A stretch of 64,000 nt of DNA, taken from the NCBI RefSeq assembly GCF_900176365.1, contig NZ_FWXY01000001.1, forward strand, positions 186,001 to 250,000. Direction: 5' to 3'. The first letter of the stretch is position 1; every line of letters begins with the position of its first letter. Position numbers and translations under genes: made by a program. Source of the stretch: Desulfocicer vacuolatum DSM 3385. Its GTDB lineage: Bacteria; Desulfobacterota; Desulfobacteria; Desulfobacterales; Desulfobacteraceae. This document shows, in pieces, positions 1 through 64,000 of this stretch. The notes beneath the pieces were generated by a model. It saw only the letters and a program-made list of their open reading frames with translations, made no database searches and had not been told where the DNA came from.

Positions 1-1037
1 AGATCAATGCCAAGGCTTTGGGCATGGAACGGCGGGTACATAATGGCCGCCGGCACATAGGGCGCTCTTCTGACATACCGGGGATTAATCCCTAAAAGCA
101 GCTGGGTCATGGTGGTATTACCGGCCAGGGTGATGGTGGTAATACACTCGCGTTTGACTTTTCCCCTTTTAAAAATACGGTCCAGGACGCCGTTAATGGT
201 TTCCACCACCCTTTTTTGAAGGGTGGCAAGGCCGTCCCCTTTTTCGGAAAACATGATCCGGGATATCACATCTTCGCCATAACTGATCTGCCCGTTGAAG
301 TCTCCATATTCCGAAACCACCTCTCCGGTATTCAGATCCAGGAGTTGACCGTATATGGTGGTGGTACCGATATCCATGGCCACAGAGTAATTGCAGTCTG
401 TGGTATCACCGGCCTCTATATTAACAATCTGATTTTTACCGTCTTCCCGCACCGGGCGAACAATGGTGGCGGTGACTTCAAATTTTTTTTCCCGGAAGAC
501 ATCGGGCACCTTTCGCATGACATCTAAATCCACTCCCAGGCGATGCTCATCATATTGCACCTTAAGATGCTGGATCAAACGGGTGACATCGGCAATATTA
601 TCCTGGGCAGAGGGCTCAGGCAATTTGAGATATTTTTTCTCCACCGGAGGAATCAACAGCCCTTTTTCCTTGAGATCTTCAAAACTGAAACTCTTTACCC
701 GGGCCGTGTGGCGGGGGGCCGTATGTTTATTTAAAACAGAGGCATCCACCTCTGATTCCACAGGAACCCTTATTACCACATCGGATTTCACCTGGGAAAG
801 GCAGGCCAGGCGGTAACCGTGTTCCCTGTCCTCGGTGGAAAGCTTATCCAGGCCACCGCCTTCAAGGTCACCGGATTCCACCAAAATTCGACACTTACCG
901 CACACCCCTTCCCCACCGCAGGAGGCATTGATGTGTACCCCGGCTTCCATGGCCGCCCGGAGTAAATTTTCACCGTCTGCAACTGAGATCTCTTTTCCAT
1001 GGGGTTGAAACAAAATTTTATGGGTTTTCAGACTCAT
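1..1037 (-). CDS. Corrinoid-protein reductive activator (RACo-like, ASKHA ATPase), 5' part, cut by window edge
   Basis: The reading frame begins at ATG 1037, preceded by an AGGAG ribosome site, and runs off the left edge. The protein begins with a plant-type [2Fe-2S] ferredoxin domain with cysteines at about 40, 46, 49 and 79. A linker follows, and then the first part of an ASKHA ATPase fold (DIGTTT phosphate loop near residue 222). This order is that of RACo proteins, which use ATP to reduce Co(II) corrinoid in the corrinoid iron-sulfur protein or in methyltransferase partners. It would fit the Wood-Ljungdahl genes at 6187-10696. The substrate cannot be decided from this part; an activator for a methylamine or O-demethylase system is the alternative. 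Confidence 0.88.
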   Translation of the reverse strand, partial: MSLKTHKILFQPHGKEISVADGENLLRAAMEAGVHINASCGGEGVCGKCRILVESGDLEGGGLDKLSTEDREHGYRLACLSQVKSDVVIRVPVESEVDASVLNKHTAPRHTARVKSFSFEDLKEKGLLIPPVEKKYLKLPEPSAQDNIADVTRLIQHLKVQYDEHRLGVDLDVMRKVPDVFREKKFEVTATIVRPVREDGKNQIVNIEAGDTTDCNYSVAMDIGTTTIYGQLLDLNTGEVVSEYGDFNGQISYGEDVISRIMFSEKGDGLATLQKRVVETINGVLDRIFKRGKVKRECITTITLAGNTTMTQLLLGINPRYVRRAPYVPAAIMYPPFHAQSLGID

Positions 1038-1279
1038 ACATTCTCCTGATTTTTTAACAACAGCCCCCAGTGTCACATGGTCTGTCGTCTGTTTAAAAGG
1101 TCTATTTTCTTACGTATAAATTCCACGTGACATGTCTGTCCCGGTAACTTCCTGCATTTTCCCCACCCCATGTGTATAATCCCTTCCCCAAATAATATCC
1201 AGTCTTTTTAACTCAATTTTCAAACCCGGATTCATTGGCACCGTAGCAACATTTTGCCCAGCTACTTTATATTTTTTTT

Positions 1280-1373
1280 TATATGAAATACTCCGCAAAC
1301 TTGTGGAGCTTTTCTGTCTTTGTTGTGGGCAGAACCGAATCAGAATAAGGACTGCCCGTGGCAGTTTATATAA
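1280..1373 (+). repeat. Family A repeat unit (double-hairpin intergenic element)
   Basis: The unit opens with TATATGAAATACTCC and pairs with a nearby GGAG to form a first hairpin. It continues with TTGTTGTGGGCAGAACCG and closes with a GGGC/GCCC hairpin ending in GCCCGTGGCAGTT. The same pattern recurs about fifteen times in this window, always between genes. Confidence 0.85.
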
Positions 1374-1642
1374 ATCCAGAACCTCCTTTATTTGCTGTAT
1401 TTTATTCATTGCGATTATCATAAAGACCTTGCTTTTACAAGTTTATGCTCATATAGTGGTTAAACACTGTTTAGTATTGACGTATTTTATTTTTATGCAT
1501 ATGACTCATAATCAAAGGACCACCCATTGGAATATCACCGTAGCAAGTCAAACATACTATACTAATTTTCGACATTAACGGATTTACAGGGAATTTGGCC
1601 TGTATGATTGCATTTTTGTCAATGCGGCACTGTCTCTTTTTT

Positions 1643-1790
1643 AATATGAAATATTCCGCAAATCTGTGGAGCATTTCTACCTTGGTTGTGGGTAGAGCCG
1701 GATCAAAATACGGTCTACCCGTGGCAGTGACATGAAATACCCAGCAAATCAGGGATGTATTTCAAGCTTTGTTATGGATGGATGGAGATC
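1643..1790 (+). repeat. Two tandem family A repeat units
   Basis: A complete unit (about 1643-1729) is followed directly by a second, decayed unit (about 1731-1790) that keeps the ATGAAATAC head and the TATTTCAAGCTTTGTT middle but has lost the second hairpin. Another head-like AATATGAAA follows at about 1792, so this looks like the remains of a three-unit head-to-tail array. Confidence 0.75.
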
Positions 1791-1926
1791 AATATGAAAT
1801 TTACCCATGACCGTTAATCAAAAGGACAAAAAACGCCTTATTCCCAGCCACCGGAATCCAATTTCAAAAATCAAGTATACCAGCTGACGCTTTCATAATT
1901 ATTTTAGGTTAAGAGGGAAAACACTG

Positions 1927-3357
1927 ATGAACACTCTAAATGTTTCCATATTGCAAGGCATTGTGGGAAAAAATAATGTAAAGGATGACCCGGCCGATCT
2001 CATGGTGTATGGATCAGACAGTTCCGTACATGCAGCCAGACCCTGGGCTGTGGTGCGCCCCGGAACCGTTGAACAGGTTCAAAAAATCATGAAATACGCC
2101 CATGAAAATAAAATTCCCGTCATCACCCGGGGAGCAGGTTCCGGTATGTGCGGTCAAACGGTTCCCATCAATGGGGGAATTTCCCTTGATATGAAAAGAA
2201 TGAACCGAATTCTGGAAATCAATCCGTCGGATGTTTACTGCAGGGTGGAACCGGGGGTTGTGGATGATGATCTCAATGCGGCACTCAAACCCCATGGGGT
2301 GTTTTACCCCCCCACACCGGCATCCAGCCGCATCGCCACCATCGGGGGTGAAATCGGTAACAACGCAAGTGGGGTAAGATCTGTGAAATATGGTGCCACC
2401 CGGGACTCTGTACTGGGACTAAAGGTGGTGCTGCCCGGGGGCAAGCTTGTAACCCTGGGGGCCAGAACCCGTGTGGAAGCCACCGGATACCAGCTGCACA
2501 AACTGGTTGTGGGATCAGAAGGTACCCTGGGTGTGGTGGTGGAAGCCACTTTAAGCTTTGTACCCATCCCAAAATACAGATGCCTTGGCATGGCCAACTT
2601 TGACCGACTGGAAGACGCAGGCAATGCCATTGCCGACATCATGGCAGGGGGAGTGATTCCTTCCATGCTGGAACTGGTGGACAATGTGGCCATCAAAGCT
2701 GTGAACAAAACCATGGATCTGGGACTTCCGGAGGTGGAAGCCGTACTCCTTTACGAAGCCGACGGCATGGTAAAAGAGGCCGTGGATTATGAAATCGACA
2801 CCATGAAAGCCCTGTGTAAAAAGAACAACGGTACAGGCCTGACCAGCAGTTTTGATCCCAATGAACGGGCCAAAATCTTCATGGGCCGAAAGAAACTCTT
2901 TCCGGCCCTGTCCAAATTCAGTGAAGTGCTCTCCAGCACCTCCCTTGCCGATGACATGGCTGTTCCCTACTCTAAAATGGCGGAAATGGCCCGGAAAATA
3001 CATGAAATTGCCGAGAAAAATGACATTATCATGACCGCCTACGGCCATTGCGGTTCAGGATGCATGCACACCAAAATTTTGATGGAACCGGGCCGAAAAG
3101 ATCAATGGGAATCTGCCAAGAATGCCGTATCCCAGATTTATGAATATGTGCGTTCGGTGAACGGCACCACTTCGGCAGAACACGGCATCGGCATCTCCAA
3201 GGCAGATGCATTTAAAGCTGAAAAAGCCGACTCCCTGGATCTCATGTCCCAGGTTAAAAAAGCCTTTGATCCCCACGGCATACTCAATCCGGGAAAATTG
3301 ATGGATGCCCCGAAAAACTGGGTCACTGCCACGGACTTAAGGTATATGGTTGGCTGA
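1927..3357 (+). CDS. FAD-linked 2-hydroxyacid (lactate/glycolate) oxidase, GlcD/LldD-type
   Basis: This 476-residue protein has the full length of the GlcD/D-lactate dehydrogenase family. An FAD-binding type 4 (PCMH) domain occupies about residues 35-215 (RGAGSGMCGQ, GGEIGNNASG, GSEGTLG). The FAD-oxidase C-terminal domain carries the histidine pair YGHCGSGCMH, then AEHGIG and FDPHGILNPGK near the end. It oxidises a 2-hydroxyacid to a 2-oxoacid and passes electrons to the Fe-S protein encoded next. With a LarA-like racemase two genes downstream, lactate is the likely substrate. The start is ATG 1927 after AGAGGGA. Glycolate cannot be excluded. Confidence 0.9.
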   Translation: MNTLNVSILQGIVGKNNVKDDPADLMVYGSDSSVHAARPWAVVRPGTVEQVQKIMKYAHENKIPVITRGAGSGMCGQTVPINGGISLDMKRMNRILEINPSDVYCRVEPGVVDDDLNAALKPHGVFYPPTPASSRIATIGGEIGNNASGVRSVKYGATRDSVLGLKVVLPGGKLVTLGARTRVEATGYQLHKLVVGSEGTLGVVVEATLSFVPIPKYRCLGMANFDRLEDAGNAIADIMAGGVIPSMLELVDNVAIKAVNKTMDLGLPEVEAVLLYEADGMVKEAVDYEIDTMKALCKKNNGTGLTSSFDPNERAKIFMGRKKLFPALSKFSEVLSSTSLADDMAVPYSKMAEMARKIHEIAEKNDIIMTAYGHCGSGCMHTKILMEPGRKDQWESAKNAVSQIYEYVRSVNGTTSAEHGIGISKADAFKAEKADSLDLMSQVKKAFDPHGILNPGKLMDAPKNWVTATDLRYMVG

Positions 3358-3531
3358 TCATCTCTATTTTGGGGTTACACAGGATAAATTCGTAATCCTT
3401 GATTGATCCATGAACAATTGACAATCCGGCACTTTATTTATGGGTTCATCCCGGATAAGCCGAAAAAAAACTTTATAACACAATCAAAAAGAAAAAATCG
3501 GTGAAAAAGGGGCTGACTTCACAGGCCCGGC

Positions 3532-3629
3532 GTACCCAGTACCCAGTACCCAGTACCCAGTACCCAGTACCCAGTACCCAGTACCCAGTACCCAGTACCC
3601 AGTACCCAGTACCCAGTACCCAGTACCCA
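3532..3629 (+). repeat. Heptanucleotide tandem repeat, 14 copies of GTACCCA
   Basis: Fourteen uninterrupted copies of the 7-mer GTACCCA lie in the 313-bp gap between the oxidase and the Fe-S gene, ending about 41 bp before the ATG at 3671. Because the unit length is 7, slippage would change spacing or mRNA structure rather than a reading frame. A five-copy tract of the same heptamer precedes the radical SAM gene at 46048. The rest of the gap (3358-3531) shows nothing recognisable. Confidence 0.97.
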
Positions 3630-3670
3630 AAATTTATCCCCTTTTTCACAAACATACGGAAATAAAATAC

Positions 3671-4624
3671 ATGGAAACCAAAACAAAGTTTCGAGAATTC
3701 AAACCCACCCACCTGGAAAAATGGAAAAATAATCTGGACAGCTGTATCCGCTGCGGCTACTGCTACGAGCATTGTCCTGTATTTAAATATGACCGATGGG
3801 AATCCGACGCCCCCCGGGCAAAAATGATCATGATATTCGGCCTTTTGTCAGGACAGCTGGAACCCTCCACCTACATTGCGGACAAAATCGCCTCCTGCTT
3901 TCATTGCGGACGCTGTGTGGCAGCCTGCTCCAGTGGCGTTCCCCTGCTGGACATCTTCACCGATGCCAAGCGTGATTTTGCCGGTACAGAATGGGAAAGC
4001 CCCGGCACCACAACCCTCACCGGACCGGAGTGTGCCGCCTGTCTGGCCTGTGTCCGGGCCTGCCCCCATGAGGCAAGAAGTTTTGTGGACGGTAAAATTA
4101 TCACTGATATTGTCAAATGCCAAAGTTGCGGTGCCTGCCTGGACGTCTGTCCCAACAAAGCCGTCTTTACCCACCTGAGCTGCGGCACGGATCAGCAGGC
4201 ATTGAACCGGGAAATCGGCCAGTTTCTTGAAAAAGAGAAGGCCAAGGCCATTGTATTTGGGTGCAACTGGTCCTATTATCCAGATCTTCAATCATCCACA
4301 ATGGAAAGTAACGTACCCGAGGAGTATAAGATACTCATCAACATGTGCGGCGGCAGACTGGAAAAGCCCCTGCTCCTGGAACCCTTTTTGAAAAATGGAT
4401 GGGGGGTCCTGGTGGCCTGTTGCCCGGACGGGGATTGTGAGCATGATGGAAACGTCAAGGCTAAAACCCATGTGGCTGCCATTAAGGATTTTCTGGCCCA
4501 GATCAATATTGCTCCGGAACGGATTGAGCTTGTTCAGATCGCCCATGGCGACAAGGCAAGATTCCAGTCTGCCATTGATGAATTCATGGAAAAAATCAAT
4601 GCCCTTGGGCCCATCAAAAAATAA
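3671..4624 (+). CDS. Four-cluster [4Fe-4S] electron carrier with C-terminal MvhD/FlpD domain
   Basis: The 317-residue protein carries four CxxCxxCxxxC-type clusters: cysteines 25/28/31/35, 76/79/82/86, 121/124/127/131 and 150/153/156/160. The first pair resembles the HdrC/GlcF ferredoxin module. Residues about 190-310 form an MvhD (methyl-viologen hydrogenase delta) domain with FGCNW, NMCGG and VACCPDGDC. The likely job is to take electrons from the oxidase at 1927-3357 and hand them to an HdrA-type flavoprotein or a quinone-reducing complex. This architecture is not the usual GlcF, which has CCG domains instead. The ribosome site is weak (CGGAA), and the TACCCAG tract lies just upstream. Confidence 0.85.
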   Translation: METKTKFREFKPTHLEKWKNNLDSCIRCGYCYEHCPVFKYDRWESDAPRAKMIMIFGLLSGQLEPSTYIADKIASCFHCGRCVAACSSGVPLLDIFTDAKRDFAGTEWESPGTTTLTGPECAACLACVRACPHEARSFVDGKIITDIVKCQSCGACLDVCPNKAVFTHLSCGTDQQALNREIGQFLEKEKAKAIVFGCNWSYYPDLQSSTMESNVPEEYKILINMCGGRLEKPLLLEPFLKNGWGVLVACCPDGDCEHDGNVKAKTHVAAIKDFLAQINIAPERIELVQIAHGDKARFQSAIDEFMEKINALGPIKK

Positions 4625-4657
4625 TTTAAACAATGTCCCACATATGAAGAGGAAAAT

Positions 4658-5908
4658 ATGAAAATAAGTGTTCCCTACGGAAAAAAGGGAGAACTCACCG
4701 CCGAGATCAACGACACCATTGCCCCGGTATTTCTGGAGGCCAATGATGTAAACATCGGTGACACCGACAATTTGATTAAAGGGGCCATGGCATCCCCCCA
4801 TGAAAGCCCGGACCTGTCGCAGTTTCTGGGCGATGCAAAGGACCTTTTAATCATTGTCAATGATGCCACCCGTCCCACCCCCACCAAAACCGTATTGGAT
4901 GCCATCTGGGATGATATTAAGGATATCCCGGTGAAATTTATCATTGCCACCGGGGCCCACCGGGGACCCAGTGAGGAAGAGTATGTTCAAATTTTCGGTT
5001 CCCATTATGAAAATATCAAGGACAAAATTATAGTTCATGATGCCTTGAAAGATGAAGAGATGGTGTTTCTGGGAACCTCTTCCAACGGTACGGAAATGTC
5101 CGTCCATGAGGCTGGGGTCAACGCCCATAAAATCATCATCATAGGCTCTGTGGAGCCCCATTATTTTGCCGGATACACCGGAGGACGCAAATCCTTTCTT
5201 CCCGGCATTGCCTCTTATAAAACCATTGAGCAGAACCACAAGCTTGCCCTGGGTCCCGAGGCGTGTGCCCTGGCCCTTGAAGGCAACCCTGTGCATGAAG
5301 ACATGGTGGATGCCCTTAAAGTGGTTAAAAAAGAAATATTTGCCATCATGACGGTGCTGGACAAAAACCACAAGGTGTACGCTGTCACCGCCGGGGATAT
5401 CTATGCTTCCTTTGATGCCGCCATTGAACGGGCCAATGAAGTATTTTGTGCCCCCATTGAAAAAAAGGCGGATATTGTGGTGTCCGTGGTTAAATTCCCG
5501 GCAGACATTGACCTTTACCAGGCCCAGAAGGGTATTGACAATGCCAAGCTGGCACTGAAAGAAAACGGTATCCTCATCCTGGTGGCCAAATGCCGCTGCG
5601 GGATCGGCGGCAAGGCATTTGCCGATCTCCTGGGCAGCTGTGACACCCCCCAGGAAGTATTGGACACCATTGAAAAGGGTTATAAGCTGGGGTATCACAA
5701 GGCGGCTAAAATGGCGGAAATCGGACGCTGGGCAGAGATGTGGGGGGTCACCGATGTTCCGGATGAAGAACTCTCACAACTGTTTATCCGTCCCTTTGAC
5801 ACCCTTCAGGAAGCCCTGGATAAGGCTCTGGAACAAAAAGGAGCAAATGCCGATGTGATGTTCCTCATGGACGGCAGTCTCACCGTTCCCATGCTCCAGA
5901 ACAAATAA
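4658..5908 (+). CDS. larA: LarA-like nickel-pincer lactate racemase family protein
   Basis: The protein has 416 residues, the usual length of the LarA (DUF2088) family. NDATRPTPT, ATGAHRG, SVEPHYFAGYTGGRKSF and EQNHKL hold the residues that bind or use the nickel-pincer cofactor in Lactiplantibacillus LarA: His101, His168, Lys178 and His194 here. The gene follows the oxidase and Fe-S genes after a 33-bp gap with a GAGG ribosome site. Interconversion of D- and L-lactate would let one stereospecific oxidase use both. The cofactor genes larB, larC and larE are not in the window. LarA homologues acting on other 2-hydroxyacids are known, so the substrate is inferred. Confidence 0.85.
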   Translation: MKISVPYGKKGELTAEINDTIAPVFLEANDVNIGDTDNLIKGAMASPHESPDLSQFLGDAKDLLIIVNDATRPTPTKTVLDAIWDDIKDIPVKFIIATGAHRGPSEEEYVQIFGSHYENIKDKIIVHDALKDEEMVFLGTSSNGTEMSVHEAGVNAHKIIIIGSVEPHYFAGYTGGRKSFLPGIASYKTIEQNHKLALGPEACALALEGNPVHEDMVDALKVVKKEIFAIMTVLDKNHKVYAVTAGDIYASFDAAIERANEVFCAPIEKKADIVVSVVKFPADIDLYQAQKGIDNAKLALKENGILILVAKCRCGIGGKAFADLLGSCDTPQEVLDTIEKGYKLGYHKAAKMAEIGRWAEMWGVTDVPDEELSQLFIRPFDTLQEALDKALEQKGANADVMFLMDGSLTVPMLQNK

Positions 5909-6017
5909 GAGGCACCATGGCGCGGGTCTGAAAGAACCGCCGTGGACAGACATGGGTTTGCCCACATTTCATCCGGGAGCACGGACGGAACGTCCGCGCT
6001 TCCGGACATATCACCAT

Positions 6018-6066
6018 AAAAAAAGACCGGCGGAAGGGAATGATCCTTTCCAACGGTCTTTTTTAT
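6018..6066 (+). terminator. Intrinsic terminator after the lactate operon, probably bidirectional
   Basis: AAAAAAGACCG pairs with CGGTCTTTTTT around an inner AAGG/CCTT stem. T-runs lie on both strands, suiting the convergent genes ending at 5908 and 6187. Confidence 0.85.
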
Positions 6067-6186
6067 TTAAAAAAAAATCTTTGAACAGCATTCAAAGATC
6101 AGCGCTTTAAATTTCGGCCATATCTGAACCGGGGGCCTGTCAGGCCCCTGGATATCTCACTTTAAAACGCACACAGGTAACTGCGG

Positions 6187-7761
6187 TTAGAGCTTTTCGG
6201 CAAACTCATTGACCTTACAGGCAAATTCCCGGGCCATGTTGGATGCAATGGTGGTGAAAACCACCCGATCCTTATTGAGTCCCATATTTTCCAGTCGCTG
6301 GCGAATCTCTTCCACTCGCCATCCTGCGTAAATATTGCCCCTTTCAGCCTTGCAGTTTCCTTCATGACAGGCAGCAACCATGACACCGTCAGCCCCTTCC
6401 ACAAGGGCATTCATGATAAAGTCCACATCCACCTTACCGGCACAGGGAACCTTGACCATGCGGAACCCGGCGGGCATTTCATGGCCAAATTGAGCTGCTG
6501 CTTCCCCGGCTTCCAGGGCAGAATTCTTGCAGCAAAAAGCAACAATGGAGGGGGTTGCATCGGCTGCAGAAGCCACGGCTTCTTTCACACCGCTCTTTAA
6601 ATCTGCATCGGTGAACTCGCCCAGCTGAATGGCATCCATGGGACATTCACTGGCACAGATACCGCATCCCTGGCAGGCCGCCGGAGAAATAACCGCAGCT
6701 CCGTCCTGCCAGAAAATGGCACCATGGGGACAACAGCGGTAACAGGTAAGACAAATAACGCACTTGGTGTCATCCACCACGGCAATGTCCTCGGTGAGTG
6801 TGCGAACACCGTCACCGATAAGGGCTTTTACCTGCAGGGCCACATTGGCGGCATCCACATCGTTCTGGGCAACATAGATACCCTCTCTATTGGATTTCAC
6901 CGGAAAACGGTGGACATTGTTGCTGGGCAGAAAACCGTCAACATCCGCATCAATGCCAAGGGTCTGGGCAATGCCAAGATTGTCTGGCCCCACCACAACA
7001 CCTTCTTCAACCACCACATAATCGGGTTCCAGCTCAACATCGGCCCGGACCACAGGATCAGTGATAACGATCTTCACATTTTCCTTGTCCTGTTCAATGG
7101 TGGGCATGGTTTTGGGTTTGAAACAGACCACGCCTTCATTTCTACCCTGGGTAAAAAGTCGTTCCATTCCTTTGGCACCCACTTTTACATTACCCGCATA
7201 GATGTAGGAACGACAATTTTCCAGTTTCTGAATTTCAAGGGCAGACGCCAACACCCTGCCTGTGGCTGTTGGATCACCTTCCTGGCCAAATCCGGACAAA
7301 AAGGCCACGGTGCTGCCGCTGCCGTTGACCAATTTTTCTTTACCGGCATCATCGGCCAGCAGGGCTTCCAGCTGGGTCTGACTGATCACCTTGTCATTAA
7401 GAGCCAGACCATAGGCACTGTTCAGGGGCACACCGGTGTACTGGGGAGCCACCACCACGGCCCCAAAAGTGACCTCACAGGTTTCTTCTCCTTTGCCAAG
7501 GGTGACCCTGAAATCACCGGCCACACCGGCAATGTCCACCAGGGATGTACCGTCCTGGATTTCCACAAGTCCTGCATCCTGCATCTCTTTGCTGCATCCG
7601 GCACCACAGGCACAGGCGGTTTTGTTCCCAATCACCACGGCCTTATAGCCCTGGGCTGCAATCTGGGCTGCGGCAGTAAGACCGGCCTTGCCGGCCCCCA
7701 CCACCAGGACATCTTTATTAATCTGAACGTCTATTGTTTTACTGCTTTTTTCTGCTATCAT
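6187..7761 (-). CDS. HdrA-like flavoprotein fused to ferredoxin and MvhD domains (QmoB-like)
   Basis: This 524-residue protein starts with a Rossmann FAD motif (VVGAGKAG) and a CACGAGC segment. Two [4Fe-4S] motifs follow at about residues 335-395 (CVICLTCYRCCP, CQGCGICASECP). The C-terminus (about 405-524) is an MvhD domain (FCCKNS, VPCAGKVD, ACHEGNC). The order matches QmoB, but the protein is shorter than the roughly 750-residue QmoB of sulfate reducers. It overlaps the next HdrA-like gene by 4 bp and follows metV-metF. It most likely links methylene-tetrahydrofolate reductase to ferredoxin, NAD or the quinone pool rather than serving APS reductase. Confidence 0.85.
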   Translation of the reverse strand: MIAEKSSKTIDVQINKDVLVVGAGKAGLTAAAQIAAQGYKAVVIGNKTACACGAGCSKEMQDAGLVEIQDGTSLVDIAGVAGDFRVTLGKGEETCEVTFGAVVVAPQYTGVPLNSAYGLALNDKVISQTQLEALLADDAGKEKLVNGSGSTVAFLSGFGQEGDPTATGRVLASALEIQKLENCRSYIYAGNVKVGAKGMERLFTQGRNEGVVCFKPKTMPTIEQDKENVKIVITDPVVRADVELEPDYVVVEEGVVVGPDNLGIAQTLGIDADVDGFLPSNNVHRFPVKSNREGIYVAQNDVDAANVALQVKALIGDGVRTLTEDIAVVDDTKCVICLTCYRCCPHGAIFWQDGAAVISPAACQGCGICASECPMDAIQLGEFTDADLKSGVKEAVASAADATPSIVAFCCKNSALEAGEAAAQFGHEMPAGFRMVKVPCAGKVDVDFIMNALVEGADGVMVAACHEGNCKAERGNIYAGWRVEEIRQRLENMGLNKDRVVFTTIASNMAREFACKVNEFAEKL

Positions 7762-8906
7762 TTGCTCCCCCCCAGATAATTCATGGTCGCAAGGGCGACA
7801 TTTCCAGCACCTGCAATGGTGGCGGCAATACTTCCGGGGCCTCCGGCCGTTCCGGCAACAAATACACCTGAATCCCCCGGAACGGCGTCAAGAAAGCCGT
7901 CCTGGTTCACGGGGATATTTAATATTTCAGAAATTTTCGCCGTGTCCATGCCGGGCATGATTCCCACAGAGAGCACCACAAGATCAAATTGTTCCGATGA
8001 GGGAGCGCCCTCGTCTTCGGCCATGTGGCGAAGTTCCAGGCTGTCTCCTTCCAGGGGATAAATATCCACAGGAATGGTTCTGACAAACCTGATTTCTTCT
8101 TTTATCTTTTCATAAAATACCGGGAATTCCTTGCCGCTGTTCTGGATATCAATGTAGAACATGGAAATTTCAGCTTCAGGATCGGCATTCTTTGCCACAC
8201 CTGCCATGCGCATGGCATAGGGACAGCAAACCTCAGAACACCACAGGTTCCCCAAACGTTCATCCCGGGAGCCCACACACTGAATAAAGGCAATGCGTTT
8301 GGGTTTTTCGCCATCTGAAGGACGTACAAGGGAGCCATTTTCCCGAATAATATTTTCAAGATCAAGGCCGGTGATCACATTGTCCCACTTATCATACCCG
8401 TAGGTGCCTTTAAGATTGGGATCAAAGGGGGTATACCCCGTGGCAACCACAACCGCATCAACATCCACTGCACCTTCACTGCCCAGCGTATCAATACTGA
8501 CGGCCCCTTCCGGCGCATCAGCTGCACCGTCGGCAACCACGTACAAAGGTGAATTATGATGGGAAAATCCCTTAAGCACACCCTGGGGAGCCACCTCTTC
8601 CACTGCACTTTTGGCAAGGGAAACACTGAAACCGTCTTTTTTCTCAAGGCCGCATACTTCGGTTCTCAGATGTACATTTATTAAGGGTTCATTCACCACG
8701 TTGGCGAGCATCTCTTCCACACTGCAGGCACCGCATTGCTTGCAGGTGTCTGTGGCCTTGCAGGTAAATCCGATACTGTGTCCACCCAGAAAGCAGCTTT
8801 TTTCCACCAACTCCACATTGATATTCTGCCTGGAAAGTTCCCAGGCAGCAGTGAGACCGGCAATACCGCCACCAATGACCATCACTTTTCCGGTTTTACT
8901 ATTCAA
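7758..8906 (-). CDS. HdrA-like FAD protein (QmoA-like), MTHFR-associated
   Basis: The 382-residue protein has an N-terminal FAD motif (VIGGGIAG) followed by CKATDTCKQCGAC, the HdrA/QmoA-type cysteine cluster. Later it has CVGSRDERLGNLWCSEVCC, a second HdrA signature, and a C-terminal FAD-closing segment (GVFVAGTAGGPGSIAATIA). QmoA is about 410 residues. The start codon lies 23 bp past the end of metF, and the 3' end overlaps the QmoB-like gene by 4 bp, so translation is probably coupled. In acetogens, MetFV occurs with HdrABC-MvhD. This pair looks like the sulfate-reducer version with MvhD fused, so the role is electron transfer to or from MTHFR by inference. Confidence 0.85.
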   Translation of the reverse strand: MNSKTGKVMVIGGGIAGLTAAWELSRQNINVELVEKSCFLGGHSIGFTCKATDTCKQCGACSVEEMLANVVNEPLINVHLRTEVCGLEKKDGFSVSLAKSAVEEVAPQGVLKGFSHHNSPLYVVADGAADAPEGAVSIDTLGSEGAVDVDAVVVATGYTPFDPNLKGTYGYDKWDNVITGLDLENIIRENGSLVRPSDGEKPKRIAFIQCVGSRDERLGNLWCSEVCCPYAMRMAGVAKNADPEAEISMFYIDIQNSGKEFPVFYEKIKEEIRFVRTIPVDIYPLEGDSLELRHMAEDEGAPSSEQFDLVVLSVGIMPGMDTAKISEILNIPVNQDGFLDAVPGDSGVFVAGTAGGPGSIAATIAGAGNVALATMNYLGGSK

Positions 8907-8929
8907 TTTGGAAACTCCTTCTCTTGGGT

Positions 8930-9853
8930 TTAAACTTCAGGCCTTGGCAGGACTCCGGCTCTCTCAGCAATTTCAGGAACCTTATGTTCCCATTCAATGG
9001 CCATGAGATGAACGCCGGCCACACCTTTCATCTCCTTGAACTCTTCAATCTGTTCACAGGCGATTTTAATACCTTCGTCGGCCACGTTTTTCTTGTCAAC
9101 GCCCTGGAGTCGCTTGATCAACTCCTCCGGCACGTCCATGCCGGGCACTTTTTTCTGCATGTACCGCGCCATACCGATACTCTTCATGGGGGTGACACCG
9201 GCAAGAATATGAACCTTGTCTGTCAATCCCATCTCATTGGCCTGGCGAACCCATTCACGCATTTTGGGCATGTTGTAAATACACTGGGTCTGGACATAAT
9301 CGGCTCCGGCGGCAATTTTCTTGGCCAGACGGTGAACCCGCCATTCAAAGGGCTCGGCAAAGGGGTTGGCAGCAGCGCCGATGAACATCTTTGGGGGCTC
9401 ATCAATGTCCGCACCGCCCAGAAATTTTCCTTCATCACGCATTTTTTTCACCATGCTGATCAGCTGCATGGAGTCAATATCAAAGACACCTTTGGCCTGG
9501 GGATGATCCCCAAACGTCTGGTGATCTCCGGACAGGCAAAGCATATTGCGAAGTCCATGGGCATAGGCACCCAGGATATCCGCCTGCATGGCCAAACGGT
9601 TTCTGTCACGGCATACCATCTGAAAATTGGGCTCCACACCCTCTTCCAGACAAATCATGGAGGCGGCCCAGCTGGACATTCTGACCATGGCAGTCTGGTT
9701 ATCGGTGACATTGGCCATGTCCACCATGCCCTTCAAGGGTTTAATTTTTTCACGCAGTGCCTCCACATTGGCACCCCGCGGCGGTCCCACTTCCCCGGTA
9801 AAGGCAAAATGGCCAGCCTCAAGCGTTCTTTCCAGTTTACTTCCTGATTTCAT
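8930..9853 (-). CDS. metF: 5,10-methylenetetrahydrofolate reductase, catalytic subunit MetF
   Basis: I place the start at ATG 9853 (GGGAG ribosome site seven bases upstream), giving 307 residues. An upstream in-frame start at 9925 has no ribosome site. The sequence shows the MTHFR TIM-barrel signatures: FTGEVGPPRGA near the start, NVTDNQTA, LCLSGDHQTFGDHP and the flavin-site QTQCIYN. It interconverts methylene- and methyl-tetrahydrofolate. In a complete-oxidising sulfate reducer it can run in the reverse, acetate-oxidising direction. It sits between metV and the HdrA-like genes, which implies a multi-subunit MetVF-Hdr enzyme. Confidence 0.93.
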   Translation of the reverse strand: MKSGSKLERTLEAGHFAFTGEVGPPRGANVEALREKIKPLKGMVDMANVTDNQTAMVRMSSWAASMICLEEGVEPNFQMVCRDRNRLAMQADILGAYAHGLRNMLCLSGDHQTFGDHPQAKGVFDIDSMQLISMVKKMRDEGKFLGGADIDEPPKMFIGAAANPFAEPFEWRVHRLAKKIAAGADYVQTQCIYNMPKMREWVRQANEMGLTDKVHILAGVTPMKSIGMARYMQKKVPGMDVPEELIKRLQGVDKKNVADEGIKIACEQIEEFKEMKGVAGVHLMAIEWEHKVPEIAERAGVLPRPEV

Positions 9854-10024
9854 ATTTTTTCTCCCTGAATTTATTAAATATGATGGTCCGTTCACGATTA
9901 TTCCCCCATTGTACGGCCCTGCCATGCACCATCAGAACAAATATTCCCGGCAGCATGATATGGCTGTGAAATAAAGGAAATCCCGTCCACGGAATCATCA
10001 AATATGTTTCATCACCGGATCTGT

Positions 10025-10696
10025 CTAACCAAGGGCTTTAACACGCGCTTCGTAGCCTGGCTGAATCACTTTGCGAGGTTTCTGATTACTCCAGTCATTG
10101 GGAGGAGACAGCTTAATGATCTGATCCAGACGTCCCTGGGCCGCCAGGCGTTCATAAATCTGGAACCACGCACAGGGCTGATCAGGATCAATTTCACAGG
10201 ATCCCTGGTTGGTACCGCCGCAGGGACCGTTGAAAAGACCCTTGGCACACATGGTCACAGGGCAGATCCCGCCGGTCATGTCAAGCACACAATTACCGCA
10301 GGCCCGGCATTTTTCCTCGTACCAGCCCACGTCCAGATTCACACCGATAAAGCTGGTGTTCACTGCGGGAAGTACGGGTTTGTCGGGAAAGCGCTGGGCC
10401 AGAAACTGGATGCCTGCACCGCATGCCATGGAAAGAAAGGCATCATACTCACCGGCTTTGGATTCCAGTTCATCCAGAAACTCCATATCACACTGGCGCT
10501 CCAATGTTTCTGCACCAAATTCAACGCCGTCCTTGCCAAATGCCAGATTCAGCTCGGCATTCAAGGTTTCCACTTCCTTGGACCCTCCGGCCAGACATAC
10601 GGCGACACAGGTTCCACAGCCCACGGTGAGAACCTTTTTATAACTTGACACCATATCTTTGATCTCATCAAAGGGTTTTCTCTCTGCTACAATCAT
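10025..10696 (-). CDS. metV: MetV, zinc/Fe-S partner subunit of methylenetetrahydrofolate reductase
   Basis: The 223-residue protein matches the MTHFR C-terminal zinc-binding family. It has GCGTCVAVC near residue 30, a mid-protein CGAGIQFL, and a Cys-rich C-terminal half (CRACGNCVLDMTGGICP, GPCGG, PCAWFQIY). MetV is required for MetF activity in acetogens. The start has AGGAGG seven bases upstream. It is the first gene of the metV-metF-hdrA-qmoB-like operon, and its promoter should lie in 10697-11130. Confidence 0.92.
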   Translation of the reverse strand: MIVAERKPFDEIKDMVSSYKKVLTVGCGTCVAVCLAGGSKEVETLNAELNLAFGKDGVEFGAETLERQCDMEFLDELESKAGEYDAFLSMACGAGIQFLAQRFPDKPVLPAVNTSFIGVNLDVGWYEEKCRACGNCVLDMTGGICPVTMCAKGLFNGPCGGTNQGSCEIDPDQPCAWFQIYERLAAQGRLDQIIKLSPPNDWSNQKPRKVIQPGYEARVKALG

Positions 10697-11267
10697 GAAT
10701 CCTCCTGTTATACAGACAACATATAATTTTATCCCTGAAATCTATAACTCAACCTTCAAACCGGGTATTTTTTGCCAAGGAGGTCTGTGAAAGGTTTATC
10801 GCACTTTTTTTTCAAAAAATGCCCTTTCCAGACAAAAAGACAATAGACCATGCTCGTTCCAATGCAAAGTGACCCGTTCCGGACAGCTGGGCCTACAAAT
10901 AACAAAAAAGCAATAATTTAAAATTCTTATTTGCTTGTTTCTGCAATTGTCCATGGAGTGTCTAAACCCTGAATTTTTGGACACTATTAAAAACACTCCC
11001 TTATATAAATAAAACATGGCCACATTTCCAGATTCAAATAAAAAAGTCAAGGATATTGACTTATTATTGAAAAAAACAAAAAACATAAAATAAATCAAGT
11101 TCATTCCTTTGCTTTCAATCAATGATTGACTTGACATGAAAAATAAGATGTCTTATAACTTGAAACAAGCAGGGCCAGCCCCTCCGTGACATTTTTTCCC
11201 AATTCTCCTGCCCTGATTTAATTGTGTAACCACCGCAACCCCACCACAGATTGATTTAGGTAACGTC
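10697..11267. other. 571-bp divergent intergenic region
   Basis: The region lies between metV (minus) and the PAS kinase (plus). It is AT-rich and contains a clear plus-strand sigma70 promoter at 11131-11159. The minus-strand ORF 10796-11137 has no ribosome site or recognisable motif and is not called. I see no repeats of families A-D here and could not pick a metV promoter. Confidence 0.5.
11131..11159 (+). promoter_or_regulatory. Sigma70-type promoter for the PAS sensor kinase
   Basis: A perfect -35 TTGACA (11131-11136) is followed after 17 bases by TATAAC (11154-11159). It would start transcription about 100 nt upstream of the ATG at 11268. Confidence 0.7.
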
Positions 11268-12749
11268 ATGGATAATAGATTGGAATTAGAAAACAGTTAT
11301 CTCAACAAAGCCTTGGGAGCAATCAAAAAACAGCTCATCGTTATCTCACCTGAGTATAAACTTGTTGTCACCAATGAAAAAGCCCATATGACAAACACCG
11401 CCGGAGCCACGCACAATAATGCTCTTTGCTGCCATGAATTGATTTTCAACAGCCCCACCCCTTGCATTCATTGTCCGGCCACCGAAGTGATGCGCACAGG
11501 CAAACCGGCACTGAGGCATATTTCTCTGCACAACAGCGCCAATACCTGTTCCTGCCTTTATGCCTTTCCCGTTCAGCACACCGATTCCCTGGAAAAAGCC
11601 ATTGTGATCCTGGATTTTGATCTGCCTCCCCTGGCTAAGTTTGACGAAAAAAGACTCACATCCAATGTTTTTCTGCGAAATCTCATTGATAATGCCGTGG
11701 ACGGTGTCATAGCAGCGGACATGACAGGGAAAATATTCATATTTAATAAAGCTGCCACAAAGATAACCTCCTACTCCAAAAAAGATGCCATTGAAACCCT
11801 GAATATCAGGCAAATTTATCCGCCTGGAGACGCCCGGAAAATCATGAAAAAAATGAGAAATCATGGCAATGGAGGAAAAGGAATCGTACGCTCCCTTGAG
11901 CAGGTGGCCATACGAAAAGACAATACCCCCACCCCCATTCGCCTTAATGCATCCATTGTCTACGAAGACGGCAAAGAGGTGGCCAGTATCGGATTTTTCC
12001 ACGACCTCACCGAAAACAAGCGCATGGAAGCTGAACTGGAAAAAACTCAAATTCAGCTGCTCCAGGCCGAAAAGATGTCTTCCCTTGGAAAACTTGCCGC
12101 TGGCGTGGCCCACCAGCTGAACAACCCCCTGGGGGGCATCACCCTGTTCACCCAGCTCATGCTGGAAGAACATGAACTGTCACCGGATGCCACCAATGAT
12201 CTATTGAGAATCCAACGCGATGCCCAGCGATGCAGCGACATCGTCAAGGAACTGCTGGAATTTGCCCGCCAGACCCGGCGGGAAGTGCGTCCCCAGAGCA
12301 TTAATAAAATCATTGCCAGAACCCTTTTTCTGCTGCGCAACCAGACCATTTTTCAAAATATTGTTATTATTGAAGAGTATGACAAATCCATTCCTGATAT
12401 TCCTGCAGATATCCAACAGCTCAACCACGTTTTCATGAACATTATTCTCAATGCCGCAGACGCCATGGAGGGAAAGGGATACCTGGAAGTAAAGACTTTT
12501 ATGACGCCGGATGAAGATATGGCCCAAATCACCATCACCGATACAGGCCCGGGTATTCCAAAAGGCGTTTTATCCAGTATTTTTGAACCCTTTTTCACCA
12601 CCAAAGAAGAGGGAAAAGGCACAGGATTGGGCCTTAGTATGGCCTATGGCATAGTTGAAAGTCACCATGGTAAAATCATGGCGGAAAATATCGCCGACTC
12701 CGGCGCACGCTTCCACATCAAACTGCCACTGGCGGCCCCGGCACCATAG
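11268..12749 (+). CDS. Soluble PAS-PAS sensor histidine kinase with Cys-rich first sensor domain
   Basis: The 493-residue protein has no membrane segment. A first PAS-like domain (about 15-125) holds a cysteine cluster (CCHEL then PCIHCPA, and CSC later), a typical anaerobe PAS variant that may bind metal or sense redox. A second PAS (about 140-250) leads into a HisKA domain with the phospho-accepting His in GVAHQLNNPLGG. The HATPase domain follows (N-box NIILNAADAM, DTGPGIP, GKGTGLGLS). The receiver protein at 13059 is the obvious candidate partner. It has its own promoter at 11131, and the start is ATG 11268 after TTAGGTAACGTC. Confidence 0.9.
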   Translation: MDNRLELENSYLNKALGAIKKQLIVISPEYKLVVTNEKAHMTNTAGATHNNALCCHELIFNSPTPCIHCPATEVMRTGKPALRHISLHNSANTCSCLYAFPVQHTDSLEKAIVILDFDLPPLAKFDEKRLTSNVFLRNLIDNAVDGVIAADMTGKIFIFNKAATKITSYSKKDAIETLNIRQIYPPGDARKIMKKMRNHGNGGKGIVRSLEQVAIRKDNTPTPIRLNASIVYEDGKEVASIGFFHDLTENKRMEAELEKTQIQLLQAEKMSSLGKLAAGVAHQLNNPLGGITLFTQLMLEEHELSPDATNDLLRIQRDAQRCSDIVKELLEFARQTRREVRPQSINKIIARTLFLLRNQTIFQNIVIIEEYDKSIPDIPADIQQLNHVFMNIILNAADAMEGKGYLEVKTFMTPDEDMAQITITDTGPGIPKGVLSSIFEPFFTTKEEGKGTGLGLSMAYGIVESHHGKIMAENIADSGARFHIKLPLAAPAP

Positions 12750-12774
12750 ACGATATTTTTTACTAAGTTTTTGG

Positions 12775-12803
12775 TTGACATGACGAACCGAGGCCTATAT
12801 AAA
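12775..12803 (+). promoter_or_regulatory. Sigma70-type promoter upstream of the receiver gene
   Basis: TTGACA (12775-12780), a 17-bp spacer and TATAAA (12798-12803) lie in the 309-bp gap between the kinase and the receiver gene. Transcription would start about 245 nt before the ATG at 13059, giving a long leader. Nothing else stands out in this gap. Confidence 0.65.
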
Positions 12804-13058
12804 TTAATCATGGATTATTTTTTAAATTCCATTTAGACAATCAAATCAAAAAGATGTCACACCTTTCACCCCTTTTCACTTGATGAACGATTTTTTTGAA
12901 CAAGATATTGGAAAAAGGGTATCTGGCTTGTAATCCAGCGCGGTTACCTGCACAAAAAAACAACACATACATCTCAAAACAACTCAGATCCCACGGCTTC
13001 GATTTTAAAAAAAGCAGATCATCAAGTTCCATTAATTTTTTTACCAGGGAGATCAATT

Positions 13059-13445
13059 ATGAGCGAAAAAAAAAGAATACTGGTTGTTGACGATGAACCC
13101 GATTTTGCATCAATTGTTCAGTCCAATCTTGCCCGGGAAGGATTTCAGGTGGAGGTGGCCTATGATGGTGTGGAAGCCATGGAAAAAATAAAGGCCAGCC
13201 CGCCGGATGCCATTGTCCTGGATGTAATGATGCCGGAAAAAGACGGATATGAGGTCTGTTCTGAAATTAAGGGAGATGAAAAAACCCGGGATATTCCTGT
13301 CATCCTGCTCACTGCCGTGGCAGACCATGTGGGCTCCACCCGGTATTCCCATGCCGACGGCATGAGCATGGAAGCAGACGATTATCTCCCGAAACCTGCG
13401 TCTGCCGAAGAAATCACGGCAAGTGTCAAGGCCTTGGTTTCATAA
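13059..13445 (+). CDS. Stand-alone response regulator receiver domain (CheY-like)
   Basis: This 128-residue protein is a single receiver domain with the acidic pair in VVDDEPD, the phospho-acceptor Asp in VLDVMMPEKDGYEV and the conserved switch and Lys residues near LTAV and YLPKP. There is no output domain, so it must act through protein contacts or in a phosphorelay. It lies downstream of a soluble kinase without a receiver, and the two probably work together. The start has a GGGAG site. An intrinsic terminator follows at 13632-13681. Confidence 0.92.
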   Translation: MSEKKRILVVDDEPDFASIVQSNLAREGFQVEVAYDGVEAMEKIKASPPDAIVLDVMMPEKDGYEVCSEIKGDEKTRDIPVILLTAVADHVGSTRYSHADGMSMEADDYLPKPASAEEITASVKALVS

Positions 13446-13512
13446 GTTTAGCCTTTGACTGCACATTGCACTGCGGGACTTGGTCATAACATTTTCCACC
13501 CACCATCATCCA

Positions 13513-13681
13513 GGGGCCACCAAAACGGCCCCGCCATGTAACGGGTGCTGTGACCGGGCCCCGGGGCAATGTTGTCTGCCGTTACCGTCATGAGGGCAAT
13601 GGCAACAACAATTTGGCAACGTTGATATTATCCCGGGGGGGACAGTATGGCTGTATTGTAAAGCTGTCCACCGGGTTTTTT
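13513..13681 (+). promoter_or_regulatory. Structured leader-like region ending in an intrinsic terminator, upstream of aroE
   Basis: Between the receiver gene and aroE several nested stems can be drawn: GGGGCC/GGCCCC (13513-13532), and GTAACGG/CCGTTAC (13538-13585) enclosing a CCGGGCCCCGG palindrome. A long terminator stem (CCCGG...GGACAG/CTGTCC...CCGGG) at 13632-13675 runs into TTTTTT. The terminator alone could simply end the receiver transcript. The stacked stems before it also look like a riboswitch or attenuator layout. I do not recognise a known aptamer. Confidence 0.45.
13632..13681 (+). terminator. Intrinsic terminator between receiver gene and aroE
   Basis: CCCGG and GGACAG on the left arm pair with CTGTCC and CCGGG on the right arm, followed by six T residues. 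Confidence 0.8.
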
Positions 13682-13730
13682 CGTAAAATCCGGCAAAATA
13701 TTGCCTTTAGAAAGGGCCTCCCGTCATACA

Positions 13731-14546
13731 ATGAAAATTTTTTGCATACTCAGCGATGAAAGGGCATTCCAATCAAAGTCTCCGGCCCTGTACAATGCTG
13801 TTTTTAAAAAAATCGGCATCAGTGCAGCCTACGTTCCCTTGAAGGTAATGCCAGATCAGATAGGACCTGCCATGCAGGGGCTCAGGAACCTGAATTTCAG
13901 TGGTGCCAATGTCACCATCCCCTACAAATCACTGGTGATTCCCCACATGAACATACTGTCGGAAGGTGCCAACATCATTGGTGCCGTTAACACCATTATC
14001 CGCAATGGAGATGAACTTAAGGGATATAACACCAATGCCATCGGGTTCATGGATACCCTGGAGGAGGTGGGATTTGACGTCACCGGTAAAAAAGCCCTTA
14101 TTTTCGGCTCCGGCGGAGGGGCCAGGGCCGTTATTTTTATTCTCAACTGGTTACGGGCCGATGCCATTGACATTGCCGGTCGCACAGCAACAAGGGTGGA
14201 AGATATCGTCACCGGAATCGGAGGTAGCCCCACCACCCTGGAGCATCTGGATGACACCCCCAGTGAAGCCCAGATCATTGTGAACACCACCCCCATATCC
14301 GCCCCGGAAGATTCACCGCCTTTTTATGAATTTATCCAGCGCCAGTCCTTTAAAAACTGTCGTTTAATCGTTGATCTCAATTATGGAAGGAAAAATAACT
14401 TCTGGGAACAAAAGGCCCGGGAACTGGACATTGAATTTGTTGACGGGCTGATCCCCCTGGCCCATTCTGCCCGGCGGACCTTGATATTATGGACCCGGGT
14501 GGATGTGCCCCCGGTGGAATTCATGAACGCGTTAAAAAAAATTTAA
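13731..14546 (+). CDS. aroE: Shikimate 5-dehydrogenase
   Basis: The ATG at 13731 gives 271 residues, the normal AroE length; the upstream TTG in frame at 13701 has no ribosome site. Motifs are KSPALYN (shikimate site), a conserved lysine in NVTIPYKS, NTNAIGF, the NADP loop GSGGGARAV, NTTPIS, and a C-terminal LAHSARRTLILWTR. It reduces 3-dehydroshikimate to shikimate in aromatic amino acid synthesis. The proline-rich ribosome region is weak, and the gene starts 50 bp after a terminator, so expression may need read-through or a promoter inside the leader. Confidence 0.9.
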   Translation: MKIFCILSDERAFQSKSPALYNAVFKKIGISAAYVPLKVMPDQIGPAMQGLRNLNFSGANVTIPYKSLVIPHMNILSEGANIIGAVNTIIRNGDELKGYNTNAIGFMDTLEEVGFDVTGKKALIFGSGGGARAVIFILNWLRADAIDIAGRTATRVEDIVTGIGGSPTTLEHLDDTPSEAQIIVNTTPISAPEDSPPFYEFIQRQSFKNCRLIVDLNYGRKNNFWEQKARELDIEFVDGLIPLAHSARRTLILWTRVDVPPVEFMNALKKI

Positions 14547-14641
14547 AGCTTGATCATAGCTTGACCATGCCACAAAAAGCCAAAACAATGATCAAAGCCC
14601 GGCACTTAAGACAGAGAACTTCAAGATGAGGAGCATTGGCC

Positions 14642-16165
14642 ATGGATAAGTTGGACCCCGGCAAAATTCTGGTTATTGATGATGAACAAAGCCTCAGAGA
14701 GGGTGCCCAGCGTATCCTCACCCGCATGGATTTTGAAGTATTCATGGCATCCCGGGGGGATGAGGGAATTGCTCTTTTACAGGAAAAACCTGTGGGCATT
14801 GTGCTTTTGGATATGAAAATGCCCGGCATGGACGGCATGGAGGTTCTCAAACGGATCATGGCCATGGAGCGGGGAATCATTGTTATTGTCATCACCGGTT
14901 ATGCCACGGTGGAAACCGCCATTGAAGCCATGCAGCTGGGGGCTTACAATTTTATCCCCAAACCCTACCAGCCCGAACAATTGAGAATCACCGTATCCAG
15001 AGCCCGGGAAAAAATAGAGCTTGCCCTGGAGGCGGAAAAGCTTGCCAGGGACAGAAAAAGAACCCTGGCAGATCTGCACACGGAACAGAGCCGAACCCAT
15101 ACCATCATTGAATCCCTTCCCAATGGGGTCCTTGTGACAAACCCCCGGGGAAATGTGGTGCTGATCAACCCGGCATGTTACCATCATCTGGACATTGACT
15201 CGGACAAAAAACCGGGATTACCCATTGAGGCGTTCATTGAAGATCAAGAGCTTTGCCAGTTGATCCTGGACATCTCCCGGGGAAGATACATTGATTATAC
15301 AGACATCCCGGCCCATGAAATTGACATCAACAATGGAAAATTTTTTCTGGCCCGGTGCCGTCCGGTGCTGGGAGAAAAAAGAGAGTGCCTGGGAGCCGTG
15401 GTGAACATCATGGACATCTCCGCCATGAAGGCCCTGGATCAGTTAAAATCAGAATTTGTGGCAAAGGTGACCCACGAATTAAGATCTCCACTTTCCACCA
15501 TCCATGAACAATTGAAAATCGTCATGGATGAAAAGGGAGAAGATGCCAGTGAAGAAGATCAATACATGCTCTCCCGGGCAAAGGAAAAAACCGCAGGCCT
15601 TATCTCCACCATCGGGGATCTTCTGGATCTCTCCCGCATTGAGGCGGGCATCTCATCGGCCCGGGAATCCACCCCTGTGAAGGTTGATGAACTGCTAAAG
15701 GGTATTGGTGAATTTTTAGATGCCAGGGCCCTGGCAAAGAACCAGACACTGACAATTGTGCAGCCCCCCTGCCCCATCCCCCCCCTCACCGCTGATTTCA
15801 TGGCCCTTGAAAGCCTTTTTGGCAACCTTATTTCCAATGCCATCAATTACACCCAGGAGGGCGGAGAAATTAATGTCACCTGTGATGTCACAGGAAACAA
15901 TATCCGGGTCAGGGTCAGGGACAACGGATTTGGCATTGATGCCAAATACATGGACAAAATATTTGACCGCTTTTACCGGGTGAAAAACGACAAAACCCGT
16001 TTCATCACCGGCACCGGCCTGGGACTTCCCATTGTAAAAGGCATTGTGGATAAACTGGGGGGGTACATCAACGTGGAGAGCGAAGTCAATAAGGGCACCA
16101 TCTTCACCGTGCTTTTACCCCAAAAAAAACAGCTTGCTCATGACGCTGCCATGGGACTTATGTAA
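14642..16165 (+). CDS. Receiver-PAS-histidine kinase (reversed hybrid)
   Basis: Translation most likely starts at ATG 14642 (GAGGAG eight bases upstream), not the in-frame TTG at 14636. The protein has about 507 residues. The N-terminal receiver (about 7-125) carries VIDDEQS and the acceptor Asp in VLLDMKMPGMDG. A coiled coil, a PAS domain (about 155-255) and HisKA (KVTHELRSPLSTI) come next. The HATPase has SNAINYTQEGG, DNGFGID and TGTGLGLP. A receiver at the N-terminus suggests it is itself switched by another kinase, possibly that at 11268. A strong terminator follows at 16197-16253. Confidence 0.9.
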   Translation: MDKLDPGKILVIDDEQSLREGAQRILTRMDFEVFMASRGDEGIALLQEKPVGIVLLDMKMPGMDGMEVLKRIMAMERGIIVIVITGYATVETAIEAMQLGAYNFIPKPYQPEQLRITVSRAREKIELALEAEKLARDRKRTLADLHTEQSRTHTIIESLPNGVLVTNPRGNVVLINPACYHHLDIDSDKKPGLPIEAFIEDQELCQLILDISRGRYIDYTDIPAHEIDINNGKFFLARCRPVLGEKRECLGAVVNIMDISAMKALDQLKSEFVAKVTHELRSPLSTIHEQLKIVMDEKGEDASEEDQYMLSRAKEKTAGLISTIGDLLDLSRIEAGISSARESTPVKVDELLKGIGEFLDARALAKNQTLTIVQPPCPIPPLTADFMALESLFGNLISNAINYTQEGGEINVTCDVTGNNIRVRVRDNGFGIDAKYMDKIFDRFYRVKNDKTRFITGTGLGLPIVKGIVDKLGGYINVESEVNKGTIFTVLLPQKKQLAHDAAMGLM

Positions 16166-16196
16166 ATTTTACGGTTTTCCATGCTCAACAATAAAA

Positions 16197-16253
16197 AAAA
16201 CCTGAAACTGAGCCTTTCCCGGGCGACGGGGACGGGCCTCAGTTCCAGGTTTT
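16197..16253. terminator. Bidirectional intrinsic terminator between convergent genes
   Basis: AAACCTG-AACTGAG pairs with CTCAGTT-CAGGTTT around a GC-rich centre, with A-runs before and T-runs after, so it works for both the kinase gene (plus) and the XRE gene (minus). Confidence 0.88.
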
Positions 16254-16296
16254 TATATTTCCCGATTAACTATATTTAAGAATAGATACTACACGA

Positions 16297-16911
16297 TTAC
16301 GACCGGGGAGTAAAGACAATTACAAGAATTTTTGCAATTTCCCCCACGCCTCTGACAGCATGGGGAATGCTGGAATCAAAATATATGGCGTCACCCTCGT
16401 TCAGCACATGGCTCTGTTTTGCCGTACGAAACTCCAATTGCCCCTCCAGAAGAAACATGAACTCCTCCCCCACATGATTATTGTAAAGCAGCTCATCATC
16501 CCGGCGACTCTCAATTTCCGCAATAAAAGGTTCCATCTGCTTATCTGCCATGGGATAGGCAAGGGATTGGTAACGATAACCGATATCTGAGCTATAGTTG
16601 TGGTGGGATAATTTTTTAACCCCATACCGCTGATCCTTTCTCACCACGGCAATGCGGCTGTGATCCATGGAATGGTCCTGGAAAAAATGGCTGATCTTCA
16701 CCCCCAGGGCCGTGGAAATTTTAATGAGCGTGGCAATGGGCGGGGCGGCAATATTATTTTCTATCTGGGAGAGTAACGGCTTGGACAAACCGGTGAGATC
16801 AGACACGGCCTGGAGGGTAAATCCCCTTAAGGTGCGAAGCTGTTTTATTTTCTTACCAAGATTCAGGGCGGCAACTTCATCTTTTATATTAATGTCCATG
16901 GCATTGGGCAT
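16297..16911 (-). CDS. XRE-family regulator with C-terminal cupin domain
   Basis: The 204-residue protein has an N-terminal HTH_3 domain at about 18-75 (LRTLRGFTLQAVSDLTGLS, LSQIEN) and a C-terminal cupin at about 125-200 (GEEFMFLLEGQLEF, LNEGDAIYFDSSIPHAVRG). Such regulators, PuuR and SutR among them, bind a small ligand in the cupin barrel and act on nearby metabolic genes. The ligand is unknown. The adjacent small membrane protein gene at 16994-17416 is upstream on the same strand with an 82-bp gap. The start is ATG 16911 with a distant AGGA. Confidence 0.88.
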   Translation of the reverse strand: MPNAMDINIKDEVAALNLGKKIKQLRTLRGFTLQAVSDLTGLSKPLLSQIENNIAAPPIATLIKISTALGVKISHFFQDHSMDHSRIAVVRKDQRYGVKKLSHHNYSSDIGYRYQSLAYPMADKQMEPFIAEIESRRDDELLYNNHVGEEFMFLLEGQLEFRTAKQSHVLNEGDAIYFDSSIPHAVRGVGEIAKILVIVFTPRS

Positions 16912-16993
16912 ACTGGGTAATCCATTCCTAATTTATAAATGATTTAAAGTGTCTGAATCTACCATGAATGGCCACCCCCATCAAGGAAAGAGT

Positions 16994-17416
16994 CTACTTC
17001 ACTTTGGAATCATCGTCCCCGGTGCCCCGAAGAGAACTTAAAAACAAACCCAGCCCCCCAAAGGCCAGCACAAGGATGGTGATCAAGTCAAAGGCACTCA
17101 TGGAGCGAAACCCCATACGCAGGGTTGAAATAACCCCAAAAATCAATGAACCCAATGCCCCCAGAGACACCAGCCATCCAATGATGCTGCGGGCATTGTA
17201 AAAAATCATGCCCACCCCCAGTATCAGGGGAATGAAAATCATACCGCTGGTGATATTGAACTGGCCCCCCATCATGGAAAAGCGGTAAATGCCAAGCCCC
17301 ATATGAAAACCGGATCGGATGGTGATGGCACTTAAAAGCATGTAAAACCCCGCACACATCATGAAAAACCCTAAGAAAAACCGTCCTGCTCCCCCCTGTG
17401 TTCCACCTGCGCCCAT
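16994..17416 (-). CDS. Small four-helix integral membrane protein, function unknown
   Basis: I choose ATG 17416, preceded by ACAGGAGAGTATCC, giving about 140 residues; the TTG at 17437 lies upstream of that ribosome site. Four hydrophobic stretches (about 15-35, 50-70, 75-95 and 108-130) predict a four-helix membrane protein with a glycine-rich N-terminus and an acidic, Lys-ended tail. I recognise no family. It precedes the XRE-cupin gene on the same strand and could be cotranscribed with it. Confidence 0.7.
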   Translation of the reverse strand: MGAGGTQGGAGRFFLGFFMMCAGFYMLLSAITIRSGFHMGLGIYRFSMMGGQFNITSGMIFIPLILGVGMIFYNARSIIGWLVSLGALGSLIFGVISTLRMGFRSMSAFDLITILVLAFGGLGLFLSSLRGTGDDDSKVK

Positions 17417-18015
17417 GGATACTCTCCTGTTTACCAATTAACTGACCTGGCGTGTAACGTAATTTTGAATGATGCCAAATTTTTCATATCTTAATCTTAT
17501 TTCAATGGATTTTCAACTCCCTTGCCACCTTATATCTTCTCCATTTATATTGCCCATGCAACCGCATAAAAAACATTGCAGTCCATTTCTACCCCACTAA
17601 GATGGAGATCCCGGTATCTAAAAGGCAAAAGAATCTTTGCAATATAAATCATGCGGTGCAAGATTATCAATGCACTTAATTTAAAGAAAAACAAACGAAA
17701 AGCCCTCAGCAGAGCCCCCCGAGGGGTAACAGGAACCGGCCAATCAAGGGGTTTACAGTTCCGGTCCGGGACCATTGCCCCTTTGGGGCGGCGGTATAAT
17801 ACCATTTTTAATATTTGTTGTGTTCCACAAAAGATGCCCGTTTATATGAAATACGCCACAAATCTGTTGGAGTGTTTCTACTTTTGTTGTGGGCACATCA
17901 ATTTCAAAATAAAATTCGCCGCAGACATCTTATGGTACCCATATTGCATGCTTGGATTAAAAAATATTTTTCCGGCACCACCGGCGGAGTGAATCAATAC
18001 TTTTGGAGGCTATGA
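17417..18015. other. 599-bp intergenic region with an inverted repeat and a B-A repeat pair
   Basis: The region separates a minus-strand gene from the Fe-S operon. A loose inverted repeat at about 17555-17670 has TGCAACCGCAT facing ATGCGGTGCA. A family B unit (17701-17843) is joined to a family A unit (17844-17926). The last 90 bp, including GGAGG at 18005-18009, form the leader of the 18016 gene. Short ORFs inside the repeats are not genes. Confidence 0.6.
17701..17926 (+). repeat. Family B unit joined to a decayed family A unit
   Basis: The B unit has a long hairpin whose arms contain GGAACCGGCCAA and CAGTTCCGGTCCGG, then GGCGGTATAATACCATTT and the tail TTGTTGTGTTCCACAAAAG. It meets the A unit at TTTATATGAAATACGCC, the usual head sequence. 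The second half of the A unit is degraded. Confidence 0.8.
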
Positions 18016-18531
18016 ATGAGTAAATACTATCTGTTCCAGGATGCAAAACAATGTATTGGATGCCGTACCTGCGAAATCCAGTGCAAAACCAATAAAAAAC
18101 TGCCCACCGGTCCCCGGCCATGCCAGATCATCCAGGTGGGCCCCCAGCTCATTGGCGGCCTTCCCAGAACCTCCTATATTTTCATGCCCTGTTTTCATTG
18201 TGAAACCCCCTGGTGCGTGGCTGCCTGCCCCACGGGAGCCATGCAGAAAAGAAGCAAGGACGGCATTGTTTTCATTGATCCTGATCTGTGCGTGGGCTGC
18301 AAAACCTGCGTATCTGCCTGCCCCTGGGGTGCCCCCCAGTGGAACCCGGAAACAGGCAAAGTGGTAAAATGCGACTATTGCATGGACCGCATTGATGAGG
18401 GCCTTCAACCGGCCTGTGTCACCACCTGCACCAGTGGATGCCTTAAATTCGGCAAGGTGGAAGATATGACCCAGATCCGCCGGGAACGACATGCACAACT
18501 GGTGGCTGCCCTTGAAAATTCTGTATCATAA
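18016..18531 (+). CDS. Four-cluster polyferredoxin subunit (HycB/DmsB type)
   Basis: The 171-residue protein has four [4Fe-4S] motifs in the DmsB/HycB arrangement: CIGCRTCEIQC, PCFHCETPWCVAACP, CVGCKTCVSACP, and CDYCMDR...CVTTC at the C-terminus. It has no signal or membrane segment and so is cytoplasmic. GGAGG lies six bases before ATG 18016. It opens a five-gene operon with a GltD-type flavoprotein, a small SH3-like protein, a CBS protein and a NuoG-like Fe-S protein. Its role would be to wire clusters between the flavoprotein and a partner enzyme. Confidence 0.9.
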   Translation: MSKYYLFQDAKQCIGCRTCEIQCKTNKKLPTGPRPCQIIQVGPQLIGGLPRTSYIFMPCFHCETPWCVAACPTGAMQKRSKDGIVFIDPDLCVGCKTCVSACPWGAPQWNPETGKVVKCDYCMDRIDEGLQPACVTTCTSGCLKFGKVEDMTQIRRERHAQLVAALENSVS

Positions 18532-18575
18532 TTCCATGGCATCCCAGGCAATCTTCAATGGAAAAAGGAGTTCAC

Positions 18576-20747
18576 ATGGCTGAAAATCTCTGTCCGGTTC
18601 ATGGCACCATCCTTTATTTATCCCGACAACTGGATTCCGGTGCAATCACTGAACCCAGAACCATAAGGATCGCAGAAGAAATTTTAAAGTTGCTGGAAGA
18701 GATCTCCAACGGTCATGCCGGTACGGAGCATCTCAACGGCGTCAATGCCAGGGTGGCGGAGTTTTTTAAAAACCCGGGTAATCCCCAGGGACTTAAAACC
18801 GGTACATATCTAAGGGATATACTGGAACAACACGGACCGGTGTTTCAAAGCCACATTGACACAGGCAACTGCGCATCCATGGACTGTGTCAGGCTGGCCC
18901 CCTCCCCCTGCCAGATGGCATGCCCGGCCGGCATTGATGTACCCACCTACCTCTCCCTCATTGCCGAGGGCAGGGATGCTGAAGCCATTGAGGTGATCCG
19001 CCATGACAACCCCCTTCCCTGGGTGTGCGGTCTGGTGTGTACCCGCCCCTGTGAAATGATGTGCGTCCGGGCACGCATTGACACCCCGGTGTCCATAAAA
19101 TTTTTAAAGGCCTTTGCCGCAGAACGGGCCATGTCCCACGGCTTGTATACCAATCCCCCCCCCAAGCCCCCCAACGGCAAAAAAGTGTGTGTGATGGGGG
19201 CAGGCCCGGCAGGACTCTCTGCAGCCTATTACCTGGCCCTCATGGGATACGGTGTCAGAATACTGGAAGCCCTTCCCGTACCCGGCGGCATGCTCATGGT
19301 GGGTATTCCCCGGTACCGCCTTCCCCGGGAGATCATTGACCGGGAAGTGGCCATGATCCAAGACCTTGGGGTGGAGATCTGTTACAACACTGTTTTTGGC
19401 AAAGATGTCACCCGGGAATCCCTGGAAAAAGAAGGCTTTGGGGCCTTTTTTCTGGCCATTGGTGCCCATAAATCTTACCAGCTGGGGCTGGATGGAGAAG
19501 AAGAGTACAAAGATAAAGGTGTTGTTGACTCTGTGATGTTCCTTAAAAATGTGGCCCTGGGTCAACGCACCGTCCCCGGGGACCGGGTGGTGGTCATCGG
19601 TGGTGGCAATGTGGCCATTGATGCGGCCCGGACCAGCCTGAGACTGGGGGCCAAAGAGGTGACCATTGCCTATCGAAGAACCCGGTCAGAAATGCCCGCA
19701 GATGTGGAAGAGGTGGAGCATGCAGAAGAAGAAGGCGTCAAATTTGCATTTCTCACCATCCCCACCGCCATTGTGGGTAATGGAGAAAAGGTCACCGGTC
19801 TTCATTGTCTGAGGGGGGAACTTGTTAAAAAAGAGGGCAGTGACCGCCTCTACCCTGTGCCCGTTGAAGGCAGTGATTATGTCATGGAAACAGATGCCGT
19901 CATCAGTGCCATCGGACAATTTGTGGACACCGACGGCATGGATCAATTCCAGGAAGTTCAATGGACCCGCAGGGGAACCATTGAGGTGGCCCGGGCATCC
20001 ATGGAAACCTCCCAGCACGGTGTGTTTGCCGCCGGAGATGCTGTCACCGGTCCTGCCACGGTGATAGAGGCCATTGGCGGCGGGAAACGGGCAGCAGAAG
20101 CCATTGATCGCTATTTCAACGGGATGCCCCAGCCCAGAATTCCCAAGGTACCGGTGCGGTACCGCAGGGAAAAAACCCTGGAGATGCCTGCCAGCACCAA
20201 AATGGTTTTAAAACGACCGGACATGCCCATGCTCAACATTGACCGAAGACGAACCATGTTTCAACAGGCAGAGCTGGGCTACACCGAAAATATGGTCCGG
20301 GAAGAGGCTCGACGCTGTCTGCGTTGTGATATTTGCCTGCGCTGCGGTAAATGTGTGGAGGTGTGCCGGGATAAAATGGGCATTGATGCCCTTAAATTTG
20401 GTTACATGGATTTTGATAATCCCGGTGAAACAGACTTTCGTAAAACCGCAGAAAACTGTATTGCATGCGGTGCCTGCGTGGCCAATTGTCCCAATGACGC
20501 CATCACCATGGAAGATCGAAACGGGGAACGCCTTTTAATGCTCTGCGGCACCGTGATCAACCGCCAGAAACTGGTTCATTGTGAATCCTGCGGGGCCATC
20601 ATGGGACCGGCTAAATACCTGGATTACATCAACAAAAAAACACAAGGTATCAGACCCGTCACCCAGAAAGCTCAATTGTGTAATAATTGCGCAAGGGAGC
20701 AAACTGCGGGTTTCAATGTTGCCACCCACCCTGTGACACCTAAATAA
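18576..20747 (+). CDS. GltD/NfnB-type FAD-NAD(P)H oxidoreductase with Fe-S domains
   Basis: I start at ATG 18576, right after AAAGGAGTTCAC, giving 723 residues. After an N-terminal region of about 95 residues comes the GltD [4Fe-4S] domain (CQMACPAGIDVPTY, CGLVCTRPCEMMC). Next are the FAD motif GAGPAGLSAAYYLA, the NAD(P) motif VIGGGNVAIDAARTS and the closing GDAVTGPATVIEAIGGGKRAA. The C-terminal third adds CLRCDICLRCGKCVEVC, CIACGACVANCP and an unusual CESCGAIMG...CNNCARE zinc-ribbon-like tail. It probably moves electrons between NAD(P)H and ferredoxins, as SfrB/NfnB relatives do; the actual partner is unknown. Confidence 0.88.
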   Translation: MAENLCPVHGTILYLSRQLDSGAITEPRTIRIAEEILKLLEEISNGHAGTEHLNGVNARVAEFFKNPGNPQGLKTGTYLRDILEQHGPVFQSHIDTGNCASMDCVRLAPSPCQMACPAGIDVPTYLSLIAEGRDAEAIEVIRHDNPLPWVCGLVCTRPCEMMCVRARIDTPVSIKFLKAFAAERAMSHGLYTNPPPKPPNGKKVCVMGAGPAGLSAAYYLALMGYGVRILEALPVPGGMLMVGIPRYRLPREIIDREVAMIQDLGVEICYNTVFGKDVTRESLEKEGFGAFFLAIGAHKSYQLGLDGEEEYKDKGVVDSVMFLKNVALGQRTVPGDRVVVIGGGNVAIDAARTSLRLGAKEVTIAYRRTRSEMPADVEEVEHAEEEGVKFAFLTIPTAIVGNGEKVTGLHCLRGELVKKEGSDRLYPVPVEGSDYVMETDAVISAIGQFVDTDGMDQFQEVQWTRRGTIEVARASMETSQHGVFAAGDAVTGPATVIEAIGGGKRAAEAIDRYFNGMPQPRIPKVPVRYRREKTLEMPASTKMVLKRPDMPMLNIDRRRTMFQQAELGYTENMVREEARRCLRCDICLRCGKCVEVCRDKMGIDALKFGYMDFDNPGETDFRKTAENCIACGACVANCPNDAITMEDRNGERLLMLCGTVINRQKLVHCESCGAIMGPAKYLDYINKKTQGIRPVTQKAQLCNNCAREQTAGFNVATHPVTPK

Positions 20748-20758
20748 AAGGAGGAAAC

Positions 20759-20977
20759 ATGCAATTTCGAAGGGGTCAGAAAATAGAAGTATACCAGACG
20801 TCCAAAGATGAGGCATGGGAATCCTACATGGACGACTTCATCGGTTGCCATGGCATCATCACCGATCCAGACACTGCCATCAATGATCCGGACGCACTTA
20901 TTGAGGTAAGCCTCCAGGGCATGGGAACCCACCGCTTACCCCAGGACTGCCTCCGGGCCCTTGAAACACATACATGA
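20759..20977 (+). CDS. 72-residue SH3-like small protein of the Fe-S operon
   Basis: A strong AAAAGGAGGAAAC precedes ATG 20759, 11 bp after the flavoprotein stop. The product reads as a short all-beta protein: a basic start with KIEVYQTS, the acidic DDFIGCHGIITDPDTA, and a LIEVSLQGMGTHRLPQDCL tail. It suggests an SH3-like barrel of the kind found beside redox enzymes. I know no function. The position between the flavoprotein and the CBS gene implies an assembly or regulatory subunit. Confidence 0.75.
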   Translation: MQFRRGQKIEVYQTSKDEAWESYMDDFIGCHGIITDPDTAINDPDALIEVSLQGMGTHRLPQDCLRALETHT

Positions 20978-20989
20978 AAAGGATGATAT

Positions 20990-21439
20990 ATGCTTGTAAA
21001 AGAGTTGTTGAAAAAAGAAAAAAACCCCTTTCACACCATTGGTCAGGAAGAGACTGTGGCAGCCGCTTTGAAACTGATGTCAGGATATAATATTTCCGCC
21101 CTGCTGGTCATGGACGACCGGCGCATTGCCGGTATTTTTACGGAAAGGGACCTGCTCCGCTGCCATGTGATCTTTCCGGAAAAAAACACTGTGGAGATAC
21201 AGGTTCGGGAAGTCATGACCCACAATCTCATTGTGGCAGAACCCGACGATGAAATCAAAGACGCCATGGGCATGATGATCAAGGCCAAAATCCGCCATCT
21301 GCCGGTGATTGAAAATGCTGCAATCAAAGGCATCCTTGCTCTGGAAGATCTTGTCAAAAACCATGTGGGAGCGCTGACCCAGGAACTTCATTACCTCCAG
21401 GACTATGTAACGGATCTCCAGGACGCAGCCCAGGATTAA
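20990..21439 (+). CDS. CBS-pair regulatory protein
   Basis: The 149-residue protein is a tandem CBS domain (Bateman module): the first repeat ends in DDRRIAGIFTERDLLR, the second in KGILALEDLVKNHVG, with VMTHNLIVAEPDDEIKDAM between. A short helix ends the protein. CBS pairs bind adenine nucleotides or NAD, so this one could tune the oxidoreductase to energy or redox charge. It lies 12 bp after the small SH3-like gene and 15 bp before the NuoG-like gene, each with a ribosome site. Confidence 0.9.
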   Translation: MLVKELLKKEKNPFHTIGQEETVAAALKLMSGYNISALLVMDDRRIAGIFTERDLLRCHVIFPEKNTVEIQVREVMTHNLIVAEPDDEIKDAMGMMIKAKIRHLPVIENAAIKGILALEDLVKNHVGALTQELHYLQDYVTDLQDAAQD

Positions 21440-21454
21440 GGAGGAACACATTCA

Positions 21455-22222
21455 ATGGTTGACATTACCATAGATGGACAACCCATAACCGCAGAAAAAG
21501 GCGAAACCCTGATTCAGGTGGCCAAAAGAAACGGAATTCAAATTCCCCATCTGTGCTACCACCCGGCTCTAAAGCCCTCGGGGGCCTGCAAGCTATGCGG
21601 CGTGGAAGTGACCTCCCATTCGGGAAAGGCCGTTGTCATGCTCTCTTGTATTCTCAAGGTAAAACCGGGACTTGAGGTAAAAACCAATACCCCCCTTGTC
21701 CAGAAGGCCCGGACCAAGGCCTTTAACAAATTGCTTCAAATGGCACCGGATGCGGAAAGAATCCGAACCATTGCCCGGGAATTTGATGTGGAGGTTACTC
21801 CCCCCCCGGACGGTTGTATCCAGTGCCGGCTGTGCATCAGGGTATGCAATGACATCGTCAAGGCCAAGGCACTTAAAATGGTATCGGATGAGTCCGGCAA
21901 ACGGGTGGTGGCAGATCCTTCTTTGTGCATCGGTTGCGGTACCTGTGCCAACCTCTGCCCCACCCATGTGATCACGGCCACGGACAAAGATTCCATGCGA
22001 ACCATGGCCATAAAAGATCAGGTGTTTTGCCAGCTTCCCCTGGAACGATGTGAAGGATGCGGTCGACGCTATGCCACCACCCGGTTTCTTCACCACGTGG
22101 AAGATGTCACCATTGAACAGCCCCACGTCAAAGAACACCATAACTATTGCCCCAACTGTGTAAAAATAATGTCAGATAAGGCAATTACCGAACGAACACA
22201 TTTGCCAAAAAGAATCAAATAA
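21455..22222 (+). CDS. NuoG/HoxU-like [2Fe-2S]/[4Fe-4S] protein
   Basis: The 255-residue protein starts with a [2Fe-2S] ferredoxin domain (LCYHPALKPSGACKLCGVEV, later C-I-L-K). It then has two [4Fe-4S] motifs (CIQCRLCIRVCN and CIGCGTCANLCP) and a C-terminal CEGCGRR...CPNC zinc-type pair. This is the N-terminal layout of NuoG and HoxU without the molybdopterin domain. It would be the electron-entry or exit subunit of the complex encoded at 18016-22222. AAGGAGGAACA precedes the start. Its TAA stop is also the first bases of a family A repeat. Confidence 0.9.
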   Translation: MVDITIDGQPITAEKGETLIQVAKRNGIQIPHLCYHPALKPSGACKLCGVEVTSHSGKAVVMLSCILKVKPGLEVKTNTPLVQKARTKAFNKLLQMAPDAERIRTIAREFDVEVTPPPDGCIQCRLCIRVCNDIVKAKALKMVSDESGKRVVADPSLCIGCGTCANLCPTHVITATDKDSMRTMAIKDQVFCQLPLERCEGCGRRYATTRFLHHVEDVTIEQPHVKEHHNYCPNCVKIMSDKAITERTHLPKRIK

Positions 22223-22502
22223 CTGCCACGGGCAGATCGAATGATGATCCGGATCTGCCCACAACGAAAAATGAAACCCTCATAATTCCAGAGTGTTGGG
22301 CGGGATTTTATATAAAACGAGTATGTCCTGTGGAACACAACAAATATAGGGTCGTAGACGCGGAGCCAAATGGTATTATACCGCCGCCCCCCCGATGGGA
22401 AATGGGCCCGGACCGGAACTGTAGACAGCTCAATTGTCCGGTTCCTATTCCCCATCGGGGGGGCGGCTCTTCTGAGGTTGCCTTGGAGGCGACCTTTTCA
22501 TA
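22220..22502 (-). repeat. Family A unit joined to family B unit
   Basis: In this minus orientation the A unit (22220-22316) begins at TAACTGCCACGGGCAG, whose TAA is the stop of the preceding gene. The B unit (about 22318-22502) has arms GGCCCGGACCGGAACTG and CAATTGTCCGGTTCC inside a CCCCCCGATGGG/CCCATCGGGGGG stem. It ends at the head AATATGAAAAGG read on the minus strand. The rest of the gap to 22655 is a short leader. Confidence 0.85.
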
Positions 22503-22654
22503 TTCAAAAAACAAACTGTTCAAAAAGAATAAACATTAAAACCGGTATCCTTTATTCAAGTCCCGGCACATTCCCATTCCCATGGATCCCCATCCCGGAG
22601 GGGAACCCGGGAGGAAAAAAGGTAACCCTAAAGCTCATCTCAAAGGAGAAAAAC

Positions 22655-24358
22655 ATGCAAAAAATTGTTTCACGTCTTGTATTTGTGTCAATGCTCATGT
22701 TGTTTGCCGTTGCAAACGCATCCGCCGGCATTGAAGCCTCATTGTCTGCCGACACCTATAGTGCCGGCGATACCATTCAGATCACCGGAACCATTGAACC
22801 TGGAGCAGATCTTTATTTGAGTATTGCATCCAAAGAACGATTTGCCTCCAAAGACACCGACGGTAAAACAGAGGTGAAAAAGTTAGCCAAGGAAGCCAAG
22901 AAATATGGTTACACAGTGGACACCAGCATCCCCACTCTCTACTATATGCTCACCTCAAATCCGGAAAAATTCGGTGCCGTGATTGATAAAAAATTTGGAG
23001 GTCCCTCCTTTTTTACCCAAAAGGGAAAAAGAGGACTTTACAGTACCACCATGTTTAAACTCAAAAAATGGTCTGAACTTGATGAAGAAACCCGGAATAT
23101 GCTGGGCAGCATCAAGGATGAAGCAGAATGGCGTTTTTATAAATATGCCCATGAAAGCAGTTATGGTATCAACACCATCACCAAAGAGAGTACCAAAGTG
23201 GGTAAAGTAACCATTTTCTCCAGAAGTGTTCTGGGAGATTATGGGGCCTCGGATAATTATTGGGACAAAGGAACCAGCATTCAACTGGACAAAGCCACAG
23301 GAAAATTTACCGCGTCCTTTAAAAGCTTTCGCCACACCCCCCCGGACACAGAATTTGAGGTGTTTGCCAATGGACAGCCTGCGGGCAATTTCACCCTGGA
23401 ACCCAAAGGATTCTGGCTCACCAAAGGCGGCCGTTACATGAATCCGCTGTGGATCATCATCGGTGCCATTCTGGTGGGCGCTTACTTCTCCATGATCGGT
23501 GCCGCAGGCGGTATGCTCATGGCTGCCTTCCAGGTGATGGTGGTACAGACAGCAGGTCCCATCGGTATTAATGCGGCCAACGTTCTTCGCCCTTCAAACA
23601 TTGCACTGACCCTGTTTTCCCCCCTGGGTTCTTTTTATCGATTTGCCGTAAAAGAGCGTCGGGTGGCATGGCCTGTGGGGCTATCCTTTGGTGCGGGAAT
23701 TTTCATCGGTTCTGTGTGGCTGGGGAAATATGCCATTGAATACCTTCCCATGAAAACCTATAAAGAATGGCTGGCCATTCTGGTTGTGATCATGGGCTTT
23801 AAAACCCTCCAGGAATTAACCCCCAAAGCCATGGAAAAACGAAAAAACATTAAAGCCATGGTGAAAAAATTCAATGCTGCCGTTGCCAAAGCAAAATCAG
23901 AGGGGACCGCTGCTGAAATGGGTACCATTGAGCCTGTGGCCTCCAGCCTGACCAACTATCGCTTCAAATTCTGGGGAGAAGAGTTCAAAATCAATCCCCT
24001 GCTTTTTGCCATTCTGGGGCTTGGTATCGGTGTTGTTTCCAGAAGTTTTGGTATTGGTGGTGGATTCCTTCTGGTGCCTGCCATGACAAGCCTGGGAGCC
24101 CTTCCCATGTATGTTGCTGTTCCCATCGCCCTTGTGGGAACCTGTTTCAGCAGTATCGGTTCCTTTATCGGATATCTGCTCAACGGGTATCTACCGGACA
24201 TGTGGCTTGCCATCAGTATCATCATCGGTGGATTTGCCGGCGGTATGCTGGGCAGCAGACTTCAGACGCTGTTTTCTGAAATTCAGCTGAAATGGGTTCT
24301 TGCCATCACCCTGTTTTTTCTCTTTTTCAGATTTTTTAAGATTGAAATCTGGATCTAA
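22655..24358 (+). CDS. TauE/SafE-family exporter with large N-terminal exported domain
   Basis: The start is ATG 22655 after AAAGGAG; the longer open frame upstream only reads through repeat DNA. The 567-residue protein begins with a signal-like segment (residues 1-23, ending ANASA-G). An extracytoplasmic domain of about 240 residues, rich in Lys and Tyr, follows. The C-terminal half has about eight helices with the two TauE/SafE repeats (GAAGGMLMAAF, GIGGGFLLVPAM). The family exports sulfite or organosulfonates and related anions; sulfite is a reasonable guess in a sulfate reducer. The exported domain may bind substrate. A terminator follows. Confidence 0.85.
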   Translation: MQKIVSRLVFVSMLMLFAVANASAGIEASLSADTYSAGDTIQITGTIEPGADLYLSIASKERFASKDTDGKTEVKKLAKEAKKYGYTVDTSIPTLYYMLTSNPEKFGAVIDKKFGGPSFFTQKGKRGLYSTTMFKLKKWSELDEETRNMLGSIKDEAEWRFYKYAHESSYGINTITKESTKVGKVTIFSRSVLGDYGASDNYWDKGTSIQLDKATGKFTASFKSFRHTPPDTEFEVFANGQPAGNFTLEPKGFWLTKGGRYMNPLWIIIGAILVGAYFSMIGAAGGMLMAAFQVMVVQTAGPIGINAANVLRPSNIALTLFSPLGSFYRFAVKERRVAWPVGLSFGAGIFIGSVWLGKYAIEYLPMKTYKEWLAILVVIMGFKTLQELTPKAMEKRKNIKAMVKKFNAAVAKAKSEGTAAEMGTIEPVASSLTNYRFKFWGEEFKINPLLFAILGLGIGVVSRSFGIGGGFLLVPAMTSLGALPMYVAVPIALVGTCFSSIGSFIGYLLNGYLPDMWLAISIIIGGFAGGMLGSRLQTLFSEIQLKWVLAITLFFLFFRFFKIEIWI

Positions 24359-24404
24359 ACATTTTAAACTGTATTTGACAAAACAAAACAGTGAATGAAA
24401 ACAG

Positions 24405-24440
24405 ATCCGGGAAACAGCGTCATTGCTGTTTCCCGGATTT
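24405..24440 (+). terminator. Intrinsic terminator after the TauE/SafE gene
   Basis: ATCCGGGAAACAGC pairs perfectly with GCTGTTTCCCGGAT around a six-base loop, followed by TTT and an A-rich run. Confidence 0.85.
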
Positions 24441-24463
24441 AAAATAAAAAAAAAGGGATATCA

Positions 24464-25045
24464 ATGGATGATATGCTGGACAATGTGTGGTTCGGGATTG
24501 AAGCCGGTATCCAAAAAATTGCCGGGTTTATGGATGCGCTGCTCCTGCCCCTGCGGTTTCTGGGGCCGGAAATGATTATTTTTATTCTGGTTCTTCTGTG
24601 TATAACGCTCTCCCGGTTTTTCAAAAAACACTACAACACCCAACGATATATCCGGCTGAAAAAAAATTTTGACCACTGGTTTGAACTTCGCCAGGAAGCC
24701 ATGAACCATGCAGAAACAGAAAAAGGGCGTGCCATGGCCAAAAACATTGACCAGGCAGAACTCAACCGGGCCTATTATGACTTCTTTTTTGAATCGTTAC
24801 TTAAGAGCCTTATCACCACATGGCTGCCCCTTCTTTGCACCCTGGCATATGTAAATCGAAGTTTTACCCCCGGTGGGCTCATGCAATGGTTTGGCAGGCC
24901 CGAACTTTTCATGATCAATGGTCACTCCATACTTCCCTGGTCAATTCCCTCAATCTTTTGGTTTTTCATTTCAGTGCTGCTTGTTTATGCACTTTTTCCC
25001 ACCATGGCATGGGTGCGCAAAACGATTTTTAATCATGGTGAATAG
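24464..25045 (+). CDS. Integral membrane protein with central charged segment, DUF106/EMC3-like layout
   Basis: This 193-residue protein has one helix at about 33-52, a long charged, probably helical middle (about 58-110) and two or three helices near 115-185. That hairpin-and-coil layout recalls DUF106/EMC3 proteins, which are distant YidC relatives, but I see no decisive signature and offer this only as a resemblance. The weak ribosome site is GGGATATCA. It stands alone between a terminator and the membrane-protein/kinase operon at 25094. Confidence 0.65.
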   Translation: MDDMLDNVWFGIEAGIQKIAGFMDALLLPLRFLGPEMIIFILVLLCITLSRFFKKHYNTQRYIRLKKNFDHWFELRQEAMNHAETEKGRAMAKNIDQAELNRAYYDFFFESLLKSLITTWLPLLCTLAYVNRSFTPGGLMQWFGRPELFMINGHSILPWSIPSIFWFFISVLLVYALFPTMAWVRKTIFNHGE

Positions 25046-25093
25046 CCCAAAGTTCAATACAGCATCATCTGTTTTTCATCATCCGCCATATGG

Positions 25094-25603
25094 ATGACGG
25101 GCCAACCATATTTTCAGGAAAAGCCGTTGAACAAAATCCTTCCTTTACAAAAAAGACTGACTAAAAGATCAATAATCATGGCAATGATCTTTATCATTTC
25201 TCCAACCCTGTCCCACGCCACCCAGATGCACAGCGCCAAAGAAGGTATTCTGGTTCATCAGCTGGGACATCTTTTTTTTCTGATCTCCATGGCCATTCTC
25301 ATCCTCACCATCCAGGGTAAAAGACTGCACATGGAACGGGGATGGCGGTTGATACAATACAGTGCTCTGTTTTTTATTTTCTGGAACATGGATGCCATCC
25401 TGGTGCATCTGCTCGATAATCAGACAACCTTTATTTCCACCTCCCTGATCTCCATGACTAACATCCACATAAAAACCCTGGAGCACCATGAAGGGCTGGC
25501 CATCCTCTACTATCTGCTGCGACTGGATCATCTTCTCTGTCTGCCAGCAATGATATTTCTCCACAGAGGACTTTCTCACTTACTGCAGAGGAAAACCCCA
25601 TGA
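25094..25603 (+). CDS. Small membrane protein upstream of and overlapping a sensor kinase
   Basis: The 169-residue product has a basic N-terminus, a hydrophobic segment at about 27-42 that could be a signal peptide ending SHATQ, and three further hydrophobic segments. Its many histidines include HHEGL and LDHLL. The true start may be one of the internal ATGs. It overlaps the kinase start by 4 bp (ATGA), so the two are probably translationally coupled. It may be the membrane sensor partner of that kinase. I recognise no family. Confidence 0.7.
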   Translation: MTGQPYFQEKPLNKILPLQKRLTKRSIIMAMIFIISPTLSHATQMHSAKEGILVHQLGHLFFLISMAILILTIQGKRLHMERGWRLIQYSALFFIFWNMDAILVHLLDNQTTFISTSLISMTNIHIKTLEHHEGLAILYYLLRLDHLLCLPAMIFLHRGLSHLLQRKTP

Positions 25604-27120
25604 TATTTCCCTATATGCCCATTCTGGCCATTGATGTCCTGGGGTCACTGGGGATGATCTGCATTGCGGGTGTTTCCCTTTCCAAAGCCCGCAAATTAAG
25701 GGCAAAGGAACCGGATAATGCCATCTGCCTTTATCTGGTGTGGATCTGCTCCGGTCTTACCATTTTTGCTCTGTCCCGCGCGTTTGGCCACATTTTAAAA
25801 CAGGTTCTCCTGCTCACCTCCCACGGCCATATCTGGTCTGCCATCGGTCCTTACAGCGGCACCATCAACACCGTTTCTTTCATGCTTGTGGGACTTGTGA
25901 CCCTTTTTTTCAACCAGAGCTGGACCATCAACACCAAAATTTTGTCCAGCCGCAGGGCCCTGGAAGAGACCCACTCCCAACTTGTGAGCCTGAACCAGAC
26001 CCTGGAGCAAAAAGTGGTGGAGCGCACTGAAATGCTCACCACCTCGGAACATAAATGCCGACGTATTTTTGAACAATCCCTGGACACCATTCTGGTCACA
26101 GATGATCACTGGCACATCCGGGAAATCAACCCCGCAGGGGTGGCCATGACCGGATATACCAAAGAGGAACTTTTAATGGAAAACATGCCCATGGACCGGT
26201 TATTTGCCTCGGATGAAGACTGGCAGCGAATCAGCCGACTAATCATGGAAAATGAATTTATCCTCAATGAAGAGACCTATTTTAAAGGAGTCCGGGGTAA
26301 CAAACTCTACGTAATCATCACCGGCGGTATTGATTATGGTGCCTTTGGGTGTGCAAAAACATTTCATTTTATCATCAAAAATATCAATGAAAAAAAAGAG
26401 ATGGAAGAGCAGATCGTCCAGGCAGACAAACTGGCAGCCCTGGGAGAACTTTCCGCAGGGGTGGCCCATGAAATCAATAATCCATTGGGAATCATATTGG
26501 GGTACACCCAGCTGATGCTCAAAGCCGAAGCCGCCAACAAAGACAATTTTCCCTACCACGATGATCTTAAAATCATTGAAAAACATGTAAAGAACTGCAA
26601 AACAGTGGTATCAGACATGCTGGCCTTTGCCCGAAAGGATACCCTGGAGCGGGGCATTATCAACATTAACCAGGTGTTGACGGATGTGGTGAATTTTATC
26701 CATAACCACGCTGATTTCAGAAACATCACCATTGAACTGAATCTCTTTGACAATTTCCCCCTCAACATCATGGGCAATGAACAGGAACTCAGACAGGTAA
26801 TTATAAACCTTCTGATAAATGCCTGCCATGCCCTGGACAAAAAAGGAAATATATCTGTCAGCACCCGGAAAAACCGTTCAGATGAGGCTGTAATTGTGGT
26901 AAAAGACAATGGAAAAGGAATCAGCCCGGAAAACATCACCCGGATATTCCATCCGTTCTTCACCACCAAACCTGTAGGCCAGGGAACCGGACTGGGTCTT
27001 TCCGTGAGTTATGGTATTATTAAAAAACACGGTGGCCGTATCCAGGCAGAAAGCGAAAAAAACAAAGGGGCCACATTTACCATTACCGTGCCCCTGCCAC
27101 CGGAAAAAGGAGATTATTAA
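25600..27120 (+). CDS. Membrane PAS sensor histidine kinase of a NtrB/ZraS-like pair
   Basis: The 506-residue kinase has three hydrophobic segments in the first 110 residues, a coiled coil (about 125-150), and a PAS domain (about 150-270). The HisKA domain has the phospho-accepting His in AGVAHEINNPLGIILG. The HATPase domain has NLLINACHAL, DNGKGI and GQGTGLGLS. It overlaps the sigma54-type regulator gene by one base and the small membrane protein gene by four, giving a tight four-gene operon that ends with rlmN. Its signal is unknown. Confidence 0.92.
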   Translation: MIFPYMPILAIDVLGSLGMICIAGVSLSKARKLRAKEPDNAICLYLVWICSGLTIFALSRAFGHILKQVLLLTSHGHIWSAIGPYSGTINTVSFMLVGLVTLFFNQSWTINTKILSSRRALEETHSQLVSLNQTLEQKVVERTEMLTTSEHKCRRIFEQSLDTILVTDDHWHIREINPAGVAMTGYTKEELLMENMPMDRLFASDEDWQRISRLIMENEFILNEETYFKGVRGNKLYVIITGGIDYGAFGCAKTFHFIIKNINEKKEMEEQIVQADKLAALGELSAGVAHEINNPLGIILGYTQLMLKAEAANKDNFPYHDDLKIIEKHVKNCKTVVSDMLAFARKDTLERGIININQVLTDVVNFIHNHADFRNITIELNLFDNFPLNIMGNEQELRQVIINLLINACHALDKKGNISVSTRKNRSDEAVIVVKDNGKGISPENITRIFHPFFTTKPVGQGTGLGLSVSYGIIKKHGGRIQAESEKNKGATFTITVPLPPEKGDY

Positions 27121-28511
27121 TGGCTGCACATATTCTTGTTGTGGATGATGAACAAGATATGACAAGACTGTTAAAGCGTACCCTGGAAATTGAATTTAAC
27201 TGCCATGTCACCATGGCATTTTCCGGTGAAACAGCTGTGAACATTCTTGCCAGGGAATCCTTTGATCTCATGCTGTGTGACATTAAAATGCCGGGCATGG
27301 ACGGTTTTGAACTGCTCCGGCACACCGTGGAGCATTACCCGGACCTCACTGTGCTCATGCTCACCGCCTTTGGCAGCATTGATGTGGCCATTAAAGCCAT
27401 CAAAAGCGGGGCCTATGACTTTGTGTCCAAACCCTTTGAGCAGGACGAAATCCTTTTCCGGGTAAAAAAAGCCCTGGAACGGGGGGGACTCATAAAGGAG
27501 AATAAAAAGCTCCACAGAGAAAAATCCGCCACCTTTGGAAAACTCATTGGAGAGAGCCCGGCCATGCAGGAGGTGTATGATAAAATATCCATGGTGGCCC
27601 AAAGTGATGTCACGGTGCTCATCACCGGTGAATCCGGCACAGGTAAAGATCTCACGGCCCAGTCCATCCACGCCCTGAGTCAACGGAAAAAAAAAAAATT
27701 TATCCCGGTGAACTGCCCCACTGTTCCCGAAGCCATTCTGGAAAGTGAATTATTCGGCTATAAAAAAGGCGCTTTTACCAATGCCATGAGGGATAAGTCA
27801 GGTCTGTTCCAGGAAGCCCATGAAGGCACCATTTTTCTTGATGAAATCGGAGATATCGGCCCCACCATCCAGACCAAGCTGTTGCGGGTACTCCAGGAAA
27901 AAGAAGTTAAACCCTTGGGGGACACCCGGTCCAGAAAAGTGGATGTGCGCATTGTGGCCTCCACCAACCGTAATCTTGCCCGGAAAATAGAGAAAGGCGA
28001 ATTTCGCGAAGATTTTTTCTACCGACTCAGCGTGTTTACCATCACGCTTCCACCGTTAAGGGATCGCATCACAGACATTCCCCCCATTGCCTGTCATCTG
28101 GTGGAAAAACATTGTAAAAAACTCAATAAAACAGCAAAGAAAATAGATCCGGCACTCATGGATCTTCTTTTGAAGCAGCACTGGCAGGGAAATGTCCGGG
28201 AGCTGGAAAATATGTTAATCCAGGGTATTTTACACAGCGATGGAGATACCATCTCCCCGTCCCACATGGATCTGGCCGATCAGCAAAAAACAGTTCAGCC
28301 TCCTTTTCCAGATACAGAAAACCTTTTTAAATTACCTTATAAAGAGGCAAAAGAGCAGTTACTCCAGCAATTTAACCACAATTACATCGGCACCCTTCTC
28401 TCCCTGACAGGGGGCAACGTCACCCAGGCTGCGCGACAATGCGGTCTGGAGCGCCAGGCCCTGCAACAGATAATGAAACGATTTACCATTAAAGCTGATA
28501 CTTACAGATGA
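27120..28511 (+). CDS. NtrC-family sigma54-dependent response regulator with GAFTNA variant
   Basis: The 463-residue protein has a receiver (VVDDEQDM, acceptor Asp in LCDIKMPGMDG), an AAA+ domain with Walker A GESGTGKD and Walker B TIFLDEIGD, and a Fis-type HTH at the C-terminus (NVTQAARQCGLERQALQQ). The loop that contacts sigma54, normally GAFTGA, reads GAFTNA here. The arginine finger region (FREDFFYRLSVF) is normal. It is the cognate partner of the kinase encoded just upstream. Target promoters are not evident in the window. Confidence 0.93.
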   Translation: MAAHILVVDDEQDMTRLLKRTLEIEFNCHVTMAFSGETAVNILARESFDLMLCDIKMPGMDGFELLRHTVEHYPDLTVLMLTAFGSIDVAIKAIKSGAYDFVSKPFEQDEILFRVKKALERGGLIKENKKLHREKSATFGKLIGESPAMQEVYDKISMVAQSDVTVLITGESGTGKDLTAQSIHALSQRKKKKFIPVNCPTVPEAILESELFGYKKGAFTNAMRDKSGLFQEAHEGTIFLDEIGDIGPTIQTKLLRVLQEKEVKPLGDTRSRKVDVRIVASTNRNLARKIEKGEFREDFFYRLSVFTITLPPLRDRITDIPPIACHLVEKHCKKLNKTAKKIDPALMDLLLKQHWQGNVRELENMLIQGILHSDGDTISPSHMDLADQQKTVQPPFPDTENLFKLPYKEAKEQLLQQFNHNYIGTLLSLTGGNVTQAARQCGLERQALQQIMKRFTIKADTYR

Positions 28512-29593
28512 GCCTCAATATTCTGGCGCTGACATGCAGCCAAATCACCCGTTACCTGGAAAAAAATTACGGCAAAGGAAAATTTCACGCAAGGGCACTG
28601 ATCCGTGAAATCATAAAAACAGGCAATTTACAATTTCAGCAGGCCCGGGAATTTACAAATTCTCCCCGGCTGACGGTGCAGCTGGAGCAGGACCTCTTAC
28701 TGCCGTCCATGGAAATTATTGATCAGCAAGAGGATTCAGGAACCCTTAAATTTGTCACAAAGCTTAAAGACGGCCTGACCATTGAATCGGTGATCATCCC
28801 CATGAAGCACTACAGCACCCTTTGTGTATCCACCCAGGCGGGCTGTCGCATGGGATGCATTTTCTGCGAAACGGCAAAACAGGGATTTCACCGAAATCTC
28901 GCCGTTGACGAAATCACAGGACAGCTCTTTTCCGCCAGATTCACGCTGCAAAAAAAAATCAAAAACATTGTTTTCATGGGGATGGGAGAACCCTTTGATA
29001 ACCTGGATTCGCTATTCCAGGCCATCCGGGTACTTAACGATCCCCGGGGATTTGACATGGCCCTTCGTCATATGACCGTATCCACCTGCGGCGTAATACC
29101 GGGCATTGAGTCCCTTGCCCGCCAAGGCATGCCCCAAATCAATCTGGCTGTCTCCATCAACAGCGCAAGTGATAAAACCCGCTCCATGCTCATGCCGGTG
29201 AATCAACGCTATTCCCTGGGAAAATTAAAACAGGCTCTGCTGGCATACCCCCTTATGTCCCGGCGGGTGATCCTCATTGAATATATTCTCATCAAAGGCA
29301 TCAATGACTCACCCAAAGACGCAGAAAAATTGGTAAACTACCTTTCCGGATTGACGGTGCGGGTCAATCTCATCGCCTATAATCCCCCTGATCATGGGAT
29401 TTCAAGCGCCGGGATATCACGAAAACGTCCTCAAAATTTATCTTTACAATCCGTTGATGACAACGCCATGCATCAATTTGCCGCCATCTTGGAGGCCAAA
29501 GGACTTTTTGTGGTCAAGCGATGGGCCAAGGGCCGAAGTCTTCAGGCAGGATGCGGTCAACTTTCAGGCAAAAATCTACATCAATCAATGTAA
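28508..29593 (+). CDS. rlmN: RlmN-type radical SAM 23S rRNA/tRNA adenine C2-methyltransferase
   Basis: The 361-residue protein overlaps the regulator gene by 4 bp. The radical SAM cysteines 113, 117 and 120 lie in AGCRMGCIFC, followed by ETAKQGFHRNL. It also has MGMGEP, STCGVIPGI and the second catalytic cysteine in AGCGQL near the C-terminus. These are RlmN/Cfr-family hallmarks. RlmN methylates A2503 of 23S rRNA and A37 of some tRNAs. Its location at the end of a two-component operon is unusual. A Cfr-like specificity cannot be excluded by eye. Confidence 0.88.
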   Translation: MSLNILALTCSQITRYLEKNYGKGKFHARALIREIIKTGNLQFQQAREFTNSPRLTVQLEQDLLLPSMEIIDQQEDSGTLKFVTKLKDGLTIESVIIPMKHYSTLCVSTQAGCRMGCIFCETAKQGFHRNLAVDEITGQLFSARFTLQKKIKNIVFMGMGEPFDNLDSLFQAIRVLNDPRGFDMALRHMTVSTCGVIPGIESLARQGMPQINLAVSINSASDKTRSMLMPVNQRYSLGKLKQALLAYPLMSRRVILIEYILIKGINDSPKDAEKLVNYLSGLTVRVNLIAYNPPDHGISSAGISRKRPQNLSLQSVDDNAMHQFAAILEAKGLFVVKRWAKGRSLQAGCGQLSGKNLHQSM

Positions 29594-29665
29594 ACGGGCA
29601 GAATTTACCGGGACAGGAGATTATCGGTACAATTTGTATGGGAAAAGGCTGAACACGGGAACGTG

Positions 29666-29842
29666 TCAGTAACCTGCATGGCGATCGGCGATGAAGGGGT
29701 CTCTCAGGGAGTCGTTCAATTCAACTTCAGGATAAGGCATGGGATCGTGATGGGATTCAAAGGTTTTTACCGCACCGCAACAGGGGCAGGTTTTCTGATT
29801 TTTCAAGAGTATTACGCCACATGCTTTACATACGTTTTCCAT
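29666..29842 (-). CDS. 58-residue zinc-ribbon/rubredoxin-like small protein
   Basis: The start at ATG 29842 has AAAGGAG nine bases upstream; the longer open frame to 29899 lacks one. The protein has two CxxC knuckles (CKAC at about 5-8 and CPCC at about 19-22) spaced like a zinc ribbon, then an acidic Pro-rich tail. It may bind zinc or iron. No clear partner lies next to it, as it is convergent with rlmN. Confidence 0.75.
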   Translation of the reverse strand: MENVCKACGVILLKNQKTCPCCGAVKTFESHHDPMPYPEVELNDSLRDPFIADRHAGY

Positions 29843-30209
29843 AATTAAATTTCTCCTTTCTTTAACCGTTTTCACAAAAATATCCACGACACAGCCCAAA
29901 AGTGAAAACAGGTTGTTATTATGAGCCCTTGGCTTCAGGGGAACGAAGACAAGGTAAATCCCTTTTAGCGCATATTGTCAATCCACCGGAAATGACAAAG
30001 AATTACACACTGGGCGTCCCTGGAATCAGGAACAATAATGAAAGGATGCGTCATGAATTATGAGCATATGGTATGCATTGACGATGATATTGTCAAGGTA
30101 AAGTTGGTAATTTATCCAATTTTTCTTATATTTTCCCCATGGGCGGTGTACAGGCAAGAAAAGGAATTTAGAGATTTCAGATTGAATTAAGGAGTGATAA
30201 AACAGCATC

Positions 30210-30366
30210 ATGGGTAAAATAGAAACACAAAGGAACAGATAATAACATTATACTTCAAGGCATCCCTGAAAAAACAACACACGATATGTATCATAATCTT
30301 ATTAAGGCTATCATGCCTCCCGACAATTGCCATATCCTGATCGGCAACGCTCCCGATGCTTTTTAA
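30210..30366 (+). pseudogene. Possible small frameshifted gene remnant
   Basis: ATG 30210 follows AAGGAG at a long distance and opens a ten-codon frame ending in TAA. A different frame continues with protein-like sequence (LQGIPEKTTHDMYHNL, then NCHILIGNAPDAF) and stops at 30366. Joined by one frameshift this would be a protein of about 50 residues. I recognise no family, so chance remains possible. Confidence 0.25.
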
Positions 30367-30377
30367 GCAGGACAATC

Positions 30378-30489
30378 GTAAAATTCGGCTCATAAATGTA
30401 AATGTTTGAGCAGTTCCCCATATTCACCCATTTGGGCGGCGTAGGGCAGGCCAAAACGGGTGAAGATGGGGTGTTAATCGAATATTTAC
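30378..30489 (-). repeat. Family D MITE-like element with 8-bp target duplication
   Basis: The ends are GTAAAATTCGG and CGAATATTTAC. The element is flanked by the perfect direct repeat GGACAATC (30370-30377 and 30490-30497). The interior matches the two hypE-flanking copies in reverse orientation (CCCCATCTTCACC, TTTTGGCCTGC) but lacks about 20 central bases. Confidence 0.8.
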
Positions 30490-30515
30490 GGACAATCGCC
30501 GGGACTCCAAGAGAG

Positions 30516-31193
30516 TTATTCTTTTTGGGAAAGGTTATCAATATACCAGGACATGGGGTCCAACAAAGAAAATCCAAGGGCTGTGATTTTCTTTTTCACC
30601 CGCACCACATTGTTGGTTAAAAGATAAATAAAAACGGCCCGTTTATCTTCTTCCCAATGGCGATTGACAAGTACACTGCCAAAGGAAATCCCCTCTTCGG
30701 TGATGGTGTCCACAAGTTTTTTCAATTGCCCCACTTTCTCTTCCACCAGCACACAAAGCAATGTGCCCGGCTCATTGATATTGAGCACATTAATAAATGA
30801 GCTGAGTAGGTCCCGCACGGAAAGAATTCCCATGAGTTCTTTTTTTTCGTTGATGACAGGGAAAGCCCCCACTTTGTGCTGCTGAATCAAAAGCAAAGCA
30901 TCCTGGATGGTATCCATGGGAGAAATGCTTTTGGGATCAAGGGTCATGATATTTTTAACTTTAAGATCGATTAAACCTGCTTTTTCCTCATCGGTGTGGG
31001 ACCCCTTGAGCAGGGTGTAGGGCAAGGCACTTCTGATATCTCTGTCCGTCACAATGGCCAAGAGTCTATTTTCAGCATCCACAATGGGCAGATGACGAAT
31101 TTGTTTTTCTGCCATGAGTTGCTGTGCTTCAAAAACAGAAGCATCCTGGTCCACGGTGATCACGGTTTTTTTCATGTGATTGCTGACAAACAT
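30516..31193 (-). CDS. CBS-CBS-ACT regulatory protein (AcuB-like)
   Basis: The 225-residue protein has two CBS repeats (about 1-65 and 80-140, with IVTDRDIRSALP and ILSVRDLLSSF) and a C-terminal ACT-like part (about 145-215, GTLLCVLVEEKVGQL). This is the AcuB layout of Bacillus, where the acuABC genes control acetyl-CoA synthetase acetylation. It lies 18 bp after a histone-deacetylase-like gene, matching an acuC-acuB pair. CBS domains probably bind adenine nucleotides. Start ATG 31193 follows GAGGGTAAAAG. Confidence 0.87.
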   Translation of the reverse strand: MFVSNHMKKTVITVDQDASVFEAQQLMAEKQIRHLPIVDAENRLLAIVTDRDIRSALPYTLLKGSHTDEEKAGLIDLKVKNIMTLDPKSISPMDTIQDALLLIQQHKVGAFPVINEKKELMGILSVRDLLSSFINVLNINEPGTLLCVLVEEKVGQLKKLVDTITEEGISFGSVLVNRHWEEDKRAVFIYLLTNNVVRVKKKITALGFSLLDPMSWYIDNLSQKE

Positions 31194-31211
31194 CTTTTAC
31201 CCTCCAGTTTT

Positions 31212-32162
31212 TTATGAATCAAGCAAAATTTTTACATGATTTCCGGCAAGTTCCGGTAATCGTTGCAGGGAATAGCCCCCCTCGAGAATGGATATCACCC
31301 GACCGTCACAATGGCGTTCCCCCAGATCCATGATGGTCTGCATCATCCATGAAAAACACTGGGTGCTGACTTTGATATCAGACATCTCGTCATCTCTGTG
31401 GGCATCAAATCCCGTGGAGACCAAAATCACCTCCGGTTCAAATTTATTAATGGCAGGCATGAGATCGCCCTGGATTAACATGTAATAAACATCATCCCCC
31501 TGCCCCGGAAGTACCAGTGAATTTTTGGTAAAACCGTGTCCTCCAAGGGTTCCCACCTCAAAATCCCTTCCGGTTCCGGGATAGGCAAAGGAAGGGTGCT
31601 CATGGATGGAATAATAAAACACCGATGCATCCTGTTCAAAAATATGCTGGGTACCATTGCCATGGTGCACATCAATATCAATGATAGCCACTTTTTCAAT
31701 TCCCCATTTTTCCTGGAGATATCGAGCAGTAATGGCAATATTATTAAAATAACAAAATCCCATGGCCTTGTCCTTTTCCGCATGGTGTCCCGGTGGACGT
31801 ACAGCACAAAAGGCATTATCAATTTTATCTGTCATCATCAGATCAACGGTGTCAAGGATGCCCCCCACGGCAAGAAAGGCAGATTCATAGGTGTCCATGG
31901 AGATACAATTATCCGGATCATCAAAGGTATTGTGTCCGGACAGACAGATCTCTTCAAACCGCCTTATATAAACGGGATCATGGACCGTTTCAATCCATTT
32001 CAAGTCGGCCCGGGAAGCAGAAATCATGGTGAGGTGTTCCAGTATCCCTTCTTCTTTAATTCCCTCGTATACGGCCAGAAGTCGATCGGACGTCTCGGGA
32101 TGATGAGGCCCTGTATCGTGTAGTATATATCTATTATCATGCAAATAACCAGTTCTTTTCAT
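31212..32162 (-). CDS. Histone-deacetylase-superfamily enzyme (AcuC-like)
   Basis: The 316-residue protein shows the class II deacetylase catalytic core: RPPGHHAEKD (the general-base histidine pair), FCYFNN, the zinc ligands in DIDVHHGNGTQ, and STGFDAHRDD. LEGGYSL carries the second-shell residues. Bacterial relatives act as protein lysine deacetylases or acetylpolyamine deacetylases. Pairing with a CBS-ACT gene points to AcuC-type deacetylation of acyl-CoA synthetases, which would suit acetate metabolism in a sulfate reducer. The start is ATG 32162. The 5' region is repeat-rich. Confidence 0.9.
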   Translation of the reverse strand: MKRTGYLHDNRYILHDTGPHHPETSDRLLAVYEGIKEEGILEHLTMISASRADLKWIETVHDPVYIRRFEEICLSGHNTFDDPDNCISMDTYESAFLAVGGILDTVDLMMTDKIDNAFCAVRPPGHHAEKDKAMGFCYFNNIAITARYLQEKWGIEKVAIIDIDVHHGNGTQHIFEQDASVFYYSIHEHPSFAYPGTGRDFEVGTLGGHGFTKNSLVLPGQGDDVYYMLIQGDLMPAINKFEPEVILVSTGFDAHRDDEMSDIKVSTQCFSWMMQTIMDLGERHCDGRVISILEGGYSLQRLPELAGNHVKILLDS

Positions 32163-32320
32163 ATAAAAATTTCCCCATCCGGTAAACCGGAATTCATTAT
32201 TTCAATGTTGTTAATAAAACTTTTCTGGCACCCATGAAAGTGCTACTGGCTTCAAACAAGTTGGTCTATTTAATTATGGTGGTCCGTCACCATACGGTAT
32301 TTCATATATTCTCCATCTCT

Positions 32321-32561
32321 TGGCGGATACAACGAATATTGCAAATGGTATTATGCCGCCCCCCGAAGGGCAATGGACCCGGCCGGAACTGTAGACAGCT
32401 CAATTGGCCGGTTCCCATTGCCCCTCGGGGGGCTCTCTGCCGGGGTAAACGTGGAGGCGGCCTTTTCATATATAAACTGCCACGGGCAGACTCTATTCTG
32501 ATCCGGTTCTGCCCACAACGAAGTTTGAAATACACCCCTGATTTACTGAGTATTTCATACC
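32321..32561 (-). repeat. Family A-B pair
   Basis: Read on the minus strand, an A unit (32467-32561) is followed by a B unit (about 32321-32466). The joint is TTTATATATGAAAAGGCC. The B hairpin arms contain GGCCGGAACTG and CAATTGGCCGGTTCC. Confidence 0.82.
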
Positions 32562-32859
32562 AAAAAAAGTTCTGAATGGCCGGACTCAATTGAAAACTTA
32601 TGTATATTTTTGATTCTCTGGATTTTTCCGAATATTTAAAAGAGTTTGGGCAACCCTTATTAAACATATCAACTGATATAACCCCATGGTACCACGATTT
32701 TGCATTCTTTCACTGCCTACTCTTCACATATTTTCAATATGTGTCAAGCAAATAATAAAAAAGAATTTCAAAACAAAATAGACTTTAATTTAAAATACTA
32801 TTATACTTCAGTAAAAATAGAGAGAATCAACAACTACTTGGCATTAATTAACTTAGAGA

Positions 32860-33043
32860 CTCAACTTTCGGGCTTTATTTCAAAGCCAGCATTTTTAAAT
32901 GTACCGATAGGCTCAGTGTGCCGACGGGGTCAGGCTTTTGTTATTGATGTTATCGACCAAGGCCTTTGCTAACGAAAAAAACCTCGATAATGTCAATAAC
33001 GAAAGCCTGACCCCACCACGAAATGCGAACACCGAAAGTTGAG
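32860..33043 (+). mobile_element. Family C MITE-like element, copy 1
   Basis: The 184-bp element has terminal inverted repeats CTCAACTTTCGG and CCGAAAGTTGAG and a large inner palindrome (GGGGTCAGGCTTT...AAAGCCTGACCCC). It is flanked by the direct repeat TTAGAGA on both sides. It encodes no protein. Confidence 0.92.
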
Positions 33044-33055
33044 TTAGAGATTCAG

Positions 33056-33156
33056 AAGTTTTGAATTCACCGTTTATTCAGGATTTCAGCCATGGACAAT
33101 AATAAGCGAAGATTATTCAATGGTAACTCAATAAAGTCTGATTGAGTCCCTTCGTG
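33056..33156 (+). repeat. Family E fragment (two-copy repeat)
   Basis: This roughly 100-bp stretch shares ACCGTTTATTC, AATAAG and AATGGTAA in the same order with 47380-47470. The other copy ends in a perfect 13-bp hairpin; here the hairpin is decayed. Confidence 0.45.
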
Positions 33157-33240
33157 CTGCACCATCACTTGTTCTCAGCCCAACCGGCCTGGAAAAATTT
33201 AAAAGGGCAATTCGCTGTGGCAGGTGTCCCGATTTTTTTA

Positions 33241-33577
33241 AGCAACCTCAGCAGAGCCGCCCCCCGACGGGCAATAGAAACCGGACAATTGGGCTGTCTA
33301 CAGTTCCGGTCCAGACCCATTGCCCGTCGGAAAGCGGCGGTATAATACCATTTGGCTCCGCGTCTACGACCCTATATCTGTTGTGTCCAACAGGAGATGC
33401 CCGTTATATCAAATGCCTCTCAAATCTGGGGCATATTTCAAGCTTTGTTGTGGGCGGAACGGGATCAGAATACGGTCCGCCCGTGGCGGTTATATGAAAT
33501 ATTCCGCAAACCTGAGAGACATTTCTACCTTTGTTGTGGGTAGACCGAGGTCAGAATGCGGTCCGCCCGTGGCAGGC
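33241..33577 (+). repeat. Family B-A-A array
   Basis: A B unit (33241-33403) is followed by two A units (33404-33490 and 33491-33577) with a period of 87 bp. The joints are TATATCAAAT and TTATATGAAATATTCC. The array ends 48 bp before the epimerase ATG. Confidence 0.85.
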
Positions 33578-33624
33578 ATCAGAAGAAACTCTTAAAAAAC
33601 AAAATAAACAGTAAAGAGGAAAAT

Positions 33625-34524
33625 ATGAAAATCACCATCACAGGCGCATCAGGGTTTGTAGGCACCCATCTCACACGCATCATGATTGAGCAGGGACACA
33701 CCGTAACAGGGGTGGGAACCTCTGCCACACACCCCCGGGAAGGAACAAAAAACTTTAACTGGATCAGCGCCGACACCACCCGCCCCGGACCATGGCAAAA
33801 AAACATATCCCAAGCAGAGGTCATTATAAATTTAACTGGTAAAAACATTTTCGGATACTGGACAAAGCGCTATAAATCCCAAATTTATGACAGCCGAATT
33901 TTAACCACAAAACACATTGTGGATTCAATCCCAGAAAGCAGCCAGCCCCTTTTGATGAACACCTCCGCCATTGGATATTACGGAGACGGCGGGGAGGATA
34001 CATTGGCAGAAAATCGGGAACCCGGTGATGATTTTCTGGCATCGGTGTGCATTGACTGGGAAAAAGAGGCCCTCAGGGCCACCGAAAAGGGATGTCGGGT
34101 GGTTTTAATGCGTTTTGGGGTGGTACTGGGCAAAGAAGGAGGCGCCCTTGCCCAAATGATACCCGCATTTAAATTATTTGCCGGGGGTCCATTGGGCAGT
34201 GGCAGGCATTGGTTTCCCTGGATTCATGTGGCAGATCTTTTACAGGCAATTATTTTTCTCATGCAAAATAAGGAGTTTTCCGGACCGTTTAATTTTTGTG
34301 CGCCGGAAACCGTTCGCCAGAAAACCTTTGCAAAGGAGCTTGGAAACGCATTGAAACGCCCAAGTATCATGCCGGCACCTGCATTTATGATGAAGCTTGC
34401 ATTGGGGGAAATGAGCAAGGCCATCATGGGCAGTCAAAAAGCTGTTCCCAAGGCGCTTTTAAAAGAAAAATTTCAATTTCAATTTCCCCGTCTTGCCATT
34501 GCATTACAAGAAATTCTCAAGTGA
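33625..34524 (+). CDS. TIGR01777-family NAD-dependent epimerase/SDR protein
   Basis: The start at ATG 33625 has AAAGAGGAAAAT upstream and gives 299 residues. The N-terminal Rossmann motif is TGASGFVG. NLTGKNIF, NTSAIGYYGDGGE (with the catalytic-type Tyr), RFGVVLGKEGGAL and a WFPWIHVADL patch are typical of the TIGR01777 (YfcH/SulA-like) family, with a DUF1731 tail at the C-terminus. The substrate of this family is unknown. It is a single gene between repeat islands. Its TGA stop is part of the 7-bp target duplication of the family C element that follows. Confidence 0.88.
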   Translation: MKITITGASGFVGTHLTRIMIEQGHTVTGVGTSATHPREGTKNFNWISADTTRPGPWQKNISQAEVIINLTGKNIFGYWTKRYKSQIYDSRILTTKHIVDSIPESSQPLLMNTSAIGYYGDGGEDTLAENREPGDDFLASVCIDWEKEALRATEKGCRVVLMRFGVVLGKEGGALAQMIPAFKLFAGGPLGSGRHWFPWIHVADLLQAIIFLMQNKEFSGPFNFCAPETVRQKTFAKELGNALKRPSIMPAPAFMMKLALGEMSKAIMGSQKAVPKALLKEKFQFQFPRLAIALQEILK

Positions 34525-34528
34525 TGGT

Positions 34529-34711
34529 CTCAACTTTCGGGCTTCATTTCAAAGCCGGCATTTTTAAATGTACCGACGGGGTCATGTGCCGACGGGGTCA
34601 GGCTTTTGTTATTGATGTTATCGACCAAGGCCTTTGCCAACGAAAAAAGCCTCGATAATGTCAATAACGAAAGCCTGACCCCACCACGAAATGCGAACAC
34701 CGAAAGTTGAG
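34529..34711 (+). mobile_element. Family C MITE-like element, copy 2
   Basis: The 183-bp element has the ends CTCAACTTTCGG/CCGAAAGTTGAG and perfect flanking repeats TGATGGT at 34522-34528 and 34712-34718. The left repeat contains the TGA stop of the epimerase gene. Confidence 0.95.
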
Positions 34712-34795
34712 TGATGGTTGTCTTAATAATTCAGCAACTTCAATTAGCTGCATTGCAAGTAACAATTTTGAAATCGTTTGGATTTTATGGACGAA

Positions 34796-35677
34796 TCAGG
34801 AAAGAGCCATCAAATGGAAACGCAGATTTTTCTTTCGATCGGAAATACCCAATTTTTTACGAATATTTTTTCGATGGAAATGCACGGTTGATTTTGAGAT
34901 ATATAAAATATCGGCTATCTCTTTGCTGGGCTTGCCTTCTTTGACCAGGGTGGCCACCTGGAGTTCCTGGGGGGTCAAAAAAATCCCGGCATGGCTGAGG
35001 CGATTCATAAAAGGAGATATGATGGCCATGAGCTGGGAATCAATAATGTCCACAATTTTTTGCTCCTCTTTCCGAAGGGGGGCTGCCTTTAATCGCTCAA
35101 GGTAAGGCAAAATGGTCTCTTTGACATTGGTCAGAACATTTTGTTCCATCTCTATTTTATCTGCCTCTCGCTGCTCCAGCAGCACCTTAAGCGCAATATT
35201 TTTTTCTTCCAGAATTTTTTTTTGTTTTTTAAGACTCTCCTCCCCCAGTCGAAGGGCCTCCTGTGCCAGCTTCAGCCCGGTGATGTCTTCATGGCTCACC
35301 AGAAGTTTTAAGGCCCCCCGGGCCGACAGACGCATGACCCGAATATAGTACCAGATACGCTCCCCCGGAGTATGAAGTGGATATTCCAGGCAGAATTCCC
35401 CAATGGAACCATCAATAACCCCCTGAATACCCTCAATGATTTCAAGGGTTTTCTGACGATTATTCCCCATTATTTTTCGGCACACCTGCAGATAATTTTC
35501 TCCGGGCACATCATAACCACACGGGTTTCCCCTTTTTCTGGCACTTTCATTCCAGGCCCGATTGGTGGAAAGAATGGTGCCGTTTTCATCCAATATGGCA
35601 AGATGGGCTGTCAGGGAATCAAATACGGTGTCATTCATGGAAAAATTTACATCCCAGATACTTTCTTTTTTATCCAT
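34796..35677 (-). CDS. PAS-coiled coil-LuxR-type regulator
   Basis: The 293-residue protein has a PAS domain at about 18-135 (LAILDENGTILSTNRAW ... LKLLVSHEDITGLK), a coiled coil (about 140-185), and a LuxR/GerE HTH at the C-terminus (LTPQELQVATLVKEGKPSKEIADIL, KSTVHFHRKNIRKKL). The architecture is common in Desulfobacterales and lacks a receiver, so the PAS domain must sense the signal directly. It diverges from gpsA across a 209-bp gap. Start ATG 35677 follows GGGGATGAAAG. Confidence 0.9.
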   Translation of the reverse strand: MDKKESIWDVNFSMNDTVFDSLTAHLAILDENGTILSTNRAWNESARKRGNPCGYDVPGENYLQVCRKIMGNNRQKTLEIIEGIQGVIDGSIGEFCLEYPLHTPGERIWYYIRVMRLSARGALKLLVSHEDITGLKLAQEALRLGEESLKKQKKILEEKNIALKVLLEQREADKIEMEQNVLTNVKETILPYLERLKAAPLRKEEQKIVDIIDSQLMAIISPFMNRLSHAGIFLTPQELQVATLVKEGKPSKEIADILYISKSTVHFHRKNIRKKLGISDRKKNLRFHLMALS

Positions 35678-35886
35678 CTTTCATCCCCTGTATGGTGGAT
35701 ATGATCACAATATTCCCCTACCCTGAAAATCCCGGAGCATGTCGCACCGGGGGTAAAGCAATTGACAAACAACCATTCAAATTATAAATACAATGTTTAT
35801 TGAACTTGTGCGCCACGTGCAAGTTTTTTTATGTTGACAAAAACAAACACAAAATAACCACATTAATATAACTCAGGAAACATACC

Positions 35887-36945
35887 ATGGCTGGAGCGAT
35901 TGAAGATATAGAAAAAATCGGTGTAATCGGTGCCGGAAGCTGGGGTACAGCCCTTGCCAACCTTCTGGCAGACAAGGGGCACAAGGTGGATTTGTGGGCC
36001 TATGAAACAGAAGTTGTCCAGGATATTATGACGCACCGGGAAAACAAAATGTTTCTCCCCGGCATTGCCCTGTCTCCCAACCTTATTCCCTCCAATGACC
36101 TTGAACAGGTGGTGAAAAGCAATAAAATCATACTGGTGGTGGTCCCCTCCCACACCATGCGGGACATGGGCGGCAAAATGGCCCCCTTTATTGCAGAGGA
36201 TACCATTGTCATCACGGCATCCAAGGGCATTGAAGACGGAACCTATCTGACCATGTACGGCGTGCTGAAAGAGTGTCTTCCCTCCCTGAATCCCCACAAC
36301 ATTGCCGTATTATCCGGCCCGAGCTTTGCAAAGGAAGTGGCTCTCAAGGTTCCCACTGCCATCAGTGTGGGGGGAAAAGACAATGCCGTTGCCACCCGGG
36401 TTCAACACATTTTTGCCACAGATTACTTCAGGATATATGTCAATGATGATCCCATCGGGCTGGAACTGGGGGGGGCAGTGAAAAATGTCATTGCCATTGC
36501 CGCAGGATTTGTGGACGGCGTGGGCTTAGGGCTCAACACCCGGGCCGGTCTCATCACCCGGGGACTTGCGGAAATAAGACGACTTGGCCTGCACATGGGG
36601 GCCAATCCCCACACTTTTTCCGGTCTGTCCGGTGTGGGGGATCTGATTCTTACCTGTACAGGGGATCTAAGCCGGAATTACACTGTGGGAAAACAATTGG
36701 GACGGGGAATGACCCTGGCGGAAATCCAAGCGGAACGACGCACCGTGGCAGAAGGGGTCCGGAACACAAAATCCATCTACCACCTGGCCAAAAAACTGGA
36801 CATAGAGCTGCCCATCATCAATGAAGTTTACCGGGCACTGTATGAAAACAGCAATCCTGAAAAAGCCATCACACGCTTAATGACCCGTCCCCTGGGGCAC
36901 GAAACCAGCGAAATTGACAAATACGCTGCCCGATCCCACAAATAA
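35887..36945 (+). CDS. gpsA: Glycerol-3-phosphate dehydrogenase [NAD(P)+]
   Basis: The 352-residue protein contains the NAD loop GAGSWGTALA (residues 15-24), VVPSHTMR, SKGIE, LSGPSFAKEV, the catalytic Lys in GGAVKNVIAIA, NTRAGLITRG and GDLILTCTGDLSRN. It makes sn-glycerol 3-phosphate for phospholipid synthesis in the cytoplasm. It has about 15 more N-terminal residues than E. coli GpsA. The ribosome site is ACTCAGGAAACATACC. The gene is convergent with yhbY. Confidence 0.95.
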   Translation: MAGAIEDIEKIGVIGAGSWGTALANLLADKGHKVDLWAYETEVVQDIMTHRENKMFLPGIALSPNLIPSNDLEQVVKSNKIILVVVPSHTMRDMGGKMAPFIAEDTIVITASKGIEDGTYLTMYGVLKECLPSLNPHNIAVLSGPSFAKEVALKVPTAISVGGKDNAVATRVQHIFATDYFRIYVNDDPIGLELGGAVKNVIAIAAGFVDGVGLGLNTRAGLITRGLAEIRRLGLHMGANPHTFSGLSGVGDLILTCTGDLSRNYTVGKQLGRGMTLAEIQAERRTVAEGVRNTKSIYHLAKKLDIELPIINEVYRALYENSNPEKAITRLMTRPLGHETSEIDKYAARSHK

Positions 36946-36997
36946 TTTTTCCGATCAATGCCCGGATTTTACCACACCGGGCTCAAAAAAAACAAAC

Positions 36998-37303
36998 TCA
37001 GGGAATTGTGATGGTTCGTTTTTCAGGTTCCCTGTGTTCCCTGTAATATATGGCCACATGGCCGATGAGCCCGGCCAGATGGGACTGGGTACGCCGGGCA
37101 ATCTCCCGGGCCAGTGCTGTTTTGGTCTCTTTTTCTTTATTATCCACAAATTTTACCTTGATCAACTCCGCCGCATCCAGCCCCTGGTTGACCTCACTGA
37201 TAAGGGCATCGGTCATTCCCTTTTGCCCCACAAAGGCTGCCGGATTTAATCCATGGGCAAGCCCTCTTAAATATTTCCGTTGTGATCCTTTTAATTCTTT
37301 CAA
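36998..37303 (-). CDS. yhbY: CRS1-YhbY domain RNA-binding protein
   Basis: The protein has 101 residues with LKGSQRKYLRGLAHGLNP, VGQKGMT, ELIKVKF and the C-terminal GHVAIYYRE. This is the YhbY fold, which binds pre-50S ribosomal particles. The start is TTG 37303 with AGGAAAG seven bases upstream; no ATG is available. An inverted repeat (GCCCGG/CCGGGC, 36960-36982) between this gene and gpsA may slow transcription but has no clean T-tract. Confidence 0.88.
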   Translation of the reverse strand: MKELKGSQRKYLRGLAHGLNPAAFVGQKGMTDALISEVNQGLDAAELIKVKFVDNKEKETKTALAREIARRTQSHLAGLIGHVAIYYREHREPEKRTITIP

Positions 37304-37482
37304 TATACTTTCCTCAGATCCTGTTGAAAAATCAGGAAATCAACGCCTAATCCCATGGAAACCGGAACCGATTTTCTCAAATTTTCTGTTAACAGCCGGA
37401 CCATTGACCGAAAATCCGGAAAACTCAAGACCGTTCCCATGGGGTTGCAGCCGATTCATCTATTTTTAAACAAGCTCTTACA

Positions 37483-38346
37483 TCAATAGGTTTTAGGTTT
37501 TGAAAAGCCCCTTCCAAGGACATTAAAGGTATTTTCAGTGATCATAAAAGCCAGGGGATCAATCAAAAGTACAGCCTCTTCAAGGCGTTTGAGCTGATAA
37601 TTATGAACCACCGTTAAAATAATTTTTTTCTCCTTGCCGGAGTAAACACCGGCACCGTTAATAAAAGTGGCCCCCCGGTTTAATTTGTTTTTAATGGTAT
37701 CTGCAATCTGATCATGGTAATCCGAAATAATTAAAATCATTTTTCGCTGGTTGAACATGGTTAACACATGTTCCAGCACCTGGGAAGTGACATAACTCAA
37801 TGCAATGGAATAAAGCACAAGATCTGTCTCCATAATACTGAAACTGAAAAGAAACAATACCATGTTAAAGGCAAACAGAAAATTGCCGATGCGGATACCA
37901 AACTTTTGGTTAAGCATGATACAAACAATATCAAGTCCCCCCATTGATCCCAGGGAATGCAGGGCAATCCCCGCACCAATCCCCATGATGCTCCCCCCGG
38001 CCAAAATGGCCAGAAAGGGATCGTTTATGGCAATCTCAAAGGAAAAAATTTCCATACAAAGAGAGAGTGCAACCATTCCAAAAAGACTGTAAAAGAAAAA
38101 TCGACGGCTGATTTTCACCCAGCCCACAAGAAACAGGGGGATATTGATAATCAAGTACCAGACACCGGTGGAAAGCAAATCTGCGGCATAGTAAATCAAC
38201 AGACACACACCGGACAATCCCCCGGTGATAAATCCGTGGGGAATAACAATGGCGTTAATACCAATGGCAAGAATGATGGAACCCACAGTCAGGAGCAAAA
38301 GGTTCCACAATACAGAGGAGAGTAATTGTTTTTTTTCAACACTCAT
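37483..38346 (-). CDS. YitT-family membrane protein (DUF161 plus DUF2179)
   Basis: The 287-residue protein has five to six hydrophobic segments in residues 15-190 (NAIVIPHGFITGGLSGV, GIGAGIALHSLGSMGGLD) and a cytoplasmic DUF2179 domain at about 210-285 (RGATFINGAGVYSGKEKK, DPLAFMITENTFNVLGRGF). This is the standard YitT layout, of unknown function, perhaps small-molecule sensing transport. It stands alone on the minus strand. The start is ATG 38346. Confidence 0.9.
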   Translation of the reverse strand: MSVEKKQLLSSVLWNLLLLTVGSIILAIGINAIVIPHGFITGGLSGVCLLIYYAADLLSTGVWYLIINIPLFLVGWVKISRRFFFYSLFGMVALSLCMEIFSFEIAINDPFLAILAGGSIMGIGAGIALHSLGSMGGLDIVCIMLNQKFGIRIGNFLFAFNMVLFLFSFSIMETDLVLYSIALSYVTSQVLEHVLTMFNQRKMILIISDYHDQIADTIKNKLNRGATFINGAGVYSGKEKKIILTVVHNYQLKRLEEAVLLIDPLAFMITENTFNVLGRGFSKPKTY

Positions 38347-38734
38347 GGGAAAATTTCCAATTAAAGACCACTAAAGGGCATGGAATCATATCTCCTGAAA
38401 GTAACATTCAAGATGCAAAGCCATGAATGCAACCTCCAGGTATTAAATAACAATTCAGTACATTTCCGCAAATATTCGGTTAGCACCCCATCTTCACTGT
38501 TTTGGCTTGCTCACCCCCTTAGCAATAGTATGCTACGCAGTCCCAAACAGCCCCATATGGGGCACTGCACAAACATTTATATCACCAAGCCGAATATTTA
38601 CACATTCCCGACACATGACCGGAATATCTTTCCCATGGAAGGCCACACGACCGCCAAGGAAAGAACGCAGCGTTTACACCTATTTTATAATAGAGTCAAC
38701 CCTTTTTATGCCCCAGAGTTTAAAAATGAAAAAA
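38347..38734. other. Intergenic region downstream of hypE
   Basis: This 388-bp gap contains family D copy 2 (38468-38601). The rest shows no gene; ORFs 38380-38796 and 38507-39001 read through the repeat or antisense to hypE. Confidence 0.6.
38468..38601 (+). repeat. Family D MITE-like element, copy 2
   Basis: The ends are GCAAATATTCGG and CCGAATATTTAC. The flanks ACATTTCC and ACATTCCC are an 8-bp duplication with one mismatch. The interior has CACCCCATCTTCAC and CCCCATATGGGG. Confidence 0.75.
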
Positions 38735-39745
38735 TCAACAAATCCGGGGGAGCTGGTCCCCGGCCAGCATGTCAACAATTCGGGCACCCCCGATGACGGT
38801 TTCCAGAAATACCTTGCCGGGATCTTCTGCGGTCACCTCCCCGATAACTGCCGCGTCCCTGCCAAATGGACTGTTCTGAATGGCCCTCAATGCGGCATCG
38901 GTATCTTCCGGAGCAACAACGGCAAGCAATTTTCCTTCATTGGCAATGTAAAGGGGATCAAACCCCAAAAGTTCACACATGCCAAGGACGGCCCCTTTTA
39001 AAGGGATATACTGCTCTTTTATGCGAATGCCCACACCGGACTGGGCTGCAATTTCGTTCAAGGTGGTTCCCACGCCCCCCCGGGTGGGGTCCCGAAGGAC
39101 ATGGACACCCGGGGCCGCTTTGAGAATTTCTTTGACCATATGGTTCAAGGGAGCACTGTCCGTTTCAATTTCAGAGTCAATTCCCAGCCCCTCCCTTGCC
39201 GTAAGAACGGTGATCCCATGGTCGGCAACGGTTCCACTGATGATCACCCGGTCTCCGGGGCTTGCACTGCTGCCGGAAAGATGAATCCCCGGGGGAATAA
39301 TACCAAAGCCCGAGGTATTGATGAATATTTTATCTGCCTTGCCCCGGGGAACCACCTTGGTGTCCCCGGTGACCACCTGGACACCGGCCTTTTGGGCGGC
39401 CCGGGCCATGGATTGAAGAATAATGGACAAGTCATCCGAGGAAAAGCCTTCCTCCAGGATCAATCCCACACTGACATACTCAGGGATGGCACCACACATG
39501 GCCACATCATTCACCGTGCCGTTAATGGCCAGATCTCCAATATTACCACCGGGGAAAAAGATGGGGTCCACCACATAGGAATCTGTGGAAAAAGCCACCC
39601 GACCGCCGTTCATTTCAAGGACGGCACCATCATCCAGGCGGTTTAACACAGGATTGTTAAAGGCGGGAAGAATCATGTTGGAAATCATGGCATGGGAAAT
39701 CTTCCCGCCGCTGCCGTGGTCCAGTAATACCTTGTCATTGCCCAT
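38735..39745 (-). CDS. hypE: Hydrogenase maturation factor HypE (carbamoyl dehydratase)
   Basis: The 336-residue protein starts with LLDHGSGG, has the ATP-site motifs FSTDSYVV and GDLAINGTVNDVAM, and ends in the invariant PRIC whose terminal cysteine carries the thiocyanate used to build the hydrogenase CN ligands. The ribosome site AAGAAAGGAC is intact. A family D element lies directly upstream, with its 8-bp duplication touching this site, and separates hypE from hypD. Confidence 0.95.
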   Translation of the reverse strand: MGNDKVLLDHGSGGKISHAMISNMILPAFNNPVLNRLDDGAVLEMNGGRVAFSTDSYVVDPIFFPGGNIGDLAINGTVNDVAMCGAIPEYVSVGLILEEGFSSDDLSIILQSMARAAQKAGVQVVTGDTKVVPRGKADKIFINTSGFGIIPPGIHLSGSSASPGDRVIISGTVADHGITVLTAREGLGIDSEIETDSAPLNHMVKEILKAAPGVHVLRDPTRGGVGTTLNEIAAQSGVGIRIKEQYIPLKGAVLGMCELLGFDPLYIANEGKLLAVVAPEDTDAALRAIQNSPFGRDAAVIGEVTAEDPGKVFLETVIGGARIVDMLAGDQLPRIC

Positions 39746-39762
39746 ATATTGTCCTTTCTTTT

Positions 39763-39901
39763 GTAAATATTCGGTCAGAATCCCCCATCTTCACTCATTT
39801 TGGTCTGCCCCCCCCCCCTTAGCATTGGTGTGCTACGCAGCCCCAGCTAAGCCAATATGGGGCACCGGTCAAACAGTTACAATAGCAAATCAAATACTTA
39901 C
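39763..39901 (+). repeat. Family D MITE-like element, copy 3, inserted between hypD and hypE
   Basis: It starts GTAAATATTCGGTCAG and ends with a decayed CAAATACTTAC. The flanks are the perfect 8-bp repeat TTTCTTTT (39755-39762 and 39902-39909). A run of ten C residues and CCAATATGGGGCAC lie inside. Confidence 0.82.
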
Positions 39902-39957
39902 TTTCTTTTTCTAATTTCAATAATCGCCAAGGGCGGATTCTATTTTGACCTTACCAA

Positions 39958-41043
39958 TCATCCATAGCGATAAAATGCGGCGCAGGCCCCTTCGCTGGAA
40001 ACCATGCAGGGTCCCACAGGATTCATGGGGGTGCATCGTTTTTTATAAAGTTTGCACTGATCAGGTTTTTTCAGGCCCATTAAAATGTCGCCGCAGGCAC
40101 ACCCGGCAGGTTCCGGCGCATCACCGGCCTGGATATCAAATTTTTCCAGGGCATTGAACCGGTTAAACCCCTCCCGGAGTACAAGCCCGCTGGCCGGAAT
40201 CATGCCAATGCCCCGCCACACAGTATCTGCTTTTTTAAACACCTGGTCCATCACGGCCAGGGCCTTGGGGTTGCCCTTGTCACAGACAGCCCGGGGATAG
40301 GCGTTTTCCAGGGCCGGAACACCGGAAACATTTTGTCTCACCAACATTAAAACGGCCTTTAAAATATCCACTGGCTCAAACCCTGCAATCACCGCCGGTA
40401 TTTTATATTGATCAAACACCGGAAGATAGGCCCCGGTGCCGGTGATCACAGAAACATGGCCGGGAAGCAAAAATCCATCAATCTCCACCCCCGGGGTTTC
40501 CATGAGCGCTGCCAGGGCAGGAGGGGTGAGTTTATGTGCGCAATGGATGGAAAAATTGGTGAGCCCCTGCTGCTGTGCCACCATGATGGAGGCCGCCACT
40601 GTGGGGGTGGTGGTTTCAAATCCCACTGCACAGAACACCACCTGACGATGGGGGTTCTCCGCCGCCAGCTTCACCGCGTCAAAGGCGGAATACACCACCC
40701 GGATATCCCGGCCCCGGGCCTTTTCCTGCTGTAGAGACGAAAGGGTTCCGGGTACCCGCATGAGGTCGCCAAAGGAGGTAAGAATCACCTCCGGCACCAT
40801 GGAAAGGGCCACAAAAATATCAATATCCCGCTGGGCAGTCACACACACAGGACACCCCGGCCCGGTCAAAAGGGTTATACTATCAGGCAATACACTGGGA
40901 ATTCCATGGCGAAAGATGGACATGGTGTGGGTACCGCACACCTCCATGAGACGCATTTTTTTACCCTCAATATCACCAATGGCCGCAATGAGCTGTCGGG
41001 CAAGCTCTCCGTCCCGATACTCCTGAACATATTTTAATGCCAT
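39958..41043 (-). CDS. hypD: Hydrogenase maturation factor HypD
   Basis: The start at ATG 41043 leaves a 10-bp gap after hypF and gives 361 residues; the longer frame to 41085 would overlap hypF. The signatures are EVCGTHTMSI, GPGCPVCVT, GFETTTPT, GFCHVSVITG-type LPGHVSVITG, and the Cys-rich C-terminus CACGDIL...GPCMVSSEGAC, which binds the [4Fe-4S] cluster. HypD with HypC assembles the Fe(CN)2CO unit of [NiFe] hydrogenases. Confidence 0.95.
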   Translation of the reverse strand: MALKYVQEYRDGELARQLIAAIGDIEGKKMRLMEVCGTHTMSIFRHGIPSVLPDSITLLTGPGCPVCVTAQRDIDIFVALSMVPEVILTSFGDLMRVPGTLSSLQQEKARGRDIRVVYSAFDAVKLAAENPHRQVVFCAVGFETTTPTVAASIMVAQQQGLTNFSIHCAHKLTPPALAALMETPGVEIDGFLLPGHVSVITGTGAYLPVFDQYKIPAVIAGFEPVDILKAVLMLVRQNVSGVPALENAYPRAVCDKGNPKALAVMDQVFKKADTVWRGIGMIPASGLVLREGFNRFNALEKFDIQAGDAPEPAGCACGDILMGLKKPDQCKLYKKRCTPMNPVGPCMVSSEGACAAFYRYG

Positions 41044-41053
41044 ATGAATTCCT

Positions 41054-43423
41054 TTATTCTGATATCTTTGCCCGTTGTCCGGCAATCACGGCCTGGCCCA
41101 GGCTGATGCCCCCATCCCCGGCAGGAACCTTTTCATGGGTATAAACCTTTAATCCCTGATCTTCAAGGCGTTTTAAAATCCCTGACAATATCCATCCATT
41201 ATTAAAAACACCACCGGACAGCACCACCTTGCAAATACCTGTCTTGTCACTCACCACCAGGACAGCGCGGGAAAATGCCTCAATAACGGTTTCATGGAAG
41301 CGTCCCCCGATGCTGCCGCAAGAAAGGCCCTGTTCCATCTCCTGCAGCATCTCAATAAAAGCCGGAGCCAGATCCATTTCCATCACAGACTGCCCGTTCT
41401 CATCAAAGGCATCATTAAATTCAATCCCATAGGCCCCCTTGTTTTCCATGTGACTCATTGCCTGGAGGTTCATGGCTGCCTGCCCCTCAAAGCTGATCTT
41501 ATCCCGGAGTCCCAAAAGGGAGGCCACGGCATCAAACAACCGTCCGCAACTGGAGGTCAGGGGACAGTTCACCCCCCTGGTCATCATGGTGGCCACAAAG
41601 TTAAGTTTGGCCCGCCCCAGACGCTGGATCAGGGGAATTTTCAAATCCAGAAAATCATTTCCCCGGATGTGCCACAAATAAGCCGCTGCCATGCGCCACG
41701 GTTCCAGAACCGCTGCATCCCCTCCCGGCATGGGAATGTATTTAAGATGGGCCCGGCGTTGAAAATCGGTCAGCGTGCAGGTAAGCACCTCACCGCCCCA
41801 TATGGCACCGTCACTGCCAAGGCCTGTGCCGTCAAGGGTGACGGCAATCACCGGTTCCACAATGCCGTTTTCCGCCATGCACGACACGGCATGGGCGTGG
41901 TGGTGCTGAACCCCCACCTTTATCATCCCCTGTTGCTCCCCGGCCCAGGATGTACTCATGTAACCCGGATGAAGATCATGGGCAATGATGTCAGGGGAGA
42001 TATCCAGTATCCGCTTAAGATGATCCACACTGGTCTTATAGAAATGAAAAACCTTTTCATTGTCAAGATCCCCAATGTGCTGACTTAAAAACGCCCTGTT
42101 CTCCCGGGTGAGACACAGCGTGCTTTTTAATCCCCCGCCACAGGCCAGGACCCGGGGCATGGATTGCTTTAAAAAGACCGGCATGGGGGCATACCCCCGG
42201 GAACGTCGGAAAAATCGCGGCACATTTTCCTGAACCTGCATGATGGAATCATCGGCCCTGAAATAGATATCCCGATTGTGAAGCAAAAAATAGTCGGCCA
42301 TGTGGGAAAAGGCGGCAAGGGCATGGTCATTGTCAATGGAAAGGGGTTCTCCACCGGGATTACCGCTGGTCATGACAAGTATGGAAGGCCCTTTTTCCAA
42401 AAGCAGATAATGGAGGGGGGTATAGGGAAGCATGACCCCCAGAAAAGGATTGTCCGGGGCAACAGCATCACTTAAGGGCAGGGCCCCGTGCAAGCCCCTT
42501 TCCTGCCCATTATCATTAAGACACCGGTCACCAGGGGAACGGCGCTTTTGAAGCAGCACAATGGGACGGTGACGGGAGGTGAGCAAACGCTCTTCTTCCG
42601 GGGTCATGACAACATGACAGGCAGCATCTCCGGGACATCGCGCCATCAGAGCAAAGGGTTTATCCGGTCTTTTTTTTGCTTCCCTCAGGCGGGTCACCCC
42701 GGGATGACAGGCGGCATCCACAGCCAGATGAAATCCCCCCAGTCCTTTTATTGCGACAATGTGTCCCTGCTTTAGCAGCAAGGCTGCTTTTTCCACGGCC
42801 TCCCCGGGCGTACAATCCACCGGCCTTCCCCCGGCATCCACCAGAAAGGTATGGGGGCCGCACACGGGGCAGGCATTGGGCTGGGCATGGAAACGTCGAT
42901 TCATTGGATCATCATATTCTTTCCGGCATGCCGGGCACATGGGAAAAGAAGCCATGGCCGTTTTGGGACGATCATAGGGAATGTCTTTAATGATGGTGTA
43001 TCGGGGCCCGCAATTGGTACAATTTATGAATGGATATTCAAACCTGCGATCCGTGGGATCGGTCATCTCCTTAAGGCAATCATCACAGACAGAGACATCC
43101 GGAGATATCAATGCCGACCGTTCCCCCTCCCCATGGCTGGTACAAATGGTAAAATCAATATATCCCCGCACCGGAACCGGGGTGTATTGCAAATCACACA
43201 CAGATGCAAGGGGGGGATGCTTTTTTACAATGTCCCGGCAGAAGTCGTCCATTTTTTCAGGATTGCCCTCCACCACCAGGCGAACCCCCCGGGAGGTATT
43301 GCTGACCTCTCCGTTAAATCCATAGTCATGGGCCAGCTGGAATAAAAAGGGACGAAATCCCACACCCTGAACAACGCCGGAGATATTAATCCTTCCGGCT
43401 GAAATGCTCTTATTGATCTCCAT
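41054..43423 (-). CDS. hypF: Carbamoyltransferase HypF
   Basis: The 789-residue protein has all HypF parts in order: acylphosphatase (about 10-100, GVVQGVGFRPF), two zinc fingers (CDDCLKEM...CTNCGPRY and CPACRKEY...CPVCG), a YrdC/Sua5 domain (about 205-390, KGLGGFHLAVDA) and a Kae1-like domain (VQHHHAHAVSCMAENG, VTLDGTGLGSDGAIWGGE). It makes the cyanide precursor from carbamoyl phosphate and loads HypE. It starts 9 bp after hypC. Confidence 0.96.
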   Translation of the reverse strand: MEINKSISAGRINISGVVQGVGFRPFLFQLAHDYGFNGEVSNTSRGVRLVVEGNPEKMDDFCRDIVKKHPPLASVCDLQYTPVPVRGYIDFTICTSHGEGERSALISPDVSVCDDCLKEMTDPTDRRFEYPFINCTNCGPRYTIIKDIPYDRPKTAMASFPMCPACRKEYDDPMNRRFHAQPNACPVCGPHTFLVDAGGRPVDCTPGEAVEKAALLLKQGHIVAIKGLGGFHLAVDAACHPGVTRLREAKKRPDKPFALMARCPGDAACHVVMTPEEERLLTSRHRPIVLLQKRRSPGDRCLNDNGQERGLHGALPLSDAVAPDNPFLGVMLPYTPLHYLLLEKGPSILVMTSGNPGGEPLSIDNDHALAAFSHMADYFLLHNRDIYFRADDSIMQVQENVPRFFRRSRGYAPMPVFLKQSMPRVLACGGGLKSTLCLTRENRAFLSQHIGDLDNEKVFHFYKTSVDHLKRILDISPDIIAHDLHPGYMSTSWAGEQQGMIKVGVQHHHAHAVSCMAENGIVEPVIAVTLDGTGLGSDGAIWGGEVLTCTLTDFQRRAHLKYIPMPGGDAAVLEPWRMAAAYLWHIRGNDFLDLKIPLIQRLGRAKLNFVATMMTRGVNCPLTSSCGRLFDAVASLLGLRDKISFEGQAAMNLQAMSHMENKGAYGIEFNDAFDENGQSVMEMDLAPAFIEMLQEMEQGLSCGSIGGRFHETVIEAFSRAVLVVSDKTGICKVVLSGGVFNNGWILSGILKRLEDQGLKVYTHEKVPAGDGGISLGQAVIAGQRAKISE

Positions 43424-43432
43424 GCCGATGCA

Positions 43433-43675
43433 TCACACTGTTTTATCGGACATGTCACCCGCAGCATCCAGCATGTTCCGCATATCCACAAGGGCCTGTC
43501 TGGCAACATCCTCATCCACCTTGCTGATGGCAAAACCGGCATGGATAATGACGTAATCCCCGATGCTGACATCCTCCAGGAGCAAGAGGCTGGCTTCCCG
43601 CCGCACCCCATCCACATCCACGGTTGCCAGAGATTCTTTTATTTCAACAATTTTTGAAGGAACGGCAAGACACAT
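43433..43675 (-). CDS. hypC: Hydrogenase maturation chaperone HypC
   Basis: The 80-residue protein begins with the essential MCLAVP, carries VDVDGVRREASL and GDYVIIHAGFAI, and fits HypC/HupF length. It is the first gene of hypC-hypF-hypD-hypE. No hypA, hypB or hydrogenase structural gene is in the window, so the hydrogenase it serves lies elsewhere. Confidence 0.95.
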   Translation of the reverse strand: MCLAVPSKIVEIKESLATVDVDGVRREASLLLLEDVSIGDYVIIHAGFAISKVDEDVARQALVDMRNMLDAAGDMSDKTV

Positions 43676-43791
43676 ATTTTGATTTACCCCATTTAATTTC
43701 AGTTACGGTATAGTACCCGGGCCCATCAAATGAGTCAATAAGGAACTCAGGTGGAAACGCCCCTGAAAATACCCAAATCAAAAACTTGCCA

Positions 43792-43820
43792 TTGACAATG
43801 TGGAAAATATGCACTAAAAG
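43792..43820 (+). promoter_or_regulatory. Possible sigma70 promoter for the orphan gene at 43869
   Basis: TTGACA (43792-43797) and TAAAAG (43815-43820) are separated by 17 bases in the gap between divergent hypC and the orphan gene. The -10 match is only partial. Confidence 0.35.
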
Positions 43821-43868
43821 ATTCTGATGTAACACTTTTTTTAAACTGAAAGCAAGTCAAAAAAAGTC

Positions 43869-44609
43869 ATGATTATAATCAGCCCGCATATTCACCTTGC
43901 CTACATGAAACATAAAGGGCCTGTCAAGCCGGACGGCTTCATACAGCCATTCATGGACATTGCAACCCATCCCCAATACCTTCCCAACATGAACATCCTT
44001 TTTGATTACCGTCTTGCTGATATCAGCAACCTCCTTTTAAAGGAGATCACCGCGTTTCACAATTATCTCATGGATCAGCACCAACGGTGGTATAACCGCA
44101 TTTCCATTGTGGTGGACAACGGAGTATTCCAAGACAAAATATGCCCCTTACCCTTTAAAGAATTTTCACAAAAAGAAAAAATATTTCAATCCATTTTCCA
44201 GGGTGAAGCATGGCTTTTTAAAAATACCCAGCCCCAGATTAAAGCCAGCTACCAAAGCATGAATCAACACATGGAAAAAATAAGAAACCTGCACGATCAC
44301 CATGTGATGTATAAAGACGGCACCATTTTAAGCTCCACAGTCAAAATGCCCCTGGATAACATTCCCCTCCGGGGAAGAAAAATATCAGAGTTCCTCCATG
44401 ACGCCTATGCTTACCCATTCATGTGCCTCCTTCGCAGGGTTACCAAGGCCCAGAAAAAGGCCTGGATAAATTTTCGAATTCACCATCAGGACTATGCCCA
44501 CTGCATCATCCCCATTGACAGTACAAAAGCACATGTCACAGAATTTAACATCTCAGGTATGGGGGAGTACGAGGTGGAACGATTAAAATGGTATTATGCC
44601 GCCCAATAG
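43869..44609 (+). CDS. Orphan 246-residue protein with repeat-derived C-terminus
   Basis: I recognise no family. The protein is soluble-looking, His- and Lys-rich (DHHVMYKDG, RIHHQDYAH), with no signal peptide and a basic middle. The last seven codons and stop overlap 19 bases (44586-44604) identical to part of family B repeats, so the C-terminus WYYAAQ is repeat-derived. The ribosome site is poor. It lies between the divergent hyp operon and a convergent thioesterase gene. It may be a real gene of narrow distribution. Confidence 0.6.
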   Translation: MIIISPHIHLAYMKHKGPVKPDGFIQPFMDIATHPQYLPNMNILFDYRLADISNLLLKEITAFHNYLMDQHQRWYNRISIVVDNGVFQDKICPLPFKEFSQKEKIFQSIFQGEAWLFKNTQPQIKASYQSMNQHMEKIRNLHDHHVMYKDGTILSSTVKMPLDNIPLRGRKISEFLHDAYAYPFMCLLRRVTKAQKKAWINFRIHHQDYAHCIIPIDSTKAHVTEFNISGMGEYEVERLKWYYAAQ

Positions 44610-44629
44610 CATGCGGGCACACTGAAAAA

Positions 44630-45019
44630 TTAATCAAGGGAAATCTCAGGCAGGGGTCTTAGTTTTTTATTCCTGTCCAGGCACACCAGATGAATTTCTC
44701 CTGTGACAGCGGGCTTTTCTCCACCGGGTCGCCATACCTCCTGGTGCCATATGACCCGGTACAGACTCTCTTTGTCCCACCGGGTACGAATATCCAGGGT
44801 ATCGCCGAAGACAGCCCCTTCATGAAAGGAAAGATCTGCCCGGTAAACGGCAAACCCCACCCCCTCCTCATGCCAGAGCCGTGAAAGTTCCTCAATTCCG
44901 ATGATATCTTCCCTGGCCCTTTCAAAATATTTAAGATAATTGGCATGGTAAACCACACCGGAATGATCGGTGTCTTCATAATAAACCTGGGCCGTGAAGT
45001 GATGCAGCTGGGATGACAT
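44630..45019 (-). CDS. Acyl-CoA thioesterase, YbgC/4-hydroxybenzoyl-CoA thioesterase type
   Basis: The 129-residue hot-dog-fold protein carries the YYEDTDHSGVVYHANYLKYF motif with the catalytic Asp18, then RAREDI. FAVYRADLSF and the C-terminal GEIHLVCLD fit the YbgC subfamily. It hydrolyses short acyl-CoA or aromatic thioesters in the cytoplasm. It is not next to tol-pal genes here. The AAGGAAAACT ribosome site precedes ATG 45019. Confidence 0.9.
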   Translation of the reverse strand: MSSQLHHFTAQVYYEDTDHSGVVYHANYLKYFERAREDIIGIEELSRLWHEEGVGFAVYRADLSFHEGAVFGDTLDIRTRWDKESLYRVIWHQEVWRPGGEKPAVTGEIHLVCLDRNKKLRPLPEISLD

Positions 45020-45035
45020 AGTTTTCCTTTTTTTT

Positions 45036-45264
45036 ATATGAAATACTCCACAAACCGGGGGTGTATTTCAAACTTTGTTGTGGGCAGAGCTGGATCAGAA
45101 TACGGTCCGCCCGTGGCGGTTATATGAAATACTCCGCAAATTCAAGGCGTATTTCAAGCTTTGTTGCGGGCGGAACGGGAGCAAAATACGGTCCGGCGGT
45201 ATAATACCATTTGGCTCCGCGTCTACGACCCTATATTCGTTGTGTCCGCCGGGACATGCCCGTT
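45036..45264 (+). repeat. Family A-A array fused to the 3' half of a family B unit
   Basis: Two A units meet at TTATATGAAATACTCC. The second loses its last bases at ATACGGTCC and continues directly into GGCGGTATAATACCATT of family B. This hybrid lacks the normal joint and suggests recombination or slippage between CGGTCC-like sequences. Confidence 0.8.
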
Positions 45265-45293
45265 ATTAACATTCAAAGGACGGGATGTAAATA

Positions 45294-45452
45294 ATGACAT
45301 GGAACCGGTTTTCTGCTATAACCCCTTTGCTTTGGGCCGGGGGTGAGTCTTTTGCTCTCAAAAAACCGTCCGGATACTGTCCATTCAACGCTCTCTTCCA
45401 AATCAAAGAGCCGAAAGGGGAGCGCAAACGCCAAGCTAAAACAGTTGAATAA
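45294..45452 (+). CDS. Possible 52-residue ORF between repeats
   Basis: ATG 45294 opens a frame of 53 codons that stops at the TAA inside the GTTGAATAACTGCC edge of the next family A unit. The product is basic (ending KGERKRQAKTVE). There is a GGGAT sequence about eight bases upstream. I recognise no family, and chance is a real alternative. Confidence 0.25.
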   Translation: MTWNRFSAITPLLWAGGESFALKKPSGYCPFNALFQIKEPKGERKRQAKTVE

Positions 45453-45538
45453 CTGCCATGGCAGAGCTTATTTTGATCCGGTTCTGCCCACAACAAAGCT
45501 TGAAATACGCCGCTGATTTGTGGAGTATTTCATATAAA
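45443..45538 (-). repeat. Family A unit, minus orientation
   Basis: It runs from GTTGAATAACTGCC to TATTTCATATAAA. Its outer end is cut from the adjoining B unit by the family C insertion at 45539. Confidence 0.85.
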
Positions 45539-45722
45539 CTCAACTTTCGGTGTTCGCATTTCGTGGTGGGGTCAGGCTTTCGTTATTGACATTATCGAGG
45601 CTTTTTTCGTTGGCAAAGGCCTTGGTCGATAACATCAATAACAAAAGCCTGACCCCGTCGGCACACTGAGCCCATCGGTACATTTAAAAATGCCGGCTTT
45701 GAAATGAAGCCCGAAAGTTGAG
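45539..45722 (-). mobile_element. Family C MITE-like element, copy 3, nested in an A-B joint
   Basis: The 184-bp element has ends CTCAACTTTCGG and CCGAAAGTTGAG and perfect 7-bp flanks ATATAAA (45532-45538 and 45723-45729). Removing the element and one flank joins the A and B units through the usual head sequence TTTATATGAAATAC on the minus strand. Confidence 0.95.
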
Positions 45723-45725
45723 ATA

Positions 45726-45919
45726 TAAACCCACATGTCCTGGCGGACACAACGAATATAGGGTCGTAGACACGGAGCCAAATGGTATGATACCGCCGCC
45801 CCCCGACGGGCAATGGGCCCGGACCGGAACTGTAGACAGCTCAATTGTCCGGTTCCTATTGCCCGTGGGGGGGGGGCGGCTCTGCTGAGGTTGCCTTGGA
45901 GGCTGCCTTTTCATATAAA
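45726..45919 (-). repeat. Family B unit, minus orientation
   Basis: The unit contains GGGTCGTAGAC, CCAAATGGTATGATACCGCC, a GC-rich stem with GGACCGGAACTG and CAATTGTCCGGTTCC, and ends at TTTTCATATAAA, the reverse complement of the TATATGAAAA head. Confidence 0.88.
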
Positions 45920-45980
45920 AAGAACATATATGGCTGTAAGCAACGGCCACAACGAACAATGAAAAAATAGTTACTGTTAA

Positions 45981-46015
45981 TACCCAGTACCCAGTACCCA
46001 GTACCCAGTACCCAG
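45981..46015 (+). repeat. Heptanucleotide tandem repeat, five copies of TACCCAG
   Basis: Five copies (plus a partial sixth, TACC) end 33 bp before the radical SAM ATG at 46048. The heptamer and orientation match the fourteen-copy tract upstream of the Fe-S gene at 3671. Confidence 0.95.
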
Positions 46016-46047
46016 TACCTGCTTTTCATACAAATAAGGATAAGGCC

Positions 46048-47367
46048 ATGAAAAAATCAAACCCACGCAAACCCAAACATAAAACCATGAACAAAACCCC
46101 GCTGGCACCGGTGGTGGCCAACAAAGACGGAGAAATCTTTGAACTGGAAGGCTTTGGGGCCGCGGCCATGGCCGGTGATCAACCGATACTTCTCACCCGG
46201 GGAGAAAGCATAGAAATGCCCTACGGCAGTGAATTGATGATGCTGCCGGATCGCTTTCCCCTGGTATTCAATTTTGATAAATTTTGTTTTGAAACCCTTA
46301 AAACAAACCCCTACAACCCCGAAGAACCCATCCATGCGGTGTCTGTTTTCAACTCTCCGGGATATGTCAACAGATATGTTGCCGCCTATGAAAGTGCCGT
46401 AAAAGGTGCTCTTTTGCCCCTGTTTTCATACGGCGCCGTTGGCTGGGGAAAGGGGGGATTCAGGTCCGCTGCCATTTGCGTGGATCGGGAAAGACGTCAG
46501 GATCTGCGCCTCATGCCCCGCAAAGGCATTGTGGCCGGGGTCAAGGCCATGCAGAAAAAGTACCCGGACAATCGCCTCATGCGACATCTGGAAAAATGCG
46601 CTCTGGAATACAGCTGCCCTGCGGCAAAAAATTTTTTTCTGGGCAGATTTGAAGCCCCGTTGCCCACATCACAGGTGTGTAATGCCAACTGCATGGGTTG
46701 CATCTCCCTTCAAAAAACTGACAATCTTGCCGCCTGCCAGGATCGCATATCCTTTACCCCCGAGCCCCATGAAATTGCCCAGGTGTGCCTTGAACATATC
46801 CCCAAGGTGAAAAAAAGTGTGGTGAGCTTTGGCCAGGGATGTGAAGGCGACCCCCTCACCGCATTCCATGTCATTGAACCTGCCATTTACCAGGTAAGGG
46901 AAAAAACAGACCAGGGCACCATTAACATGAACACCAACGCCGGCATGCCCCATCGCCTTGATAAATTATTTGATGCAGGACTCGATTCCATGCGGGTGAG
47001 CATGAACTCTGTGCGGGAAACCTGTTACACCACCTATTTCAGGCCCAAAAGCTACACCTTTCAGGATGTGATGAAAAGTTTTGACATTGCAGAACAAAAA
47101 CAAAAATTCATCTCCATCAATTACCTCAATTGTCCCGGAGTGACAGATTCCGAAGCAGAATTTGAGGCCTTGAACCGCTTTTTATCCACCCACCGGGTCA
47201 ATATGATCCAATGGCGCAACCTGAACTATGATCCATTGGGATATTTTAAAATCATGGAAACCGCCGGGGGAAAAAGCCAGGCCCTGGGCATGGAATTTAT
47301 TATTAAAAAACTTTCCCAGCGATTTCCCCACCTCATCCACGGTTATTTTAATCCGCCGGTGAGATAA
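46048..47367 (+). CDS. Radical SAM protein of unknown substrate
   Basis: The 439-residue protein has the radical SAM cluster CNANCMGC at residues 211, 215 and 218. It sits after a roughly 200-residue N-terminal domain, a later position than in most radical SAM enzymes. SFGQGCEGDPL and INMNTNAGMPHRLDKL fit the TIM-barrel strands. The N-terminus is very basic (KKSNPRKPKHK). No maturation or peptide partner lies nearby. The gene has AAGGATAAGG before its ATG and a TACCCAG repeat tract upstream. The substrate is unknown. Confidence 0.85.
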   Translation: MKKSNPRKPKHKTMNKTPLAPVVANKDGEIFELEGFGAAAMAGDQPILLTRGESIEMPYGSELMMLPDRFPLVFNFDKFCFETLKTNPYNPEEPIHAVSVFNSPGYVNRYVAAYESAVKGALLPLFSYGAVGWGKGGFRSAAICVDRERRQDLRLMPRKGIVAGVKAMQKKYPDNRLMRHLEKCALEYSCPAAKNFFLGRFEAPLPTSQVCNANCMGCISLQKTDNLAACQDRISFTPEPHEIAQVCLEHIPKVKKSVVSFGQGCEGDPLTAFHVIEPAIYQVREKTDQGTINMNTNAGMPHRLDKLFDAGLDSMRVSMNSVRETCYTTYFRPKSYTFQDVMKSFDIAEQKQKFISINYLNCPGVTDSEAEFEALNRFLSTHRVNMIQWRNLNYDPLGYFKIMETAGGKSQALGMEFIIKKLSQRFPHLIHGYFNPPVR

Positions 47368-47427
47368 GGAAGTCAGTAATTTTCAACTTACCGTTTATTC
47401 GAAGTCTCATTTGCGAAAAATAAGAAT

Positions 47428-47461
47428 CAGAGCTTATTAAATGGTAAATTAATAAGCTCTG
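47428..47461. terminator. Perfect hairpin between convergent genes
   Basis: CAGAGCTTATTAA pairs perfectly with TTAATAAGCTCTG around an eight-base loop. There is no T-tract on either side, so its action as a terminator is uncertain. It belongs to the family E repeat also seen at 33056-33156. Confidence 0.45.
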
Positions 47462-47481
47462 CGTCCCTACAACAGTGCTAA

Positions 47482-48318
47482 CTAAATGGTGGGCACACTC
47501 CTTCCCTGAACCAGAAGGGTGTTCCACACCCCGTCAGGGCTGATGCGCTCCACCAGGGTAACCGATTTTTCTTTCAGACGCTCACACACCTTATCTGCCT
47601 CGCTTTTCAACAGCCCGGAAAGAATGAGCCACGGTTTTTCCACAAATTCCGGTGCTTCAATTAAAATTTTCATCACATCATAATGGATATTGGCCACCAC
47701 AAGCTGGGCAGGTACAGCCATAAAAGCCTCCCCCCGGGCCTGAATGGCCAAAATTCTGTCATGGAAATCATTTAATCGAATATTGTTCAAAGTGGTGCGC
47801 ACGGCCAAAAGATTAAAATCAAGTGCCAGCACCCGGTCACAGCCCAATGCCGCAGCCCCCAAAGCCAGGATACCCGTTCCGGTGCCGATATCCACAACCG
47901 TGGAAATTTTTTCTTTCCGACAAAGGTATTCCATGTATCCCAGACAATCCTCTGTGGTCTGATGACGACCGGTGCCAAACACCACGCCGGGGTCCAGAAG
48001 AATATGGGTCAAATTCCGTTGATTGACAAAAGGAATTTTCCAGGGGGGGGAAATCACCAGACTGCCTGCGGTGTAGGACTCTATTTTATCACCATGCCAT
48101 TGATCACTGGTCATCTCATATTTATCAATAAGTGAAAGGTGGTCTTCCCGGGCAACCATCTCGTTGATCAGATCATCATGGGGGTAAGAAAAAAAAAGAA
48201 AAGAAAAACCATCCTCTTCCCAGTTGCCGATAAAAGTACTCTCTTTAATGGCCGGGTCAAGGGAAGAGGGAATGCCCTCCAGATAGTAAATATAAAGATA
48301 TTCATAGGGATTGGACAA
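47482..48318 (-). CDS. PrmA-like methyltransferase paralogue (TTG start)
   Basis: The protein has 278 residues with the PrmA-type SAM fold: DPGVVFGTGRHQTTEDCL, VVDIGTGTGILALGAAALG, LALDFNLLAV and VVANIHYDVM. It is shorter than PrmA and diverges most in the N-terminal substrate-recognition domain. The start is TTG 48318 with AGGAGGT eight bases upstream. A second and more typical PrmA is encoded at 49778-50713, so this copy may have another target, such as the EtfB-type lysine methylation known in PrmA relatives. That target is inferred. Confidence 0.82.
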   Translation of the reverse strand: MSNPYEYLYIYYLEGIPSSLDPAIKESTFIGNWEEDGFSFLFFSYPHDDLINEMVAREDHLSLIDKYEMTSDQWHGDKIESYTAGSLVISPPWKIPFVNQRNLTHILLDPGVVFGTGRHQTTEDCLGYMEYLCRKEKISTVVDIGTGTGILALGAAALGCDRVLALDFNLLAVRTTLNNIRLNDFHDRILAIQARGEAFMAVPAQLVVANIHYDVMKILIEAPEFVEKPWLILSGLLKSEADKVCERLKEKSVTLVERISPDGVWNTLLVQGRSVPTI

Positions 48319-48384
48319 AAAAGACCTCCTGCAATGGACGCGCCAGCTGGATTATCCCGGCGCATTTCAAGGTTAATTATCTAT

Positions 48385-48610
48385 TTTTTTATGAAAAGGC
48401 AACCTCGGCAGAGCCGCCCCCCCCCCCGATGGGCAATAGGAACCGGACAATCGAGCTGTCTACAGTTCCGGTCCGGGCTCATTGCCCATCGGGGGGCGGT
48501 ATAATACCATTTGGCTCCGCGTCTACGACCCTATATTTGTTGTGTCCGTGAGACATGCCCATTTTTATATGAAATATTCCGCAAATCAAAGGTGTTTTTC
48601 AAGCTTCATT
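48385..48610 (+). repeat. Family B unit joined to a truncated family A unit
   Basis: The B unit starts at TTTATGAAAAGGCAACCTC with a GGAACCGGACAATCGAG/CAGTTCCGGTCC stem. The A unit begins at TTTATATGAAATATTCC near 48564 and is cut off after TTTTTCAAGCTTCATTG by the 3' end of the diguanylate cyclase gene, which it overlaps. Confidence 0.85.
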
Positions 48611-49585
48611 GTCACCCAGAATCACTCTGTCCCGGCCCTGGGCCTTGGCCAGATAAAGAGCCTGATCTGCCCGGTGTAATAACTCTTCAAATGTCTTGCC
48701 GTTATCGGGAAACACCACCACCCCCAAAGAGGCGGTGACTGGACTTATCTGCCGGCCTTCCCAGGAGATATCAAGCCCTTTGATTCCCTCCCTGAGTTTC
48801 CGGGCCCGGGCGCAATAATCTTTTGCTTCCCCGGAGGTCATCAATATAAAAAACTCTTCTCCGCCAAAGCGACACACCAGATCCTCAACCCTGAAAGCTG
48901 ATTTAAGAAAGTGCCCCACTTTTTTCAGCACCTCATCCCCGGCATCATGGCCAAAACTATCGTTAACATCCTTGAAGTAATCCAGATCCACCATGATGGC
49001 ACCAAGGGATGCCCCGGCTCTTTTGGCCCGTATGATTTCCCGGGGAACAGTTTCATCCATGTGTCTGCGGTTGAACAAACCGGTGAGCGGATCTTTCAGG
49101 GTCAGTTCATGGAGGCGTTTCTTGAGCCTTAAATTAACAATGGCCAGGGCAAGATATTCTGCCGTAACAAAGGCAAGCCCCCGGTAACCGGCTCTGATCC
49201 GGGCAGTTGCGCCACTTAAACACAGTATGCCAAAGGCGTGACTCCCATCACAGAAAGGAATGCAACACTCCCCCCGACGACACTTTTCACAGGGAATCGC
49301 TCTATTCTCACTGGTATTTACAACAACACCGCAGGCAAAGGCCCGGCAGTGCTCAAAATCCGGCATGGGCATCTCTTTTGTTAATTTTCCCCAGACAAAT
49401 GCGGAATGAATCTCCTTTTCCAACGTATCCTGTAAAAAGATCTCGCCATAAACATCGGGAAACAATTTGGGTAGATATAAAAAGATAACATCAAACAACT
49501 CCTCTTCCTTATCACAGCTTTGAAGAAGCATAGCCATACCGGTGAGCAATTTGAATTTTTCAAGATAGATGGTTTCATTCATCAT
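48599..49585 (-). CDS. GAF-type sensor diguanylate cyclase with product-inhibition site
   Basis: The 328-residue protein has an N-terminal GAF-like domain (about 10-155) with a Cys cluster (PCEKCRRGECCIPFC), a short coiled coil and a GGDEF domain (about 165-325). The active loop is GGEEF, and RVED five residues before it is the inhibitory I-site (RxxD). It makes cyclic di-GMP, and the cysteines suggest redox or metal sensing. Its last codons (NEA and TGA stop) lie within a family A repeat. The start is ATG 49585 or the next codon. Confidence 0.92.
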   Translation of the reverse strand: MMNETIYLEKFKLLTGMAMLLQSCDKEEELFDVIFLYLPKLFPDVYGEIFLQDTLEKEIHSAFVWGKLTKEMPMPDFEHCRAFACGVVVNTSENRAIPCEKCRRGECCIPFCDGSHAFGILCLSGATARIRAGYRGLAFVTAEYLALAIVNLRLKKRLHELTLKDPLTGLFNRRHMDETVPREIIRAKRAGASLGAIMVDLDYFKDVNDSFGHDAGDEVLKKVGHFLKSAFRVEDLVCRFGGEEFFILMTSGEAKDYCARARKLREGIKGLDISWEGRQISPVTASLGVVVFPDNGKTFEELLHRADQALYLAKAQGRDRVILGDNEA

Positions 49586-49777
49586 GGCAGTTCCATGAAC
49601 CCCCTTATTTTAATCCATTTTATGCCAGATCCCGCAAAAAAATAACAGGCGTTGTGTTTCCATGTTGAAAAAAGAGCTTTTTCCATGATATTCAAAGGAC
49701 AATTTTCCAATGAGCCCACGCTCCAGCCACAACGAACAATGAAAAAGTAATGAACGCATAAAAGAAAAGAAGATACC

Positions 49778-50713
49778 ATGAAATGGATACATGTAAAAGC
49801 CGTCTTTACCGGCAATGATGAACAACTGGCAGAAGAGCTGGTCACCGATATTTTTCTCAGCCTTGGCCTGAAAGGAGTGGTGTGTGATGTCCCCCTTCCA
49901 CCGCCTGTGGATGGATTTGCCAGCGATGCCTTGCCCCGGTCCACGGAAAACGCCATTTCAGGATATATTCCTGACAGTGACACCTCCCGGAACCTTTTAA
50001 GCAATATTAAACAAAAATCCACAGAGCTTTTATCCAGCGGCGTAACAGTAAATATCACCACCCAACTGGTGGACCAGGAAGAGTGGGCAGACTCCTGGAA
50101 GGAATTTTTCTTTGTCACCCGCATCACCGACAAAATTGTCATCAAACCCCAGTGGCGGGAATTTGAGGCCGGTGATGACGATCTTATCATCCACATCGAT
50201 CCGGGCATGGCCTTTGGCACAGGCACCCATCCCACCACAGCCATGTGCATTGCCATGATTGAAGAAACCCTTAAACCGGGTCAGACCTTTTTGGACGTGG
50301 GAACCGGTTCCGGTATTCTCATGATTGCAGCCGCTCTTCTGGGGGTATCTGCCATGGCAGGCATTGACACCGATGAGGTGGCAGTACAGGTGGCGGGAGA
50401 CAACCTTGAAAAAAACAAAGTTGACCCGCAGATTTATCATCTGGCGCAAACCACCCTGGATCAATACCCGGACAAGGGCATGGGACCCTTTGATGTGGTG
50501 GTGGCCAACATCATTGCTGAAATAATTCTGGAAATCATCACAGACATCAAGCAATGGATAAAACCCGGGGGAACAGCTATTTTATCGGGAATTATAACGG
50601 AAAAGAAAGACAGTATTGTGGCAAAACTCCTGGAAAATGAGTTCACTGTCACAGAAGTCAGGGAAGAAGGCGAGTGGGTGGCCATTTGCGCCATTTTTTC
50701 CGGTAAAGGGTAA
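49778..50713 (+). CDS. prmA: Ribosomal protein L11 methyltransferase
   Basis: The 311-residue protein is a full-length PrmA: an N-terminal substrate domain (about 1-110, EEWADSWKEFF), then DPGMAFGTGTHPTTAMC, FLDVGTGSGILMIAAALLG, AGIDTDEVAV, and VVANIIAEIILE. It trimethylates lysines and the N-terminus of L11 in the cytoplasm. The ribosome site AAAGAAGATACC precedes ATG 49778. It converges with yibQ. Confidence 0.9.
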   Translation: MKWIHVKAVFTGNDEQLAEELVTDIFLSLGLKGVVCDVPLPPPVDGFASDALPRSTENAISGYIPDSDTSRNLLSNIKQKSTELLSSGVTVNITTQLVDQEEWADSWKEFFFVTRITDKIVIKPQWREFEAGDDDLIIHIDPGMAFGTGTHPTTAMCIAMIEETLKPGQTFLDVGTGSGILMIAAALLGVSAMAGIDTDEVAVQVAGDNLEKNKVDPQIYHLAQTTLDQYPDKGMGPFDVVVANIIAEIILEIITDIKQWIKPGGTAILSGIITEKKDSIVAKLLENEFTVTEVREEGEWVAICAIFSGKG

Positions 50714-50725
50714 TGTCACAGGCCA

Positions 50726-51922
50726 TCATTGCGGCACGGCCACCAGTTGCGAGGCCCTTACAATACGGGCCTTTTTCTGGATTTTCGGTAACAGATCCTC
50801 CAAAGTGGCCAGGGTAATCCGGTAGGGGTGCCCGATGCCGATGGCAGCCCCATGGTGCCGGCTGATGCCAATCAATCGGGAAATCTGCCCGCTGATATAC
50901 TTTTTATCCTGGATATTATCCAGAAAAACATCCCGCCGGGCAAAGGCAAGCTGGAACAGGCGGGCAGAGTCCCTGCATACAGACTCTCCCGCCGTCAGGC
51001 TGTCAATGAAAAAAAGTTCCCTTTTTTTCAAAACAGTAAAGACCTGGCGCATTTGATCAGACCGGGTGGTTAACCGTGATCCCATGTGATTGTTCACCCC
51101 TTTTACATGGGGTATGAGATCAAGATTATTCCGCAGGGTCTGTAAAAGCTCATCCGGTGACATCCCGGTCATGATTGCCCCGGGTCCCGGGTCCACGGCC
51201 GGGTACTGCAAAGGTTCCATGGGCAGATGGAGCATGATCTCACATCCCCTGACATGGAGCCGTTCAGCAAGGCTTCTACCAAAGGGTGATCCCGGCAGTA
51301 TGGCCATGGTGATATTGGGATGTAACCGGGAAAATGCCATGGCAAGGGTTTTATCAAACCCCACATCATCAATGATGATGGCCACCAAGGGTAATGGTTC
51401 GTTGCCTTTGGCAACAGGCATCTCCCCCGGCCCGTAAACCGAAAGATTCTCCTTATCAAACACCTCATATATGGGTCTCTCCCCTTGCACAGCACCAGTG
51501 TCAAATTCAATGACTTGGGAGGGGGGGGAATCCGATTCCAAAACAGATTGTCCGGCGCTTAAATCAGGAGGAGGAGGGAAAATCAATGTCGGGTCTGTCT
51601 TTTCAGGCACTTCTTTTTCACCCAAGGTCTGCAAAGTCCCTTGAGAATCACTGTCCGTGCCGGTTTCAACAGATGTTTCCGGCCCGGAAGATGGATGTGG
51701 GGCAAATACCATGCTCTCTGGAGGGACATCGGGTTTCTCCGTCAAATCTCCATGGTTCACATAAAAATGAATTCCCAGAAGTGCCAATGAAATAAAAAAG
51801 AGAAAAACCAACAAAAAGGCACCCCCCTTTTTTGAAGCAAACTCAAAAAGAATATGGTTTTTTTTTTCTTTTTTCCTTTGATTATTTTCACTCTGCGGGA
51901 CTTTTTTATCCCAGTTTTTCAT
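50726..51922 (-). CDS. YibQ-type divergent polysaccharide deacetylase, membrane anchored
   Basis: This 398-residue protein has a basic cytoplasmic N-terminus, one transmembrane anchor (about 33-55), and a Pro/Glu/Ser-rich linker to about residue 165. The divergent NodB-like domain carries AIIIDDVGFD, ILPGSPFG, EIMLHLPMEP, NNHMGSRLT, FFIDSLTAG and GIGHPY. Family members of this type often follow envC and ctpA, as here (18-bp gap after ctpA), and probably act on the cell envelope; the substrate is unknown. Confidence 0.87.
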   Translation of the reverse strand: MKNWDKKVPQSENNQRKKEKKNHILFEFASKKGGAFLLVFLFFISLALLGIHFYVNHGDLTEKPDVPPESMVFAPHPSSGPETSVETGTDSDSQGTLQTLGEKEVPEKTDPTLIFPPPPDLSAGQSVLESDSPPSQVIEFDTGAVQGERPIYEVFDKENLSVYGPGEMPVAKGNEPLPLVAIIIDDVGFDKTLAMAFSRLHPNITMAILPGSPFGRSLAERLHVRGCEIMLHLPMEPLQYPAVDPGPGAIMTGMSPDELLQTLRNNLDLIPHVKGVNNHMGSRLTTRSDQMRQVFTVLKKRELFFIDSLTAGESVCRDSARLFQLAFARRDVFLDNIQDKKYISGQISRLIGISRHHGAAIGIGHPYRITLATLEDLLPKIQKKARIVRASQLVAVPQ

Positions 51923-51940
51923 CGCTCTACAGCCATGGGC

Positions 51941-53320
51941 TTACCGGGTTGCCTCTGAACGGCTCAGCAGACTGTATCCCATGAGGATTCCCAATGCCTG
52001 CCGGACCTGGGAATCATTTTTAAGTCCCTCAAAACCAATGGAATCTGCCGGAGCAAGGTGATCTGTCTCTTTTTTTATCTTTTTGCCGGATTTATCAAGC
52101 AGCTCCATTTCCGGTTCAAGGTGGTTTTTCAAATCCTTTTCCCGGAGCATATGTTCCATGGAAAATTTTTTGTGCTCCTTGTTTTCTGTCCCATTTTCCG
52201 GTTCATCCATTATTTTGTGAAAGGACACTTCAATGTCCGGGTGAATGCCCTGGGCCTGGATGGATCTGCCGCTGGGGGTATAATATCTGGCAATGGTATA
52301 CTTGAGCCCAAAACCGTCTTTCATGGGTTTCACCGTTTGAACAGATCCCTTGCCAAAGGAGGTGGTCCCCAGGATAACGGCCCTTTTATGATCCTGTAGT
52401 GCCCCGGCAACAATCTCCGCAGCACTGGCACTGCCGCCGTTAATGAGCACCACCATGGGATATCCCCGCTTCACCGAACCCGCCCGGGCCTTAAAAATTT
52501 CCGTATGGTCTGCCTGACGGCCTTTTATGGACACAATGACTCCCTGGTCAAGAAAGGTGTCAGACACGGCCACAGCCTGGTTTAAGAGGCCTCCGGGGTT
52601 ATTTCTCAAATCCATGATCAATCCCTTTAAAGGAACCTCGGCGGATTCAAGTTTTGTCAAAGCCTCCACCATGTCACGGGCCGTGTTATTCCTAAAATTT
52701 GTCACCCAGATATACCCATACCCCGGCCGCAGGGTGGTGCTTCGCACACTGGTCATGGGAATAATATCCCGTTCCAATGAAAAAATAAGGGGATCCGTCT
52801 CTCCCTTACGGACAATGGTTAATACAACAATTTCTCCCCTGGCCCCCCGCATTTTTTTAACACATTCCCACAGGGCAAGTTCTGCGGTGTCATGGTCATC
52901 AATCTTGACAATGACATCTCCTGCCATGATACCGGCCTTGTATGCCGGGGTACCTTCAATGGGGGACACCACCGTCAACACACCTTTTTTCATGGAGATC
53001 ACAATACCGATGCCGCCAAACTCTCCCTTGGTATCATCCTGGAGTTCATCAAAGGCCTCGGGGGGCATGAAATTGGAGTGGGGGTCCAGATTGTCCACCA
53101 TGCCTTTGATGGCATCCTGGATCAATTGTTCAGCATCCACCTCATCCACATAATTTTCTTCTATCTCCTGCAGCACATCGGAAAAAAGTTTTAATGACTC
53201 ATAGGTCTGTTCTTTTTCCGCCATCAGGGACCCTGCAAAGCCCTCCCCCAATATGAACATCACCACCATTGCACCCAAAGGCAGCCACTGTTGCATCAGC
53301 TTTGCCAAACGCACTCTCAT
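51941..53320 (-). CDS. ctpA: Carboxy-terminal processing protease (S41), CtpA type
   Basis: The 459-residue protein has a signal or anchor segment (about 13-32), an N-terminal helix bundle, a PDZ domain (about 100-180, GIGIVISMKKG, AGIMAGDVIVKIDD), and the S41 catalytic core. The core has the nucleophilic Ser in NGGSASAAEIVAGAL and Lys in TSFGKGSVQT. It cleaves exported proteins near their C-termini and regulates murein hydrolases. AAGGAGCGTAAG precedes ATG 53320, which lies one base after the envC stop. Confidence 0.93.
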   Translation of the reverse strand: MRVRLAKLMQQWLPLGAMVVMFILGEGFAGSLMAEKEQTYESLKLFSDVLQEIEENYVDEVDAEQLIQDAIKGMVDNLDPHSNFMPPEAFDELQDDTKGEFGGIGIVISMKKGVLTVVSPIEGTPAYKAGIMAGDVIVKIDDHDTAELALWECVKKMRGARGEIVVLTIVRKGETDPLIFSLERDIIPMTSVRSTTLRPGYGYIWVTNFRNNTARDMVEALTKLESAEVPLKGLIMDLRNNPGGLLNQAVAVSDTFLDQGVIVSIKGRQADHTEIFKARAGSVKRGYPMVVLINGGSASAAEIVAGALQDHKRAVILGTTSFGKGSVQTVKPMKDGFGLKYTIARYYTPSGRSIQAQGIHPDIEVSFHKIMDEPENGTENKEHKKFSMEHMLREKDLKNHLEPEMELLDKSGKKIKKETDHLAPADSIGFEGLKNDSQVRQALGILMGYSLLSRSEATR

Positions 53321-53321
53321 C

Positions 53322-54575
53322 TTACGCTCCTTTTTTCAGCCATTTAAGGGGATCCATCGGTTTGTCATGGTGTCTGACTTCAAAATGAAGGTATGGGCCC
53401 CGCACCGTTCCCGTATCCCCGGCTGTGGCAATGACCTCCCGGTCCTCCACCACATCTCCCTTTTGTTTGAAAAGCTCTTCCACATGGGCATACAGGGTAT
53501 AATAGTTATCGCCATGGTTGATAATGATAAGATTGCCATATCCTTTTAACCAGTCTGCATAAAGGATCTCACCCCTGAAAACCGATTTCACCGGCTCCCC
53601 CATGTCCACCCTTATATCAACTCCCGTTTGAAAAGTGAAGGTCTTGTCATCTTCGTCAATTCGGGTTCCGAATTTTGACAAAATATGCCCATCCACCGGC
53701 ATGGGTAAACGCCCCCTGCGGGATAAAAAAAGGCCTTTTTCAGCTTTCCATTTCCGGGCCGGGGATTTTTTTTCCGATATGTCATCGGAGGAAAGGGATG
53801 ATTTTTTCAGGGACTGCATGGTCTTTACCAGGGCTTTTCTAGCAGACACCATGGCCGCCTTTGTCAATGCCCTTTTTCCCTTTACCTCTGCCAGCAGGGC
53901 CTGGCGTTTTGCTTTTTGGTTTTCCAGGGCTTTGATCTCCAGGTTCAAACGGCTGTCAAGGCGCTGTTTCTCCCTGATTTCACCTTCAAGCAAAAGGGTG
54001 GTTTGTTCAAGCTTTTTAAGGTCTGCAGCCTGTTTTTTCACAAGATCCACATCTGAAGCCAGGATAACAGTTAATGTCTGCTGTCGTTTCCAGAAATCAA
54101 AAAGCGATCGGGGTTTTGAAAAAAGCGACCAGGAACCGGTTCCCCTGATGCGATGCAGCGCACAAAGACGTTCCCCCACTATGCTGCGATTTTGATCAAT
54201 GGTGTTTATAACTGCCTTTTGCTTCTTTTCAAGGCGCTTGATTTCCCGAGTTATTTCATTATTCTCCTGGGAGACAAGGGACACCCGAAGTCTGCGTTGA
54301 TTGATGCTTTGATTCACATCATCCAGTTGCCGGACAATGTTCAACCGGGTCTGGCTCAATTGATTGGCCTCTTTTTCCAGGGCCGAAATTCGATTTTCAA
54401 GGAGACGGATATCCACCACATTTTTTTTCCGGGTCATCTTTTTAAGGGATTTTTTATGCGCCACCGTCTCTCCCCGGGCCGGGGGCACCATGATCCAGCC
54501 CAATGACACCGCAAGGATAAGAAACATTCCCAGTATATTTATTTTGTTTAATTCGATTTTAAAGAGATAAAACAT
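53322..54575 (-). CDS. envC: EnvC-like LytM-domain murein hydrolase activator, active site partly lost
   Basis: I take ATG 54575 (417 residues), since only that start gives a signal peptide with basic residues before its core (cleavage near PPARG-E). It overlaps ftsX by 28 bp; ATG 54527 would be the shorter choice. A long coiled coil (about 55-260) precedes a LytM (M23) domain. There the first zinc ligand is Gln (QTGVD) and the catalytic HxH is YLH, although YAHVE is kept. So it is probably an amidase activator, acting with FtsEX. Confidence 0.85.
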   Translation of the reverse strand: MFYLFKIELNKINILGMFLILAVSLGWIMVPPARGETVAHKKSLKKMTRKKNVVDIRLLENRISALEKEANQLSQTRLNIVRQLDDVNQSINQRRLRVSLVSQENNEITREIKRLEKKQKAVINTIDQNRSIVGERLCALHRIRGTGSWSLFSKPRSLFDFWKRQQTLTVILASDVDLVKKQAADLKKLEQTTLLLEGEIREKQRLDSRLNLEIKALENQKAKRQALLAEVKGKRALTKAAMVSARKALVKTMQSLKKSSLSSDDISEKKSPARKWKAEKGLFLSRRGRLPMPVDGHILSKFGTRIDEDDKTFTFQTGVDIRVDMGEPVKSVFRGEILYADWLKGYGNLIIINHGDNYYTLYAHVEELFKQKGDVVEDREVIATAGDTGTVRGPYLHFEVRHHDKPMDPLKWLKKGA

Positions 54576-55420
54576 CCCAGCCATCCCAGAAAAATACCTG
54601 CACCCACGATTAAAGCCATCATGGGAAAAGAGAGAAATTGAATATCCATCAACGGAACCAAGGACGCCTCCGGTGGGATTGCCCCCCGTATCCCCTGGAA
54701 CAGAAAAAATAAAATAACAAGACCCACACTCCCCCCGCAAAAGCCCTGGAAAATGCCCTCCAGGTAAAAAGGGGTGTTCACAAAGGCCTCTGTGGCCCCC
54801 ACAAGGCGCATGATCTCAATTTCTTCCTGTTTTGCATAAAAGGCCAGTCGCACCGTATTGGCAGACACAAAAAGAGCTGTTATTACAAAAAGGCCTCCCA
54901 GCACCAGGGCCCCGGTTTTCAAAGTATTAACCATGGGTAAAAAAGCCGCAACCCAGCCATGCCCATACACCACCTCCTTGACATGGGCCCTTTGCCCGGC
55001 ACTCTCCACAAAGGCTTCCACGGCATCAAGGGTATCAAGGGAAGGAGAAAGAAGTATCTCAAGGGTGTGCGGGAGGGGATTTTCCCCAAGATCAGACAAA
55101 GTAACACCGCTGGACTCAAGGTCTTTTTGCAGTTGTTCCAGGGCAGTCTCTTTGGAAACAAAACGAATATCCTTTACCCCCTCAATGCTTCTGAGATCCC
55201 TGGTTACACCTGCCAGATCCCGGGGGGTAAAGCGCTCATCAAGATACGCCATGACCCGTATGCCCCGGTTCCAGTCCCCTGCCAAGCGGGCGGCATTTTC
55301 AAAAAAAAGAAAAAAGGCACCGGCAATCAACACAGACAGTGCAATGGTGAAAAGGGTGGTGGCGGTGAGAAAAACATTGGCAGCCATATTTTCCAGTGCC
55401 CGTTTTACATAGGATCGCAT
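54548..55420 (-). CDS. ftsX: Cell division ABC transporter subunit FtsX
   Basis: The 290-residue protein starts at ATG 55420 (GGAGGG upstream; TTG 55426 is an alternative). It has the FtsX pattern: one N-terminal helix, an extracytoplasmic loop (about 50-165), and three helices in the C-terminal half. FtsX couples ATP hydrolysis by FtsE to EnvC-type regulators during septation. It overlaps ftsE by 3-4 bp. Confidence 0.93.
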   Translation of the reverse strand: MRSYVKRALENMAANVFLTATTLFTIALSVLIAGAFFLFFENAARLAGDWNRGIRVMAYLDERFTPRDLAGVTRDLRSIEGVKDIRFVSKETALEQLQKDLESSGVTLSDLGENPLPHTLEILLSPSLDTLDAVEAFVESAGQRAHVKEVVYGHGWVAAFLPMVNTLKTGALVLGGLFVITALFVSANTVRLAFYAKQEEIEIMRLVGATEAFVNTPFYLEGIFQGFCGGSVGLVILFFLFQGIRGAIPPEASLVPLMDIQFLSFPMMALIVGAGIFLGWLGCFISLKSN

Positions 55421-55422
55421 GC

Positions 55423-56160
55423 TCAAGAAACCCTCCCCCGGGTCTCATTCCCCATGATTGGATTCATGGCTGCACAGATATTTTCTCCGGGCTGTGCAAG
55501 TTGTCCTGCTTCAAGGGTATAAAGGACATCAAAGCCTGTGCTGTTTATTAATGCCGTATTGTGACTTGCAATGAGTATGGTGGTTCCTTTTTCTTTGTAC
55601 TCCATGAGATACCGGGTAATCACTTCGGCCGAACAGGCATCCAGGCTGCCGGTGGGCTCATCTGCCAGGATAATATCCGGGTCTCCCACCACGGCCCTTG
55701 CCACTGCCACCTTCTGCTGCTGACCGCCGGAAAGGGAAGGGGGCAGTGCATTCATATATTCTGTCATACCGGTTCGCTCCAGCACCTCCTCCACTTTCTT
55801 TTTAATAACAGCCGGGGGCTGTCCTGCGGCTTCCAGGACCAGGGAAATATTGTCAAACACACTTCGGTGGGAAATCAATTTAAAGTCCTGAAAAATAACA
55901 CCGATGCGCCGCCTTAAATAGGGAATTTTTTCCGGAGACAATCGTGCCAGGTTCATGCCCCCCACAATGATCTGGCCCCGGGTCACCGGCGTGGCCAGAT
56001 ATAAAAGATTTAACAATGTGCTTTTACCGGCTCCAGAGGCACCGGTGATAAAAACAAGATCCCCCACCTTCACGGACAGGGTGATGTTTTTCAAGGCGTA
56101 TCCGGCACCATATTGTTTGGAAACATCAAAAAGCTGAATGATTGATCGTTTTCGTTCCAT
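55423..56160 (-). CDS. ftsE: Cell division ATP-binding protein FtsE
   Basis: The start at ATG 56160 gives 245 residues; the longer frame to 56268 is not family-like. It contains Walker [11 protein letters not shown]-loop VIFQDFKL, signature [14 protein letters not shown], Walker [10 protein letters not shown] and H-loop ASHN. The C-terminal 20 residues extend beyond the typical FtsE end. It heads the ftsE-ftsX-envC-ctpA-yibQ operon, a septation and envelope module. Confidence 0.93.
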
Positions 56161-56666
56161 GAATTTTTCTGTGCGTCCCTCCACGTTGACGTATGTGGAA
56201 TTTACTGATATATGACAGGTGTTGTCAAGGAGTGCTGCCAAACAGTTTTCCTTACACACCGCCTTCACTGGATCCCGCCCGGCGGCTTCTTCCTTCAGTG
56301 GAGGCGTTCTTTACCCCCCCCGTCATTGCCGCCCCTGTGATTTACCAACAAAAACATTTGCTCAAAACAGACATTTCAACTATAATTACAAAACTTGGCC
56401 ATAACACCATCCCCCATAATTTTATGTTATGAATCAATGGAAAATCAGGCTGTCAAAATTTGATCATCAGATGATAACTGTAGTGGGCAGGCCTCATATT
56501 GACCCCGGTTTGCCCACAACAAAGCAGACCAGCCGTCACGTTTGCCGAATATTTACTTTTTTTTTAATGAAATTACCTTAAAAATCTTAAAGAAGAAATA
56601 AGATTCATCATTTTTAACATCCTTATTAAGGTTTATCCACTCATACCAGGCATAGGAATAGACTAA
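56161..56666. other. 506-bp divergent intergenic region with repeat fragments
   Basis: Between ftsE and the HPt gene I see a decayed half family A unit (about 56475-56526, minus orientation) and a lone family D right end (GCCGAATATTTAC, about 56543-56555). Both promoters should lie here, but none is clear. Confidence 0.5.
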
Positions 56667-56999
56667 ATGACTGAAGAAAATATTGATTTCAGCACCATGG
56701 CCTCAAATCTGGGCTTTGACGAAGATGAGTTCAAGGAAGTGGCCCAGTTATTAATTACTGTTTCACTCACAGATCTGGAAAACCTTGAACAGGGAATTAA
56801 AGAAAACGACCCTGACAAGGTAAAGGACGCAGCCCATTCCATCAAAGGCGCTGCCGGGAATCTGGGATTCACGGAACTTTCAAATTGCGCTGAAACAATA
56901 GAAAATTCAGCACGTTCTCAACAGATAAATGAACTCACTTCCCATGTCATGACCATAAAAACACAATTGCAGACCATTTCCAGTGCCCTTTCCAGCTGA
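56667..56999 (+). CDS. Histidine phosphotransfer (HPt) domain protein
   Basis: This 110-residue protein is a single HPt domain. The acceptor is His57 in AAHSIKGAAGNLGF, and the following helix (LSNCAETIENSAR) is typical. It passes phosphate between hybrid kinases and receivers. A family C insertion separates it from the RsbU-like gene, whose receiver domain could be its target. The hybrid kinase at 61372 is another possible partner. AGGAATAGAC precedes ATG 56667. Confidence 0.92.
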   Translation: MTEENIDFSTMASNLGFDEDEFKEVAQLLITVSLTDLENLEQGIKENDPDKVKDAAHSIKGAAGNLGFTELSNCAETIENSARSQQINELTSHVMTIKTQLQTISSALSS

Positions 57000-57070
57000 A
57001 AAATGTCCCTTTCCTGTTCCAACGGGGTGTGGCCTGGGTGGCATGATATCATTGTGCTTTAAATTTATGA

Positions 57071-57251
57071 CTCAACCTTCGGGCTTCATTTCAAAGCCGG
57101 CATTTTTAAATGTACCGATGGGCTCAGTGCCGACGGGGTCAGGCTTTTGTTATTGATGTTATCGACCAAGGCCTTTGCCAACGAAAAAACCTCGATAATG
57201 TCAATAACGAAAGCCTGACCCCACCACGAAATGCGAACACCGAAAGTTGAG
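57071..57251 (+). mobile_element. Family C MITE-like element, copy 4
   Basis: The 181-bp element begins CTCAACCTTCGG and ends CCGAAAGTTGAG, with perfect 7-bp flanks TTTATGA at 57064-57070 and 57252-57258. The inner palindrome is as in the other copies. Confidence 0.94.
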
Positions 57252-57315
57252 TTTATGATAACAGCCGCGCCTGCATTGGGAGGTTTTTTCTATAAATTAC
57301 CAAACCGAATATTTA

Positions 57316-57371
57316 CTTCGTTGTGGTCAGGGCCGGATTAAAATACGGTTCGCCCGTGGCGGTTATTCAAC
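57316..57371 (+). repeat. Family A half unit
   Basis: Only the second hairpin half is present (TTGTGGTCAGGGCCGG, ATACGGTTCGCCCGTGGCGG), ending in TTATTCAAC, which matches the outer edge seen at 45443 and 58959. Confidence 0.75.
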
Positions 57372-57402
57372 ATTTTCACATCTGCATCACCGGATTTTTA
57401 AC

Positions 57403-58524
57403 ATGTTTACCACACACCCCATGACCATCCTGGCCATTGATGATCATCCCCTTAATCTCAAGATTATTGAAAAGGCCCTTTCCAAGGAAGGGTACCGGGT
57501 TCTTTGTGCAGATAACGGCCCTGAAGGCAGAAAGCTGGCCGTGGAGCAGCACCCCAGCCTCATCCTTCTGGACATTACCATGCCCGGTGAAACCGGTTTT
57601 GATGTCATCCGTGCCCTGAAAAAAAATTTTATAACCACCGCCATTCCCGTAATTTTTTTAACGGCATCCCATTCAGTGAAGTCAAAGCTCAAGGGTTTTC
57701 AGCTGGGTGCCGTGGATTACATCACCAAACCTTTTCATCCCCAGGAGGTCATTGCAAGGATTCAACTGCACCTTAAGCTCTCCATTGCCTCCAACTCATT
57801 GATCACGGCCCAGGCAGGCCGATTGCGCCAGATCACCCAGGCCCAGGCATCACTGTTACCCACACCGGAAGCACACCCCGATGCCACCTTTGGCGTTTTT
57901 TATAAAACCATGGAAGAAGCCGGTGGGGATTTCTACGATATCATTGACGTTGCAAAGGATATCAAGGGGTATTTTGTTGCAGATTTTTCCGGTCATGGCA
58001 TTGAAACCAGCTATATGACCTATTCCCTCAAGGCCCTGCTCACCCAGAACTTCATCCCCGTATATAAGCCTGTGGAAAGCATGAAAATCATCAACGACGT
58101 GCTGGTGGAACTGCTCCCCGAAGAAAAATACCTCACGGCCTGCTATCTTCTTATCAACCGTATAACAGGCATTGCCACCATCATCAATGCCGGTCATCTG
58201 CCGGTGATACTGCTTCCGGTATCCGGAGCCCCCCATCTTGTGAAAACCGATGGCGATATTCTGGGAATGTTCACCGATGCCACCTTTGGCATGATGCAGT
58301 TCAAAGTTCACCCCGGAGACAGGCTGTTCATGTACACCGACGGCCTGGTTGAATCCGTAAAAAACAAAATCACCTGGTGCCGTGGGGCAGACACCCTTCT
58401 GCCCATGTTTAAAAAGGCACCCCCATTGCCCATTAAAGAGATGTCCCGCCGGCTGGTTCAGACAATCTTCAACAATTCAGGCCCTCCGGAGGATGATATT
58501 TTACTGCTCAGCATAGAGGTGTAA
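57403..58524 (+). CDS. Receiver-PP2C (RsbU/SpoIIE-like) serine phosphatase
   Basis: The 373-residue protein joins a receiver (about 1-125, AIDDHPLN, acceptor Asp in LLDITMPGETG, KPFHP) to a PP2C SpoIIE domain (about 150-370). The metal-binding motifs are EAGGDFYD, DFSGHGIETS and YTDGLVE. Phosphorylation of the receiver would switch the phosphatase, which normally dephosphorylates an anti-sigma-factor antagonist. It lies 3 bp before an RsbW-like gene. No STAS antagonist gene is next to them. Confidence 0.92.
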   Translation: MFTTHPMTILAIDDHPLNLKIIEKALSKEGYRVLCADNGPEGRKLAVEQHPSLILLDITMPGETGFDVIRALKKNFITTAIPVIFLTASHSVKSKLKGFQLGAVDYITKPFHPQEVIARIQLHLKLSIASNSLITAQAGRLRQITQAQASLLPTPEAHPDATFGVFYKTMEEAGGDFYDIIDVAKDIKGYFVADFSGHGIETSYMTYSLKALLTQNFIPVYKPVESMKIINDVLVELLPEEKYLTACYLLINRITGIATIINAGHLPVILLPVSGAPHLVKTDGDILGMFTDATFGMMQFKVHPGDRLFMYTDGLVESVKNKITWCRGADTLLPMFKKAPPLPIKEMSRRLVQTIFNNSGPPEDDILLLSIEV

Positions 58525-58527
58525 TCC

Positions 58528-58968
58528 ATGCAAAGTGACACCACTTTTACCATGACACGCAGAGGAGACCGTCTGGCCATCACCTTTAACTCCACATTGG
58601 ATAATGTGGACAAGGCATGCGGCCATGCCCTTGAGTTTTTGCACCAAAAGATCAGTGACTTTGAACATGATTTTGAGATCAACCTGCTCATGCGTGAGGG
58701 CCTTATGAATGCGGTGAAACACGGAAATGCCTTTGCCCTTGATAAACTGGTTCATTTTTCCATAAGGGCGTGTCCACCGGATGCCATCCTCATGGAAATA
58801 GAAGACCAGGGGGAAGGATTTAAATGGCAAAAAAAAGGATACGATCTGCCTGAGAATTTTGCCGAAAGCGGCAGGGGAATCTTCATCATCCGGCAATATT
58901 GCTCCCTGGTAAAATACAATGCCAAGGGCAATCATCTCACCATCCACAAGCAACTCACGGTTGAATAA
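58528..58968 (+). CDS. RsbW-like anti-sigma ATPase
   Basis: The 146-residue protein is a GHKL-type HATPase_c_2 domain with the N-box EGLMNAVKHGNA, EDQGEGF and GRGIFII motifs. These proteins bind and phosphorylate STAS antagonists or sequester sigma or response proteins. It follows the RsbU-like gene closely (GAGGTG ribosome site) and completes most of a partner-switching module. Its last residues, TVE, and the TAA are within the edge of a family A repeat (58959-59047). Confidence 0.9.
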   Translation: MQSDTTFTMTRRGDRLAITFNSTLDNVDKACGHALEFLHQKISDFEHDFEINLLMREGLMNAVKHGNAFALDKLVHFSIRACPPDAILMEIEDQGEGFKWQKKGYDLPENFAESGRGIFIIRQYCSLVKYNAKGNHLTIHKQLTVE

Positions 58969-59047
58969 CTGCCACGGGCAGACCTTATTCCGGCCTTGGC
59001 CTGCCCAAAGCTTGAAATACACCCCGGATCTGCGAAATATTTCATAT
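58959..59047 (-). repeat. Family A unit overlapping the rsbW-like stop codon
   Basis: It begins GTTGAATAACTGCCACGGGC, which includes the last two codons and stop of the preceding gene. It continues with CTGCCCAAAGCTTGAAATAC and ends at ATATTTCATATTT. Confidence 0.85.
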
Positions 59048-59108
59048 TTAAAAAAGTAAAAAACAGTAATCAAATTTCAATCAAAGTGTATCAGCATAGA
59101 GGAAAACA

Positions 59109-59660
59109 ATGGAAATTAAATTCTGCAGCAACTGCGGCGGCAACATGAAACAAGGCATCCCCCACGGCGATGACCACATGAGAGCCATCTGTACACAATG
59201 TGGCTTCATACATTATCTTAACCCCAAAGTGGTGGTGGGCTGTATTCCCCAATGGGGGGATAAGATCCTCATGTGCAAACGAAACATTGAGCCGGGAAAG
59301 GGAAAATGGACCCTGCCTGCGGGATATCTTGAAAACGGTGAAACCATGGAAGCCGGGGCCGCAAGGGAAACCCTGGAAGAGACACGGGGCATGGTGAATA
59401 TCACCGGTCCCTGCCGACTGTTCAACATTCCCCATGTCAACCAGATTTACATGATGTTCAGGGCCGAACTCACCTCAAGGGAATTTGGTCCCACACCGGA
59501 AAGCACCCATGTGCAATTGTTCCAAAAAGAAGAAATCCCCTGGGATAACATTGCCTTTTCTGTGATCCACAAAACCCTGAAAGACTTTTTTTCCGAAAAA
59601 CACCGGGGTTCCCATTCCTTTGAAATAAAAACCATGGAAGCCCCTTTACCCCATGGATGA
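59109..59660 (+). CDS. Nudix hydrolase with N-terminal zinc ribbon
   Basis: The 183-residue protein has a zinc ribbon (CSNCGG...CTQCGF, about residues 6-40) and a Nudix domain with the box GYLENGETMEAGAARETLEE. A one-residue insertion relative to the common EEXG end (TRGM) resembles the subfamily with an LFNIPHVNQIYMMF strand. Members hydrolyse nucleoside diphosphate derivatives such as ADP-ribose or NADH. The substrate is not decided here. AGAGGAAAACA precedes ATG 59109. Confidence 0.87.
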   Translation: MEIKFCSNCGGNMKQGIPHGDDHMRAICTQCGFIHYLNPKVVVGCIPQWGDKILMCKRNIEPGKGKWTLPAGYLENGETMEAGAARETLEETRGMVNITGPCRLFNIPHVNQIYMMFRAELTSREFGPTPESTHVQLFQKEEIPWDNIAFSVIHKTLKDFFSEKHRGSHSFEIKTMEAPLPHG

Positions 59661-59686
59661 CAAGGCCAAGGCAACCACGTCTGCCC

Positions 59687-59736
59687 TTGACAGTGCAAGT
59701 AATTTTTGGTTAGTATACCAGCGTTACATTACTTGC
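59687..59736 (+). promoter_or_regulatory. Sigma70-like promoter with overlapping palindrome
   Basis: TTGACA (59687-59692) and TAGTAT (59711-59716) are separated by 18 bases. The perfect inverted repeat GCAAGTAA (59695-59702) and TTACTTGC (59729-59736) surrounds the -10 element and could be an operator for the siroheme reductase-like gene. Confidence 0.5.
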
Positions 59737-59775
59737 TTCTTGAATCAAATACATTAATAAAAAAGGATTTATACC

Positions 59776-60435
59776 ATGCTTAAACTTGGAGAAAAGGGTG
59801 TTGTGCCCCAGCGTGACAAAAAGACCTATGCCATTGCCCCCCACATCCCCTGCGGGGTCATCACCCCTCAACAGCTCAGAACCATTGCCGATGTTGCAGA
59901 TAAATATGAAGCCCAGGCGTTAAAACTCACCAGCGCCTCCCGCATTGCCATGGTGGGCCTTAAAGAAGAAGACATAGACAATGCCTGGAAAGACCTTTCT
60001 CTGCATCTTGGGCATGCCGTGGGGCTGTGCGTCAGAAGCATCAAAGCCTGTCCCGGCACCACTTTTTGCAAACTGGCCCAGCAGGACAGCCTGGGCATGG
60101 GCATGAAACTGGATGAAATCTACCACGGCATGGAGCTGCCCAGCAAAACCAAGATGGGGGTAAGCGGCTGCACCAATCAGTGCGCTGAAAACTGCATCAA
60201 AGACATCTCCCTCATGGGCAAAAAATCAGGCTGGACCCTCATGGTGGGAGGCAACGGTGCCTCCCGTCCCCGCCTTGCCGAAGTTTTTGCCCAGGAGCTG
60301 GACTCTGACACGGCCCTGGATCTCATTGAAAAAATCGTAGCATTTTACAAGGAAAACGGCAAAAAAGGTGAACGCATCGGTAAAATGATCGACCGCCTGG
60401 GGCTGGACACCATGAAAGATGCCATTCTTGCCTGA
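59776..60435 (+). CDS. Small assimilatory-type siroheme sulfite reductase-like protein
   Basis: The 219-residue protein holds the siroheme-[4Fe-4S] cysteines in the family pattern: C92-x5-C98 and C132-x3-C136 (ACPGTTFC, GCTNQC). The length matches the low-molecular-weight low-spin sulfite reductase (P590) of Desulfovibrio and methanogens, about a third of DsrA. It could reduce sulfite or a related anion with a six-electron step, or serve as a redox protein. It is a single-gene unit with its own promoter and terminator. AAGGATTTATACC precedes ATG 59776. Confidence 0.9.
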   Translation: MLKLGEKGVVPQRDKKTYAIAPHIPCGVITPQQLRTIADVADKYEAQALKLTSASRIAMVGLKEEDIDNAWKDLSLHLGHAVGLCVRSIKACPGTTFCKLAQQDSLGMGMKLDEIYHGMELPSKTKMGVSGCTNQCAENCIKDISLMGKKSGWTLMVGGNGASRPRLAEVFAQELDSDTALDLIEKIVAFYKENGKKGERIGKMIDRLGLDTMKDAILA

Positions 60436-60482
60436 CAATCCAGGTATTGCCTCCGTTCAATCAATTTTGACATCCGGAAAAT

Positions 60483-60514
60483 CCCTGCCCTGCCGTCATG
60501 GGCAGGGTCTTTTC
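60483..60514 (+). terminator. Intrinsic terminator after the siroheme reductase-like gene
   Basis: CCCTGCCC pairs with GGGCAGGG around a nine-base loop, followed by TCTTTTC. Confidence 0.8.
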
Positions 60515-60552
60515 TCTAAGGGGAGAAAACAAATGCCACAGGAAGCTATGCC

Positions 60553-61329
60553 ATGAAAAAAATAACAGCGCTTTTTTTACTTTTTTGCGGAATCATCCTG
60601 CCGGCATGTCCGTCTGAAAAGCCCCCCACACCCACCCCGACCATGCTCATATTTTGCGGTATTACAATGATCAAACCCATGATGGACATTGCCGAAATCA
60701 TTGAATCCAAAGAAAACATCAACATCCTCATCACCAAGGGGGGGTCAGGAAATCTTTTAAAATCCATTGTGTTTAACCAGAAGGGCGATTTATACCTGCC
60801 CGGCTCAGAGCGGTATTACCAGACCATCAAAACAGATCACCCGGGCCTCATTGTGGATCAGGTTCCGGTGGGAAAAAACCGGGCTGCCATCATGGTGCAG
60901 AAGGGAAATCCCAGGCAAATTTCATCCGACCTTGAGAATTTCACCCGATCGGAATATGCTGTGATCATCGGCAATGCCACCAGTGGCAGTATTGGCAAGG
61001 AGACCCGAAACATCTTCACCAACAAGGGCATCTACGAAAAAGTCCTGGCCAACACCATGCATCTGACCACCGATTCCAAGGATCTGGCCCGGGCCTTAAG
61101 AGAGAAAAAAGCCGATATGGTCATCAACTGGTATGCCGTATCCACCTGGGAGGAAAACGCAAAATTCATGGACACCATTGACATTGATCCACGCCATGCA
61201 AAACCAAAATCCTTAATTCTGGGTCTTTTAAAATTTTCTAAGCACCCCGAAATTGCCCGTAAATTCATGGCCCTGGCAGCATCTCCACAGGGCCGGGCCA
61301 TTTTTAAAAAATATGGATTGCATTTTTAA
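60553..61329 (+). CDS. ModA-like substrate-binding lipoprotein
   Basis: The 258-residue protein starts with a lipoprotein signal (lipobox LPAC, Cys19). It then has the periplasmic type-II binding fold of ModA/PBP_like proteins (IFCGITMIKPMMDIAEIIE, GSERYYQTIK, VQKGNPRQI, IGNATSGSIGKET, MVINWYAV). ModA binds molybdate or tungstate, but no ABC permease or ATPase gene follows. Instead a sensor kinase starts 42 bp downstream, so this protein could feed a signal to that kinase. The ligand is unknown. Confidence 0.82.
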   Translation: MKKITALFLLFCGIILPACPSEKPPTPTPTMLIFCGITMIKPMMDIAEIIESKENINILITKGGSGNLLKSIVFNQKGDLYLPGSERYYQTIKTDHPGLIVDQVPVGKNRAAIMVQKGNPRQISSDLENFTRSEYAVIIGNATSGSIGKETRNIFTNKGIYEKVLANTMHLTTDSKDLARALREKKADMVINWYAVSTWEENAKFMDTIDIDPRHAKPKSLILGLLKFSKHPEIARKFMALAASPQGRAIFKKYGLHF

Positions 61330-61371
61330 TCAGGTTCCCCATCACCGCTTTTCGGCATCGGATATCCAGCT

Positions 61372-64000
61372 ATGCAACATAAACATCCTGTTGTGAAACT
61401 TATTTTTTCAGAACCCATTACCCGGTTACTCATCTATTTTATGGCCATCCTGATTCTGAGCTCCACGGCACAGATCATGGTGGAAAACCTTTTATTAAGT
61501 AAATTGGAAAGCCAGAATAAGATTGTTGAGAACCAGCGGGCCAAACAAAAAATAGGGGAGTTGATCCAACAGAAAATTATACTTCTGGAATTGAACTTCA
61601 GACAAATGCTACTTTCCAGAAACCCCCATGCCATCAAAGAGATCGCCCTGCAATCCCAAAAACACATTGCGTCACTTAAAAAAATGCTGATAATCCTTCA
61701 AAGGGGAGGAATGTTCATTGAAACCATGCAACTTAACCTCAACCGCACAGATCTGTTCCAGGAAACCATCTCATACACCCGGGACACCCCCGGAGAAATG
61801 GCTGTTGAGGTCATTAATATTTCACCCAAACTTGCCCAGCTGGAAAAAATTCTTTTAACCGTCACAACGCTGCTGCTGGATACCTTGGACCAGCCCACAA
61901 CCGACACAAGCCTTGAAAACGGCATTGCCATAACAGCACTGGAGGCAGATCCCCTGTTCCGCCGCTGCCGGGAAAATGCCAATAAAATAAGCCATGACAC
62001 CAGCCACACCCTGGCCAGGCTCATCCAGGAAAGAAATCAGCAGAAACAAAATTTCCAGAAAATCAGAAATATTTTCTTTGTTTTAATCCAAATCTTTGTC
62101 ATCACCATGATGGTTTTGATCTTATTCAGAATCATGCGCATTTTAAACCAGCGAAAAATTGCCGAAGATAAAAACAAACAGCTCTTATCAGCCATAAAAT
62201 TAAGCCCGCTTACCTTTATCATCACCGATAAAAACGGCATAATTGAGTATGTTAATCATGCCTTTGAAAAAAGCACGGGCTACTCAGCAAAAGAGGCCAT
62301 TGGCCAATCCACCCGGATCATGAAATCCGGACAGTATGACAACGCGTTTTACCGGGAGATGTGGCAGACCCTCCTTTCCGGACAAATATGGAACCGGGAA
62401 ATTCAGAACCGCAGAAAAAACGGAGAACTTTTCTGGGAAAGTGCCACCATCATCCCCCTGTACGATGAAGACGGCAGCATCAATCAGTTTCTGGCCATTA
62501 AAGAAGATATGACGGAAAAAATAAACCTCTTGAAATCCTATGAAGAAGCCAATGAGGTGTTTGAAGAAATTTTTTCCAACCTGCCCGTGGGTATTGTCAT
62601 TGTAAATACAGACAAAGAAATTCTCCAGATCAATGCCGAGGCAGAACAGATACTGGGGTATGCCCCCAATGAAGCAGAACATTTTTTGAAAAACCGGGTA
62701 TGCCATGGTAATTATTGCACTCTAAAATCAGGTGAATGTCCCATTTTTGAAGGCAAAAAATCAAAGCTAATTCTGGAAGAAAAATATGCCATTAAAAAAG
62801 ACGGTACCACCATTCCCATTCTAAAAAGCGTCATCCCCATAAAGCTCAAGGGAAAACGGGTACTGCTGGAAGCCTTCATGGACCTATCCGCACGAAAACA
62901 GGCAGAAACGGCAATGATTGAAGCAAAAACTGCAGCAGAAACCGCCAACAAAGCCAAATCTGAATTTCTGGCCACCATGAGTCATGAAATCCGAACCCCC
63001 ATGAATGCCATCATGGGGTTCACCGACCTGCTGTTGTCCGAAGAGTCCGGGGAGGATAAAAAAGAAAAACTCAAAATTATTTCAGAATCTGCCCATAACC
63101 TGCTACAGCTAATTAACGATATCCTTGATTTCTCAAAAATAGAGGCAGGAAAAATTGAGTTGGCAAATCTGCCGTTTTCCATGAAAGCGTTGCTAAATCA
63201 AGTGCACAGTCTTTTTGTATTTAAAGCAAAAGAAAAATCACTGGAGCTTGTCCTGGATATCAGGGAAGATATGCCGGAATATGCCCTGGGGGATGAACTC
63301 AGGGTTCAGCAGATACTGATCAACCTGCTGGGAAATGCCATTAAATTTACCCAAAATGGCTCCATACGGATCCATGCAGACCATCGCGACACCCACTTTT
63401 TCCTCCAGGTGGAAGATTCCGGGGTGGGCATCCCAAAGAAGAGTATCAACCATATTTTTGAATCCTTTCGCCAGGCAGACAGCTCTACGGTGAGAAAATA
63501 TGGCGGCACAGGTCTGGGGCTTGCCATCTCTTCATCCCTGGTAAAATTAATGGGGGGACGCATTGAGGTTTCAAGTGAACCGGATAAAGGCTCTTGCTTT
63601 TCCATCCACCTGCCCCTGGCCACACCGGAATCGAAAAACACAGAATCACCCGACCCCGTGCAAGATAAAAAACAGCCGTTTCTGGCAAAAAAAAAGATCC
63701 GGGTACTGGTGGTGGAGGACAACGCCTTTAATTTAAAAATCGTAACCGCCATGCTCAAACGCATGCACATTGAGCACGACAGTGCAGAAAACGGTGCGGT
63801 GGCCATGACCATGCTGGGAATCAGTCGCTATGACCTGGTTCTTCTGGACATGCACATGCCGGTTATGGACGGCATGGAAACCATTGCCGCCATCCGCAAC
63901 ACACCGGAACTGAAAAATATTATCGTCATTGCCCTCACTGCCAATGCCATTGTGGGGGATCGGGAAAAATACATCAAGGCAGGCTGTAACGACTATCTGT
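61372..64000 (+). CDS. Membrane hybrid histidine kinase, 3' end beyond the window
   Basis: The frame is open from ATG 61372 to the right edge (876 residues seen). It has one helix near 20-38, an extracytoplasmic helical region, a second helix near 230-250, two PAS domains (about 270-385 and 395-510), and HisKA with MSHEIRTPMNAIMG. The HATPase has NLLGNAIKFTQ, DSGVGIP and GGTGLGLAIS. The receiver has VVEDNAFN and the acceptor Asp in LLDMHMPVMDG. The second PAS contains CHGNYC...CPIF cysteines. It may continue into an HPt domain beyond the window. Confidence 0.93.
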   Translation, partial: MQHKHPVVKLIFSEPITRLLIYFMAILILSSTAQIMVENLLLSKLESQNKIVENQRAKQKIGELIQQKIILLELNFRQMLLSRNPHAIKEIALQSQKHIASLKKMLIILQRGGMFIETMQLNLNRTDLFQETISYTRDTPGEMAVEVINISPKLAQLEKILLTVTTLLLDTLDQPTTDTSLENGIAITALEADPLFRRCRENANKISHDTSHTLARLIQERNQQKQNFQKIRNIFFVLIQIFVITMMVLILFRIMRILNQRKIAEDKNKQLLSAIKLSPLTFIITDKNGIIEYVNHAFEKSTGYSAKEAIGQSTRIMKSGQYDNAFYREMWQTLLSGQIWNREIQNRRKNGELFWESATIIPLYDEDGSINQFLAIKEDMTEKINLLKSYEEANEVFEEIFSNLPVGIVIVNTDKEILQINAEAEQILGYAPNEAEHFLKNRVCHGNYCTLKSGECPIFEGKKSKLILEEKYAIKKDGTTIPILKSVIPIKLKGKRVLLEAFMDLSARKQAETAMIEAKTAAETANKAKSEFLATMSHEIRTPMNAIMGFTDLLLSEESGEDKKEKLKIISESAHNLLQLINDILDFSKIEAGKIELANLPFSMKALLNQVHSLFVFKAKEKSLELVLDIREDMPEYALGDELRVQQILINLLGNAIKFTQNGSIRIHADHRDTHFFLQVEDSGVGIPKKSINHIFESFRQADSSTVRKYGGTGLGLAISSSLVKLMGGRIEVSSEPDKGSCFSIHLPLATPESKNTESPDPVQDKKQPFLAKKKIRVLVVEDNAFNLKIVTAMLKRMHIEHDSAENGAVAMTMLGISRYDLVLLDMHMPVMDGMETIAAIRNTPELKNIIVIALTANAIVGDREKYIKAGCNDYL

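Follow-up and report, generated by a model that had tools for sequence, protein, structure and literature searches.

What do five electron-transfer genes serve when no gene for a catalytic subunit lies beside them? This question is raised by an operon of five genes in the sulfate reducer Desulfocicer vacuolatum, at 18016-22222 (+) of the window, by which we mean the whole 64,000-nucleotide stretch of DNA that was analysed. A sequence-only reading had taken the operon for a nucleotide-regulated Fe-S/flavin module that was either electron-confurcating or linked to NAD(P)H, and that had no catalytic partner. We favor, with a probability of about 0.7, the view that the five genes encode the part through which electrons from NADPH enter a PhsAB/PsrAB-type molybdenum (or tungsten) complex that is soluble and cytoplasmic. 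A literature search limited to CC-licensed papers found no description of the five-gene set, and the set is not described in the parts available to us of PMC3543383, PMC4046663, PMC4215793, PMC7117923, PMC8780430, PMC9751629 and PMC12998232.

Layout and products of the operon

All five open reading frames are present where they had been placed, and their domain types (DmsB/PsrB, GltD/NfnB, a CBS pair, and NuoG/HoxU with its [2Fe-2S] center) agree with those first suggested:

18016..18531, +: gene 1, DmsB/PsrB-type subunit with four [4Fe-4S] clusters, 171 aa (from Pfam, structure match and ligand Cys)
18576..20747, +: gene 2, NuoF/HydB-type docking domain, GltD/StnC-type FAD-NADP(H) domain, two [4Fe-4S] clusters and a C4 site
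20759..20977, +: gene 3, SH3-like barrel protein, 72 aa, the best marker gene for the cluster
20990..21439, +: gene 4, CBS-domain pair, 149 aa, an optional accessory (Pfam CBS, 2e-24)
21455..22222, +: gene 5, HydA/NuoG-type N-terminal protein with [2Fe-2S], two [4Fe-4S] and a C4 site, 255 aa

The genes are separated by gaps of 11-44 bases, and by eye each of the five starts is preceded by a purine-rich sequence resembling a ribosome site. Where at least nine [4Fe-4S]-type motifs and a [2Fe-2S] center had been counted, the conserved cysteines allow ten [4Fe-4S] sites (4+4+2), one [2Fe-2S] and two C4 metal sites. Among stop-free matches covering >90% of the query, the 16 ligand cysteines of gene 1 are kept in 66/66 sequences, those of gene 2 in 66-68 of 68, and the 16 ligands of gene 5 in 55/55. 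Gene 1 matches Fer4_11 (5e-27) and the Thermus PsrB-type chain 2vpw_B (6e-31). Gene 5 matches Fer2_4 (2e-19) and, over residues 2-236, chain A of 9mqx (4e-35).

The SH3-like label of gene 3 was a guess, and it stands in part: the best matches of its AlphaFold2 model (pLDDT 83.5) are FeoA, PetP and other small SH3-like barrels, but none of them reaches E<=0.001. Gene 3 is well conserved, with a mean column identity of 76% in an alignment of 29 sequences, and in our sample of the class it occurs in 109 of the 241 genomes of at least 90% completeness; no match was found in a plasmid collection. For counts of gene linkage we kept the best 80 of 134 relatives' loci. Setting aside 12 with less than 2.5 kb downstream, gene 5 is present in 51 of 68 loci, and the CBS gene adjoins gene 3 in only 29 of the 68, so the nucleotide regulation proposed earlier cannot be a general trait. 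A repeat flanking the operon was discarded as a specific feature because it is dispersed: its 20-base core is matched 207 times when up to two mismatches are allowed.

A chimeric flavoprotein

Gene 2 encodes 723 aa from an ATG behind a good ribosome site, or 729 aa if it starts at 18558. Its product is a chimera in which a NuoF/HydB docking domain (residues 1-107) is joined to a GltD-like domain for FAD and NADP(H) (about 104-517), of the type seen in the non-bifurcating StnC, and to a ferredoxin-like tail. The docking domain aligns to NuoF/HydB with an hhalign probability of 94.9% (P 4e-8), and the N-terminus superimposes on the docking domain of 9mqx chain B with a Z of 15.2 over 105 residues; its Foldseek matches are weak, with none at E<=0.001. 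The cysteines of the NuoF cluster motif are absent from this domain. According to the part of PMC10482914 available, StnC, which does not bifurcate, has Lys at the FAD-proximal cluster where NfnB has Glu. Gene 2 has Lys there (K178) in 68/68 sequences, and the StnC-like Lys and Arg and the Arg pair of the NADP site are equally conserved (68/68). Of the sequence-only reading, an Fe-S/flavin module linked to NADP(H) is supported, and so are SH3-like and CBS proteins as its accessories.

A probable molybdopterin partner

Within the window, neither the operon nor its flanks hold a catalytic subunit, but the genome does; that the module lacks a catalytic partner is not supported. The probable partner, here called c3, is a PhsA/PsrA-like molybdopterin oxidoreductase of about 695 aa. 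After 18 of the 80 loci had been left out (6 cut off upstream of gene 1 and 12 without a gene-1 match), 62 informative loci remain. In 48 of them c3 immediately precedes gene 1, in 6 it has another place in the locus, and from 8 loci it is absent. Seven of those eight genomes have c3 elsewhere (two in part), and one (G058, 1.9 Mb) does not. Outside the order, c3 is upstream in every one of the 12 loci that no contig end truncates. At a threshold of E<=1e-150, c3 was found in 30/30 genomes with gene 3, some of these copies being only contig-end pieces, versus 3/28 without it (58 genomes, own and relatives; Fisher 2e-13, kinship ignored). Those three, two of which hold c3 only in part, indicate that c3 is not strictly dependent on gene 3.

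In D. vacuolatum, c3 stands alone and intact, about 82 kb from the operon and outside the window, with an open frame of 699 and 60% identity to the operonic c3 of Desulfamplus. Two subtypes, c3a and c3b, are 40-46% identical; in a quick tree, whose outgroup rows sit on very long branches, the D. vacuolatum copy nests among operonic copies within the c3b clade, on a long branch (0.75). c3 has the 4Fe-4S motif of a catalytic A subunit, and a cysteine occupies the Mo-ligand position in 40/40 c3a and 10/10 c3b sequences and in the D. vacuolatum copy. Thermus 2vpw_A is matched at 6e-108 by c3a and at 6e-92 by the D. vacuolatum copy. Scored against the NCBIfam PhsA equivalog, c3a (608.6 bits), c3b (489.7) and a c3a from outside the order (597.4) all stay below the cut-off of 694. 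The positions of Psr His145 and Arg332, which we take to be active-site residues, hold Arg and Tyr/Trp in both subtypes, as counted by hand on the alignment. Together with the scores below the cut-off, these changes suggest that the substrate may differ from those of Psr and Phs.

We found no TAT leader on c3. Its residue 3 aligns to residue 38-39 of the 2vpw_A (Psr) chain (residue 39 for the D. vacuolatum copy), at most 16 in-frame codons lie upstream in 32 of 51 genes, and an RR pattern occurs in frame upstream in 3 of the 51, none of them leader-like by eye. Nor was an NrfD anchor found closer than 20 kb to gene 3 on its contig in any of 30 genomes (some contigs being short), all of which carry NrfD genes somewhere. 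In the D. vacuolatum genome (G000), 94 kb separate gene 3 from the closest NrfD gene of the contig, which is about 9.5 kb from c3 and sits behind a HybA-like gene of another operon.

Promoter-like site and recurrent neighbors

Upstream and downstream of the operon lie the following features:

17933..17947, +: sigma-54 (-24/-12)-like site, 9/10 consensus bases, 83 nt upstream of the start of gene 1
22655..24358, +: TauE/SafE-family permease with an N-terminal extension (TauE 2e-28), recurrent neighbor; ATG picked by eye, ORF open from 22370
24464..25045, +: small membrane-type protein, family c11, recurrent neighbor, no Pfam match above cut-off
25094..25603, +: small His-rich membrane-type protein, family c7, recurrent neighbor, no Pfam match
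25600..27120, +: PAS sensor histidine kinase, recurrent neighbor
27120..28511, +: sigma-54-type response regulator, homologues recurrent, typed by eye on the motifs GESGTGK and GAFTNA

When the 400 nt upstream were base-shuffled 500 times, 3 of the shuffles scored as high as the operon site. Such motifs are not enriched across the window (5 found, 6.4 expected), so the case for this site rests on its position and conservation. Before c3 in relatives, at least 8/10 bases are matched in 39 of 49 genes (counting those with a match over 95% and 300 nt or more of upstream sequence) versus 89 of 980 shuffles. Before gene 1, the same level is reached at 12 of 14 loci without c3 directly upstream. As a control, the 400 nt before gene 1 at 10 loci with c3 directly upstream, which are mostly c3 coding sequence, reached it in 3, so single sites of this kind are weak evidence. 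Of the six c3 copies examined that are unlinked, lie downstream or are a second copy, one reached 8/10, and the displaced c3 of D. vacuolatum has no such site above chance (7/10 bases; 365 of 500 shuffles as good). That and its long branch weaken the case for co-regulation with the operon in this genome. The neighboring response regulator is probably the activator of the operon.

Across 96 loci the recurring families are c3, TauE, the kinase and regulator, and the small membrane-type proteins; of the 25 further clusters listed, none but an antisense ORF occurs in more than 8 loci. This ORF, the commonest extra "family" (49 loci), was not taken as a gene, since its listed member runs antisense over gene 1. 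A formate dehydrogenase or hydrogenase catalytic gene, looked for in these loci, is not among the recurrent families, and c3 lacks the His after the Mo-ligand Cys that is typical of formate dehydrogenases; we therefore reject a formate dehydrogenase or hydrogenase module.

Known systems and alternative readings

One of the closest known systems is the thiosulfate or polysulfide reductase PhsAB(C)/PsrABC, in which a catalytic CISM subunit with a Mo-ligand Cys, as in c3, is followed by a B subunit with four [4Fe-4S] clusters, as in gene 1; such A/B pairs in Desulfobacterota are named PhsAB in the available parts of PMC4046663 and PMC9751629. The present arrangement differs from PhsABC/PsrABC in having an NADP(H) flavoprotein module in place of a TAT leader and a nearby NrfD/PsrC anchor, in its score below the PhsA cut-off, and in the two changed Psr positions.

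Electrons might run the other way, c3 oxidizing a substrate and gene 2 making NADPH, a reading that otherwise overlaps with ours. The DMSO-reductase family does include enzymes that oxidize their substrate, and activity of the Stn enzyme was measured both ways (PMC10482914, in the part available). Against this, both the closest curated family and the closest solved relative bear the name of a reductase, and a TauE/SafE-type permease in hosts related to sulfate reducers would fit reduction. We regard reverse flow as unlikely.

It is distinctly improbable that the module was put to a new use in D. vacuolatum after c3 split off, as a stand-alone NADPH:Fe-S reductase feeding another molybdoenzyme or ferredoxin. 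The unlinked c3 on its long branch, with no promoter-like site, and the presence of other DMSO-reductase-family genes in the genome speak for re-use, but c3 has been retained with its Mo-ligand Cys intact, and unlinked c3 is also kept in other genomes (2.03 Mb apart in G044, 17 kb apart in G008).

Bifurcation deserves consideration because gene 2 is NfnB/StnC-like; an Nfn/Stn/Bfu-like unit would oxidize NADPH to reduce both the molybdoenzyme and ferredoxin. Like Stn of Sporomusa (StnABC) and the NfnABC of Caldicellulosiruptor/Thermococcus, the operon combines a GltD/NfnB-type FAD-NADP(H) domain in gene 2 with NuoG-type [2Fe-2S] and [4Fe-4S] pieces in gene 5, and it shares the proximal Lys with StnC. 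StnC, as described in the available part of PMC10482914, is a single chain with a catalytically inactive FdhF-like domain, accompanied by the bifurcating partners StnAB. Here, in contrast, the parts are separate genes, c3 keeps its Mo-ligand Cys, the window holds no StnAB-type genes, and the GltD part carries a fused docking domain of the NuoF type. No NfnA or StnAB, the second unit that would react with NAD(H), was found: no NuoE/NuoF match at E<=1e-20 occurs in the window or the region around the D. vacuolatum c3, and no FNR-type (NfnA) domain is among the listed Pfam matches of the five genes. The BfuBC core of FMN NuoF-type and NuoE-type subunits, by which the Bfu family is defined (PMC9304861, part available), was likewise not found in the window or that region.

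The solved electron-bifurcating tungsten aldehyde oxidoreductase 9mqx has counterparts of gene 5 (chain A), gene 1 (chain E, 2e-14) and the gene 2 N-terminus (docking domain of chain B), but a NuoF-type gene is absent from the window and a PhsA/PsrA-like enzyme replaces the tungsten enzyme; an aldehyde oxidoreductase-type partner, suspected from this structure, was dropped when the upstream gene proved PhsA/PsrA-like. Four of 96 loci (L106, L123, L140 and L201) do have NuoE- and NuoF-type genes next to gene 1, and in L140 and L201, the loci where ORFs were read, a HydA-type gene comes after them. With Lys at the FAD-proximal position and a docking domain devoid of the NuoF cluster Cys, a bifurcating unit is very unlikely. 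Confurcation, as first proposed, is not supported, and for the window its Nfn type is rejected on K178 and the missing NuoE/NuoF-type gene.

Proposed electron path and its meaning

In the NADPH-fed PhsAB/PsrAB-type complex that we favor, NADPH would reduce the FAD of gene 2, whose [4Fe-4S] clusters would pass electrons to gene 5, docked on the NuoF-like N-terminal domain of gene 2 much as NuoG is on NuoF. From there they would reach the four clusters of gene 1, the [4Fe-4S] cluster of c3 and its Mo-bis-pterin site, c3 being the first operon gene in most relatives and separate (~82 kb) in D. vacuolatum. Gene 3 and, where present, gene 4 would be structural or regulatory subunits. The neighboring kinase and sigma-54 regulator would control the system, and the TauE/SafE permease may move a sulfur anion. 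The operon with its cofactor ligands and domains, its linkage to and joint distribution with c3, the intact c3 of the genome and the promoter-like site are computed results, from which the formation of a complex, the direction of electron flow and the cargo of the permease are inferences. We infer that the substrate is probably an inorganic sulfur compound; the reaction would be the NADPH-dependent reduction of a small one, with thiosulfate or polysulfide as first candidates.

In the parts available, PMC9751629 describes PhsAB lacking subunit C as functionally unanalysed, and PMC4215793 reports a mild thiosulfate fitness defect for D. alaskensis PhsAB. The former source also saw little of its PhsA proteins while thiosulfate was being disproportionated and questions whether their role is a major one, which counts against the thiosulfate-type role proposed here.

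More tentatively, the cluster could represent a widespread, unstudied, cytosolic NADPH-linked PhsAB-type reductase of Desulfobacterota, in which one chimeric flavoprotein serves both c3a and c3b and, in some lineages, works with an added NuoE-NuoF-HydA-type set; a single complex may then bring together NADPH, NADH, ferredoxin and the sulfur substrate. Gene 2 itself adds a new way of joining docking parts of the complex I/hydrogenase type to a GltD flavoprotein. If true, our reading would explain how such molybdoenzymes are supplied with electrons without a membrane anchor, and the cluster offers a concrete, testable donor: NADPH, through a defined chain of subunits.

Results

Make-up of the operon

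The sequence-only reading had proposed an operon of five genes, and these are indeed in place: five ORFs lie on the + strand at 18016-22222, with intergenic gaps of 11-44 bases and, judged by eye, a ribosome-site-like sequence upstream of each. Its domain names for genes 1, 2, 4 and 5 agree with those from our Pfam, NCBIfam and PDB sequence searches.

18016-18531, + strand: gene 1, DmsB/PsrB-type
18576-20747, + strand: gene 2, GltD/NfnB-type with a ferredoxin-like tail
20759-20977, + strand: gene 3, no family assigned in Pfam or NCBIfam searches
20990-21439, + strand: gene 4, CBS pair
21455-22222, + strand: gene 5, NuoG/HydA-type

For gene 3, structure prediction (pLDDT 83.5) gives a small SH3-like barrel; FeoA, PetP and a ferredoxin-thioredoxin reductase chain are among its best Foldseek matches, which are all weak. 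The cysteines conserved in gene 1 (66 sequences), gene 2 (68) and gene 5 (55) could make up ten [4Fe-4S] sites, one [2Fe-2S] site and two C4 sites. Elsewhere in the window, four ORFs, two of them flavoprotein-like, were seen by eye on the - strand at 6190-10696; we take these to be two HdrA-like flavoproteins, a MetF-like and a MetV-like ORF, perhaps a methylene-tetrahydrofolate reductase complex.

The operon lies on a 440-kb contig of a 5.0-Mb genome. Gene 3 is present in 30 of 58 genomes, own genome included, with its best match among relatives in genome G001. It occurs in 109/241 genomes of a class sample and in 23/394 of a phylum sample, 14 of the latter being outside the order. The best 80 of 134 relatives, retained from the species-genome scan, are by name mostly Desulfobacterales members or uncultured deltaproteobacteria.

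A probable molybdopterin oxidoreductase partner

Neighbour clustering revealed, immediately 5' of gene 1 in many relatives, a gene (c3) whose product has about 695 aa. The sequence-only reading, an Fe-S/flavin oxidoreductase that might be confurcating and has no catalytic subunit, is supported in part, but a probable catalytic partner lies elsewhere in the genome:

Contig positions 289133-291208, - strand: own c3, intact frame

Among 62 judgeable loci (of 80 named), 48 have c3 directly upstream of gene 1, 6 have it at another point of the locus and 8 lack it; seven of these eight genomes hold c3 at another place (two partial), and one small genome is without it. Outside the order (14 loci), c3 is upstream in 12/12 judgeable cases, the other two being cut off before that point. 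All 30 gene-3 genomes contain c3 (a few only as contig-end pieces), as do 3 of 28 relatives without gene 3, where two of the three copies are partial; these linkage and co-occurrence counts are non-independent, owing to the kinship of the genomes. Gene 3 and c3 are no more than 10 kb apart in 23 of the 30 genomes; four others have them 15 kb, 17 kb, 82 kb and 2.03 Mb apart, and in three they are on separate contigs. One relative without gene 3, G027, carries a shortened c3b (contig C1, 1285961-1287523; 522/694 residues matched, frame 553), which may reflect joint loss with gene 3. A MoeA-like molybdopterin-binding gene adjoins the cluster at L048:18695-19780, and what is presumably a ModE-like regulator stands beside the cluster in three loci (L121:17632-18126, L099 and L107).

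Own c3 has all three molybdopterin-oxidoreductase domains (Pfam), is 60% identical to the operonic c3 of Desulfamplus, and falls on a long branch within the c3b clade of a quick tree (support 100, enclosing fork). The genes around it have, by eye, no apparent relation. Subtypes c3a and c3b share 40-46% identity. Among solved structures, the Thermus PsrA-type chain 2vpw_A is closest (6e-108 for c3a, 6e-92 for own copy); among curated families it is PhsA, at 609 bits for c3a and 490 bits for c3b, below the 694 cut-off. The Mo-ligand Cys is kept in 50/50 sequences; Arg and Tyr/Trp occupy the hand-counted positions of Psr His145 and Arg332, whose roles in the active site we assume for this comparison. 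In 32 of 51 c3 genes the in-frame stretch upstream has at most 16 codons, too short for a TAT leader. In the 30 genomes, the 20 kb to either side of gene 3 on its contig contain no NrfD gene. By sequence, c3 with gene 1 is thus PhsAB-like, without C, and probably cytoplasmic.

Promoter-like sites and flanking repeats

A sigma-54-like site (at least 8/10 bases) precedes c3 in 39/49 loci, versus 89/980 base shuffles. Where c3 does not stand directly before gene 1 (14 loci), gene 1 itself is preceded by one in 12; as a control, 3/10 stretches before gene 1, mostly c3 coding, also score at least 8. The window's site (17933-17947, 9/10 bases) lies 83 nt 5' of gene 1, where c3 would otherwise start. 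Downstream genes, recurrent around the cluster, encode a TauE/SafE permease, small membrane-type proteins, a sensor kinase and a sigma-54-type regulator. However, no such site precedes the displaced own c3, and of the six examined copies of c3 that are unlinked, downstream or second, only one reaches 8, which counts against co-regulation of c3 and the operon.

Inverted copies of a dispersed repeat of about 130 bases flank the operon (17715-17843 and 22315-22462), and by eye another adjoins the displaced c3 (L070:10460-10600). Its 20-base core has 207 genome matches at up to 2 mismatches, the reversed control none.

Gene 2 is a chimera

Gene 2 joins a NuoF C-terminal-type domain to a GltD/StnC-type part. 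Residues 1-107 match the NuoF C-terminal domain of four related loci over their full length (hhalign 94.9%, P 4e-8), versus at most 0.5% for three control families, those of gene 1, gene 5 and c3. Independently, the top matches of the N-terminal model (pLDDT 83.4) are NuoF/HydB-type chains and one [FeFe]-hydrogenase: VIA-align gives Z 15.2 with 9mqx_B (rmsd 2.3, 105 residues), 14.4 with StnB and 13.2-13.3 with Thermus complex I, and Foldseek finds the same families (E at least 0.016, TM at most 0.85). Since helical bundles may score Z 13-14 by chance in VIA-align, sequence and fold evidence were weighed jointly. The N-terminal domain has none of the NuoF cluster-motif cysteines.

An Arg pair at 367-368, which we take to be the NADP-site pair, is kept in 68/68 sequences. 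Around the proximal cluster, no gap interrupts the alignment of the middle part with StnC. Gene 2 Lys178 (68/68) takes the place of StnC Lys170, where NfnB has Glu, and Arg248 (68/68) that of StnC Arg239; the roles of both StnC residues are those given in PMC10482914.

Discussion

No description of the five-gene set was found in the literature searched. PMC9751629 notes PhsAB without C, the lack of its functional analysis, and the scarcity of PhsA during thiosulfate disproportionation; PMC4046663 names PhsAB in Desulfotignum phosphitoxidans, and PMC4215793 reports mild fitness loss on thiosulfate for phsAB mutants of Desulfovibrio alaskensis. We liken these genes to c3 and gene 1 by name, not by orthology, and the substrate of the complex is one that we infer.

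A NuoE-NuoF pair adjoins gene 1 in 4/96 loci (L106, L123, L140 and L201). Reading of the ORFs in two of them shows a HydA-type gene after the pair, the whole sets spanning L140:14987-18091 and L201:12994-16336. These parts resemble the Bfu type, as presented in PMC9304861, and the variant loci could encode a bifurcating version of the same molybdoenzyme. The window contains no NuoE-NuoF set.

By the features tested, the five-gene module falls outside Nfn, Stn and Bfu, and c3 with the module is an incomplete PhsABC. We suggest that the module works like the NADPH-reacting arm of a Stn-type enzyme, feeding a PhsAB-type molybdoenzyme.
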